This document shows, in pieces, positions 1-64,000 of a DNA stretch of 64,000 bases. Under the pieces are notes generated by a model. The model worked only from the letters and a program-made list of their open reading frames with translations, ran no database searches and had not been told where the DNA came from. The DNA comes from Heterotrichella gracilis. Lineage: Eukaryota; Sar; Xanthophyceae; Tribonematales; Xanthonemataceae. The translations under genes were made by a program, and so were the position numbers. How positions within the stretch are numbered: the first letter of the stretch is position 1; each line of letters opens with the position of its first letter. The DNA is taken from contig JAULBX010001447.1 of NCBI GenBank assembly GCA_032358255.1, forward strand, positions 1 to 64,000, written 5' to 3'.

Positions 1-324
1 GGTTTTAGGGTTGAAGTGTGGGTTCCAACATAAACGTTTTAAACCAGGCTTAATCAGGGTCATGTTCCATGCCCTATGAAGTTTACAACTCTACATCGTG
101 AAGCTAGACCCCAGGGGAGACGTAGATGATGTGAAATACATTGCTTCAACTCAACCTGTTGGGGTTCGTTGCAGTGTGCATGGTAGCAAATTGTCAACCA
201 GGTGGCAGGTTTGATGCGCGTTGTCCATCACAGTGTGTGCATCACGAGGTGATGCACTTGTCCACATAGGTTGTCCTATACCATTCTAGCTGCCCATACT
301 ATGATCATCCCGGGGATCCCTTAC

Positions 325-3300
325 CTGGCTGCCTCATCCGCCAGTTTCTTCTGGCCCTGTCGCCACCTGCGCCACTGGCGAACCTCTGACTGGGGGGATG
401 TTGCCCCCGGGTGCACTGGGCTATCATGCTCCTTTGGCCCTGCACGGGACAGAGCACACGTGCACGGCATGCTAGCCCAAAAATGGTTGCCAGGAAAAGC
501 CTAAACCCTAAACCCTAAACAGCTTCATAAAATGCTGCACACGAGTGCGCCTCCCTTGGGACTAGGCTTGTGGTCTAGAATACGAATGCTATGTTGGTTG
601 CAAGCGCCTGTGTGTGTGCTGGTATACCCTCACCTGCCCCACTGCCCCTCCCACCGCTACTGGAGGCATCCCTGGCACCCCCCTCAGACCCCCGGCTGTC
701 AAGGAGACCATTATAGCCCCCGTCACCAGGGGAGGGCGGCCCCTTTTCCTCTTCATCCCCATCCTCCTCCTCGCCGTGTCGCTCCCCTTGACGCTTGAAT
801 GCTGCCAACTGGGCGCCACGTAACCTCGCGCCGTTCACCAAGGAGTGGGGATTATTGTCCTGGGGGTGCAAATGAACAAGAATTGATTTGGGATCAGCAC
901 AAAGGGGGGAAGGAAACGAGGTGAGGACCCCACACAAAATAAACAATTTTAATACCTGGCATGATTGGAGTAACAAAGACACTGACCAATTTTGTACCTC
1001 TGAGTTGATAGTCAAAACCACAGATGACGACAGGAGGGGTTATTTTTGTTAACAAATTTGCGTTGCGTAATTCACACCAACTGTGTGCTTGCTTCCAAAG
1101 CGCAATCTCAGCGGTGCATGCTCATGCCGGACATGCAGTTCGCCCCCTGACCCCCTACCCCCAACCGCACACACCTGCAGCGCCGTCACAACCCCTGCCG
1201 CCTGCGTCTCCTCGTAGTTGCGCCGCATCTGCTGCCACAGGGAGGAACGTCGAGTGCGCTCGCTCCCCTTGCGGGCCCCCTCGCCCCCCTCTCCACCCCC
1301 CACTCCCTGGGCTAGGGTGCTGCGGCGCCGCCAGGATAGACTGCCAGCATCGGAGGGGGGCCGGCTGGGGATGGCCATTGGGGAGTCCTGGGGTGCATTA
1401 AATTCATTTCAATTCAATTAGGAAGGGGCATGTGGTGCGGTGGCATAAGTATGGGATGCATGGGGTGCTGGGTGCATGCATGGGGGAGTCCTGGGGTGCA
1501 GTGGGGAAGGGGTATGAGGTGTGGTGGTGTAAAAAATGGGGTGAATGCGGTGCTGGATGCATTGGTCCCGGGTACGCATGTCACTAATGCTGGGTGTGGA
1601 GATTGGAGCTCTGGCCTGTAGGGGCTTTGAGTGTGTCACACACTGCACTAGGGTTCTAGGGTAGAAGTGTACTTGTTGTAAGAAGTGCTCACCTTGTCAG
1701 GAGTTGCACGTGATGTGCATGTGGTGTGTACTGAAATGAACTACACTGTTTGTTGTAGGGTTTAGGGTTTAGGCTGCAAGCCAAGCACTTGCACCCTTGA
1801 ACCCTAGGCAGGGCTACACATCCTGCTGCTTGTACATGACCGCGCCTGGCGTCTAAAAGCATGCTCAATGCACGCATATATCATCAGTACCCACTCACCC
1901 CGCTGGATCCCTCTGTCCCCTCCATCGCCCTGCTACCCCCTTTTGCCCCTGCCTGCCCCAGGTCCAGAGTGAAGCGCGCGGTCTTCTTCACCGAGCATTT
2001 GGAGGGAGGGGGGAGGGGCTTGGACAGGTCCAAACCGTTGGCGGAGCACAGCTGCAGCAGGAAGCGTGTGGGTTTGACCAACGTGGGGATTTGTTAAATC
2101 AATGGGGATTTATCAAATCAATGGAGTTGCAGAACCAACGAGGCAAGCAGGTATGGGCCATGGCATGTGAGCAGGGGTCAAGGCAGTATCCTGCATCCTC
2201 CATGGCGCCCCTCCTGATGGGCTGCAAGCCACACTATACATCCTAAACCCTAAACCCTCGTTAGGTTATGCAAGCCACACTACCGAGCCTGTGCATCCAC
2301 CACTTCCCCCAAGACTACATCCCCAGCCAACCATTCAATCGCGCAACACTCCCTCCCAACCCATTGCCCAACTACCCTTCACCTGCCCTCCACACTGGAC
2401 CCATGCTCCCACCCACCACTATAACCCCCAGTGCCCGCCCACCACTACACCCCCACCCCCCCACCACGGCCCCCCACCACTACCCCCACCCTAACCCCCT
2501 CACGGCCCCCACCTGCACCACCAGGGATGCATACTGCTGCCTGGCCGCCTGCCCATGCTGCGCCTGTGGCTGTCCTCGCAGGCGGCTGCGGGCGCGGGTG
2601 GTGGGGGAGCGGCGGGGGCTGGAGATGGCTGTGGAGGCGTGGCTGGTGGGGGTGATGGAGTGCTTCCTGCAAGGGGGGTGGAGCAGGGATGATGGAATGG
2701 GGAAGGAAAAGGTGAGGTGGGTGCTGGTACGGTCATTGGTTGTTAATCGGGCGCATGTTGCTGTCATACAGTTGAAGGTTCAGGGTGCATGGTTTAGGTT
2801 TAGGGTATGTGAACCGGGCGCATGCTGCTGTGATACCCTGTGGACCCTTGGAGGTGCATATGGGTCTACCAAACTGCACCTGAGTTTTCATCGATACTCT
2901 TATCCTAACATCCTATTGGTAATAGGTAATGGATTGGGTGGAAAACGTTTAAATGAGAGTGGGGGCTGAGCGCGGACCCTAGGGCCTCACCTGCCGGTGG
3001 GCGCAGGGGACTCCCCCCCTGTGTTTGCCCCCATCTCCTTCAGCACCCTTGCCAGCAACCTGCTTGGCTTGATACCCGCCTTCACCTGCAGCAAAGCCAA
3101 GCAGTTTCTCCCGTTTACAGGCAAATGCAGCGTGATAACATGTATATGCAAGCCGTGCTTTGTTTTCCCCTGTGTGACCAAGCCACGGCAGGCGGTGGAA
3201 TGCACTGGATTTCCCGCAAGTGCCACCCAAACATACACTATGAGGATGCTGACCTTGTGTGCAACTGAAGTAAAGCAGAGTGCAAAGAGCTGTGTTGCAG

Positions 3301-3467
3301 CCATTTGCACGCGTGAGAATAATATTACGCTGGCAATTTCCCCCCCCTGTGTGACTGACCTGGCGCAGGCTGAGCTCCCATAGTGGTGGCTGTTTGGGCG
3401 CAGTGGGTGGGGCGCCTCCCACCCCTGGAGCACACACTGCCTTGCCCTCACCGCCTGAGACTGCCAT
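325..3467 (-). CDS. Uncharacterised spliced gene, 3' end off the left edge
   Basis: Proposed exons on the minus strand are 3467-3360, 3085-2991, 2666-2513, 2051-1899, about 1364-1175, 859-634 and 439-325. The start ATG at 3467 opens a Gly/Ala-rich segment that splices in phase 0 to VKAGIKPSRLLARVLKEMG. A Ser/Arg-rich exon follows, then one containing CSVKKTARFTLDL. Later exons are hydrophilic: a basic segment with RSSLWQQMRRNYEETQ, an acidic Glu/Asp stretch, and QWRRWRQGQKKLADEAAR. Intron phases agree between exons 1-4 and between exons 5-7. The 1899 to 1364 junction needs two more bases, so a small exon or another splice site is missing there. The last visible exon ends in phase 2 at a GTAAGG donor, so the gene continues to the left. 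I recognise no domain family. The composition suggests a soluble, partly disordered, charged protein. Confidence 0.55.
500..520. repeat. Interspersed telomere-like motif (CCCTAAA)n
   Basis: About three units of the TTTAGGG heptamer (here CCCTAAA) lie in the intron between minus-strand exons 634 and 439. Comparable short tracts occur at 1756-1772, 2242-2258, 5503-5518, 10304-10316, 18661-18676 and 52608-52638. They are too short and too internal to be a chromosome end. Confidence 0.9.
1378..1580. repeat. Imperfect tandem duplication, period about 103 bp
   Basis: The motif gggagtcctggggtgca occurs at 1381 and again at 1484. It is followed in both copies by a diverged segment (gaaggggtatg.ggtg.ggtgg type). 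The repeat starts just upstream of the acceptor of the minus-strand exon 1364-1175, so it lies in an intron beside an exon edge. Similar intron duplications recur elsewhere in the window. Confidence 0.7.
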
Positions 3468-4847
3468 GCTGACAACCACCTGGCTGGGCCTCGGAAGAAG
3501 GTTCCTGAAAGCTCGTTTGGGTGGGCGATGTTTACCTTTGTGTGTCCTGGTCTAGTACTGCTTGGCTTCCAACTTCTGGGTTGGATGTGCATGTGCTGCG
3601 TGGTTATGTATGCTCTACATGCAAGGATACTACACTGCTGCCTGACTCAGGTAAAGCTGGTGCTTGCTTGTTGCGGGCCATAGCTTGCCTGACTCCAGAC
3701 TTCAAGATGGTAGAGTGTCCCACATTAGCACAACCTAGCCAGGATGGCCATCACGTGAGCTGGAAGATTTGATAGCCCTGTATCAAGAACAAGCACTATT
3801 GCTAGTTGCTTACAGTAGAGACTTTCTGAAACGTCCTGCAACTGACAGGCTGCTCTGCTCTGTTCTCTGACACCGCTTTGCCTGGGATGCTAGCCTGCTC
3901 CTCTCCAGGATACCCTAGAATTTTGCAGCCTCATATCTCGATTGCGCAATGGATGGCTTGTGGCATTGATCAGGATAGCTAACCACAATCAGTAGTAGGT
4001 GAAAGGGACGCTGTCTCGAAGGTTGTGAAGGTGACCTAATTGTGTTCACCTGGGCTGCCTGTGACTCCAGCTATCGGTAAAGTCATACTTAAACTCTCGA
4101 CCTGTGCGCTGCCATAAACCTCTACGACGTCGTCAAGTACAACCCTGCCTCATATGCACACGGCTTCGTCCACTTCTGGGCCCTGTTTCGGTGCTGAAGC
4201 TCGTGGCATCTCCCCGCATGCTCGATCGGCGAGGGAGGCCCAAAACCAAGGCTCCTGCAATATGGCGAACTCGTAAGACAGGCCACAACTATGTTTTAAT
4301 CCCGGCTGAGGATAAAAAGTCGTGTTGCTTCGTTGGCGACCATCTTCATCTATGGGACGTTTCCGAGGGAAAGGGGGAAAATCTGGGGAGGTCCATAGCT
4401 GCATGCATTCTGAGGCCAGGCTTTCATGAGGTGCCAACGCTTGCATTGATATTGCTGTTGGGTAACTAGTACTAGTACGCTAGGCTTACCCCTTCTTATG
4501 CGCAACTCATAACAGTTGTGGCCACATGCATGCATATGGCAACTGTTCCTAACTAGCTATCACCCAAGCTTCCGGCGAGCGCCCTGTATACACCTGGCTC
4601 GGAGCCACACTCAATGCCCTGCATAATATACAGCCTTGTATTTGAGTGGGACTAGGAGCGAACTGCAGTTGTGTCACCACACTGTACACATTGTATGTAC
4701 CAGTTGTGGCATGCCTGGTGACGTTCTCAGCCCAGGCTTGTAACCAGCAGGTTCAGGGAGACATCCTTAACTACAGTCTATCATTCCATTCAACTAGCCA
4801 CACGTTACTGAGGGTAGCTCCAGCAAAGCCAGTTGCGCTGCACCGCC
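3468..4847. other. Divergent intergenic region, no gene seen
   Basis: This lies between the start of the left-edge minus-strand gene and the CRM gene on the plus strand, so it should hold both promoters. Open frames here are short, carry no recognisable motif and do not join across plausible introns. I see no RNA gene. Confidence 0.5.
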
Positions 4848-6587
4848 ATGCAGCGCCCCCTGGCGCCCCGACACCCTTTAGGGACGGGCCACCTCCCACA
4901 ACCACAACCAGGCAGAACCAAGGGCACCACACCCCCTCAAACCTCCCTTATCAGCACACACAGCCTCATTCTGCGTGCAACAGCAGCGTCCACCAACCAG
5001 CAAAAACGCAGGCATGGCGCTAGCTGCCAGGCATCTGGAGAACCACACAACAGCGCACCGGGCACTGCACCCACCAGCACAGACACATACACAGATACAA
5101 CCACAGCCGCAGAAAGAGTAGCAACCACAGAGGTTGCCACAGGCACAGGCACTGATATACCCTTAGCGGTGGCATCAGTGAGCCCAGCTGCGGGTGGTAG
5201 GCAGCAGCAACCCCCTGGTGCCACAACGCTGCCAGAGGTACGTGGCTGCAGGCCTGACGTCACAAAGTAGATAAGGCGTTATTCAAGAGGCTTGTTATTC
5301 AAGAGGCTTGTTTAGGAGCACTTGCCACAGCTATCGCACAGGTTGGCTTCACACGTACGGTGTACCTTGTCTCTGGTATGCTGGATGTTAGAAGCCCTGT
5401 GCATGTTCAAGTGTGTCTGCATGTAAGCCATAGCACTGGTTGGGCTAGCGTATCAAACTGCACTTTTGTCATAACACCCTGTTCAGACCGTACGCCTACC
5501 CCTAGGGTTTAGGGTTTTCTGCCCCTTTCCCTGCAGGAGCGCCTGCGCCAGCTGCGGCGCGAGGGGCTGCTGGTGGAGCACATCACAAAAATAGGTGAGC
5601 GTAGATGCAGGGGCCACCATGGGGCATAGGCGGTGAGGCGGTGTGTGCAGCATGTCAAAGCTTGTGCACAAGTACATGCCGGGCCCACAAAGCGCATGCC
5701 GCAGCCCAACTCATGCCATTCCACAACCGTGTATGTGGCAGGTTCCCCTGGGCCCCATGCGCATTTATTATTTAGCCACCCAAATGTTTTCTATGCGCAC
5801 CCTCCCCCACCCATGCACCCGCTGCACGACCTGCATTTGCCCTGCTGTGCCCCATCAAGGTGTGCGTTGTACCTCCAGGCCGCAGGGGAGTGTGCCCCTA
5901 CCTGCTCAATGAGATCCACAGCCAGTGGCGGGCAAGGGAGGTGGTGCGGCTGCATGCCAAGGGGAAGCACGCAACAAACATGAAGGTAGGGGGAGGAAAG
6001 GGGGTTGGTCAAGGGTGTTTGCGCTGCAGAAACTGACAATGGACATGCATGTGGGCGTGTAGCCAAGGGTTTTCCTAGCGCTCTGTGGAGTACGTGTAGG
6101 GTACACCAGCCATGGTACTTGCGGCACAGCACATGGTTGCAATGGTGATTGGTGGGCTGGCTTACCTTGCAGCTGCCCCACCCAAGTGCCCTCGTAACCT
6201 TTTGCTGTAACAAAAAAGTATAAATTGGCATAAAACAACTTCAAAAGCAGGCGTTTCATTTTCACCACAGACGTCGCATGCTGGGGTTTCCCCACCACTG
6301 TGCAGGCTCTGGCTGAGGAGCTGGAGGCAGCCAGTGGAGGCATCGTGGTGCACCGCACGGGAGGGCGCATGCTGCTGTACCGGGGGGACCACTACGACCC
6401 CCAGCGCCACGTGGCGCTCTCCCGCAACCAGCTCAGTGCGCACATGGGGACAGACAACTACGACCCATCCAAGGCGGGGCCGGAGACGCTCGCGCGCGCT
6501 GCGGCGGCGGCGGCACAGCGCGCAGCGGCCAAAGCTAAAGCCGCGCAGGCGGAGGCAGTTTGGCACAAGGAGAATGCAGCCGAGTAG
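4848..6587 (+). CDS. CRM-domain (YhbY-like) RNA-binding protein
   Basis: Proposed exons are 4848-5237, 5537-5594, 5879-5985 and 6306-6587; phases agree and give 278 aa. The first 130 residues are a Thr/Pro/Ala-rich leader with scattered basic residues that could be an organelle transit peptide (inference). From about residue 131 a CRM fold is readable: RLRQLRREGLLVEHITKIG, then GRRGVCPYLLNEIHSQWR with EVVRLHAKG, then LEAASGGIVVHRTGG and MLLYRGDHYDP. These match the conserved CRM blocks (GVTPxLVxxIHxxWRxxEVV and TGGxVVxRxGxxxxLYRG). CRM proteins bind RNA in chloroplast or mitochondrial group II intron splicing and ribosome maturation. This one has a single CRM domain and an Ala/Lys-rich coiled tail. 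The first exon is less certain than the other three. A TTTAGGG tract sits just before the second acceptor. Confidence 0.82.
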
Positions 6588-8064
6588 GGTTTAGGGGTAG
6601 GCGCTGGGACATTCAACCTGGAGCATTTTGGAACCCTATGCGAGTTGGTGCAGTTGAACCACACCCCAGTTTGTTTCCAGTAACTAGTTCTCAGAAGAAT
6701 GTATTTGCAAGTCAGCATGATGCTTCAGCCATTGCAGTAGCTAGAATTCAACACCGGAAGAATTATAGAGTTGAGGTCAAATATGGCGGCACAGCTAGGA
6801 TTGAAATCGTTAAATGAATTGAAATGCTCCGTTGACGGCAGCTGCCACATATTTTAGTAATTTAGGATTTCTATAAGGTACTGTTCTTGAATGTCATTTA
6901 GTGTGACACAACTGATTCTGAAGCAGGTCCTTCCATTCAATGGAAGGGAATGGCCGGGACATCGATGCATCATGCACCGGTAGTGATTGATGCGTAAGAC
7001 ATGCCTTCTGTTGCATTCGTTCTGGCTGGTGTGGTGCCCTGGTGCGAGCCAGTGGCCCCCTAACTACGCCTCTGTGCGTTCCCTTTCTTTCTTTCAGGCT
7101 GCTAGAGGTTGGACGCCATGGCAAACTCTCAAATTGTTCACAAGTAGCTATAGACCGTACACGTGTGACACAGAGTGCCGATCCGGGAAACAGGCCCTGG
7201 CTTGCCAGAACTTCTGCTTCAAGCACATTGCACATACTTCCGGACAAACTGCGTGAATCCAATGCCATTGGGTAATCAGATTCCATATTTGCACTGCCAA
7301 CTGTTGTTACAGAAATTCGCATGATGCAAATCCTTCAACCTTTTCTATGCACTACTCAAGTGATAGCAAGATCTGCCTGATTCAGACAACACTACTGAAT
7401 ATGGTTTCAGGAAGTTCACTGTGAGAAGAGATTGATGTGCTTGGAAGACGTTGTCGTCTCAAAAATTGGAGGACCATGTTGGACCATGATCGGCCTGGGC
7501 ATATGACATAAATGTGGCTAAAGCCAGAGGGCCTCGCAGCAACAGCAACAAAAACACAAATACCAATACTGTTGAAAATGGTGTACGCAAATCATATGAT
7601 ATGCCACAGCAAAAGCGATTAGACTTCCGATGCAATAACATGCGAATACGCTCACATGCATGGGGGAAAGTGGCATCTTAGCCATGTCAAACTGTCACGG
7701 AAACTGAGCATGCATGCAAGCTGCTGCAGCCCCCGGAAAGAACAGAATAGTGAGCAAAATCATGGCCCATCCCCAAAAGTACACAACTGTTTGCCAGCCA
7801 AATCTCAGCGTAAAAGATACCCAAGCCCCAACACCAAAACCTGCTGTTCAGCTGCTGAGTGCTCAGTTCTCTTCTCAAATCACCCCCCCGGGATGGTGCC
7901 CTGCAGAACGAGCAACGGCAGGGGGCCCATAGCTGCGCTGCGGAATTCAAACATCGCGCGCATGCACCTGGCCCCCCGCTGCCTCACTCCTCCCTGGCCC
8001 ATGTCCTGAGGACAAATCAGGGGCCTTGCCCCAGCACGGTGTGCTGTGCGTGGTGCTGCCCGCC
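6588..8064. other. Convergent intergenic region, no gene seen
   Basis: These 1.5 kb separate the 3' ends of the CRM gene and the LCIB-like gene. The DNA is more AT-rich than the exons. Frames of 60-130 codons occur on both strands, but none shows a domain, a signal peptide or matching splice partners. I see nothing supportable beyond presumed 3' UTRs. Confidence 0.5.
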
Positions 8065-11000
8065 CTACTTGGCGATGCTGTTGCTGACGAACTTGTTGAG
8101 CTCCTTGTTGATGTACTCCACGCTCTGCTCCTCGCTGAAATTGGTGAAGGTGTCGGTGTCGAGGCTGATGGAGCCGCCAACGTTCTGCACAGGGGGGGGG
8201 GTTGAGAGTGAGTACCAGGGGAAGCAGAGCGGTTGTGTGGCATGGTAAGAACCGGGTCAGGACGGTGCCAATCTCTATAGCATACGGGGTAGGCAGGTAG
8301 CGCGCATTGCACACTACTGATTGACAAGGATGGACAAGCAGCGCATTGCCCATGGCGTGTGTGGTCCAGATTACACACACTCACACACACTGACTTGCAG
8401 CTTTTTTCCCCCTCACCTCAGCGGGTGCGTCCACCACCAGTCCAGCCTTCCATGCAGGGTCGGAGGGCAACATGGGCTCCAGACCCTCCTCCAGCAGCAG
8501 GGTGCGGTAGCTGGCAGCCTTGCCAGCGGACTTGGTCAGGTTTTCTTGCGAGTCGGTCCAGGAGATCTCCACCTCCCTGATGGTGCCCAAGCCGCCGTTC
8601 TCGCACACCAGGTCCTTGGTGGGCGCGTTGTTGGAGGCCAGCAGGTTGATCTGGCGGGGGGTGAGGGTCTGCGGAGGGGAGGGGAGGGGTGAGGGACAGT
8701 GTAGGTGCATCGTGTGTGGCATGCAATATGGGGCAGGCCATTGGGTACCGCACACCCAAAATGGGGTTACAGTGGCGCACAGCACAGTGTCACAGTGGCG
8801 GGGCCAGTTGGCACACGAGGCAAGCAGGGGTGTTTGCGGCGCCAAGCCCAGGCAAGGCTGGGTGTGTGTTGTGCGTACCGGCAGTGCGCTGATGTTGAGG
8901 TATGTCTTCACGCCGTCCACCACTGTGTAGGCGGTGCTGGGCCACACAAACTCGAAGGTTGGGGATGGGCCGTCAAACTCTGGTCCCCAGTTGTGCACCT
9001 GCACGCCTGTGATGACTGCGTAGTCGGCCTTGGCGGGGTCAACGGCCTTGCTGCATGGGGGAAGGGGGAATCGGTCAGTGACATTGTCAATGCATGGAGA
9101 GGGTGGGACCATGATGGTTGCCCATGTATACATATGGGAACAACGGAAGAGTCAGTCAGGGATATTATCAATGCATGGAGAGGATGCAATTGTGATGGGT
9201 GTTCATGTACACAAAAAGGAACAAACACTCAACACTGCATGTGCCTTTCCAGAGCGTGTGAACCCTAGCCCAGGGTTTTGGTTAAACACGGCGCCCTACC
9301 TGACAAGGTACTCCAGGTCATCGCTGATGGTCCTCTCAGCCAGCTTGGTGATATCCACCAGGTCCATTGCCTTCATGGCCTCCTCGGATGTGCCCTCAAA
9401 GCGCAGGCGGCGGGCCAGGCGCTGCTTGAGGATGGACAGCTCGGGGTCAAGGGGGTCGTGCACTGCGGGGGAAATGGTGGTGGGTGAGGATTGAGAGGGG
9501 AAGGGAGAGGAGTTTTTAGTGCGCATCCCCAGGCGTGGGAGCGGGTCAAGGGTTGCGCACTGTGGGGTGCAAAGAATCTGGGATTAGGGAGGTGTCCAGG
9601 CATGGCATCAATGGTGGCTTTTTAATTCCCCATGCAGTGCAACATTGTGAGAAGGTTGGTGTGCACTTGACAGGGTGCGTACCTCCGGGGATCTTGCAGG
9701 AGTTGGTGATGCCGTTGGCCTTGATCTCACCCAGGGATGCTGCCAGGGCGCCGCATGCGCACGACTCGCCTGGGCGGCCAGGGCGGGAGATGGCGCCCAC
9801 CTTGCCGGTGGCGTCTACAGCAATGTGGGGGAAGGAGAAGAACACGTAGCGCTCCTTGCCGGATCCCTGAAAGGCATTGGGGGAACAAAAGGGTTCAGGG
9901 CCTGCTGAATGTATTTCAGGAATATGCAAGGCAGCTGTAGGATGCTGGCAGCCACCCTTGAGCCAGGGAGATCACTTATCCACACGTGCAGTTTATCATA
10001 CAGTGATTTATACTGCGACGCAGATGACGGCAGCGGGTACGTGTGGATTGGGTACCACGCAGGGTTTTGCAAGGGTCCCGCTGTCTCACCGAGCAGATTG
10101 GCGAGTGGCTGAAGCCTGCCTTGAGGCCGGTCACACCGCAGGTGAGCACACCACCCAGGCCGTTGGTGTTGAAGCCGGAGCCAAACACGTCCTCGATCTT
10201 GTACTTGAGGCTGTTGGTGATCTCATCACGGCACAGGTTGACCATGGCTGTGGGTGAGGGGAGGAGGGGGTCAGTGCTGGGTGCACTGGTGTGGGAACCC
10301 TTCTAGGGTTTAGGGTATGTGTGTGGGTGTGCAGGTGTGCGCTTTCTGCCAACCAGGACAGCAACAATACAATGCAGCCACGCTCCGGCAAGCTCTTCAA
10401 AGGCATATCGCAGTGGTTGCACTCAGAAGGACAGCGTCTGCCAAGCCCCAGGCACAAGCAACATCTCCGAGCATGCCGGGCCTCACCGATGGAGTTGTCG
10501 CCGGTGAAGCCAAAGGCGTACAGCGCCACCTCCACGCGGGAGATGAAGTCGTCGATGCCCATGGCGCCGTCGAAGCTCTCGTTCACCACCTTGGCGCGGC
10601 CAGTCACGTAGGCCTCTGCGGCGTACTCCTCCTTCACCAGGCTCCCGGTCTTGGCATCGTTCTTGAACAGGGACCAGAGACCGTTCTGGGCAGCAGCCTG
10701 CACTGGGGCCCTGGAGAAGCAGAGAGAGGGACGGGTTAGGGGCAGGTTGCGGCGAGGGACAGGGAGAGTAGTAGGTGTATTGGTGGGTTTGCAGACGACA
10801 GGTGGGGCGGAATGGAGGCATGACAGTGAGATGGGGGCCTTGCGACGAAATGCGAGAAGTGCAGGAGAGCTTGAAGCAGTGCACTATACTTGCAATAACA
10901 AACCAATCTGCCGGAAGGCTTTTTTGGTTGGGAACTAGCATACTTCTGATAGCGTGCACTCCAAGATAGGGTGTTGGAGAAGTTTGCTGGTGGCCGACAG

Positions 11001-11188
11001 ATCGCCCAACAAAACCCGTTGCGAGACTGGCAGGGTGGTACATTGTGCGCGTTGGGCACTTACTTGAAGGAAGAACGAGACCTGGTGCGCAGTGGGACAG
11101 CTGCCAGGCCCTTGGAGCCCTTGGTGAAGCTGCCCTGGGTGCTCGTGGGCAGGGTGCTGGTGGGTGCCATAGTCTGTGCCATCACCAT
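8065..11188 (-). CDS. LCIB-like theta-type carbonic anhydrase, plastid targeted
   Basis: Eight exons: 11188-11064, 10710-10487, 10247-10090, 9866-9683, 9462-9300, 9050-8879, 8668-8417 and 8184-8065. All phases fit and give 465 aa. The first about 42 residues are Ser/Thr/Arg-rich with almost no acidic residues, as in a chloroplast transit peptide. The LCIB/theta-CA core is clear. LCRDEITNSLKYKIED holds the likely Zn ligand Cys122 beside Asp124; GLGGVLTCGVTG follows. FFSFPHIAVD holds the His ligand (about 183), and CACGAL the second Cys (about 207). DPELSILKQRLARRLRF is another family block. LCIB proteins interconvert CO2 and bicarbonate in the stroma of algae at limiting CO2; the beta-CA-like metal site is known for the family. 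The C-terminal part from about residue 343 (TLTPRQINLLASNN onward) I cannot match to the core. Whether it is an active enzyme or an LCIB/LCIC-type partner cannot be read here. Confidence 0.9.
9068..9225. repeat. Intronic tandem duplication, period about 81 bp
   Basis: Within the intron between LCIB-like exons 9300 and 9050, gtcagtgacattgtcaatgc and a diverged copy (gtcagtcagggatattatca) begin about 81 bp apart. Both run into caatgcatggagagg at 9088 and 9169. It is one of several short tandem duplications in introns of this window. Confidence 0.75.
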
Positions 11189-13261
11189 CTTGCTACGACA
11201 GTAAACGACCGTGTGAAGTCAAAGGGTTAAGGGTGTGTTCACAGTGTCGAGTAGGGCCGTGCAAGAGATAGCGAAAGGCGTTGAAAGCAAGAGTTGGCAG
11301 GCACGAGTTGTGAGGGGACAGCTGCAACAGGCGAGCTTTATGTGTTTGGCACTTGTTGTAGATGCTGCTGCGGGGCTTGCAGGTTGGAAAGTAAACCACC
11401 TCGTAGAGTCTACAACCCTCCCTGGAAGGCTTAAGAAGGCTACTACGCTCGAACGGACTGTCGAAAGGATACGGGACTGGAACGAAAAGCGTCTACTACA
11501 ACCGCCGCCGATCGCCGCCGTTGGAGGATTTTGGCCGGCGGCAAAGGGTTGGCGGTTAGGGTGTTGGAGGAAGAGGTCACTGTCATAGTATGCGACCACA
11601 CCTACTACCCACCATTCTCTGTTAGCCAATAAAGGGTGCTGCCTGCACAAGTCCTCCTACAGCACACGCAGAAGGGGTCACTAGGTCAAGGGTCTGGGCC
11701 AGCGCTGCCACTAGGCCTTGCTTGCCTAGCCCGCCTAAGTTAGGCGTTAAACCCACTTGCAGTGCGTGTTCTTGCCTTGGTGTGATCGAGCCTGGGACCC
11801 TAGGGCTTGACACCCTAGGACTTTTGCTACCCTTGTCACTACCGTATACACTTTGTGGACCTGCCGACTAGACCTGTAACTGCAACACTGACACCCCAAC
11901 CCACATTGGCACCAGAGCAAACCAGCCTCCCACCCAAAACACACACGCTCACTTGGTGCCAGGAGCCCCCTCCAAACCACACCCTCAAAGCTCACCTGCA
12001 CCCATCACCCTCCAGCACCACCTCCCGCCGTGCACTTGACCGAGCTGCTTGGAAGAACAGCAAGGCTGCTCGTGCCAGGGTTTGACGGGGCATGCTGCTG
12101 CTGCTACTGGTCCGAGAGCAGCTTGAATCACATTTGCAGGACTGTGACCCCCCTTCCAGCGGAATTCAACACGTACCAGAAAGACCTGTGCACATGGGAG
12201 TGGCCCACTGAAGAGGCCTCTAGGGTCACAAGTCATGACAGTGCTGTCAAGGTCGAGAGCTTTTATACCCAAAGGCCTGACAAATGTTGACACTGTGGTT
12301 TGACAGAATGTCATACTTCACTGGGTAATTTTTCCCTCTGGGTTAGTTTTGTCATTGGGTTAACTGGAAGGGTAGCTCCACTGAAGCTTGTTGATGCCCA
12401 GCTGTATTTGCGTGTTCACTCAGCAAGTCGCAACGCAATCCTTTGGCTAAGCACATTAAATATGCCGCTTTATCTCTTGCCCACATGCATCTCCTCGGAT
12501 ACCGCTGTTCTCGCTGTGTATAAAGTGCATGCATTTCACTGCATGGTCGACATGCATGCATGCCTGTGCCTGTGCCGACCGGTACTTCAGCGCTGTCTCA
12601 CGCTTCGTCACGTATTCGCGTCCCTCGCCCCAATGAAACTTCATCCGCAAAAATACATCCAAGCACTTGGATATTGGACATGAGGCTGTACTAAGCATAA
12701 AAATAAAGCCATGGTCCCGACCAAGCAGCAAGCAAAAGTGCTCTCAAACTACAGCTGCAGCAATTCAACCCAGATATGTGAAGTGTTTGATTGGTCGCTT
12801 CGATAGCGGACTTGACGCTATGCACCTGCAGCTCAACTGTACTGAAGTGCTTAAAAGTGTTATGTGAAACAACAAGTGCCGAGTCAGCACGCCGAGTCAA
12901 CGATTCCCACATTGAGCATTTTGGCTTTCCCTGCAATGACTGTGATGGGTACCAGGCAAAGCACTCTACCACCTGGTCCCAGGTCTTAACCATGGCAGCG
13001 TTGATAATTTTCTAACAATCAGGCAAGAGCAACAGTCAAAAGTGAAAAAATTGCAAGCGCTGCGCACAGCACATGGGAGACAAACAAGTTTCTGACATTT
13101 AAAAGTTATAGCCGGAACACATTAAATCCCACACTATTGACTGAATACATAAACCATGTTTTGTGACAGGCACAATAAATGCTGGACTACCAACCACTTT
13201 CACCTTTAAGGTCACGTTTGTTCTTTTATATTCAATAATGTGACAAAACAAATAGCACACC
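11189..13261. other. Intergenic region, no gene seen
   Basis: These 2 kb lie between the start of the LCIB-like gene and the 3' end of the F-box/LRR gene. The right part of the region is AT-richer. Frames such as plus 12030-12290 and minus 12691-12993 were read, but they have no recognisable motif and no consistent exon partner. The left end should contain the LCIB-like promoter. Expression of this family is commonly CO2-dependent, but I cannot identify a CO2-response element. Confidence 0.5.
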
Positions 13262-16200
13262 TCAACCCGTGGTGCGCAGCGCAGGCAGACCCGCCTTGAG
13301 CCCACCCAGCGCCTTGCAAACCCCGTCCTCGTGCACCTTGTCCCACCGCTGCACCTGCCCGCCATCCACCAGAGGCCCCGCCCCCTCACCCCTCTGCCAG
13401 CACGTGACATACAGCAGCTGGAGCTGAGTCAGCGAGCTGAGCTGGCATATGGCACTGGAGACCTGGCCCTCGCTGGTCGGCAAGCACAGGCCCAGCTGCA
13501 ACCTGGTCAGCCCAGTGAGGGTGCTGAGGCAGGCCAAACCTTGGTGGGAGCAGTAGGTGAGGGGCAGGTGCAACCCTTGTAGCCGTGTGAGGGTTTGCGT
13601 CCACAGCTGCAGGTGGGCGTCTCGCAGCAAAGGGGGTTCGCGGTCGTGGGTGGGCTGGAAGGTGAGCTCCCTCAAGGTGGGCGGTAGGCGGAAGGGGGTG
13701 TGGCCCTCCTGTGCTGGACCTGCAAGGGGTTCGGGTTTCTTGTTATCAATTAACGATGTTTCAATACTATTTTCATGGGGTACATGGGGCACAGCACCCT
13801 CACCTGGGTCCGCAACTCGCAATGTCAGTTGAGTGAGGCGCGCCAGGCCACTCAGTGCATCCTCGCACAAAGCGCGCTCCACCTCAGCTACACAGTCCAA
13901 CATCAGCTCCCGGAGACCGGTGAGATGCCGGCAGATGCTGCGGAGGCCTCTGCTGCTGCACGTGTCAGCCGGACCATGGCCATGCCTGCACAGCAGGGCA
14001 GGGGCAGGGTGGTAGGTTGATGGGAGAAACAACAGGATGGGAAGCATGTAGCGCTGATGTACAGGTATATGTGTGCGGCTGTCCCCCATGGCTCTGGCAG
14101 CTGGGAATGGTTGATTATACATACTGTACATCAAGGTGGGTACCATCGCCTGGCATGCATGGGGTCGTTGCCCAACAGGCGCCACCACATGCCCAGTGGC
14201 TGGGTGGATATGTCAATTGGAATGAACAGTAAATTTGTTTCTTGGAATTGTTCAACTGAATAATGACAATACACAAAAATAATTACGGTACATAAATTTT
14301 CATTTGTACCTTGGGGATCCGTTGAGCGTGAGACTTGTGAGGCCTGCCAGCTGGCGGCACATGGCCTCTAGCCCCTGGTCGCTGACCCCCTGTTGCCCCT
14401 CGGGACCAAAGGTGATCTCAAACTTGGCGAGCTTGGTGAGCTGAGCAAAGCACTCCAACAGACCAGCGCACACACGCACTGCACCCAGGCAAGTGAGTGG
14501 GTGGTGACTTGTTCTCACTACTCATGACTTAATTGTCACAATGATCAGTATTGCATTCCACAACCCAGCACGGTACCAAGGTGCGGCTAACACTGTATCC
14601 CAGTATACTGCGCAGCGCTGTCCCCAGTGTGGCAGTCAGGTCCCTTCCTTCCATCACCGCAATACTCATCTTTTTACCCCACAGGGGGGCAAAAAGGCGT
14701 GAAAGGAAGCAGGGACAGATGTGCCTACGCTATTTCATGCCAGTGACTGCATAGACATGCAAGGCAAAGTGGGCTGCAAATTGAAATGCATGTGGAGGGG
14801 GAACTGGGCCCTGCCCAAAGTAGTACGGGGAGGAGCATCACCACCCGCCCTGGCACGTTAGCCAACCCCGCACAAGCAACATGGCCACCATGCTATTCTG
14901 TGATTTCAGGCACACACAGCTCCTTCACAGTTCAAACCCAAACACCACGACTAGGGTTTCTCCACACGCACCTGGGCAATGGATGGTCAAGCACGTGAGC
15001 GAGGTCAGCTCAGACAGAGGGCGCACGTCGGTGGCGACCTCGTACTCCTCCAAATCCAGATTTACCAAGGTGGTGGGCCGTGTGGGCCCCAGCAGGCTGG
15101 CAATCTGAGTGTCCAGCCTCCGGCCCCACAGGGAGACAGTGAGGCGCACGCCTGCGCACACCAAAGCCCTGGTGAGGGTTCTGGCAGGGTGGTGGTAGGG
15201 CGAATTGCGGGGATTGCAAGTGCAAGTGCAAGGGCAGACTGGTACTGCAGGTGATAGGACTTTTTATGAGGCTGGCGGGACCACCGTTTCGCACATGCAG
15301 GGTGACCCATGGAAAATAGGAATCGCAAGGGTTTCCCTTGTTGCTAACCAGGGTATATGCCTGTGCCCACCTCCCGCGCTGACCCTGTCCCAGCAGTGCG
15401 CCACGCTCACGTTTGTCAGGCGGGTGCGCTATGTTAGGGTTTAGGGTTTAGGGTTTGGGGTTTTGCCTCTGCCTACCTGCTGCGCTGACCCTGTCCCAGC
15501 AGTGCGCCACACTCACGTTTGTCAGGCGGGTGCGCTGCCAGTCAAGCTGGAGCTCCGTCAGGGAGGGCATGCCTGTGAGCACGACAAACAGCACCTGGTA
15601 GCCAACTCCGTAAACCCAAGGAAATATCAGGGCTTAGGCCCTAGGTTAGGGTCTGCATTGGACATGGCGAATACTTTGCTTGCTCCATGAAACTGTGGTT
15701 GGTTACACAAAGCACATCCAATTCCCTTTAGTGCTGGTGGTAGGGGCCATAGCGGTGCTGAAGGTGCACAATGACTACAACCCTAAATTCTAAACCTAAA
15801 GCCGAAACCTTGAACCCTACACAATGTTGAAAATGCACGCCCACTGTAAAGTCCCCTTTGCTAGGCACCTACTGATTGGACTTGACCACTTGGCAGCACA
15901 GATCACGTAAGTTTGCATGACAAGCCGAAACCCTAAACCCTCCACAGTGCTGTAAGTGCACGCCAGCTAAGACAGCGTACGCGTCCCACCTGCCACCGCC
16001 AGGAGGGTTGCGTCCTCCACCAGCATGGGCAGCTTCAGAAACTGCAGGCTGGGCAAACCCTGTAGGGTAATCAGGTCGTCCTCCCGCGCGTTGTCCCCCG
16101 CTTGCATCTCAAGCTCCAGGTGGCGCAAGCTGGTGAATGGGGCCAGCAAGGGGGAAAGCCGTGGCCAGGGGAGGGCAACGGGGGGCCACGTGGGGGGGAC

Positions 16201-17206
16201 CACCGCGTACAGGTGGGTGAGGTGGGTGGTGGGGAGGGCGGTGAGCAGGCCTTCGAGGGGGAAGCGGGTGATGGTCCCGGGGATTAACACTGCATCCCCG
16301 AGGTATATCTCAAAATGCTGCAGCTGGGATAAACTTGCCAGGTGGGTCATTTCAGAGTGCCCGGCAGCGCAGTAGAGCTGAAGCTTGGTGAGGGCGCTCA
16401 GCGGGGTGAGGCATGCGAGTCGGGATTCATGATCACCACCACCACCACCACCGCCACCGCCGCCACCACCGCCAGACTTGACCTTCACGCTGAGCTCACT
16501 GATGGATGTCAGTAGGCTGACCGCCTGCATGGATGCCACAGGGGCGCCTCGGGACACGTCCAGGTAGACTGATTCGAGCCATGGCAGCCTGGCGAGGAGC
16601 CGCATGCCAGCCTCTACCACCCCTTGATCGGTTTGGGAGGGGAGGGTGAGGTCCAGCTGGCGCAGCAGCAGCAGGTCCTGGGTGCGAACCTGCAATGGGT
16701 GTGGTTAACCCTACTTAGGGGGGGGTGAGCACGTGCATGGGGATGGGTACGTACCAACCAGCGAGAGTGCCCGGGAGGATTACCCTGGCAGGTGTACTTC
16801 CCGGAGCTCCCTAGGGGAGATGCATACAGTGTGAAGCTAGACACGCAGGTGCAAGACGGCACCAAGGGTAATAAGATTATACTAGGGCTGTTATTATCTT
16901 ATTACCCTTGACGCAACCCTCCCAGCAGTGGCAGCTGGGCACCCCTTCCCCTGCCAGCGTGCACCCCCAGCAATGAGGTCCCTGGGATCGCACCTGGGCA
17001 AGCTGCTGGTGCCAGGTGTCGAGAGCTGGTGAGCTGGCAGGCAGGCACGTGGCGTGCACCCTGTGCATGCAGCGCAGGAGCACCTGGCTCCATGGCTTGC
17101 ACACGCTGCTGCAGGGCACCAACTCACGTGGCTTTAGCAGGCGCGCCACCTCCTGCGGTGCGTTGTGCATACCACCAGGTTTTGGCATCAAGATAGGACT
17201 GCGCAT
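13262..17206 (-). CDS. F-box-like / leucine-rich-repeat protein
   Basis: Proposed exons are 17206-16994, 16689-15990, 15572-15477, 15151-14972, 14478-14310, 13985-13804 and 13719-13262. Phases agree and give about 665 aa. The N-terminus reads APQEVARLLKPRELVPCSSV followed by CKPWSQVLLRCM, a degenerate F-box (P-x-E-V, then the V-C-K-x-W motif). Repeated LRR-like units follow throughout, for example LTSISELSVKV, LSALTKLQLYC, LAGLTSLTLNG, LTGLRELMLDC, LARLTQLTLRV and LTGLTRLQLGL. Such proteins usually act as SCF ubiquitin-ligase substrate adaptors, the LRRs binding the target. About 13 consecutive Gly residues, encoded by a CCACCG-type tract at 16436-16472, interrupt the second exon. The start is uncertain: ATGs at 17206, 17188 and 17170 are in frame, and a micro-exon near 16800 is possible. 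Codons are GC-rich, like the neighbouring genes. Confidence 0.78.
15361..15535. repeat. Duplicated exon end and splice donor around a TTTAGGG tract, period 106 bp
   Basis: On the plus strand gctgaccctgtcccagcagt and the following bases at about 15379-15430 repeat almost exactly at about 15485-15535. On the coding (minus) strand the second copy is the real 3' end of exon 15572-15477 with its GT donor. The first copy is a decoy lying further down the intron. Three TTTAGGG units (15434-15456) lie between the copies. Confidence 0.9.
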
Positions 17207-18200
17207 TGTCCTGACCGGCAACCATTATTGCAAGTTCACAAAGTGCACTCGCCAGGCAAGGGTGGACGTGCAATCAGTGGACTTTTTGTGGTGTTGTGCA
17301 CTTTGGCCCTTACCAGGCTGCCTACCTCCTGCAAGGCATGCAAGTTGTGCGTCACACCCACGCATTTGGGGTTGGGTGGTGGGAGTATACCACTGCTTTG
17401 GTTGGCAATGTATGGTGGGAGTATACCACTGCTTTGGTTGGCATTGGATGGTGGGAGTATACCACTGCTTTGGTTGGCAGTGTCCAGCAGCCTTGACAAA
17501 CAGCTAACCCTAGGTTACACGATCTTATCCCGATTCAAAAGCATGAAGCCACACCTGCAGCAGGCATGGAGGCAGCTGGTCCCACTCGGAAGCATTCCAG
17601 ATTTGATATGAAGTACCGTCCATGCAGCCCTCCATAGATGCAGTTGAGGAACCCAACTAGGGGACCTCACTCCCAAGTTGAGTCGCCCACCAGTCCGCAG
17701 ACCCACAGAAATTGGAGTTCCTTCTTGCAACGGGCGAACTGTTGGAATAAGGGCTGCGATCAGATTGGTTAAACTACGGTTCAGAAATCAGGAAACGGGC
17801 GCTGCTGGGGGCAGTGAGGTAAAATGTGCAACATGCATGCATCCGTGCATGCATGCAGCGATGTCTAGCCACGAACGAAACTAGCTAGGCCGTCAACTAC
17901 CGGTTGTGCCTAGACATCACAACAGCCTGTTGCAAGCTTGTGCTTCTGTACGAGTGGGTGGGGGGGCCTTTACAAGGACAGTGACTCCCTGCGGACTCGC
18001 ATATGCATATGCACACGTGGAATACAACACGGAGGGTACAGTGCCGGTAGCCCGGGTTTTACTTGTTATCGGTTGCTGAGTGCTGGTAGAAGTTGGTTTC
18101 TTTGAGGACACGGTGGCTGTATGTGTGCCGAGCAGGCAGGCTGCCTCGCCAGCTCCAACGCCTTTCGCCATCTTGTTCTACGACACCACCCCACCAGGCC
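17207..18200. other. Divergent intergenic region
   Basis: This separates the F-box/LRR gene (minus) from the esterase gene (plus), so it should hold both promoters. Apart from the 36-bp minisatellite and a catgcatgc-rich stretch near 17835-17860, I see no gene or RNA. Confidence 0.5.
17376..17486. repeat. Minisatellite, three 36-bp units
   Basis: The block gggagtataccactgctttg starts at 17381, 17417 and 17453, an exact 36-bp period. Each copy is followed by gttggca and a slightly variable joint. It lies upstream of the F-box/LRR start. Because 36 is a multiple of three it reads open in several frames, but I do not call it coding. Confidence 0.95.
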
Positions 18201-20836
18201 ATGGGCATGGAGGGCATGCCAGGGGTGAACATGCCTGTAGCGCGACTCCACGCGTATAGGCGGTGGCTGGTGTACCTACTCGTTTTCGAGACTATTCAAG
18301 CGACTGGTAAGTTCTTTACAACGTACAGCGGTTCCGGGCTCTTCTAGGACGCTGGTGAGATGATAGATTGCTCACCATGGCGAATGGGCGTGGTGAGCAC
18401 TCTATCAACTCCACCAGCACTGGGCTGCACCCCAAGGCCACCCAGCATGTGAACAGGCGTGGTGTACTACCCACCACACTGAAACCAGGGTTCCGTTGAT
18501 AACCCTTGGGCCATAGAACCAGGTCCCAGGGGGAGGAACAAGCATGCAAAACCACTAACCCATGCAGGACTAGGGCTGCATGGCTGCAGCCCACCCTTGC
18601 CACCTGTGGGTCCATATCCTGGCTCCCCAAGCTCGCATTTCTTCTAAATACTACCCTAGACCCTAAACCCTAAACCGCATGCCCCCTGCCCCCAGTAGCC
18701 CACGCCGCCCCTTCCAAGCTGCCAGAGTCCTCCGGCACCCTCAAAACCCTAAACCCTGCTGCCACGCTGGAAGGCCAGCGGCGCAGTGGGTTCTACTACC
18801 TCCCTCCCCGCGTGAAGGGCAGGGCACTCCCCCTGGTGGTGACGCTGCACGGGCAAGGGGGGGATGGCAGCGACAGGGGAGGGCTGATGGGCCTGGCCAA
18901 GGCTAAGGGTTTCTTCATAGTGGCACCCTCCTCGACGGGGACTCAGGTAAAGGCACCATGAACACAATCCAAGTGCCCATTTGCTATGCGTTTATGAACA
19001 ATCTTGGCTACATTCAAGCCGCACCTGACCGGCCTGTCTGTGTTCTACAGCATTGCTGGTGTGTAGTGTGCCCCTTTTGCTGGGTCAATGTGTTTCTCTA
19101 TTCCTTGCTTCCTCCCCTGCAGGGCTGGCTGTCTGCCGGTGGGCCAGTCACGCACAAGGGCGCCCTCCCCTTGTCGCAGCTGGTCACCCCCCCTGGCCAG
19201 CCTGACGCCACAGACCGAGGCTACGCATCGGTTGAGCTGCTGCACATGCGCGCATGCGTACAGGAGGTGCTGGCCATGACTGGTGGGTGTAGGGTTTAGG
19301 GTTTAGGGTTTAGGGTTTAGGGTCTGCATTGGCTGGGTTTTTCACCTGCGTGCATGCATCCTGGAGGTAACTGGGCGCATGAGAGGGCGCGAATGCGGAA
19401 AATTGTGCGGCTCAAATGCACATTACTCAAGCCTTGCAGACATTGGCCCCCACATAGTCATACGAGTACCGGATGCATGGGTCCACATGCCATTTTCACG
19501 CCCTGCCAATGTCGACCGGGGTGCACCATGTGCAACTGTCGGTGATCCCGCATCGCCTGCCCCGCGCTTGTCCCCAATACGCTCCCATGCATGCCGCATG
19601 TGCAGGTGTGGCGCTGGATGGGCGCGTGCTGGCGGTGGGCTTCTCAGCTGGAGGTGGGTGGGGTGGGGAAGGGGCCGGGGGGGAGAGCATCACACATTGC
19701 ACGCTGCTCAACTCATGCAGCACTTTTTTCCGGCTGGATCACTGCCTTTCTTCCCAGGCCTTGACTCTACCGGCAGCAGAGCAGCGCACAGCTCTGACTC
19801 CCGCAAAGCACCACAAAATTCTCAGCACAGTCGGCTGCAATTCCTGCTCAGCCTTCACACTGGGGCCCCACTTCCTTCGTGTCAATGCCTCCATGTACTG
19901 CCATTACAGGATGATAAATTAAAATTTAACGCTGATACTTGCACTCACAAGCAGGAGTGGATCCCCACTGTGACAGTGGCCACCCCCCCATACATCCCGT
20001 CATTCACACTTTGTCCCCCTGGTGCCTAAGCAGGTTTCAATGCATTCTACTTTGCCACCAATGACCGCTTCTTCACAGCGGCTGCCGCCACACACAGCGC
20101 ATACAATGCCTGGAGCCTGGGGAAGCTGTCGCCCTCGCAAGGGTTTTGGATGAGCACCGGCAAAGACGACGGGCCTTTTCCCCCTGCCCTTGTGCAGGGG
20201 AGGTCGCAGGCGCTCAAGCGCATCTACCCAAAGGCACGCGTGGCGTATAAGGTGCGACCAACTTCACTTCCTTTTAGTATTACAGGATATTTTTAGTTCA
20301 TTTCATTTTACTTTTAATTAAATTGTTGTTGCGTAACTTGGGGTACAAGGCATGGCCAGGCTGGAGGTGCAGGGACTATAGCAGTGTAAGGTCAGTGAAG
20401 ATTTTGCAACATTTCCAAATTAAAAGTGATCAATGTCCAGTAGAAATGGTTAGCGCTCCACACCAAATCAGGGTGACTTCAAAGATCCCTTCCTAATCGC
20501 CCCATCTGCTACTGATTCATTCCTGCAATGAAGTACGCGCCCATCTCACATGTGGCGGCATTGGTTGAGGAAGAAGCACATAGTTAACTAAGGTTACAGC
20601 TTCCTTGAGGTGCCATGGTGCCAGCCTGATGTGTCGCAACCATCCCAATTGAGCCCATGCCCTCCACCCTGGCGCAGGTGTACCCCGGGGGCCACTCAGT
20701 GAATGATCCTGAGCGATCAGCCCTCATAGGGTGGTGGCTGGCTGCCAAGGGTCGCAAGGTGCCCCTCCCGCCCAAGGGGAGCAAAGACTTCTGCTGGGAT
20801 TACTGGTGGCGCTGCAGGAAGGGGAAGCCACTGTAG
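18201..20836 (+). CDS. Secreted alpha/beta-hydrolase, LpqC / PHB-depolymerase-like esterase
   Basis: Six exons: 18201-18306, 18696-18946, 19123-19282, 19606-19653, 20034-20251 and 20678-20836. All phases fit, giving 313 aa. The N-terminus has RRWLVYLLVFETIQATVAHA, a hydrophobic core ending in an AHA-type signal-peptidase site just before APSKLPES, so the product is probably secreted or lumenal. LPLVVTLHGQGGDGSD is the oxyanion-hole HG motif. The nucleophile elbow is GFSAGG. The catalytic His is in YPGGHSVND, and an Asp is likely in TGKDDGPF. This order matches the PHB-depolymerase/LpqC/feruloyl-esterase-like group of alpha/beta hydrolases; the substrate cannot be read from sequence. The 48-bp exon carrying the nucleophile Ser is unusually short. 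A telomere-like motif is translated in exon 2 (18743-18757, giving LKTLNPA). Confidence 0.85.
19291..19322. repeat. Telomere-like (TTTAGGG)4-5 tract next to a splice donor
   Basis: This perfect TTTAGGG tract of more than four units begins about eight bases after the GT donor of esterase exon 3 (donor at 19283-19284). It is the longest telomere-like run in the window and lies at the very 5' end of an intron. Confidence 0.95.
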
Positions 20837-21610
20837 AACGCTAGCAGCTAGCATGGGAAGCCACTGTAGGATGCTAGCCACTAACCTAGGATGTTGAGAC
20901 CAGTTCTGAGATAATGTAGCTACGGTAGCAATTGCAACCACCCACGCGAATAAATCATGCTTCCAATTGCTATGGAGGTCATTACCAAAACACTAGTGGC
21001 AGACAATGTCATTGTGTAACCTATTGGGAATCATATCTGCATTGTTGATATAGTTTGCTAAACTATACTGTGTAAAATATTGCGGACTGCTCGATTACGC
21101 CATTGACTCAGAGTTTAATGCATGGATACTATAGTTTTAAGAACCATTATGCCATTGGATTGTCCGACATTGGTAATGTCTGGGCCAGCTCGCAATCAAG
21201 AAGTATATGCGCCGGCGTTGAGCAGGGGTGGTTGGCCATGCATGTGTGCCATGCCTCGACAGCGGGGCTGTCGAGCACGGATCGCAGGCTTCACGTAGTG
21301 TTGATCTTCAGTCGCAGTCATCCATAAACCCTAAAACAAAAAGCAACAATACAGGTACATCACACTGTCTATATTATCAAGTTGAGTGTGATGCATCAAG
21401 GTCTGTCAAGGTCCTCCTGACAGTAATTTGTCCATTCATATGTCATACACTGTATTAACATTTTTGCAAACGACACGTGTCTTCAGATGAGCGGTGGCAC
21501 TGCACGCCGTGGACATGCCTAGCTAGCTAGCCAAGTTCTGGGCGCAGTCGCAAATAACAGATGGCCCCTGCACCCTATGACAGGTACAGTCCTAATTGAA
21601 TTGTAAAGCG
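20837..21610. other. Convergent intergenic region, no gene seen
   Basis: This separates the 3' ends of the esterase and chitobiase genes. It is AT-rich, with ggaagccactgta/gatgctagc repeated twice near 20820-20885. It should contain both 3' UTRs; no reading frame is supportable. Confidence 0.5.
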
Positions 21611-24600
21611 TCAGCTGGGCGCTCTTCCATCCCCGGGGCTCCCCCCAGCTGGCTTGAACACCCGCATGGCCCCCCACATGCCCTCCACCAGCGCCCGGGC
21701 ACCAGGGGCGGGGTCCCAGTAGGGCAGCGCGTCGATGAACCACATGCCCACCCCCCTCAGCCCCAGCCTGTCGGCCACCAGGTACTTGAGCGCCAGGCTC
21801 TCGGGGTCATCGTACCAAAACTGGTACACAGGGCCCCCCTGCCCCGCCTGGCAGGTGACGTAGGGGCTGAATTGTGTGGGTTCCCATTTCCTGGTGGAGC
21901 ACCTCAGCTGTCCCTCCCCTTCAAATTTGCAGGGGTCGTCTAGGGTAGCGTTGAGGGACTGGGTGGCAGTGGGGGGGCTGGATTGACACGCCAGGAAGCG
22001 CTGCAGGGTGGCGTAATCAAACTGGCGGCCTGCCGCGTCGCTGCATGAGCATCCTCTGAAGGACACCTGGGGGATCTGGCACACTTCCAGGTCCAGGTTT
22101 GCAGAGTCGGGCTGTGCCACCACCCCTTGCTGGTCAGAAGCAGTTGCCCCACTCCCTTTAACACCATCTACATCATCCCCACTTCCCATCTCCACATGCA
22201 CGCCCAACCCTGCTGCCGCTGGTGCTGTCTCCCCCTCCACATGGTGATCATCATCCCTCCCATTGGCTGGGGTACCCCCATGCACGCATGGGTAGCGGTA
22301 GCCGTACCATGGAACTCCCAGGATGAGTTTTTCTGCGGGGATCCCCAGGTCCAGGAACTGGCGCACCCCCCGCTCCACCAGCTCCACCGGGGAGTTTGCG
22401 CTGGCCACACAGCGGCCCCAGATCTGGGACTGAACCAACAATGGAGGGGTAGCGTCAGCATGTACGATGTGGCACGCCCCCCAATCAGGATGAACAGCAA
22501 AGCATGGTTGGCATCAACGCATATAACTGCGTTAAACAATTGCCGGCACCACAACCCAACTACAAGGGCCACTCGCTCACCAATCATCATCAACACGAGC
22601 AACAAGCCCAGTATGCCCCCACCTGCATGTCATACGCCGCAAGGAACCACACGTCTGGTTTGTGGGTGATGAGGGTCTAGGGTTTAGGGTTTACCGCGAG
22701 GGGTGATGCAGTGCCCACCTGCATGTCATACACCATGAGGAACAGCACGTCTGGTTTGTGGGTGATGAGGGTCTAGGGTTCAGGGTTTAGGGCGAGGGGT
22801 GATGCAGTACCCACCTGCATGTCATAGGCCATCAGGAACAGCACGTCAGCTGCCGCTGCCAGGCCCATCCAGTCAAAATTGCGGCCATCAACCCCGTGTG
22901 GGGACCAGGGGATGTCAACAGAGATCTGGGACCCGGGGATGGCGGCGTGAAAGGCGTCTGCTGTTTCCCTCACCTGGGTGGGAGCCACGTAGGGTATGTG
23001 AGGGTCATGCGGGCAAGGATCATGAGGGTGGGGTCCCGTGAGTGGCATTCACATGGGCAAAAGGGTCCACGGCAAAGAGATCGCATTGTATACATCCTTT
23101 GACGTGGGTGAACCCACATGGGTGCGGGGCAATGGCCTGGCGCTTGGCATTTGGAATGGTATATAAACCTGACCGCCCTTGCACGCCGTATCATGATGGT
23201 GGCGGCATGATGTCTGGTCAAGACAGCCGCAGCAGTACCCACCAGCCACACATACATACTCATACACAAACCGCCAGCCACCCACCATCAGCAAGTGCAC
23301 CATCATCACGCACCAGGTTAGTGTACTCCAGTGCCAGCTGGTCACCATACCCTACAGGGTCCTCAAAGTCGAAGTTTGTCCCGTCCATGTGGTTGTCCCG
23401 CGCCTCCTGCAGGTGCGCAGCTATCCATGCCGCACGGGAGGTGGCGTTGGCAAACAGGGCGGGGTCGCCACCGCTGCGCCCATCAAGCACCACTCGAGCG
23501 CCTGTGCCAGGGGTGCAATGTTAATGGTGGTTGCGAATTTTTGACACACGATGAAACGAGTAATGAACACAATCATCTAACCAACAGGTGCAGACGGAAC
23601 ACGAAAAAGCCTAGGGCACATGTATTGCGCCGTTTCTAAAGGCATTTCCTATTGCACATCAAGATGTGGACACCGTGGAGGTGTATGGCACAGAGGGAAT
23701 GCGTTTCACACCTGGACGCGCACTACAAAGCGCAGGTTGTGTTGGCTCGCACACCACGTGCACCACATAGCGCAATAGTGATGGGAGCGTCGCCCAACTA
23801 GCGAAGCGCTTCAATATTGAATTGGTGTTCAGGGGTACCATTGCGGGTTACATATACACCATCAACATACTTTGCTTTTGGTACCAAGGGGTATATAGAA
23901 AGAGAGACATCTATGCCCCTTGTTGGTACCCAATGCATTGCAATGCGAATCACTAGGGTTTGTGTGAGGGTTTCTTAGGGTTTGGGCGCACCCTTTGCGT
24001 GCGCCAGGCACATGAGCTGCGGGTCCTTGTTCCATGCCACGGTGGTCACCTGGCTCCAGTCGTACTGCTGGTACTGCGCGGCAGCGGTGGTGGAGAAGCC
24101 AAACACCTCACGCTCGTGCCGCACCTGGACGGGGAAGTGGTTTCACCACAGTTGTGGGGGGTGGGGATTGGGTGCATGGGGTCCACTGGTGGGGAGAGTG
24201 GGAGGCCGAAGGGGCGAATACGAGCACTAGTACTAGGGCGTTACATAGGTTGCAGTGGCGAATAGCATAGTGGGTCCCACAAATGAAAGTGCATGCATGC
24301 ATGCATGTGTGACAATTCCGACATGCATGCATACGCAAATACAGTGAGAATACCCTAGCTGTGGCCGTGTTTCACCATTATTTGCAATAAAGTTCCATCT
24401 TGGGAACAGCCGGACACCATGCGTTTCTGTCAAGCAAGTTTTGCACCGATGCATGCATGCAATCTTTGCAACGGCCCACTACATACTGTAAATACTGGAC
24501 TACCGACAGTGTGCGCCCACTGCAGCGGCATGCCCATTTGCAAGCAGTGCTATGGTGCCATGCAGCTGGTATGGCGAGTGCCTGAGGTGAAGTGGGTGCT

Positions 24601-24784
24601 TGCAGCACGTTGCATGCCATACCTGGACTGGCTTGCACAAGTCAGCGTGCTCGCACGGGCAAGGCTTAGGTGAAGCGTGGCACGGTCTTGGGTAACAGCT
24701 TCCGTACAGCACTAGCAGTATTTCAAGGACTGCACACGGCAGCAGCCTGGGCCATGAACCGTGCTGCAACGCCATCACGGTCAT
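21611..24784 (-). CDS. CTBS: GH18 di-N-acetylchitobiase-like enzyme, secreted or lysosomal/vacuolar
   Basis: Five exons: 24784-24623, 24124-23992, 23501-23314, 22973-22815 and 22429-21611. All phases fit and give 486 aa. A signal peptide (LLPCAVLEILLVLYGSCY core) precedes CPCEHADLCKPV, the short Cys-rich motif seen at the mature N-terminus of chitobiases. EVFGFSTTAAAQYQQYDWSQ, ARVVLDGRS and RAAWIAAHLQEARDNHMDG follow. The GH18 active-site motif DGTNFDFE is intact (Asp138, Asp143, catalytic Glu145). FLMAYDMQ, LILGVPWYGYRYPC, CSDAAGRQF, FWYDDPESLALKYL and LRGVGMWFIDALPYWD all match chitobiase blocks. The enzyme family removes GlcNAc from the reducing end of chitobiose in glycoprotein and chitin breakdown. 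Between WYGYRYPC and CSDAAGRQ there is an acidic, low-complexity insertion of roughly 50-60 residues compared with animal chitobiases. The start could also be the ATG at 24775. Confidence 0.92.
22617..22850. repeat. 96-bp tandem repeat copying the CTBS exon 4 end and donor, with TTTAGGG motifs
   Basis: acctgcatgtcata starts at 22621, 22717 and 22813, an exact 96-bp period. The right-hand copy is the genuine end of CTBS exon 4 (FLMAYDMQ followed by the GT donor, minus strand). The two others lie in the downstream intron and still read FLMVYDMQ and FLAAYDMQ followed by GTGGG. TTTAGGG-type motifs at about 22677-22692 and 22773-22792 sit between the copies. Confidence 0.95.
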
Positions 24785-26458
24785 CTCCAAGGACACATGA
24801 TATCCTTATTCCAGCCACCCAGGAACAAGATACCGACACAGATATACACAACCCGCCGGCTGTGGTGGAACCCACTTGAAGGTATCGATATAAGGTATAG
24901 TTCTGTATCACGCAAGCAGTACTATTTCCCACTTTGACCAGATACCCTGACCAGGCTGCCAGTGACTGGCCCACACCAGGACAACTTGTTGGGGGAGCCT
25001 TGATGCTCACGCACAGCAATGTAGGCTTTGGCATAGGCTGTCCCAGTGTACCAGGCTGCTATATGTCTTGGTCTTGGTCCCAGTGTAACACCCAGCAGCG
25101 CTGCGCAACGATTGCCGGGGTTAAACAGTTGGCCATTGAAAGACAGACATGAGCTCAGTTTCTGGACAATGGCAACAAGCCATGGTTAAAACAAGCTTAT
25201 GTGTCACACGGTACGGTAGAAGTGCCGCCCTATTCGCGCCTTTTCCATCTGTGTTCTTTCTATGGTGTTACAGTGCAGGGGCGAGCCTGAGATCAATCCT
25301 TGCGGTTTGTCTTAGACGCCCCTCTCCCCCCCCTTTAAAAAGCAACAACAAGCAAATCAGAGGACGATCAAAGCCTCAATCAGCAACCAGGAGGACTTCA
25401 ATATGTCTGTGATATTCTGTTCTTCTACAGTAACAGTACATGAACAGCACAAATCCTAGGCAAACACAAGGTGCTCCCCTCACTCTGCATGGACTAGCCA
25501 CGTGCACGGAAACACAAAGGGTGAAAAGCACCCCGTAGTCACGTATGACTAACGTAAATGAATGGGAATTCCCACAGCAAACAACAACCGCATGCGCAAT
25601 GCTGCCCTCAGGTAGCAAGGCGCTCTAAAAACCCCAATCGGAGGCTGTGTTGTACATAAATACCACTGGTGGCAAAACTCTAGAAAGGAAATGCTGCAGT
25701 GGGCATGCAAGGCGGGAGGCCCTGCAGACAACAAACTGTGGACCCCTCTCAGTACGCGCAAAATGCCAAAAAAACAGCATGACCACGGGGAAAACGGTCA
25801 GCACATCTGTAGAAATTAACCCGAAGGGTGTTGTGACGGTGTACTATAGTTTGCTTCCTAGCAAGAAGCAAACTGCTGGGACAGGATCAGATGGTGCGGT
25901 ACCGACAGGGGCCCATTAAACCATACGTTCGCCACGGGGCACGTACATATCCTGTAACCATTGAGGTGGGTTGCGTTGGCGACTCGCAAGGCGCAGGATC
26001 TACAAGGTTGCTTGGCCGCTTTCCAAAACATTGGCCATTTCCAACAAACTCTAATCTTCTCAAACAGCGGCGATAAGGCTCAATTTGACAACCTAACAGT
26101 TAACATCATCTGGACAAGACTTATCTTCTCAAGTATATCACATCTTCTCATTATACACAAAGTACGATGGGCTACGACTGGTGGCCATTCAACAACTGGA
26201 ACATGCTCTAGGAGCAACTAAATGCCTTACCAAATGATGGCAGGACCCCAGTGGGCCTGAACATTTCTGGCGAGGCTCCGAACTAAAACTGACTGAGTTA
26301 AAACCCTTGTACAGGGTTGCGGCTGAGGGCTGCCAGGTGGCAGGTCACGCACTTTGCCATCCCCACACACACACTCATCCCAGCAGGGCCGCGTCTCCCA
26401 GGGCTTAGTGCCCTCTGTACCATGGCTGGTGCCCTGCTGCATGTTCTCCCTGCGCCGC
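24785..26458. other. Intergenic region, no gene seen
   Basis: These 1.7 kb lie between the chitobiase start and the 3' end of the DCC-family gene. The sequence is AT-richer, and frames of 60-100 codons on both strands lack motifs. The left end should hold the chitobiase promoter. Confidence 0.5.
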
Positions 26459-28221
26459 TCACTTGATAAATCGCTGTGCAAAGCGCGGGTCCGACAGCCT
26501 GCAGGAGGTGCTCTTGCCAAAGAAGCCGTAGCGGTTGGTTGCCACCTGATGCACAGCAGCACGTGGGGTGAGTGTGAGGGCAATGATACAATGAAACAGT
26601 GATATGAGATCTTTCGGTGTTGATTTGGCAGGAGGATACATACAGAACTGGTGCTGCAGGTGAGTCACCCATTACCCACACCAGTCCCGCAGGCTTGTTT
26701 TCATCCATTGGTGCACCAGTACAGTTTATGGGCAATGCCAATATGGTGCAAGAGTACTACTGATACCCAGCCGGGCGCCCCAATGCAGCAGCTGCCGGGC
26801 TACTGCCAACACACTGCATCCTGCACGCTTAGGGTTTTAGGTTTCCTGGTGCGCACCCTGTCGTAGAAGAAGTCCCGCACCACCCCGGGGACCGGCTTTG
26901 TCATCATGGCCATCACCGCAAAGCTCACGTTCAGCTGCGCCCCGATGCGCATGACCGCCTCGCTCTTCACGTAGTGCCTGTCCTCCTCCACAAGCACGAT
27001 AGAGGAGATGTCCTCGGGGTCCCTCCCCACGCGTTTCAGTAACACCTTCCCTGCCTCGCTTTGCAGCGCGGCGAAGCGGAAGAGGCCCTTAGTGTCCCGG
27101 GACAGCACAAAGTTTACTCCCCCGTTGCAGCTGCAAGGGAGGGGGATGGGTGAGCGCGGTTAGAGGGGTGTTCTGGGCAGGAGGGCTTGGCGTGTGCACC
27201 TTGGCAGGCGTAGTGGCAGCCCAGACGGTACAGCAGCTAGCCGAACGTCTTGACGCAATGCAATTGCACATCGGCATCAAAATGATGATCATTTTCAGTG
27301 CTGTGGTGGCGCAATCCATGTGCCAAGCAATTGCAACTGCGCGGCTGGGGGTGCACTGCACACAGCCCACCACCATTTGCAGCTTATTGCCTGCACCCAA
27401 ACCCCACAAGAAGTGTGCACTTACAGGTTGCAGACGCCGTCAAACAGGATGATGGGCCGCTTGTCGTCCTCAAAGTAGTCCTCGTCATCATCCTCGTCAT
27501 CGCTGGCCTCTGCAATCATGCTGGGCTGGCGCCTGACCATGCCGCTGTCCTCCCCCTCTATGAAGGTGGTCTTCATGGTGGACGCCTCTGGGAGGATGAA
27601 GGGGCCTTGCACCGAGGCCAGGTCGGTGGCAGACAGGGAGGTGGGGACGAAACACTGCGGGGATTGGGAAGGGGATGCGTCGGTGGGCTGCTTCATCCGC
27701 AAGGTGCAGGGTTATATCCTTACAAAAAGTATATGCAGAGGTTCACGCCAGGTGACGCCATGCTCCACAGGATGGAATAGGTGCTGCAGTGTCGGCTATA
27801 TTGCACACACTCCAAGACCTGCCAGCAACCCACTGTGGCACACTCTTCCTCCAAGCAGCTGTGCAGCAAGCAATGTGAGGCAAGCACCAGGAGCTCTGCT
27901 GCTGCTGTTCCTCACCGAAGCTGATGCGCTCAGGTGGGTTGGGGCAGGGCGGTCCAGCTCCAGCCCCCTCCTGCCGGTGCGTGGCCTGGGCCCTGGAAAG
28001 CTCTGGCTGACGCGCCGCAGCAGGTAGCGCGCATGCTCATCCATGCTGGCGCGGGGTGAGTAGTCAAAGCTGCCCCTGTCTGACTCCATGCTGGCGCGCA
28101 GCTTGTCCGCCCGGCGGGCGGAACGCAGCTGCATCATCTCGTTCATCACCCGGGGGGTGCGGTGCTGGTGGGGGTAGTGCGGAGCCAGGGAGTGGGGTGT
28201 ACCAAGCAGCGCGCCTTCCAT
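26459..28221 (-). CDS. DCC-family thiol-disulfide oxidoreductase
   Basis: Four exons: 28221-27916, 27654-27425, 27130-26857 and 26545-26459. Phases agree and give 298 aa. The N-terminal about 100 residues are Ser/Arg-rich and could include an organelle transit peptide. An acidic Asp/Glu run at about residues 153-165 precedes the catalytic domain, which opens PIILFDGVCNLCNGGVNFVL. This holds the D-x-x-C-x-x-C signature of the DCC family (Cys177 and Cys180). RFAALQSEAGKVLL, VLVEEDRHYVKSEAV and NRYGFFGKSTSCRL follow in the usual order and end FAQRF near the stop. DCC proteins are thioredoxin-fold enzymes presumed to handle thiol/disulfide exchange; plant homologues are plastid-predicted. The intron at 27424-27131 splits the signature between Asn-Leu and Cys. 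Upstream exons cannot be excluded. Confidence 0.88.
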
Positions 28222-30750
28222 GCTCTTGTGACCAAGGAGGTGGCTGCTGGGCCACGCTCCAAGTGGGGGAGCAACCTGCAGGCACTTCCCAAAGGCAGTT
28301 GTCAGACAGCAACCCCAGGTGTAGGTGGGCTAACAGAGGGTGGCCAGCAACCTTCAACAGAGGGTGGCAACAAGGCACAACGCCATGCGGTCCCTGGGAA
28401 AGAGTGTTGCACAACCAAGGCACAGCTGTAGTAGACATCAAACCGTGTTTTAAGGTAGTAGAGGAGTTGGGTCGAGCAGTCTGGTGCAGACAGAATACCG
28501 TGCACTGCTGCTGGCAGTGTGAGGCACTTGAGTGTGCCACAACTTCTGCTCACCGTGGTCTGTGGAACTGTCTTGAAACAGTGAGCTAATATCTGGAACG
28601 AAGCGGTCTCTGCTATGAGCGAAGGGCCTCAGTTACCAGGCAGTCACCTGAGGAGCACGCTGTGAGAAAAGCAAAGAGTCAGCTGGTGCACAAGAACGAA
28701 TTGAGCGGCCGTCGTAGAACTAGCTCCTGGCGAGCGAGACATGCTCGTGGTGTTGCGCGACGAAGTGGGCTCGAGGAGAGGCTGGAAAAACAACAAGGTG
28801 GAACGGCCCAGCGGTTCTGGAAACGGAGCATGATCACCTACACGACTCACTGACAGTCTAGGATACGCCTATGTAACAACAGGCAGCCCTTGAAATTCCG
28901 TGCTGCGTGGTAAACGCCCGGACTGCCACAGCGACTGTGCCCAACACAGCAAAACGCGGTAAAATTGAATGCGCACGACAGAGCGCCGTCGATCAACCAA
29001 ACTCTGAGATGTCAGCAGCGCACGGATGTTGCCACGAAGAGCCCACAACATAGGAATGAGCTAGTGGGCTTCAGGTGTCTGAGAGGGCCACAACCCTCCT
29101 ACTGAAACCTCCTGATCTGTTCCCAAACCCTCCGCCTGGCCGGCAGAACGCCCACACGGCAATAGCGGCTCCAGATTCCGTACCTGGTGTGCTGTTCTCG
29201 TGCTTCACGGCAAGGAAAGTATCGCTGTGCGGGTGGCCTGCAGTCAGCGATGTCGATGGCAAAAAGTACCAGCAAGCTATTCACTAGGGACGTGAGACGC
29301 TACACCTCGGCGGGTTGCGGTCAGACAGGGCAGCTACAGCACCACTCTCAGCAGCGAATACCAAGTTTATTCACGTCAATGTGGCCATTAACCGTGGGGT
29401 GTGCAGCAGCAGGCCGTGCTTTCACTGAAAGTTTCAGGAGCACCCCGCTGCACTGGCGAGCAGAGTGTGTGTGGACGCTGAGCCTGATTCGCCCCCAGGC
29501 AGAAAATTTGGAAGCTCATTCAAAAGATCCCGCTGGCAGGCAGCCACCAGGCCCCGATCTTCTGACAAGCTGGGGCACGTGCTTGCACTCTGGTCATCGT
29601 CCACCTCATAAAGTGACACCCGTGGCATGAATTTGCTGTATCAGATACTCTACAACGTGATGCCCCTAAGCCTCGTCGCCAGGCGTTCGAACCGATCGGC
29701 TTGCGTCAGCAAAGGTGGCCTGAAGCCATGGTTCAACGCATTCAACTGCAATGTTTTCATGGCATTGAATTGCAGGAGCAGGGCTATCGTGGCACAGACC
29801 CCCAGGTGTCACACTTGCAAGAGCTACAACACCTGCCGAAGCCCCATTCAGCTGCCAGGGTTCAGCATCTACTACCTGTTGGATATGCATGCATCGGCCT
29901 TCGCTGCGTCAGTGACAAGGAGAGGGTAGGGTTCCAACTATAATTGGAACTATTGTATCACAAGCAGCTGAGCTGCACATTTTGTGCCTTACAACTGGTA
30001 GACATGGGTTGTTTGGCGGGAACCCGTGGTGCCATGCTGCAGCAAGCAACAAAGTTTGGTTTAACCACAGTTCTTTGGTTATCCCAGTCACTGAATGCCT
30101 TTCGATGGCACTCTCCACAGACACTTATAGAAGTATATCCGCGCCCAACACTGGAATTGAATTTATTTTTGATATACCAATCGTCAACCGTTCCATGGCT
30201 GAAACTTGGAACATGAAAATCAAACTAAACTACAAAGGAAAGGGTGTACACAACTCCTGATTGGCAGGCTGGGAACTAGGCCTGTCAACACTGGCCTGAA
30301 AACACTGCAACAACATAGAATTTCTCCAAAATGTTGCCAAAAATATAGCAAAAATAGCGTAGAAGGGATAGACAAAAAGACACCAACGTGGTAGACCCAA
30401 ATTAACTCAATTATCTGTGCTAACAAACAAGGGGGAAAAGCTCTAAGACGACCAGTTACTTCAAAGCAAAACATTTGTGGGTTGATCAGTCACATAATGG
30501 ACACATAGTCCCCACAACAAAAAAATGCAATTATCTGACGCAACTGGGCCAGGGATAACAACTGCTCACTTAGCTTTGGCATGCGGCGCAGTGGGTCCGG
30601 TTGGAAGGCAGCAGTGAAGGCCAGCACTACCATTTGCTCCTCGGAAGTTGCATGCATTGCATTTCCCACCGCTGGCCCATGGCGTGATTTCTCAAAACCT
30701 GTAACCCTAACACTGAACCCAGCTCCAGGCTGCGGCCTTGCTGGTGCCGC
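28222..30750. other. Intergenic region, no gene seen
   Basis: This 2.5-kb gap lies between the DCC gene start and the 3' end of the MJ1316-F-box-WD40 gene. The longest frames (for example plus 29187-29630 and plus 29627-29929) have no recognisable domain, no signal peptide and no splice partner. A remote or lineage-specific gene cannot be ruled out. The left end should hold the DCC gene promoter. Confidence 0.45.
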
Positions 30751-33700
30751 CTAGCGCGTAGATCGTTTGGGGTAGCGGTTCCGCCGCTTGGGCAGCTTCT
30801 TCTCCTTCTTTTTCTTCTCCACCCTGTCGCTGTTGTCCCCAGAGTGGGAGTCGCTGTCGTGGCCGGCGGCGGCTGCGGGGCCCGCCATGCGCCACATGCG
30901 GCACTCACTCCCGCTCACCCCCGCAAGCAGGGTGGTGTCAACAAACTGTGGGCAAAATTGGCACCGAGGCTTTAGGGTCAAGGAGTCAGCCGGGAATTCA
31001 CAAACTGGCAAAGGGCGGGATGTTGCACATCCGGCTCATCTGGGCAGATTTCCACATGTGTATAACTTGACCCCAAAACAAGTTCAATTATTCAGGTTCA
31101 CATGGGCTTGAAAGACAGGAATGCATGGGAGTGGACACTGTTGGCGCGTGCATCTCATCAGGGGGACAAATGTGACTCCAAATGCGCCCGTGCTGTTGCA
31201 CCTAACACACCCCACCTGGAAGCAGTTCACCCTCCCCTCTGCCGCAAACTCCATGAGCGGGCCCCCCACCCGCCCCGCACCCCCCACCGCCCTCAGATCA
31301 TGCAGCGTGAGGCAGCTGCCCCCAAAGGCAGTCACCAGCTTCCAGTCATCAATCTGCACGCCAGCGGGGTAGGGCGCGGGGTCGTCCGGCGCTGTGGAGG
31401 TGGGTGGCGGCAACACCACTGCCACGCGCTGCCCGTTGCGCACATCCCACAGGGCGATCGACCCTGCGGTGCCTGACGCGACCAAGGAGCCTGCGTGGGA
31501 AAACAGGGCTGCGATCAGCGGGTTGTTTGATGAAGCTTGTGTGGAGGGATATGGCGCATGGAAAATCCACCTCCACCCGGAACCCTGCCCAGGTACATCA
31601 TTTTGATTTTGAACTCTAGAAATATAAGGAGTGCAGTCAGCGCCAGTGGGAGGCTACTAAGTGCAGCAAGCTTGGTGTGGGCCAACAGCGCCCGCCACAT
31701 TCACAGCACCAGTATCCCCTGCCACTCGGCCGCACCTGCCGTGGCCACGCAGTTGAAGGGCTGCATCCCCTCCCCTCCCCCCACCATCATCTCCTCCCCC
31801 TGGTCCTCAAGGGGCGACGCCAGTCGCTGCAGCCGCTGCATGGTGGCGATGTCCCACAGGTCAAGGGACCAGCCGGCACTCACAAGCTGGGCAGTGGATT
31901 GGCGCACCGCAAGCGCATGCACCGCCGCGCCCACGTCCACCCACGTGATGGTGCTCCCCTGTGCAGGAGGGAAAGGCGATTAGCAAGGGCAGCAATGTTT
32001 AAAGCCTCCGGAGCTCCTGTCGCAAATTGAGGACAATAGGGCCACGACACCGGGCACTATGTTGCCACACGCGACATTGTGCCAGCAAGAACAGGGGTCT
32101 CACTCCCGCGCAATCGCACCGGCGTCAACCCATGGTGGGTTCTTGGTAGGAGGAGGGAGAGCGAGGTGGTCATCCACACCCTCACCCACTACCAACCTTC
32201 ACATCCCCTCAACCTCCCGTTCACTACCACGCCTCCGCACCCATACCCCACCCATGCCACCCCCACCCGCACCCACCTGGCGCACATCCCACACCCGCAG
32301 CGTGCCGTCCTCCCCGCCGGAGATGGGCAGCCCCTCGTACAGCTGGCAGGCCCCCACCCCCGCCACGTGGCCCCGTAGCACCCGGCTGGCCCGCAGGTCG
32401 TCCATTGACCAGAGGCGCATGGCCCCCGTGGTGTCCCCCGCAATGAGGTGGTCGTCGTCAAAGGCAAGGCAGGTCACGCGGCCAGTGGGGCCCTGGGGGA
32501 GGGTTGGGGTTGTTGTGTGGGTGCTTGGGTGGGGGTGCAGAGGTTTGACAAGCGTAGGGTATGGGTATCCGGATGGGATGCCTTTGGCAACAATATTGTA
32601 TGCTCAGTAGCATGTCAGCACCAGCCGTTCGTGGCAAATTCCCACACATTCACTCAGCCGAAACTACCTATAGGTGGCAATGCGCTCGCAGCACAATGCA
32701 TGGCCTGTAAAACGCACCCCAGCGCACCCCCGCCACACTGACCCTACCCCTGAGCCCCCTCCTGCATGCCTCACCTCCCGGCGCAGCGTGCTGATTCGCT
32801 TGCCCGTGACGTGGCTCCACAGCCGCACCACGCCCCCGTCTGCACTGGCCACCTTGGTTGGATCAGCCACCAGGGAGGTGGTGCTGGGCCAGCCACAAGG
32901 GGAGGAAACGGGGTGCGCCTCCAGCCACCTGGCGGCGGTGAGCGCACTCCGGCGGCACTGGCGCCTCACCTGGGAGGGACAGCAGCGTGGTCAGCGGGGG
33001 CTGCCTGCGCATGCTGCTGTGTGTACTTGATTTCTGTCAAATGCATTGGACTTTGGCATTTGACTGGCCGTGTTGAATTTCAGTAACATCGGTCGTATTT
33101 CAACATTAGGAAATATATTCAAATCAATATTTCAATGAGATTCATGGACAAGGATGTGCAGTGCAAGTGGCATGGCAACCATGCAGCCGTTCATATGTGT
33201 GGTCAGTGCTATCATCAATGCACCACGACTGCATTGGATTGCAATGTTGCCTCGTCAGCACAGAAACCACACATCATGGATGCCACGCCACCCTAAAAAG
33301 TGCACCATCACCAGCAGGCTTGCACACTGGATTCGCATGCAGCATGCCACCTTGGCGCACCATCGGGTGGTTCATCTGCTCCGGCGGCTGCGCCCCAAAG
33401 ATGTTGGCATAGGTATCCGCCCACAGCTGCTCACTTGACACCACCTGGTTGAGCCAGCGGCAGGTGCGCGCAAGCATGCACAGCTCGCGCACCCCGCAGT
33501 GCGCCATGGCGCCGTGCCACAGCTCCCGAGGCAGGTCAAGGGCGGTGCTCTCGGGCGGGGTGGGGTCTGCTGCTGTACCGGGCTCTTCCTGGCCTTGGGG
33601 GGGCGTGGGGAGGTCAGCATCAGAGGAGTCGGTGCGGTGGAGCGAGAGGGCCTGCATGTGGGGATTGTGGGCCGCGCTTGGGATGGGAGTCAAGAGATGT

Positions 33701-35178
33701 GGCAATGCATTGGTGATCTCTATGCATGTGGGTGGCTGTGCAGTTGCTTTCAAATTGGCAGGGGGGGATGGTTGGTGGCAAAGCCGGCATGGATCGAGAC
33801 ATGGCATGGCCGGCGCAAGCTATGTTACCTCAAAGCTGGTGCCCAGTAGGGAGGTGGAAGAGGTGGGTGGCTTGGATGGAGGCAGGGGGTTCTTCACCGA
33901 CTTGGCATCCCTGCACCACACCCAAAGAATCGAGTCTGTCAAGGCATGCACCGTTTATAACTCCATGCAAAACTGTTTTATGGGCGAGTGCGCAATGTAT
34001 GGCAAGGGCTAGTGTCCATACAGCTGCACATGGTGCTGTCTGGTGCTGGTGCTGTGCTCACCAGACTATGCCGTCAGGTCCCTTGAAGTAGGCCACCCGG
34101 TGCCAAGGCACCTCTGCCTCGCCCCACATGCCCTCCAGCTCCGCTGCCGGCACCTCTTTCACCACCTCGTGCACACGCAGGCTCCATGCCTCAGCGCCGC
34201 TCTTCCGCTGCCCACTCTCCACGGTGCAGACCATGCCCACCTGTATGGAGAGCATTTTGAGTACAAGCTCCACTCTGCATGGCTATGTGTGCTGCCCATA
34301 ATGCTGTGGAAAGAGTGACAGCCCTTGAGTATGTACTGAGTACAACTGAGGTGCTGCCGCCATATGTGATGTTTGGTAAGGTACAAGGGGGTTCCGTTTA
34401 GGGCCACATGTGGGCTGACCTGACCCAGCGCCAGATCAAACTTATATACGCAGCCAGGACCAATGCTGGCGACGGGTGTACAAGCTGGCTGTGACCTAGC
34501 TGTATTGCTGGCAACTTAGTAAAGGAACTGACTTACTGATGTGCTATGAGCCCCTAGGGTTACTGCTGGTCCTGTGGCACATGCAAGGCATGCCAACCTA
34601 GCCCGGGCAGCGCAGTGTGTACCTGCTGCCGATACAAACCGTATACCCCTGCGGATCTAGGTTAACCCTCAAGAACTAGATCCCATAGGCTTCACTAGCG
34701 CCCAGTCAGTTACTTGGGTTGACCCAGATCGAGACCAAGTTAGTGAGCTCTGTCAACAAACAGTCAGGCGTTGCAGCGAAGCGCATTTATTGCATTTAAT
34801 GCACAGATCGCCGGGAGCATACTTCCCGAGCACCGCCCAGGGGGGAGAGAGGTGGGCAGTTTGTACACATGCAGCTGTCCTAGTCACATCCTGTGCGCTC
34901 ACCGTGTAGCTGGCATGGTCAAGGGAGTCATCATAACGCAACCTCGACCAGAACCTCTTCGCAGCGTAAGCTACTGATCCCTTTCTGTACGTTGCCTCAG
35001 ATGACCCTCCCTTCCAGCTGCCTGTGCCACTCGGGGAAGTGCCAAACACGCCAGAGTCTCCTCGCCAAGAGCCAAGAGGGCTGGACCCAGAGGGACTGAC
35101 TGACCCAGCCAAGCGACAGTTTTCGGCACTCCCAGACCTTGTTAGCACTCGGCTCAAAATGGGAAGGGGCGAGGACAT
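30751..35178 (-). CDS. MJ1316 (RNA cyclic-end recognition) - F-box - WD40 fusion protein
   Basis: Nine exons: 35178-34903, 34240-34062, 33910-33829, 33651-33361, 32969-32775, 32492-32277, 31958-31736, 31490-31216 and 30945-30751. Every phase fits and the total is 643 aa. Residues about 75-155 form an MJ1316/DUF504-like domain: RFWSRLRYDDSLDHASYTVG, then EVVKEVPAAELEGMWGEAEV with PWHRVAYFKGPDGIVWD. These are its R-L-x-(W/Y)-D, L-D and IPxHRI-x-G-x-(V/I)-W blocks. A Pro/Ser linker leads to an F-box at about 216-260 (LDLPRELWHGAMAHCG, ARTCRWLNQVVSSEQLW). WD40 blades follow from about 300, ending VRLWSHVTGKR, MRLWSMDDL, LRVWDVRQ, LDLWDIATM, ALWDVRNG and CRMWRM. The tail is very basic (KKKKEKKLPKRRNR), possibly nuclear. 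F-box/WD40 proteins are SCF substrate adaptors. The MJ1316 domain is thought to recognise 2',3'-cyclic phosphate RNA ends. The ATG inside the acceptor at 33657 would give a shorter F-box/WD40-only protein. Confidence 0.82.
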
Positions 35179-35862
35179 CTTGGCAAGGTGTTGCGCACCG
35201 GAGCGAAGGTAACTACTGGCGCATTGGTCAACGTGGGCGGTTTGTGGGCAGAGAGGCGCACAGACAGACAACGCCGGTTCACATTGGAAGAGGTTTGGCA
35301 GCTAGCCCTACGATGTGAACGTGTATGGCTTGTACTATTGAAGTACCAGTGACGGGGTTTGGTGCGTTGGTCCACATAACCACTCGAGCAGCTCACTCCC
35401 AGCATATTCTTCGCGATTTTCAAAAACAATGTGCATCATTTAAATTCAAATTCGTGATTTTAAAAACTTTCTTGGAAAATGGGCTAACAAACAGCTTACA
35501 GAGAGTGCACCAACCATCAACTGCTCTCCTTCACTGGGGCACATACTGAAGCCATCAGCTGCGTGCTGTTGTTTGGCTGCAGCACCATGCTGCTGAAAGT
35601 GGTATTTTCTGTGGCGAGATAATAGCCATGTCAGGTCATAGCGTGCATTATGCCTTACCAATGGTCACAGCGCACCTACACCATCAGCGTTCAAAGGTTA
35701 CACCGTCACAATGCCAAGGACACAGCAACACGTACATACCACCGCACCCAAACCCCTGCTTGCATACACCCCACCCTGCTGCAAGATACATAATATTATT
35801 GAAAAACTGCTGCGAGGTAGTAGGAATGCTGCTGCTGCTAGCGCTGCAGGTGCTGCACCGCC
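35179..35862. other. Intergenic region, no gene seen
   Basis: This region lies between the MJ1316-F-box-WD40 start and the 3' end of the Pro/Ala-rich gene, both on the minus strand. It should contain the promoter of the former. I see no frame with support. Confidence 0.5.
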
Positions 35863-37734
35863 CTACACCTTGCCCTCCCGCAGCTTCTTCCGCAGCCGCT
35901 GCTTCTGTGCCTTGGTCATCTTCTGGCCCCCCTCGCCCAGGTCATCGTCATCGGCTGTGGCGGTGGTGGTGGTGGTCATCTTCATGGTGGTCTGCGTGAC
36001 CGTCATGGTGGTGCTGCCCTGGTTGAGCGTCATCTGGGACATGGAGGTGGCCACGTCGGTGTGGGTGGTGGTGGGTGGGGCGGGGCGCGCGACAGGTGCG
36101 GGGGCAGGGGTGGGCGCGGGGCGCTGGGGGGCAGCCATGGGTGTGTGGTACTCGGGCCGGTAGAGCTGCGCGGGTGCGGGCGCTTGGTAGTAGTTGGGTT
36201 GCTGCGCGATGGGCTGGTGCAGCCTTGCGGGTGCAGGTGCGGGCGCGGGGCTGCCGTTGGACCCTGCAGACCTGCGTGGCGCACAAGCAAGTCGGAACAG
36301 GCTTTGTGTGTGCACGTCCAGATGCGTCCCAAGATGCGCACTCTATTGCTGCGATTTGGGTCCTCCACGATTGACCTCATCTCATCCCCGACTTTGGATC
36401 TCAATTCCACCCACCACTTGCCCCTACCGCCGTTGTCCAATTTGCCACACTGACAGTCAAGTGACGAGGCGTGCATGCAAAGAATCCACTGATGTACGGT
36501 GTGCCACAAAATAAGGGACTTGTGTCAATCAGGTACACAATTGACCTGATCTCAACCCCGCCTTTGAGTAGTGAGCAAGCGCAAACACACCGCTCTGGCC
36601 ATGCCATGGACGTCTGATGTGACGTGGACTGTGAAGGCACGCCAGCTGCTCACCTCAGGTGTGGCGCCACGTAGGAGTTAGGGTTCACGGGCACGTGGGC
36701 CGCAGGGGCAGGGTGAGGTGCGGGAGATGCGCCATACGCCGGCCGATGGCTGGCATGCCCTGCAGGCTGGCTCTGGTAGGCCCTGCCCCCGCCATGCGCA
36801 GGACGAGGATCCTGCGTTTGAATCACATGCATTTTGGCGCCATGGTATCAAATACCAATGCCGGTTGCTGTTGTTTGCTGCTGCAGTTCTCTGGTTGCAT
36901 TCAGGCATCAGCACTAGAGGATGCTGCGACAATCGCATTTGCTGGACGCAGCGGTGTTCGCAGTAGTAGAGTTTCATGGACGATTGTTGCCACTTATTTG
37001 CAAGGTCACCACCCTGATGCAGGGTTGTAGACACGCACCTGTCTGGGTGGGGCCCGGTACTGCGCTGATTGATATGCGTCACTGTGCGGGCGCCCCACAG
37101 GTGCCACCAGGTCGATATCGTATTGCTGCGGGGCCAGGCCAAACAGTAAGATGGACTGGGGGATCATATAGCCAAGACTGGGGTAGAAAAATCATCCTTG
37201 CAGCCAACCACCTGTAGCTGGGCATTTCCACTCAAATAACTTGGTGCTGGGCAGCCTTTGCAAGCCTGCCCAGCCGTGCACGTAACATAGCCGGGGTTTT
37301 GGTGGATAACGTTGTATTGCCTGATGCAATGTGCCACTGCTCCTTACCGCAACAGTGGGTGGCTGCACCATGATTGGCCTCTCAAAACGCTTCTGAGGTG
37401 GATGTGCGATGTAGCCAGAACCAACCACGTTGGGGTTCTGCACACAAACAACACAAAAAAGGGTTGGCATTGATGACATGTGGCGGTGTAGTTGCAGAGG
37501 AGGAATGCACCTACATTTCAGCCACCGGGTACTTGCACAGCGAAACACGCAAGAAAAAAACACTGGCGCAAAAGAACGGAAAGACGCGTTCTTTAGTGGA
37601 TGTGTTTGGTGGCGTAGCTCACCCCAGGTCTCAGTTGGTCCATGCCTTCAGGTGCTTACCTCGATCTTCATAGTCATCAAATCAATCCTTTCCTGCTCCG
37701 TTAGAGCCTTGCCGGTATGCCGGTTGTGCGACAT
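35863..37734 (-). CDS. Pro/Ala-rich hypothetical protein with basic C-terminal motif
   Basis: Five exons: 37734-37660, 37437-37348, 37125-37039, 36811-36654 and 36271-35863. All phases fit and give 272 aa. The N-terminus MSHNRHTGKALTEQERIDLM continues into MKIENPNVVGSGYIAHPPQK. This looks like a short folded or interaction motif and is the best-conserved-looking part. The middle (about residues 85-200) is low complexity, rich in Pro, Ala, Gln, His and Tyr, with PAPAPAPARL and YYQAPAPAQLYRPEY. A Thr/Met-rich stretch (TTMTVTQTTMKMTTTTTAT) and an acidic DDDDLGEGG lead to a strongly basic end, MTKAQKQRLRKKLREGKV. I do not recognise the family. The composition resembles RNA-associated disordered proteins, but that is only an impression. 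The gene is divergently paired with the S28 gene. Confidence 0.72.
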
Positions 37735-38443
37735 CTTGTCTACAGGCCTAAATAAACACTGAGAAAAGGTGGCAACGCTACAACCTGCCTGTCAGCAGCT
37801 GTGATGACTGGGCTTCAAGAGGGTGAACAGTAGAGCATCAGCAACCGACAAGCAGAAATGAGCGTCTACTAGCTCAAGTATCACGTTCGTTGCCCAGACT
37901 TGTAGACAATTGACCTGTCTACCAATGTGCAGGGGGTACGAAACCCCGAGACCATGGTTCCCATTCTCGCAGTTTCGGTGGGTTTCAAGGCCCTTGACAA
38001 GGGGGAAAGGAGGACCTCCCCATTTTGGGTCACTACATGCATGCATGCATTTTCAGTCGCACACACCTAAACACGTAGAACGCCTAGAAACATGTTTAAA
38101 CAATTCCCGCACTACATGCAAGTCGACAGGCCTAAAACGTATGCCTGCAACCCGCGAGGAGTATCTCGGACAGCTGGCACTTTTGGACCCATCAAACAGA
38201 GGAGGAGCAGAGGAGCATCCTGTGCTCGTAAGTCCCGGCGAGAAGAACCACGGGCGTTATCTGGGCTCCTGTCGAAGATTTTGTTCATTTCTGTGCAGTG
38301 CCAGCCATACCTCTCCCCAACTTGAAGCGTATTCGAGTGACTAGTGATACGCCACTTGTGTACATGGCATGCCTTTAATTCTTGTTCCCGGGTTCTCTCC
38401 TCGTGTTCTCTCTCCAGCTGTGCGAGTCTCGTGGCACCATCCA
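37735..38443. promoter_or_regulatory. Shared divergent promoter region
   Basis: About 700 bp separate the ATG of the Pro/Ala-rich gene (minus, 37734) from that of the S28 gene (plus, 38444), so both promoters must lie here or in short 5' UTRs. The palindromic catgcatgcatgcat at 38037-38051 is the only striking motif. No TATA box can be assigned with confidence. Confidence 0.4.
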
Positions 38444-41400
38444 ATGGGAAGTTCATATGGCATGCGATGCTGGACTGTGGCACTTCTGCTCATGTGGGCC
38501 AGCCAGACAGTACACGCCATACAGGTATACGATGGCTCTCGATACTACACGCCACCTGACACTCCTCAGCCATTTCAATTTCAGGGGCACTCCTGTACGA
38601 TTTTAAAAGAGGGTATGCCGCTGGATCACGAGGAGGAGTGAGTGGGATGCGTGATATAGCCTTGCTTGAACTCTTTTGAGCTGGGGCTCTCTTGTCACGG
38701 ACAACTGTTCTGTGCAGGTCGGGCGACACTTTCGGGCTTTACTTCTATATTTGTGACGACTTGTGGAAGAAACCCACGCCTAACAGCGCAGGAGGCCCTA
38801 TCTTCCTGTGGAGTGGCAGTCGAAGCAGCACCCTCAGGTCACTTTCTCTGCAAGTCTCTTTCAGAGCTCCACCCTTCCGCAGTGCTCTACTTTGTGTGCA
38901 CGCTCACACGGACTAAGCTTTACTGCACTTTGCACTTGGCTTGTGTAATTTTGTGTCCTGTTGACGTACAGGAATGCACAGAAGCAGTAAAGCAAGTGCT
39001 TGGCATAACGTGGTAGAGGGATTGGCAGTGGAGACACCATGCATGCCAGAGTTTGAGCAGTATAGTTTACCCTGATGGACTGCTGCTAGGTGCTGACTAT
39101 GTTGATGTGCAGTGCCTCGGCCCCGACTGCCGGCTTGTGGGAGTACGCTGCTGAGCATGATGCGCTGGTGAGGCTTGCTTGTCTCGCTACTTTGTGTTTC
39201 TACTTGCTGGCAACACAAATTCTGCTGTCGCATTTCCATCACTCATACTCCGCCTAGGCGTGCTTGCTGACTCCTCCACAACAACAGCTTGCTCACTCCG
39301 CCACAACATTGACCTTTTCATCCCAGCGCTGATTTGTGTCCCAGGTGGCGTTTGCCGACCGCCGCTACTTTGGCTGGTCACTCCCCAGTGAGTACTTTTA
39401 CAACGAAAGCATCAGCTACTTGAGCTATGAGCAGACAGTGCAGGACAATGCGCTGCTTGTGCAACGCATCCAGGAGCAGTATGGGGCTGAAGCCTCACCA
39501 GCAGTCATTTTCTCAGGTAATTGTGGAGGGCATCTGTGTAGGGCAAGGGGGGAACCATGTGCACATGTAGTGTAATGATACCCATGTGGTGTGGCACTGT
39601 CACGCCACCCCAGCTCTATATAGCTAGGACGGGGCGACAGCCGGTCAGGCATTGACCTTGGGCATGTTTGCAACCACCGCTGCATGCAGGCCGTGGTCCC
39701 GCAAGTGTACAAATACAGCACCTAGCTAGGTTGGTTGCTGGCAATCAATATGTCGTTTGGATGTGCTCTTTGGTCTGCAGCAACAGTTGCCACAGCAGCT
39801 GGCCCACCAACTGCAAGCATGCACACATAGCTTTCAAATCAAGAGCACAATCCTTGCTCATGTTGGCTGGCAGTGTACTCACAAGAGAATTTGTTTTGGA
39901 GTACGTGCTGGCTGTGGTTAGCACGTACCCCAGTCCATGCTTGGATTAAATTCTTGGCAGAGGGCGTTACCGTGCCGTTGCAACCACTGCTTGGGTGTGG
40001 TGCAGTTGGCTCTAAAGTGGGCGTCTTGGCGCGCCTGCTGCGCCCCGATGTGTTTGCTGGTGTCGTGGCGTCAGGCGCAGCCCTGCTTGGCTACCCTGGT
40101 CAGGTGAGAGGAGGGCTTCCTGCGTACACACGTCAGCAGCAATCGTCAAGACATGATGCATGATGCATGATGCATGATGCATGATGCATGATGCATGATG
40201 CATGATGCATGATGCATGATGCATGATGCATTTACAATTCATTCTTCTTGCCTTCAGCCATACAGACTCTAATGACTGCAGATTGCCAGCTGCCATCCAG
40301 ATACATATATGTTGGCCGCTGCTGCAGGAACCGGCCATAGACCCTGATACGCCATACAAGCTTGTCACCCAGGCAGCCCATGACGCCAACCCTCATTGCC
40401 CACCAAACCTCCACACTGCCTTGAGGGCAGTCACTGCTAGCCTTGTTGACCCTACAGTTGCCCACGACTCAGCAACACTGGAAAACGTCAGCCGCTTGAT
40501 GGAGCTGAAGGAGGGATGCAACGGTATGCCGTTGGCTGTGGGAAGCAGTGCAGGGCAGTGCAGTGTTGGATGCTACTCTACCAGTGGCGCGCAGTTTGTG
40601 CACGCAACAGTAGCTGCAAGGTCCGTACTTCTGTGCACTCATCGGAAGCTGGTGCAGATCCACTCCTCTGGTCATGGACTGCTGCAAGCCTGGCAGCTCA
40701 GTGCTGGAGTTACTGCTGGAGATACATGGGAATGTGTCACCCCATCATATGCTGCTCAACTGCACCAATGAACCAGCAGCGCCCACATCAAACAAACCCG
40801 TAAAGGAGCAGTTCAGGGCATGCATTCAATTGTCAAACTCTCAGGTTGCCAGCCTGCTTCTTTAGCACACAAGGTCTGCCCAGCATGCCTAGGTCTCGCC
40901 CACCCTGCATTGCTGAGTGAGACCAGTGCTGCCTGCTGCCAGGTACTGTTGCGATGGGCGGCAATGCAGCCGATGAACTGGTGGGCTGGCTGGAGGCCGT
41001 CGTGGAGCATGTGGTAGGGTTTCTCTGAGGTTCATTCAAGTTGCAGTCATGCAAGCATGTTGAGGCACATGTTGGCACCAGCTTAGGTCATGAGACACAT
41101 CCGAGTGGCAGGACAGGACTACTTTGCTTTCAGACTGGCAAGGCTGGCTGCAATGCAGTTGGGGGGCAGGATTGTTTGAGTCTCCGGTTTTGCTGACAGA
41201 GCTGCAGAGTGTGCGGTGGATTCTTTTGCAGTGCTTTATCGGTGTTCAGCATGTCAGGGTTTGGGATTAGCTGTTGCTGTATGCTGCGGGAGGAGACTCC
41301 TGCTTCGTTTGCTTTGGTTGCCCAACGAGTGCTTGTGCGAGGGAATATAACTGGTCGGTACCGTGGTGTTCCTCCTGCTGGTTTTTCATAAAAGCCCTAA

Positions 41401-43461
41401 GAATCCCCAACGTACCCTGAAAAAACTTAAAAAACAATGTGACCCCACTGTTCCTCCGGTTTCTCATTGGTCGGTGTGTTGCTGCAGGCAGAGCAGGATG
41501 GCTGTGTGCTGTACAGCAATGGTAACTACAGCAGCCCTGACGTACATGACCTCAACTACTTTTGCAACACATTTTTTGCAGAGCCTGATCAGGCACCTGC
41601 AGCGGCTGTCGCAGCCTTGGTAGATGCGATTGAGTATGAGTTCCCATCCAACACTCTATGCAGCCACCTCAGCTTTGGGAACGGATTCCTGCCTAAGCAG
41701 AATGAGATTGAGGGTTATACCATGGTTGACTTGACAGCGGTGGCGTCGGCTTACCTGGACTGCACCGGGGAGGGAATCAACACACATTATCACAAGCACT
41801 CAACTGGAGGTGAGCTTGTCGACTCAATGATCATGTGCCATTCCTGTTTTGGCTCGTTGGTCATGTTGAAGACTGTTAGTTAGTTAGTTAGTTAGTTACA
41901 TGCATTCCAGCAAAATAGCCAGATTAGCAGTCAGTCTTGCACATGTTGAAGACTGTAATGTTGTTGAAATGCAGAGGGAGGCTTTCAACTATTGTCAAAA
42001 GCAATTTAGGTACAAATTCATATACATGTGTTGCACATACTTCCTTTGCGCGCCCACCACATGCAAAGCACCAGCAACCCATCTCGCTGGTTGCAACTGC
42101 CTGCGCTGCAAGATAGAGGAACCAACAGGTGATGCGTCCACCCAGCCCACCCAGCCAGCATTGGTCCGCGACGACATGTGCATACATGTATTGTGCCCTG
42201 TGACACACTCTGTCCTGGCATCTCCGTCTTGTGCCTGTAGGCAGTGGGCCATGGTGCAATCGGCAGCTATGACTATTCAAATTCAAATTCAAATTCAAAC
42301 AAATTGTTCAAATTCAAATTAAGAATTCAGTCTAAATTGAGAGGTTCTGAGCATGCGAACCATGAGCATGCACACCCTCACTTTTTCGTGTGGGGCTGGG
42401 GTGCAGTGGAGGACATGTTTGTCTCTCATGATGAGGGTGGCACCGAGGAGAGCGCCGAGCTGTGCCGGGAGCGCTTCCCACAGCTGGACATAGACGAGGG
42501 CTGGGGCGTCAGCATGTATGGCTATTCCTGAACCCATGGCCATAGCCCTGTTCAGGGTCATTTGTGTTTCATGGTCGGATCACAACCAAGGACTCCCGCT
42601 TGCAAGCATGCATGTGTGTGAATTGTATGAACCTACCATGTCCCAACCATGTGCAATGCAATGGCACACCATGACGCTGACTCACTCGTGCGCTGCTCGC
42701 AGCTTGGGCCCCAACCTTGATGAAGTGCTAAGCAATAGCTCCAACATGGTCTTTGTCAACGGCAAGCATGATGCCAACACGGCAGCAGCTGTCACGTGGA
42801 ATGTGTCCGATACTGTCTTGGCATTCAACCTGCCAGTGGGGGCGAGAGTCGACCTCTACGTGTCCAGCCTAGACCTGCCATTACTGAGGTAAGTTAGGTT
42901 AGGGTACAGGGTGAACATGGTGTGCTTACAAGGGTCGATGCGGACTGCCCCTATGGCAGTGTGCCAAACTTCCCCGGTCTAAAACTTTATTATTTCCGTT
43001 GTATTGAACCCTACAGTAGGACAGGTCATCATCCACAACGCACAACTCATAACTTTGCCATGCGTGCATTGGCAACTAAGCAACATGCATGCCATTTAAT
43101 GGAGCTGTGAGTGTGTCACATATAGAGCCATGTTCTCCATCATATCTGACTCTAGTCCAGCTACATGCCACTGAAAACTAACCTCAAACCTTCTAAGGCA
43201 TGGCATGGATTTCAAGGGCACATGTGAAAACTGCCAAGTCTTTCCGCTCCAAACCCAAGCCCTTGACAGCCTGTGAATGAATCATGTACCTAAACAACCA
43301 AGTGCCGATTGATATGTAGGCCGCTGCGCACGTTTGTCAACCAGGAAATTGCTCGCTGGGTAGACGAGGCGCGTCCTGCCATCACCAATGCTGCCGCTGC
43401 CCCAAGGGCCGCCCTGCAGGCTGCTGGCCGCAAGCTCCGTAAGTTGTTTTGGGATGTGTGA
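38444..43461 (+). CDS. S28-family (prolyl carboxypeptidase / DPP7-like) secreted peptidase homologue
   Basis: Proposed exons are 38444-38637, 38718-38837, 39113-39167, 39345-39516, 40006-40103, 40328-40523, 40943-41013, 41488-41809, 42407-42515, 42703-42888 and 43320-43461. Phases agree and give about 554 aa. MRCWTVALLLMWASQTVHA is a signal peptide. S28 blocks follow: MPLDHEEESGDTFGLYFYI, GGPIFLWSG, FADRRYFGWSLP (family EHRYYGxSLP) and IFSVGSKVGVLARLL around the expected nucleophile Ser (family GGSYGG). NMVFVNGKHDANTAAAV is the Asp block (family NGxLDPW). The following block reads LPVGARVDLYV where the family has GAHHLDL, so the catalytic His is not seen. S28 enzymes are lysosomal/vacuolar exopeptidases cleaving at Pro; this copy may be inactive or diverged. 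The exon at 42407 may instead begin near 42339, adding a W-x-W block. The C-terminus is uncertain: a GTAAGT donor at 43437 could extend the gene. Confidence 0.75.
40152..40230. repeat. Heptanucleotide microsatellite (CATGATG)11
   Basis: About eleven perfect copies of catgatg lie in the S28 intron between exons 40103 and 40328. The unit is palindrome-rich (gcatgatgc). Confidence 0.97.
42272..42322. repeat. AT-rich hexanucleotide repeat (ATTCAA)n
   Basis: attcaa is repeated about four times, interrupted, then repeated twice more, in the S28 intron before exon 42407. A short gttagttagttag run also occurs in this intron at 41877-41897. Confidence 0.9.
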
Positions 43462-45747
43462 ATTTGGGAATTAGGGGGTTCTCTGAATGTCGGTGCCCTC
43501 TTGGCGTAAGCTCCGTAAGGCTCGATACTGCAAGTTCCACGCACTTTTGTTGTTGCGATTCGTCAACATTAATATTTGCTCCCATATCATTACTCATTAA
43601 ACCCAGCTTGCTTCTGCTCCTCCCTTGCTTCTGTGAATATATTATGATACCCCTGACACAAACAAAGTAGCAACGCATGCTGCTTCTGCTCCTCCCAAGT
43701 TACACCTGTGTTGCCTACCTTGCGTACTTGTGGCTTTGCTTCCCCGTCCATCTTTCATACCGTGATCAGCGGTTTCTTACATGCATGCTGTGTTGTGCAG
43801 AACAAACCGCAACGGTACCATGCCCTGACTGCAGATGCATTCCAAAACGAACGCCTACATGTCGTTTCTGCTTCCGCGCAGATGCTGATGGTGAGTCTTG
43901 TGAAACGCCTTGGTCTACACCTTAACACCCTAAACCTCTTGAGAGCCCACAAAAATGCAAGATACCTTTAAATTCCTCACCTGTGTCAGTATTGGTATCT
44001 CAGTATTAGGTCTGATTGCACAGCATGTATGGTTCCAAGTGGTGTTTCTCTGACATTACATACAGTGTGGGTGCATTGCACCTCTAGTGAAGGGGAATGC
44101 TAGAAAAGAGCATTGAGACAGCAGGGATGGGTAGTCTGGCCAGGGATGTCATGGCTGAGTGGAGTTGGGTTAGGTGCGGATGGGATCCTTGTCAGGACAG
44201 GAGGTGCACAGACAGGCAGGTTAAACATTTGCTCAGATTAAACATTTTCATCCAGCTACTGCTGGCCACCAGCAGGCAACACACCAGCACATTGTTACGT
44301 TCTAGCCGACAGTCCACAATGGGATGTTGTGGTGCAGGGGCGAAATGCTACGACAACAGTGGTGGAGAATATCCAGACGAAGATTATCCAATAGGCGGAG
44401 TTTGCAGCCAGTGCCTTGTCATCTTCCGCTAGCTACCCAGGCAACGCCATGTCCTTTGCTGCAAGCCATCATGTTGGGGCATCGTCATCAGCCGATGGTA
44501 GGATGATACGTGGTGGCATCTTGAGCTTCCAAGGACCCATAAACCGCTAGTGTGCAAGCATGTCAAGCGCCAGTACCTGTTGCCACCTGGTCACCTACCA
44601 GGGGTATAATGTACCATCATAGTCCATCCCCGATGTGGGGCACAGTACTGTCATACCTTTGTTGGTGTTCAGATTGGTATGGACGCATTACCCTTGTATG
44701 GGTATGCTGTATACCCTTACTAATTAGGTTAACCTGTGTGGTTCATACGGTATTGTTGAACCCTTAGGGTAACTTTTTTCGCTGAGAGATGCCAGCAAAA
44801 TAATGCATTACGGCAGCTCCTGGCAGTTTTGCTGGAACCTAACCCTTGCTTTGTAGAAAGTTCATAATTTGATTGACCTTGAACACTCATGACAGGGCCC
44901 TGCAGGGAATGAACAGTGACTGATATCAAGTTGATTAATAAAGTAGAAAATGAAAAGAAAAAGGAAGGAAACCGCTAAAGGCGGTGCAATAAACACTGCA
45001 TGCATGCATATTCATATTGAAGTTTGAGACAAAAGTTCACCTTCCCCAGCTTTCATACTAGTCCTATATTGCACGACAGGCCGATCCTGAGGTGTTTGTA
45101 AAGGACCAACCGTGCTGGTTTAAGCCTGACCAACGCAGCTGGTAATGTCTTACAATGAGACACTGGCTGTCTCGGCGCGACGGAGTGTAAAGGCTTTGCA
45201 CGAGCCAGGAGTGACAAGTAAACACCTGGGATGTGTCGTGGCTAATGAAGTAATCGGGACACAAGAACATGGTTGCACAAGATGCATGCATATCTGACGA
45301 GGAGGGAGCTGGCCAAGGGAGGCTCCAACCGTCAGTATGCCAACACGGGCAAGTAAACCAAGTGGTTAATCTTGGCGAGGCTGTTGGTGCGCTGAAAGGA
45401 TCTTGCATCCCATCCTAGTGCACTAGTGCAGGTCACTTCCCGGTTCATACACAACTTGGGAACCACCTGCTTTGGACCAAAGACAGCAGTGTTGGACAAC
45501 GTGTTAGTTCAAGACACTAACAGTTTGTTAGTTCACAGTCGACTGCAGCTCTCCACTGACTACCGACCAAGCAACTATGTATACAGTGCGAACCTGTATG
45601 CTCTCACCCAATGCTTTATTTACATGCACCTGCCAGAACTCCCTGAAGGTGGGGCAACCGTCTCTGCCATTCAGCATACGGTCCCACCCCGCCACACCTG
45701 TCTGAGCACCGGCTTGACCCTCTGCAGGGTAGCTGAGCGCACGCACT
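43462..45747. other. Intergenic region with two exon-like fragments
   Basis: This 2.3-kb gap lies between the S28 and SNAPC4-like genes. Two pieces look partly coding but could not be joined in phase. One is 43802-43890, with an acceptor before, a GTGAGT donor after and ERLHVVSASAQMLM inside. The other is a 37-codon Cys-rich frame at 44319-44432. Either could be a distal S28 exon or noise. Sequence from 44900 to 45700 shows no support for a gene. Confidence 0.4.
44319..44432 (+). CDS. Possible 37-aa Cys-rich small protein
   Basis: This short ATG-to-TAG frame begins MGCCGAGAKCYDNSGGEY and ends IGGVCSQCLVIFR. It has five Cys, two of them in a C-x-x-C pair, and an acidic middle (PDEDYP). An N-terminal MGCC is the kind of sequence that can be myristoylated and palmitoylated, but that is only a pattern. 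No splice partner or homologue is known to me; it may be chance. Confidence 0.2.
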   Translation: MGCCGAGAKCYDNSGGEYPDEDYPIGGVCSQCLVIFR

Positions 45748-48700
45748 ATGAGTGACGAAGAGGGCCTTGAAGACCTTGCATGGGCACAAGCAGAGCTAGA
45801 TGCGCTGCGGGCGACCCTGGGCACCAACTATAGACAGGTAGCTAGACCCCACCTGGACCCACATGGACCCTGGATCAACTGATCCCCTTGGGCAGTTGCT
45901 CTTCCTGACCCCGCACACCCTGCACCCGCCTGCGACCTGTGGTTGCCCTGTGGGGGGCCCCAACTCTCAACCCCTGCAAAGGGTTGAAACCCTGGGTTTT
46001 TTATTTTTCGTGGGTCACTGTGAGCTGGGTGCTGTGCAGGTGGTGGAGGAAGAGGAGGAGGAGTCCGATGGGCAGGAGGAGGACTGGCAGGCGCTGGAGG
46101 ACGCCTTAGATCAGGAGGATGAGCAACCAGGTGCGGGACCCGCCGATTGGGTTGCACTGTGGCAGTGTGGCACTGTAGCACAGAGAGTATTATGTGGCGA
46201 GGAGGGTGCCATCACACGACACCCCCAGTTGCCATCGTGGAGAGCATAGCACTAAAGTTTGATTAAAATGGTATCACATGGTGATATATGATGCACTGCA
46301 TTTTGATTTCCATGCTGTCTTGCCAACACTTCACCCGAGCATGCCACTTCTGAAGTCATTTGATCTGGCGTAAAGCTGGTTGCTGGGTGCGTCTGCTGAC
46401 CTCGTAACCATGGCTATCCAGTCACTATTTGAATGGGCATGTGGCCTCATGCGCGTGCCCTCGACCACACCTGGATGACAGATTGCGCACTGTGTGATTC
46501 CATCCCCTCACACCCCCTTTCGACTGCGCATGCCAGACCCTGACCAGGTGGCATGGGAAGAGGAGGAGGATGGGCGGCAAGAGGAGGTGGTGGGAGGCGT
46601 GGGGGGGCATAGTCCAGTGGAAGGCGAGGCCAAGGTAGGGGCTACGCGTACGCACATTGCACGCACAATGCTTTCATATCCAGCCTTTGCCGCAATCACG
46701 CTGGCATAGGCTGTGTCTGAACACAAAACCAGGCTTGAAATTTGTGTGCCTGCATGAGGGTTGCCTGTACCCAACTGCAGGCTCCACAGTCTCAGCTAGA
46801 GAAGCTCCGCCACGCCTTGTTACTCAACCGCCAGCTGCAACTGAAGCTGGGCACCCTGCTGGAGGGTTTTAAGGCAACCATCAACAAGAACGCAGCCATG
46901 CGGGAAACCATCCTGAAGAGCTACGTGGAGCTATCCAGCAGGAAGCAGGGGCAAGGTGGGGATTGGAAATGCACCGATGTCCTGTGATGCACAACTTGTG
47001 AAGAGAATACAATGTCTTGCCTGGCGCTTCAATCGAGAGCCATGTGCAGGGCTTTCAATGCATTTATTAGCACATAATACATCTGCAAATGCTGGTGTGT
47101 TGGCATGTGGTGATGGGCATTTCAGCCGACAACCATCCTAACTTTCCCTCACTAGTGCTAATCTGCATCCCCAGCTCGCCCAGACGCTCCCCAGGCATCC
47201 CACCCTACCCTCGCTTCGCACTTCTGGGTGTCGGACAATGGCGCCGCACCAGCGCCCAACCCGGACGCGCTGCGCCTGGCGCCTGTGCTGGCGCTGGTGC
47301 CCCCACAGTTCCCTGAGAGGCGGCGGTGGGGGCAGGCAGACAGTCAGGCGCTGCGGGAAGGGGTGCTACAGGCAGTTCGGGTAGGAAGCAGGTTGTTCTT
47401 AGGCTGCAGCCTGTTCTTAAGCCTTTTTTGACACAGTCATTACAGTACAGCCTTTGCGTGCAAGTGGGTGTTTGCAAGACCGAGCACGCACCTGATTGGG
47501 GGGCCAGGGCCAGAGCACGTGCATTTTTGATCCAGGTGTATGCATATACATGGACCGGTGCAAATTGCTGGGCTGTGCTTAGCTCAGTACATTGGGCACC
47601 ACGTGCATGCATATAGTGCATGCTGCCAGGGTGGGGCCAGCACCGCATGCAATCGCCATATGCCTTACCACTGACACAGAAATCTCCACAAGTGTAACTC
47701 TCAACCCCTCAGCAATCTTCTGGCTGGCTGAGGGTGGGCCTGTAATGTCCCTGCGAGACCTCTCCATCCAGGTGCCTAGGGCTTGAACATTGTCATGGCC
47801 ACCACCCACCGCTGTAGTCCCGCCTCAATGTACACCCTAAACCCTAACCCCGTAACCCTCAAACTACCACCCACCGCAGGAGTCCCGCCTCAATGCACAC
47901 TTGGTGGAGCTCCAAAAGCGGCTGGTGGTCCCAGGGGCAGATGTGCCAGCCTCTGAGCTAGACGCTGCGCTGCATGATGCGGAATCGCTGGATCTGCACT
48001 CCCCGGAGACGACAGGGGCAGTGGCCTCGTTCAGCGACAGGCAGTGGGCACGCGTCGCGGCGCGCAGCGTGCAGCGGTTTGGCTGGGAGGAGTGCCGGGA
48101 GGCGTGGGGACGGGGACTGGATGGCGGTGGTGGCGGCGGCGACGGCGGCGGTGGTGGTGGGTGGAGTGAGGAGGAGGATGCGCAGCTGCTTCAGCTGGCT
48201 GAGGAGCACAAGCAACACAACGTAGGTGCAGCAGGGAGAGCAGCAGGGAGGCCATGATGGAGTTTCCACTGTCTGCATGCCGTGCTGTCGCCACCGTGTT
48301 CGTGCGTGCATCACCTGTGCACTGGATTTTTTTCTTTTGCGGCTGCCTGCTCCTGGCTTGTCGTAAAAGTCACCGGGACAGGTGACTTGGAGACTTGCGT
48401 TGGGTTGCTGGCAAGTGTGGCTGTTCCAACCTGCGTGGAAGCATACAGTTTTTGCCTCTCAGTCCTTGGATGTGCTCATCACTCCTGTGTGTTTCCTCCC
48501 CAGTGGCCCGCTGTCGCCGCCTCCCTTGGAGGGAGCCATCCCCCTTGGGCCTGCCTGCAGCGCTGGAGGAGGCTGCGCCAAAACCCTAACCAGGGTCGCC
48601 TGCAGCCGCGCAAGTGGACGCAACAGGAGGATGATACGCTCAAGATTGAGGTGGCCAAGTACGGCGCACGCAACTGGCAGGTGCGTGGTTGGCATTGAAT

Positions 48701-50816
48701 GGAGACAATGGGAATGGGCGTTTGCACATGTGACTGCTTCTGTCAGGGCACACGCATTTCTATGTGGTAGTGCTTCCCATGCAGGTAAATTTTACTAAAT
48801 TGGTTATAAGTAAAAAGGAAACAGTTGAATTTGATTCTTTTATAAAAAGTTCCAATAATCGTAATAACAGCCACTTGAAATCATTCCTTGGAACCGGTGA
48901 GAATTGAACTCCCCCGCAACTCTCGCTGCAGAAAATTGCTGCTGCTCTGCCCGGTCGCGACACCAACAGCGTGAAGCACCGCTGGCGCGACGTGCTTGCC
49001 GATGACTTCAAGAAGGGCAAGTGGAGCCAGGCAGAGGACCAGCTGCTGCTGCAGGGGTTGGAGCTGTATGGCAAGGGCCAGTGGGCAAAGATTGCTAAGC
49101 TCATACCTGGTCGCAATGATGGGCAGGTGAGGAGGTTGCCCGTTACAGTGCTAGACACACTACTCAGATGGGCAATTGAAGCTGGTATTCGAGCCTGTTG
49201 GGTTGCAATAGCGGCACATGTGATGTCTCAACCCTGAAGGCACATCCCGGGCATTGGGTGGCAGGCACTTTTAGCAGTGTGCACCTTCTAAGGTGCACAT
49301 TGCTAAAGCTTGAGATGAAACAAGCTAAAGCTTGTTTCATCTCCAGTCAGTAGCATAGCCAGTGTTGAGGGAAGCAACAAACAATGAACGCACGATGGCA
49401 CTGTGCGATCTGTACTACTGCAAGGCCTCTTTGTTTGTGGGTGATGACCCTGGTGGCAGCAGCAGACACCCTATCGGACTTCTTGCTGCCCCGCTGCAGG
49501 CGCGTGAGCGGTGGACCAACCTTTTGGACCCCTCCCTCAAATTGGGCCAGGCCTGGACCCCCGAGGAGGACCTTGCGCTGGCAGCGGCTGTGGAGGCGGT
49601 GCAGGGGGAGCGAGGGAGGATAAAGTGGTCGGAGGTGGCTGCCCACCTGCTCGGGCGCACCGACAACCACTGCCTTAGGAGGTGGAAGCTGATGCAGAAG
49701 CAGGAGGAGGGGGGTGAAGGGGGTGGGGGGGGTGGGGGGGGGGTGAAGGTACAGGGTGCTGCAGTTGTGGAGCAAGGGGTGGAGAACACAGCTAAGCGAA
49801 AGCGGGACAGCAAGGGGGGTGCGAAAGGCAAGGCAAGGGGAGGGAGGGCCCCTCCCCACCCTGGTGCCTCACCCCGCACCAACACCCGCACACCTAAGGC
49901 CAAGGATCCGCACCCCCGTGTATCCCCCACAGGCACTGAGCAACGAGGACAGAGGGCCACAGCACCAGCTTCAACCACAGCGTTCCCGCCACATGCACCA
50001 CCCACCACAGCCACCACCAGTGAGGTTGCGCCTGCAGCGGCAGTGGGGAAAGGCGCCCGACTTGGCAAGGGCAAAGGGCGTGCAACGAAGCGATCCAAAC
50101 AACACACTGATGATGTACCAGCTGGGGATGCTACCCTTCAGCCCCCACTACTGGATCCAATCCCAGCGCAGCCTGCTGCAGCTGGAAGGGTGCAAACAGG
50201 AGGCCAAATGCCACCTGGCATTACCCTCCAGGGCCACGCGCGGAGATCACATGCCTCGCCGCGTGCGGGGGGTGGCAGCGTGGCCGATGGTGCAGGCGCG
50301 TCGCCGCGACATGCGGTGCGCGTGCGGGGTCGGGCCACCAGCCCGCATGCAACACAGCCGGCATCGCCATCGGCACGCAAGCGCTCGTCGCGGCCCCTTG
50401 CGGGAGAGGATGCCGTCGCGCCGCGACATGCGGTGCGCAGCCGAGGCGGCGCGGCCAGCGCGCATGCCTCATCGCCGGCATCACCACCGCCAGGCAAGCG
50501 CCCGTCACCGCCGCCTGATCTTCTGCTGGAGGATGGCCCTGCATTGCGGCGACCTGTGGGGGGTGCGCGGGGTGGCGCCGCCAGCAAGCGCGCTGCGGCA
50601 CCGGCACCTTTGTCGCCAAAGCCGCGCCCCGCAACGACAGCGCAACAGGAACTCGAGGTGCGGCCCATGCCCCGTGCGCGGAAGGGCCAGAAAGGTGCGC
50701 GCTTATGGGATGGGGCAGCGGTGCAGGCTGGGGTGGGGTCTCCTCCGCCTGGACTGGGTGGCGGTGAGCCAGTGGGTGGCAAGCGCAAGAGGAAGCCAGT
50801 GGTGCGCTTCGAGTGA
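45748..50816 (+). CDS. SNAPC4: SNAPc subunit 4 (SNAP190)-like MYB protein
   Basis: Nine exons: 45748-45837, 46040-46130, 46537-46634, 46781-46955, 47175-47380, 47880-48221, 48504-48680, 48932-49126 and 49500-50816. All phases fit and give 896 aa. The acidic N-terminus (VVEEEEEESDGQEEDW) is followed by a coiled segment QLEKLRHALLLNRQLQLKLG. Four and a half MYB repeats follow. The half repeat ends SVQRFGWEECREAWG (about 275-290). Full repeats begin at WSEEEDAQLLQLAEE (about 313), WTQQEDDTLKIEVAKYG, WSQAEDQLLLQGLELYGKGQ and WTPEEDLALAAAVEAVQ. Their third helices include CLQRWRRLR, SVKHRWRDVL, ARERWTNLL and CLRRWKLM. A 4.5-repeat MYB array is the hallmark of SNAP190, which binds the proximal sequence element of snRNA promoters for Pol II and Pol III. 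The last 370 residues are disordered, Pro/Ala/Arg/Lys-rich, with internal repeats. Another, unrelated 4.5-repeat MYB is possible but less likely. Confidence 0.87.
47801..47900. repeat. Duplicated splice acceptor and exon start around CCCTAAA motifs
   Basis: The 35-bp segment accacccaccgc..gagtcc ending at caatg.acac occurs at 47801-47835 and 47866-47900, differing at three positions. The right copy is the true acceptor and first 21 bases of SNAPC4 exon 6. The left copy is an intronic decoy that still ends in AG. The 30-bp spacer contains cctaaaccctaacccc. Confidence 0.92.
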
Positions 50817-51771
50817 GGCGGCCGGGGGTTGAGAAGGGGGGGACATGTGATGGTATCTTGCACCAGCTTGACATCGGATGTGGCCATACCATTCTGGATG
50901 GCATGTGCTGTGGACTTCTGCCCGCTGTATACTAGAATTGCCGCAGTGCTACGTTTTGCCGCCATCGCAAGGTACTTGTATCCTAGTCAGCATGTTATTT
51001 ATATCACACGATGCTGAGCTCAGAAAGCGTTCATGAACCAGACATCTTGGTACTGGCTTGCTTTCATATGACGTAGTGCGGGCAGAGGACTTGGTGCCTG
51101 CAAAACTCTGAGTCGCAATGCCATTGCTTGCTGGATGGCTAGCCATAGCTATGCCTTGATTGCATATTTTTGAGAGCACACTCAGATGCTGGTACACAGC
51201 ATGCCTTCAAAGTCCCAAGTTTGTCACTAGCTTTCATTTTTTTCTTTCTCCCAACCTGCACAGGCACTGTGCCTCGTTGGTACCACACCTCAAGGCATGC
51301 ATGCATGTCATGCACATGCCAAACTCCATAGGACCTCCATGTTCGATTACTGTGGGCGACAGCAACCAGCCAAGGTGGCCTCACGGTTGGCAGACGGGAA
51401 GTCCAGACTGAGTACATGAACCCCGGTGTCAAGAGCCGGGGCTTCAGTCGGGGCTTCTTTACCCCCCTTGGTGTGGTAAACTTTGCGAACACGTGTTCAA
51501 TCCCTTTGCTAACTCACCTGTCCCAAATGGCGCCCTCGAAGTCCCAGGAGTTAACGACAACCAGCAGACCCAAAGTGGGCCAACTCACCCTTCAGAAGCC
51601 ACTCGAAGGCTGAGATTCTTTTCCAATCTCTGAAACTCTACCATCTGCTGAAAAGTCACTCGTTCACAGCTTCCCAGCCAGTGTTGAGCTTACAGGGCAC
51701 TGCGAATGGTGCTTGATGCCGCCGCTGAACTGCGCTATTTGACCGGTATGTGATCAGCAGCACGCCTCGCC
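50817..51771. other. Intergenic region, no gene seen
   Basis: This lies between the SNAPC4-like stop and the ABCG start. It should contain the SNAPC4 3' UTR and the ABCG promoter. No frame is supportable. Confidence 0.5.
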
Positions 51772-54700
51772 ATGCACAGAGACAAACATCGTGGCGCTTT
51801 GGGCGTCGGGTTACTATTGGTGGTCTGCGCTGTCGTGGCTTCGGAAGGCGTTGACATAGACAAAAGTAAGGATGGCAGCCACCCTTTTGCCTGAAATGGG
51901 ACTATGTGTTACACAGACACGCGAGGCCATTCTACTTGCCAGTCGTATCAGGTGCCGAGGTGAATTGTGATGTGCATGCATATGGCATGCATGCACCGAC
52001 CCGTTTGAGGGTTTAAAAGGCCATCGTCGTTCCACTTGGCAGATACTGCTCGGGAGCCTTGTTTTCAAGTTTTTTAGCTACAAGTATATTTTTTGAAGCA
52101 ATAGGTCCAGTTTTTATGCAGGGTAAGTTTGCAATGCGTAAACTGCCATGCCCTCCCCCCGACAGTCCTGCTGTCCACTGTTTGTTCTCGTATCCCTTTC
52201 TTGCGTGCCCAAGTTGTTGAGCTATTCCCCCCCTCGGTTTTGGTTTTCCAAGTCTGCATCTGCATAGCGCACAGACCCGCAACCTGCACTCCCGCTTGTG
52301 TGCACACATCCACAGATTGGTGCTGTTGCCACCGTGGCCCTTTTCCTCCTCGCCGCCCCCGTAACCTCGCCAGTGCCCGTAATTGTAACCTGCACCTATA
52401 CTAACCACGGTGTCACCCACTTGCCATGGCTGACCCCTTCCTTCCGTTCCTCCGCCTCCAGTTTGCCCCAACAGCGTTGGAAACAACGACCCCTTCTGCT
52501 ACAACGGGGGTACACTACAGGGTGCCAACAACACTGACCAAACCAACTGCGCATCCTGCGACTGCCCTGATGGCTGGGGAGGGGTGGACTGCTCAGGTGG
52601 GTTATGGCAAACCCTAAACTCTAATCCAAAACCCTAAAGTTAACTGTAATAAAGATTCTGCCCCGGCGGAGGACCCTGGCTTGCAGCAAATTGCCTTAGC
52701 GTTCAAATCCCAGCACACCACATAAGGGATTGCAGGGGAAGCGTATGAGCTGGGTGTGTTGTTGGGGACAGCATTGCAACCACCAGGGGCTGTAAGCGCC
52801 CCTGCATATGCAGGCTATGGAACGTCCTCCAATAATGTGCCACACGCTTCTCCTCCCCACCCGCACCCCCACTCCCACCCTCACCCCAATCCCCTTCGCA
52901 TGCAGTCCATGTGCCCCCCTGCCACACGCACGCCAACCCCAATGACTGTCAACTCCTCAGCCAGCTGACCCTCTACCGTGTGTTCACCACAGTGTGCAAG
53001 GAGGCCGAGGCATGCCCACAAGTGCAGGACCCCACCGGCGCCTGGATCCCCGCCCGGTCCTGCGACACCACCACCATCAACCCCTCAGACTACGAGATGA
53101 CGCGCGGCAAGACCCTCTCCTGCACCTGCGGGGGCATCGAGGGCGACCAGCTGTCTGAGTATGCCTGCAAGCTGCAGCCTGAAACCAATTGGATGATCCA
53201 GATCCATGGGGCGGAGTCGATGGATGACTACCGGGCCAATGGGCTGTCAGCATATGTGGTTGAGCGTGCAGGGATGCCCTCCCAGGACTTTGTGGGGGAC
53301 TGCGAGAAGTATAAGAAGATTGGCATGGTGCGGGGAGGGGAAGGGCAGGGTGGGTGTTTGTCATTTTTTGGGTTGTCCTTGCGCAGCGGTGGTCTGGCGC
53401 TGTGCGCCTGGATGCAGTGGGCTGCTTTATTGGATGACTTTGGAGGTTTGTTTCTGTGCGAGAAGTGAAAGACAGGTACTTCAAGGTCATTTAATTGATT
53501 GGTGTAGAGAAGTAATTGTTATCCATTGTTCTAAAAAGCAATGTTTATAAATATCATTTGATTTATCATGCACGCCTTCCTGTGCCGCAGGGCTGCCCCA
53601 CCACAGAGAAGTGGCGCTACGCGTATGCGGGGGTGTGGGAGGGCAACTTCACGCACTGCAGCTGGGGACCAGGCCCCTGCACCGCACCCATGACGGGGGA
53701 CGACTGCCTGGTGTACACATGCGAGGGGGTGGAGGTGGAGTGCCCTCCGTCATGTGAGTCTCACCCTACTAGGGAGATGCAAGGGTGCTGTTGACGGGCA
53801 AATCTGCACATGCCCATCACGGCATGTGACCACACCCATGTGACCACGCTCGCCACCTCTTCCAGGCGCCCAAGTGCACATCTTTTCATTGACCCCAGCT
53901 CTTTTATTAAAAGCCATCATATTGTAAAATTTTATGGCTTTAAATGAAGGTTTTGGGCCAATGGATAGATGTGCACTTTGGCAGCCCTGAAAGAGGTGGT
54001 GGGTGTGTAAAGTTGCCAAGCGCACACTTATTCGTTGAACCAATAGCCTTTCTTGTGAAAATTGGTTGTAGCATGCCAATGCCACTTAATGCCAACTAAA
54101 CGTAGGGGCGCCCAAGTGCCCCGGTTGGAAGACCACCGCCTGCGCCCGGCCCGAGGGTGAGCCGGAGCCCTACTACCAGCACCACTGCAACCCACTCACC
54201 TACCCGATGAACGACCACAAGCTGTGGCTGGCATGCAAGGCGGACCAGCTGAACGGCACCAACGGGCCATACTACCAGTGCTACATCTCGCAGGTGGGTG
54301 AGGTTCTGGAATAAGCAACTAGAGGACTTGAGTAGGGTTTTGGCAGGGTTTGGTAGGGTTCCTGTAGGTGTCTGCAAGCAAATGTGGTTGTAACTGCGAG
54401 ACGGGGCTTGGTATGAAATTGTGAACTGCAGTACAGTCGTGGTGCGTTTTTAGCCAGATGAGCGCGGGTATGCATCGCCCCAGTTCGACAGCCAATAGAC
54501 TTTTAGTATCCAGATGTTGGCCAGCCATGCTGATCACTGTACTTCTATTGACCTCTTTCACCCGGCGCTTGGTCCGCATGGGACCTAATAGTTTACCATT
54601 GCACCAATTTGTTTGTGGATGGTACAATGCTGGACCCCTGGATTAAACCCCCTCACACCCTGCCCCCCCCTCTTGCATGCTTACATGACATGACATGACA

Positions 54701-57700
54701 TGACATGACATGACATGACATGACATGACATGACATGACATGACATGACATGACATTAGATTACATTACATTACATTACATTACATTACATTGCATCACA
54801 TTACATTACATTACATCACATCACATCACATCACATGCATGCAGGTGGGTCAGCTCCTGGGTGCGGTGGGGCTGCAGTGCATCACAGGCACATGCAACTA
54901 CGAGGCGCCAGCACCACCACCAGCCCCACCACCGCCACCCCACTGGCGCTGGATGCACCCCGAGGGCGCGGCGATAGTGGCGGTGGGGGTGGTGGCGGCT
55001 GCGCTGGTGGTTGTGGCCGCCCTGCTGATCAAGCGGGATGATGACAAGAGCAAGGCGTTTGTTGGGCAGTGGGCGCACGGTAAGGGTTTTGATAGGGTTT
55101 AAATGCGACAATTGCAAGAGTTTGGGCGGACGGTGAGGGTTTGGGCCTTGTTGTAGGGTTTGGGCATGGTGAGGGTGTGTGTCACAATTGCATAGGGTGC
55201 CAGTGCAGCATCTCCTGCCCGTGACCGCTGCTCAGTGGATGTTACTGGGCTCCTCACTGCCAAGGTCTGTATGTACATCATGTGACTGGATGATACATGT
55301 ACATAAGACATCCATTTACACCTGTAATCAAAGGCCTCCTGGTCTGTAGCTCCATTTCCAAGCCCAACCAAAATCAGCATTTGGAACATGTCCACCCCCT
55401 TTGTAGGGTGTCGCTGGCCTGGTATCACAGCCACTGAACAGGCTTTAATGGATGTATTTGTTGTGCAGGCCTGGCTGATCAGTTGCTGGATGGCGGCGAC
55501 ATGTCATTGGATGCGTTTGATGACCTGGTTGGATCGGGGCAGGCGGGTGTGCGATCAGTGCTGCAATGGGTGGACATACACTACAGCGTACCACTGGTGC
55601 GGATGAGAAGCCTCGCCAGTAGGGCAAATTGTATCATACTCTTGTCTGGTCTTAAAGATAATCGAGATATACTGCAAAAATGCAGAAATAAATGCTGCAT
55701 GTTGCAGCACCCTTAGCTGTCAGGGATATGGCTGATGCATGCAGTTGATTAGGTAGTGGCTTGCATTCCAGCAGTACAGCCAGATTAACAACCTGTCTAT
55801 GAACACCAATTAGATTACCTGATGCACCAGTCTCCTCCTTTATCAACCTGCAGGGGTACCAGGGCACAAAGCACATTCTGAAGGGGGTGTCGGGAATCGC
55901 CGGCGAAATGCCAGACTCCGGCACCAACCACAGCATGCTGGCCATTTTGGGCCCCTCGGGCGCCGGGAAGACCACATTGCTTGACACCCTGGCGGGCAGA
56001 AAGGACCCTGCTGGGCTCTCGGGGGACATTTTCGTCAATGGGCACCTGGTCAGCCCCCGCCAAATGCGCCACCTGGCAGGGTGGGTCCCTCGGCATTTGT
56101 GCCCTCTGGGGTGATATGTGGTTGCATGCGTTGAACAATCGAACATATGCATGGCCAGCTGGCTGCAATCCCAAGCAAGGAATTGTATATGATCCCTTGC
56201 CTTGTGGGCACCCTACATACACCCTCATAGAGTTTTTGCAAATTTACACCCTGATGGCAATTCACCCTGAGTTCGGTTTTCTGCCTTAGGTATGTCCTCC
56301 AAGACGACGTCCTCCCCGGCACCAGCACTGTGTGGGAGTACCTGCAGTTCCAGGCCACCCTGCGCATGGGGGCGGGCAGCAACCAGCGGCAGCAGGACGC
56401 ACGCATATGGCAGGTGGGGGGCTGGGGGCTGTTTGCATTCTGTGGGGGGAGCTGCAAAAGGGGCGTGCGCTGTTGGGGGCTTAGGATTGTCCCACTTGCG
56501 CGTGGATATTTACCAGAGGCTTTAAGGATGGTGGTGGATGTGCAACTGAACGCATGTCCACCGGGCTTGCCTTTAGCCATTGTGGCTTGGTCACATTGCA
56601 AATCATTGGACATGCTGATTGTGAAAATTGACAGCGGTCCAGGATCCCTGGTTCCTTCACCCGCAAAATGGGCGCCACCTGCACTTTTGTCCACTTCCTC
56701 AAATATCAGCATACTCCCTAGACCACACCACCACCACTGTTTACCCTTGACACCACACCACCCTCCCCCCTCTCCCAGGTGATGAAGCAGCTGGGCTTGA
56801 CGCGTGTGGCGCACAACCAGATAGGCAGCGAGTTCAGGCGGGGCCTGAGCGGTGGTGAGAAGCGGCGCGTGTCCATTGCGGTGGAGCTGCTGACATCACC
56901 CGCGCTGCTGTTCCTGGATGAGCCAACCACGGGTAAGGGTAATCGGCCCACAACCACGCATGTCCCATACCACACATCCCAAAGCTAGTGGCCTAATATA
57001 GTATTGTATTGTATGTTGGTGACTCACTGATGAGATATAAGTGATGGCTGTACACAGTCCACCAAGTGCCTACTGCGTGGCAAATAGGTCCCATGATCTC
57101 CTAGGCCCTCTCGCCCCCCAATTAAGGCCTGCGATGCACCTGCTCTGTTCTCTCTTTGGGCCAGTATGAATAACCCTCCCCCACTACCTGCAGGCCTTGA
57201 CAGCACCAACGCTGCGCGCGTGGTTGACATCCTGTCCCACCTGTCCGACTCTGGAGTGAACGTGGTGATGTCCATCCACCAGCCCAGGCCAGATGTGTTC
57301 AGGCTCATGACCCGGGTCATGCTGCTCACAGGAAATGGACAGGTGGGTGGGGAGGGTGTGTCTGGGGGGAGGGAAGATGAGGGAGCTTCATTTCAGGCAG
57401 TGGCCAGGGGTGTGTGGCATGTGGGAAAGGCAGAAGTGTTGCCTTGCTTGGCGTCGCTTGTGCAAAGCTGGCTGCTAATCTGACTGTATTGCTGTGATGC
57501 ATGTGCAAAGATAATCATAGTTGGCTCGCATTGCACTGATGGCCTTTCTCGCCGACTGTAAGTACCATCACGCCTTGCCCTTAATACGCTCCCCACATAT
57601 TTAAAGACAGTGCCCCCCTTCTCCAGGTTGTGTTCAGCGGGCCAGTGAGCCTTGCCGCCACCTACTTTGCCGAGCTTGGCTACACCCCTGATGACCCCTC

Positions 57701-60700
57701 CATCAACATCGCTGACTACATGCTCGATGTGGTCATAAGGCAGACCAGGCGCTCAGCGGTGTTGGACATGGTGGATGCGTTCCAGAGGTGAGGGAGTGGC
57801 CTGTGTGCATATTATGAGATTATGCACACTGTGACGTAATCATTTGCTTTCATGGAATCCTAGAGACATTGGAAACCTTCCAGGGGTAGGTGGGTTGCCA
57901 GGGTTAAAAAGGATGATGTAATTTGTCTGTTGACATTCCGCCACAGGTGCGTGCAAAGTTTCCCTGTGTGTGTATACTAAATTTAAGTGAAAGCGCTGTA
58001 TATGTGCCAGTTTGCCTGCCAATCTGGCTGTATAGTTGGGACGCGTGTAGCTGACCAACCAACCAATGCCTAAATTGCCCCATCCTACCATAACCACCAC
58101 CACCCGGGTTCCCCGGGCCTTACATAGTTCGATGTTATATTAGCCTTGGCCTCATTGAATGTCAACTGTATTTAATTGTTATGTTTCTCCCCAGGTCCCC
58201 CGTGAAGCGCTCCGAGGAGGCATGGGCCCTGCAGCTGCAGCAGCACCCGGTGGCCCTGCCCCCCGAGAAATTTGAGCCCCACTTTTCCACCCAGCTGTCT
58301 GTGCTGTCCTCCCGCCTGCTGCGCAACATGTACCGCCACCCCTTCCTGGTGTCGCTCAACTTTGTGGCCACGCTGCTCATGGCAGTGTTCCTGGGGCTCA
58401 TATTCAGGTAGGCGCTTTATTATATATATTAAAAATGTCAATATTAAAAATATGCCTACCTGAAGGGGGGGGATGATTCAGCAGGGCCATTATCGCTTTC
58501 TAACTTCCATGCCTTCCAGCTATAAAGCCAGATCAGTAGTCTGTCCTACACTCCTTGCGTCAGGCAGACCACTATAAATCTGAGTATATATGGCCATGAT
58601 TGGCGCCAGGATACAATTGCTTCTGGGATGCTGGTTGCTAGTCTAAATGAGAATGATGCCACGAAGCAATCTTGAATGGAGGTTGGCATGGGTGTTATAA
58701 CCCAGGCGTACAATCCAAGTTTGCGTTTGTTATCCCATGCTAAAATCCATCCCCCCCCCTTTTCAGGCATGTGGGCACCGACACCGGGGGTATCCAGAAC
58801 CGCCTGGGCTGCCTTTTCTTCACCCTGCTGTACCTGTCCATGGCCTCGCTGAGCCTGCTGCCCATCTGGCGCGAGGAGTGGCTGCTGTTCATGCGGGAGC
58901 GGGACAGCGGCATCTACGGCACCACTGCCTACTTTGCCGCCGTCATGCTGTTTGACCTCATCCCCATGCGCATGCTCCCCCCCGTGTTCTTCGTGCTCTT
59001 CTCCTACCCCCTGATAGGACTGCACGCCAAGTGCGTGTCCTGCATCGTCTGGTTCGTGGGTGAGTGGCGGCGGTGAGGCCGGGCTCGTCAAACAATGTGG
59101 TGTGTGTGTGTGTCAATGTTCAGAACCTCTGAAGCATTTGTGTTTGAATTGTGTACATCATGCATTTTCAAGCGAAGGCGTGCAGCATGGCTTGTATAAG
59201 ATCCTAACAACCGGTTGATTAACCATCAGCAATAATGGTGTCTCATCTGCACAAATACCTTGTACCCTTTGCCCCCTAGAGCAACACCCTAAACCATAGC
59301 TCCCACAATGCAGTTACCCTCATCGCCTGCAACATCACCGCCGCCACCATGAGCATGGCTATAGGGGCACTCACGCCCTCAAATGCCTTGGCCAACTTGT
59401 GGGGATCCCTGGCCATCATGGTGTCGGTGCTGTTTGGGGGTTTTATGCTCAACAAGGACCAGATCCCTGCCTACTGCGCGTGGATCAGCCGCGCATCCTA
59501 CTTCAACTACGGATATGAGGCGCTGGCGGTGAGTAGGACTTCTGGCAGGTTGTCCTGTTGTCCTGTAATGGATGGAACAGGGCTGTGCGTATATTTGGGG
59601 AGAGTGCCTATTGGGTTTCATAGTACCAGATACTCCCTGTTCAACCGTTACAATAGTAAATGTGGTTTCTAAAAATGGTATACCTTTGTGCATCATGTCG
59701 CGTTCATTTTTCCAGAGTTCCACAACATATACATCCCATTCTCCCCTCGTGCTACGTCAATGGGCCACCTCCCCTCGCAGGTGAACGAGTTCCACAACAA
59801 CCCCGCGCAGTTCATCTTCACCTCCCCCCTCAACACCTCGGTGCTGCCCCCCCTGCGGGTGTCCGGGGACGGCGTGCTCATGGAGTTTGGGTTTGACTAC
59901 ACGCAGTTCTTCCCCGATCTGTTCATGATTATGTTCCTGGGGGGCGTATTTTCTTTCATCACCTACCTGGCACTAAGGTTTTCGAGCACTGACCTGCGGA
60001 GGGTGGTGGCCAAGTATGTGCCCCAGAGGTTCCAGTATGGGCCCCTGGCGTTCTCAGGTACTTATTTACCCAGGCCTTTGAGCTGTCTGAGTGCGGCTGC
60101 TTCACCAACTATGATCATGCCACCCCCTTTTGCGCGCCAAGTGTTCAAAGCCAAATTGCTACCACAATCACCCCACGGCATCCATTTGCCCAATGCCCAC
60201 AGTAAGCCACCGCTCCCCAACCCTTTTCTCCAATCCCCACCCGCAGACGAGTCCATCCACAGCCCCCGGTCCCAGCACCGGCGCCCGCCCTCCACCTCCC
60301 CCTACCCCCCCTCCCACCCCCTCCCCAACCACGGCCGCTCCAGCAGCAGCTCCGAGGTGTTTGTGCCCATGACGCCACAGGGGGACTCGGTGGAGGAACC
60401 AACCAGCCCAACATCACCCAGACAGGTGGGTGGGAATGGAAAACATGGGTTAGTCTGGGGAAATTGATGGGAAAACAGATTAGTAAACGTTTGAGACATT
60501 TGAGCCGACCAGCCCCACATCACCAGGGCAGGTGGTTAGAAATGAAAGAGTATTACATGCTTGTTGACCAAGCGTGGGGGTGCAGAATGTACTATGACTA
60601 TGGCTGGAAAGGACAGAAATGACAACGATTGATTGCCAACATGATGTCACTAGAATTTTTGTTTTCTTCAGCGGCCAGGACCAGGACTGTGGTCACCCTG

Positions 60701-63700
60701 CCCCTTCAGGAATCACATTTACTGAGTGGGGTTTGCGCCTATATTGCAGATGATGCACGCAGCCGTGCTTTCTTGGGACAACCTCAACTGCACCATCAGG
60801 GTGGCCAGGGGTACCCAGGAGCGCCGCATTCTGTCAAATGTGAGCGGGATTGCTGGACCCCTCTCGGATGAGCCAGGTGGCGGCTCCTGCCTGTTTGCCA
60901 TTCTGGGCCCCTCAGGCGCAGGCAAGACCACCTTGATCGACATCCTGGCAGGGCGGCGCTCAATGGAAGGTATGGTTGCGTCCTGGTGCCGGCTGGCCTG
61001 GTTTGCACCATCTTTGAGACTGATCATCAACGTGTCCTCCTGTGTTGCATTGGTACGATGTGAATGTGCATGTTGGTGCATGTTTCCTCACCCCAGTGAG
61101 GCTGCTGTCATGGGTATATGCAGCGACATTTGGTAGCACCCACCCCGCTGCATAGCCACTAGCCCCATCCTGCATACTGGATGCAAGGAAAGAAGGATGG
61201 ATTCAGGGTTGTTATGATGTTTGCGTGCGTGGCTGCAGGTGTGAGTGGCGAGGTGCGTGTGAGTGGCCACGAGGTGAACCCAGACATGATGCGGAGACTG
61301 GCGGGGTGCGTGCTGCAAGACGTGGTGCTGCCGCCCACATCAACAGTGCTGGAGTACCTTCACTTCCATGCAAGGTGAGAAACGGGATGGGGAAGGATTA
61401 GGCCTTTGTTAGATCTTTACCAGTTATTTATTTACTTATATATTCCTCCTTTTTATTACAAACAATATAATGTGTAAGACTTCCTTAAATTCTAGTAACC
61501 TGTGCTGTGCCAGTCGCTCTCCTTGCGCATGACGTGCATATGTAAAATCAGCAAGTGTTTTTTTCACAAAGAGAAGGTCAGACACATACCTTGCATGCTC
61601 CCTCCTTTTGTTCACGCACGCATCCCCCCCTGCAGGCTGCGCATGCCGGCGCACCAATCCGACGACGCACGCAGCGCGCGCTGCTGGCACGTCATCCGCA
61701 AGCTAGGGCTGGACAACGTCGCGCACTCACAGATAGGCTCCGAGCTGGTGAGGGGCCTGAGCGGTGGTGAGAAGCGGCGCGTGTCCATTGCGGTGGAGCT
61801 GCTGACATCACCAGCTGTGCTGTTTCTGGATGAGCCAACCACAGGTAAGGGTGTGGGCTAGGGTTTGGTGATGTTATGGACCCGCCTCACTAAATCCTGA
61901 TCACAAACCCTCTAAAACCTCCCAAAATGAGCATCAATACCTCTCGCATGCCCTGCCGTACTGCCTGACCTATCAAGCCCTAAGCAGCACCTTCCGCACA
62001 CCCTGCAGGTCTGGACAGCACCAACGCCGCGCGCGTGGTTGACATTGTGTCCGACCTTGCGTCCCACGGCGTGACCATCGTGATGTCTATCCACCAGCCC
62101 AGGCCGGACGTGTTCCGCATGCTGCACAGGGTGTGCCTGCTGTCAGCAGAGGGGCAGGTAAGGATCTTGGTAGGGTTGCGGTAAGTTTGAGCACTGTGTG
62201 GTTGTGTTCGTCATCCTAGGGTTCGTCTGTTTGCAAATGTTGCATCTGCGCAGCAGCAGGTGCATGCTGTGCTCAGGCTTTCTGGAAGGGAAGTGTGATC
62301 ATGTGTGGCGTCCTACGTATCACTCATACTCTAGCTCATGCAGCTCCCCCATCCACACACACACACACACACAACCTCCTTGAGCTCACCTCCCACTCCC
62401 CTGGACAGGTGGTGTACTCCGGACCCACCACCGCCGCCGAGGGCCACTTCAAAACCCTAGGCTACACCCCACCAGACCCTAAGATCAACATCGTGGACTA
62501 CATATTGGACGTGGTCATCCGATCGCCACCTGAGCAGGCCCAGAAGATGGTATCTGCCTTTGAAGCTAGCGAGGTGGCTGCGGCTGATGCCAGCTGGCTG
62601 GCCAACATGGCGCTGGGGGATGCCATGCACGCGATTGAGAGGTATGCACTGGGGCAGCTGGGGGGCACAGGGAAGGGATGGCACTTTGCATTTGATCAGC
62701 TGTTACTGCCTGGTCGGCATCACTGGGGGGGGGCATCGCATGTGATTGAGATCCAGGAGGGCAGGAGACAGCGCCCTCAATTGCATGCACCACCATCGTG
62801 TACAGTACCCTCGTGAACTACATGGCATGCACCACCATCGCCCTCCGGCGCCCCGTGAGAGGATAACTTGCCTGGACGTTCCCCACCGTACCCCCACTTG
62901 ACCCCCGCCTCCCCGTCTTACCCCCACACACCCCCACAGGGCCCGTGAGATGGCTGCCTACTCCAAGTACGAGGCCTCCTTCCGCACCCAGCTGCGCCTG
63001 CTGTCCTCCCGACTGCTGCGCAACCTGGTGAGGCACCCGCTGCTCATCGCCATTCACTGGGTGGCTACGCTGGCCATCGCTGTGGGGCTAGGGCTGGTGT
63101 ACTGGAAGGCGGGCCACGACACGGGCGGCATACAGAACCGCTTTGGGTCGCTGTTCTTCATGGTTCTGTACCTGGCGGTGATGAGCCTGTCCAGCCTGCC
63201 TGTGTGGCACGACGACAGGATGCTGTTCATGAGGTGAGGAGGGTTTTGTTCAGGATTTGCTTTGGAAACTACCCTCCGTGCTGTGTTGTTGATGGCCTGA
63301 CGGTGTGGCAGAATGCCGATGTGGTGTTTCAAGATATGATTAGGCTGATCTGCATGGTACTTCCTGGCCAGTACCCTTCTAATACCTGGATCAAATCCTA
63401 CACTACCCTCAGCTTCTAATCCAACCTCACACTCCCTGCGCATGAAGCGACCCCGGGGACTTTGAACTATTGTAAAGCCAGATTCAGAACCTCTAAAAAT
63501 ACTATCAACCATCCACCTGCACAGGGAGCGGGCCAGCGGCGCGTACGGCACCGGCGCCTACTTCACCGCAGTGGTGCTGTTTGACCTCCTACCCCTGCGC
63601 GTGCTCCCCCCCTGCTTCTTCGCCCTCACAACCTACTGGATGATCGGCCTGCGCCCGGGGTTCAGCCACCTGTTCAAGTTCCTGGGGACCCTGGTGCAGA

Positions 63701-64000
63701 CCAATGTGGTGGCTGCTGCGGCGAACATGGCCATCGGGGCCGCGATGCCCTCGACAGCGGTGGCAAACATGGTGCGGGGCGCCTGAGGGCAAATGGTGAC
63801 ATGTGCTTCTGTACGCTTTCTGGTATACCTATGCGAATGAACAAATGCATGCATTGTTGTCAACTGTGGGAGGGCATGGCTGCGGTTGATTGCGTGTGAT
63901 AGCACCTAGTGAACCCATGCATGCATGCATTCGCCACCTCACCACCCTCTGCTTCCCAGTTCAACCTCTCCCCTTCTTACTGTTTACAGGTGGGCGGCCT
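51772..64000 (+). CDS. Full-size ABCG transporter with EGF-like ectodomain, 3' end off the window
   Basis: Twenty-five exons: 51772-51865, 52462-52596, 52906-53327, 53591-53753, 54106-54293, 54845-55079, 55469-55596, 55854-56080, 56290-56413, 56779-56932, 57194-57342, 57627-57787, 58195-58407, 58767-59059, 59314-59528, 59781-60057, 60247-60425, 60750-60969, 61239-61374, 61636-61844, 62009-62157, 62409-62641, 62940-63233, 63525-63771 and 63990 onward. All phases fit, over 1,600 aa. A signal peptide ([16 protein letters not shown]) leads to an EGF-like unit ([18 protein letters not shown]) and a long Cys-rich region. A Pro-rich stalk and one TM (about 375-396) precede NBD1: Walker [10 protein letters not shown] (about 488), signature [35 protein letters not shown]1 ends [16 protein letters not shown]. 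After a Ser/Pro linker, NBD2 ([34 protein letters not shown]) and TMD2 follow. WHITE/PDR-type transporters export lipids or small hydrophobic molecules. Plant ABCG24/28-type half transporters also have Cys-rich N-termini; a full-size version is unusual. Confidence 0.88.
54684..54838. repeat. Compound pentanucleotide array (TGACA)n-(TTACA)n-(TCACA)n
   Basis: About fourteen copies of tgaca pass into ttaca units and end with tcaca units, all in the same 5-bp register. The array ends just before the acceptor of ABCG exon 54845 (gcatgcag). It therefore occupies the polypyrimidine-tract position of that intron. Confidence 0.97.
60394..60540. repeat. Duplicated exon end and donor in the ABCG linker, period 106 bp
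   Basis: accagcccaacatcaccc..acag followed by GTGGGT at 60402-60430 recurs, diverged, at 60508-60535 (accagccccacatcacc..gcag then GTGGTT). The left copy is the real end of exon 60247-60425; the right copy is a decoy inside the following intron. No TTTAGGG lies between them. Confidence 0.8.

Follow-up and report, generated by a model that had tools for sequence, protein, structure and literature searches.

Does the locus at 30751-35178 encode a single protein in which an MJ1316 domain is joined to a ubiquitin-ligase receptor, and what might such a protein do? F-boxes dock on SKP1, and WD40 propellers hold substrates. The first-pass annotation of the window (by which we mean the whole stretch of 64,000 nucleotides that was analysed) had placed an MJ1316 domain ahead of both, and had suggested that the product could couple RNA damage or repair to ubiquitylation. 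Our analysis supports the architecture MJ1316, F-box and WD40 in one predicted gene, on the strength of homology, of reading-frame phase and of a gene finder that had not seen that gene in training.

The window comes from a genome assembly of 68.5 Mb in 903 contigs. Nine exons on the minus strand (35178-30751), all with GT..AG borders, join in phase to give a frame of 643 residues followed by a stop codon. Exons, phases and borders are all as originally described, and by their Pfam positions the three domains follow one another in the translation in the order that had been proposed. The components of the gene are collected in Table 1.

Table 1. Exons of the predicted gene, and the intron at the point of fusion.
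Feature	Position	Strand	Content
Exon 1	34903..35178	-	Residues 1-92; ~70 N-terminal residues Ser/Gly-rich, the final 18 opening the MJ1316 domain
Exon 2	34062..34240	-	MJ1316 core, with E-V-P-W-H-R-V and G-I-V-W; gene-finder coding posterior 1.0
Exon 3	33829..33910	-	W-D end of MJ1316 and Ser/Thr/Pro linker; +0.47 bits per codon
Intron 3 (fusion point)	33652..33828	-	In-frame TAG 33822-33820, in-frame ATG 33657-33655
Exon 4	33361..33651	-	Linker and F-box (residues 217-258)
Exon 5	32775..32969	-	WD40 region begins
Exon 6	32277..32492	-	WD40 repeats; part of the stretch with the best FBXW7/FBXW11 match
Exon 7	31736..31958	-	WD40 region
Exon 8	31216..31490	-	WD40 region; gene finder favours acceptor 31508 (31490 posterior 0.32)
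Exon 9	30751..30945	-	Last WD40-like strand (by reading), Lys/Arg-rich C-terminal tail, stop codon

A search of the translation against profile models for the three domains had been set beforehand as a check; MJ1316 and WD40 pass their cut-offs, and the F-box falls marginally short. In the Pfam search of the full protein MJ1316 (PF04457) is matched at 34.1 bits against a cut-off of 26.3 over residues 75-153, and the domain is therefore recognisable within the first 155 residues, as had been claimed. WD40 (PF00400) is found C-terminal to the F-box at 37.2 bits (cut-off 27), and many WD40 propeller models, each under its own cut-off, span parts of residues 299-522. The F-box-like model PF12937 scores 24.0 bits over residues 217-258 (E 3.3e-5), 0.3 below its cut-off of 24.3, and the F-box model PF00646 scores 16.8 bits against a cut-off of 20.5. 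When the N-terminal part is scored by itself, exons 1-3 give 36.9 bits for MJ1316 and exons 1-2 alone 35.0 bits; the score without exon 1 is 24.7 bits.

Can exon 1 be accepted? It has a codon usage of -0.33 bits per codon, compared with +0.36 to +0.56 for exons 2-9, and the gene finder omits it (posterior 0). The GT donor that closes the exon is in phase with exon 2, and residues 75-94, 18 of them encoded by exon 1 and two by exon 2, reach 15.7 bits on a profile of the MJ1316 N-terminus made from 24 bacterial rows (this omits loci L081 and L080, the latter because of a gap). Read unspliced into the intron, the same site scores 11.3 bits. This ranks first among the 70,786 open 20-residue segments of the window, where the runner-up reaches 6.4 bits, and it exceeds all 192,678 segments from a further 18 stretches of 10 kb in the genome, where the highest score is 7.7. 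From the sequence we accept the final part of exon 1 as genuine; the first ~70 residues are unproven and, like the start ATG, unsure because the codon usage of the exon is negative.

The arrangement of the exons into genes was analysed with a simple home-made hidden Markov model, iteratively self-trained on 180 kb of other contigs and on the 57 kb that remain of the window once 29500-36500 is removed (~237 kb in all), the gene under study being excluded. The trained gene finder predicts 53 genes with 293 introns, having donors close to CAG/GTGAG and CAG acceptors; it contains no untranslated regions. Three of the five neighbouring models that were scanned have Pfam matches over cut-off. The neighbourhood includes, on the minus strand, a gene for an LCIB/LCIC-type carbonic anhydrase of the carbon-concentrating mechanism (7880-11188; 256.8 bits), a type of enzyme in keeping with a green alga, and a possible second F-box protein, with leucine-rich repeats (13262-17170; both matches under cut-off). 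On the plus strand a long gene model at 52116-64000 appears by reading to contain two tandem ABCG-type transporters in one frame.

The unconstrained best path of the gene finder is one gene, 30751-34255, in which an MJ1316 exon is spliced to the F-box exon. When exons 1-3 are imposed, a single gene is preferred over two by 5.98 nats (about 6), and the lead is 4.0, 2.3 and 2.6 nats when the gene and stop priors are multiplied by 3, 10 and 30. The full nine-exon model lies 35.6 nats under the best path, 31.8 of these arising from exon 1 and its intron.

On paper the locus could also be divided into two adjoining genes. If intron 3 were left unspliced the MJ1316 part would stop two codons past exon 3 at the in-frame TAG, giving a protein of 181 residues that ends F-E-V-T-stop, and an F-box/WD40 gene could start at ATG 33657, in frame and just ahead of the exon 4 acceptor. 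The donor of intron 3, GAG/GTAACA, is indeed the weakest of the eight, at 3.6 bits where the other seven have 6.4-12.4, and the Ser-rich N-terminus reads as a possible organelle targeting peptide, such as a separate protein might well carry. Against such a division, the gene finder gives posteriors of 0.999 for intron and 0.0008 for intergenic sequence at both 33800 and 33750, and two genes are better under none of the four priors. They would moreover be separated by a gap of 162 bases, which is unusually short, since among 16 gaps separating predicted genes on the same strand just one is as short (149; the next is 665). We therefore consider two genes unlikely. Two signals that might have borne on this choice were put aside. 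TGTAA was rejected as a poly(A) signal, as it occurs within 700 bases of 20 of 43 stops, and the reversed control gives 23 of 43. Certain T-rich words are enriched after stops; the 162-base gap has none while the true stop has one within its first 162 bases, but the argument was dropped because the four words are also missing over that distance after 17 of the 43 predicted stops. Its removal lowers our estimate for one gene slightly and raises that for two.

The best path itself corresponds to another form of the fusion, whose start, ATG 34255, lies within intron 1 and which skips exons 1 and 3, so that a truncated MJ1316 would be carried on the F-box/WD40 protein. Exon 3 has a gene-finder posterior of only 0.04, acceptor 33682 being preferred in its place. 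Omission of exon 3 conflicts with the homology, however, because the W-D motif is broken and the Pfam score of the N-terminal part falls to 31.0 bits, and to 18.8 bits in the gene finder's own form where exon 1 is dropped as well. Moreover, this start would discard the exon 1 block that ranks first in the window, and we regard it as improbable.

Relatives of the protein were sought in non-eukaryotic collections, a scope in which absence says nothing about other algae. The algal MJ1316 domain found two rows among plasmids, one of which is a true relative, from Calothrix, at E 0.3. With this as lead we obtained 27 bacterial loci and seven plasmid records. No relative of the algal domain was confirmed among viral contigs or genome contigs. 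In phages the algal domain picked up three rows, at E 3-5, and the Calothrix query picked up none. Viral contigs yielded no relative for the F-box/WD40 half. NCBIfam gave no match, and two rows from a PDB search, at E 1.5 and 9.4, were taken as chance. A search of the alga's genome with the algal domain recovers the three exons that encode it, together with a single row at E 0.145. PF04457 and the Calothrix domain each gave 0 matches in the whole of that genome, but both miss even the known split gene, so further MJ1316 genes may be present.

Of the 27 bacterial loci, 24 were used in the alignment of conserved blocks and 20 in a residue count over close rows. One short bacterial MJ1316 protein, a 97-residue open frame (L080 1501-1737), has G-P-D-G-I-V-W in common with the alga, and also a longer middle part. 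The family blocks are P-[WY]-H-R and V-W-D, and the algal domain keeps both, as P-W-H-R and V-W-D. By the numbering of Calothrix it has threonine at the column of R29, and alanine at those of R55 and R67. R29 and R67 are arginine in 20 of 20 close bacterial rows; in a wider set of 12, which includes L081 (23.4 bits, under the PF04457 cut-off), arginine is found in nine, 11 and eight rows at positions 29, 67 and 55, respectively. From this conservation, R29 and R67 are probably family-defining arginines. In addition, the alga has 25 residues where Calothrix has six between W43 and P50, a net insertion of ~19 before P-W-H-R.

How far, then, can a function be assigned to the MJ1316 domain? The first-pass annotation associated the family with recognition of 2',3'-cyclic phosphate RNA ends. 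This is stated in PMC6514570; in PMC9425974 such recognition is termed predicted. For the algal domain cyclic-phosphate binding cannot be assumed, because R29 and R67, nearly constant in the bacterial relatives, are missing, and their loss argues against the standard function of MJ1316. With arginines common in the family gone, the domain may bind RNA differently or bind a protein. The sequence leaves RNA-end binding possible but not established, and a protein-binding role is a serious rival. Indeed, within one fused gene the domain might have decayed or been repurposed away from RNA ends, and now provide a protein-protein surface or be a leftover. The three substitutions and the enlarged segment ahead of P-W-H-R are what might be expected of this, yet the conserved blocks are retained, the PF04457 score is still over its cut-off, and exons 2-3 are open in frame with positive codon usage. 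We judge decay or repurposing to be somewhat unlikely.

The best natural matches of exons 4-9 in the PDB are FBXW7 (104 bits) and FBXW11/FBXW1A, with designed WD40 proteins scoring higher still. The same genome contains a match to SKP1 and matches to cullins. It also contains an RNA_lig_T4_1 ligase domain (contig C824), of the kind present in plant and fungal tRNA ligases, and matches to RtcB in pieces that apparently represent two intron-split genes (G000:C7:110618-115148 and G000:C739:111765-113747). Both kinds of RNA ligase may occur in the alga. The genome data hold a third RtcB, on contig C1, which is likely of bacterial origin. This contig (894,458 bases; loci L054, at C1:20001-30000, and L076) itself looks bacterial, with a GC content of 0.357 over the 10 kb inspected, densely packed long open reading frames and an intronless RtcB. 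By reading, its proteins look like those of Bacteroidota, and the assembly may include an associated bacterium.

The explanation that we favour, with a probability of a little under one half (about 0.48), is that a single nuclear gene encodes a substrate receptor of an SCF ligase, in which MJ1316 is a probable tether to RNA or to an RNA-protein complex; this is a single case in one species. The predicted F-box would dock on SKP1, and the WD40 propeller would bind a protein substrate. MJ1316 would bring the ligase to RNA or to an RNA-repair complex, and a protein that sits on RNA after its cleavage or processing could thereby become ubiquitylated. The original suggestion that RNA damage or repair is coupled to ubiquitylation is partly supported, in that the fused architecture is supported and SKP1, cullins, RNA_lig_T4_1 and RtcB occur in the genome; the coupling we only infer, and the loss of R29 and R67 counts against it. 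A more specific version, in which the ligase is gated by RNA-end recognition, the receptor settling on a cut tRNA or RNA end so that the bound protein is destroyed, seems to us distinctly doubtful. If true, it would mean that RNA damage in algae leads directly to proteolysis.

A fusion of MJ1316 to an SCF receptor would make a candidate ubiquitin ligase of an RNA-guided or RNA-damage-guided type. It is a small protein that is open to testing, with separate candidate domains for RNA-end binding, SKP1 and substrate, and the two lost arginines mean that the algal domain can be used to test which residues MJ1316 needs.

How does the protein compare with known systems? Like the FBXW receptors FBXW7 and FBXW11/beta-TrCP it has a predicted F-box followed by a WD40 propeller, and unlike them it has an additional MJ1316 domain at the N-terminus. 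It also differs from FBXW7 in lacking the arginine triad, for in alignment domain 3, and in one register only, T, T and G face the three FBXW7 arginines that we take to be the phosphodegron-binding triad. With the MJ1316/DUF504 family (PF04457) it shares an above-cut-off match and the P-W-H-R and V-W-D blocks; it departs from that family in the two common arginines, in the insertion of ~19 residues, and in being partnered by F-box/WD40 rather than by RNA-processing enzymes.

In the cyanobacterial relative from Calothrix (P0001; L019 2992-5967), encoded by a plasmid of the conjugative type, MJ1316 is again the N-terminal part of a protein with several domains. There it precedes an exo/endonuclease/phosphatase, a 2H phosphoesterase and a poly(A) polymerase, and a role for MJ1316 on RNA ends fits this order; the partners in Calothrix are thus RNA-end enzymes. 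Zinc fingers of the kind that accompany MJ1316 in LENG9 act on RNA. Among eukaryotes, PMC6514570 describes diverse fusions of MJ1316 to RNA-repair domains, as well as a fusion to a C12orf65-like release factor, and PMC9635633 describes LENG9, in which MJ1316 is combined with a CCCH zinc finger. Within the available text of the open-access literature on MJ1316 and cyclic group end recognition we found no description of a protein joining MJ1316 to F-box/WD40, and as far as that literature was searched this is an F-box/WD40 receptor with a new N-terminal domain. In the C12orf65-like protein and LENG9, as in the alga, MJ1316 behaves as a movable module of a eukaryotic protein, but where their partner domains act on RNA or translation, the partner in the alga is a ubiquitin-ligase receptor.
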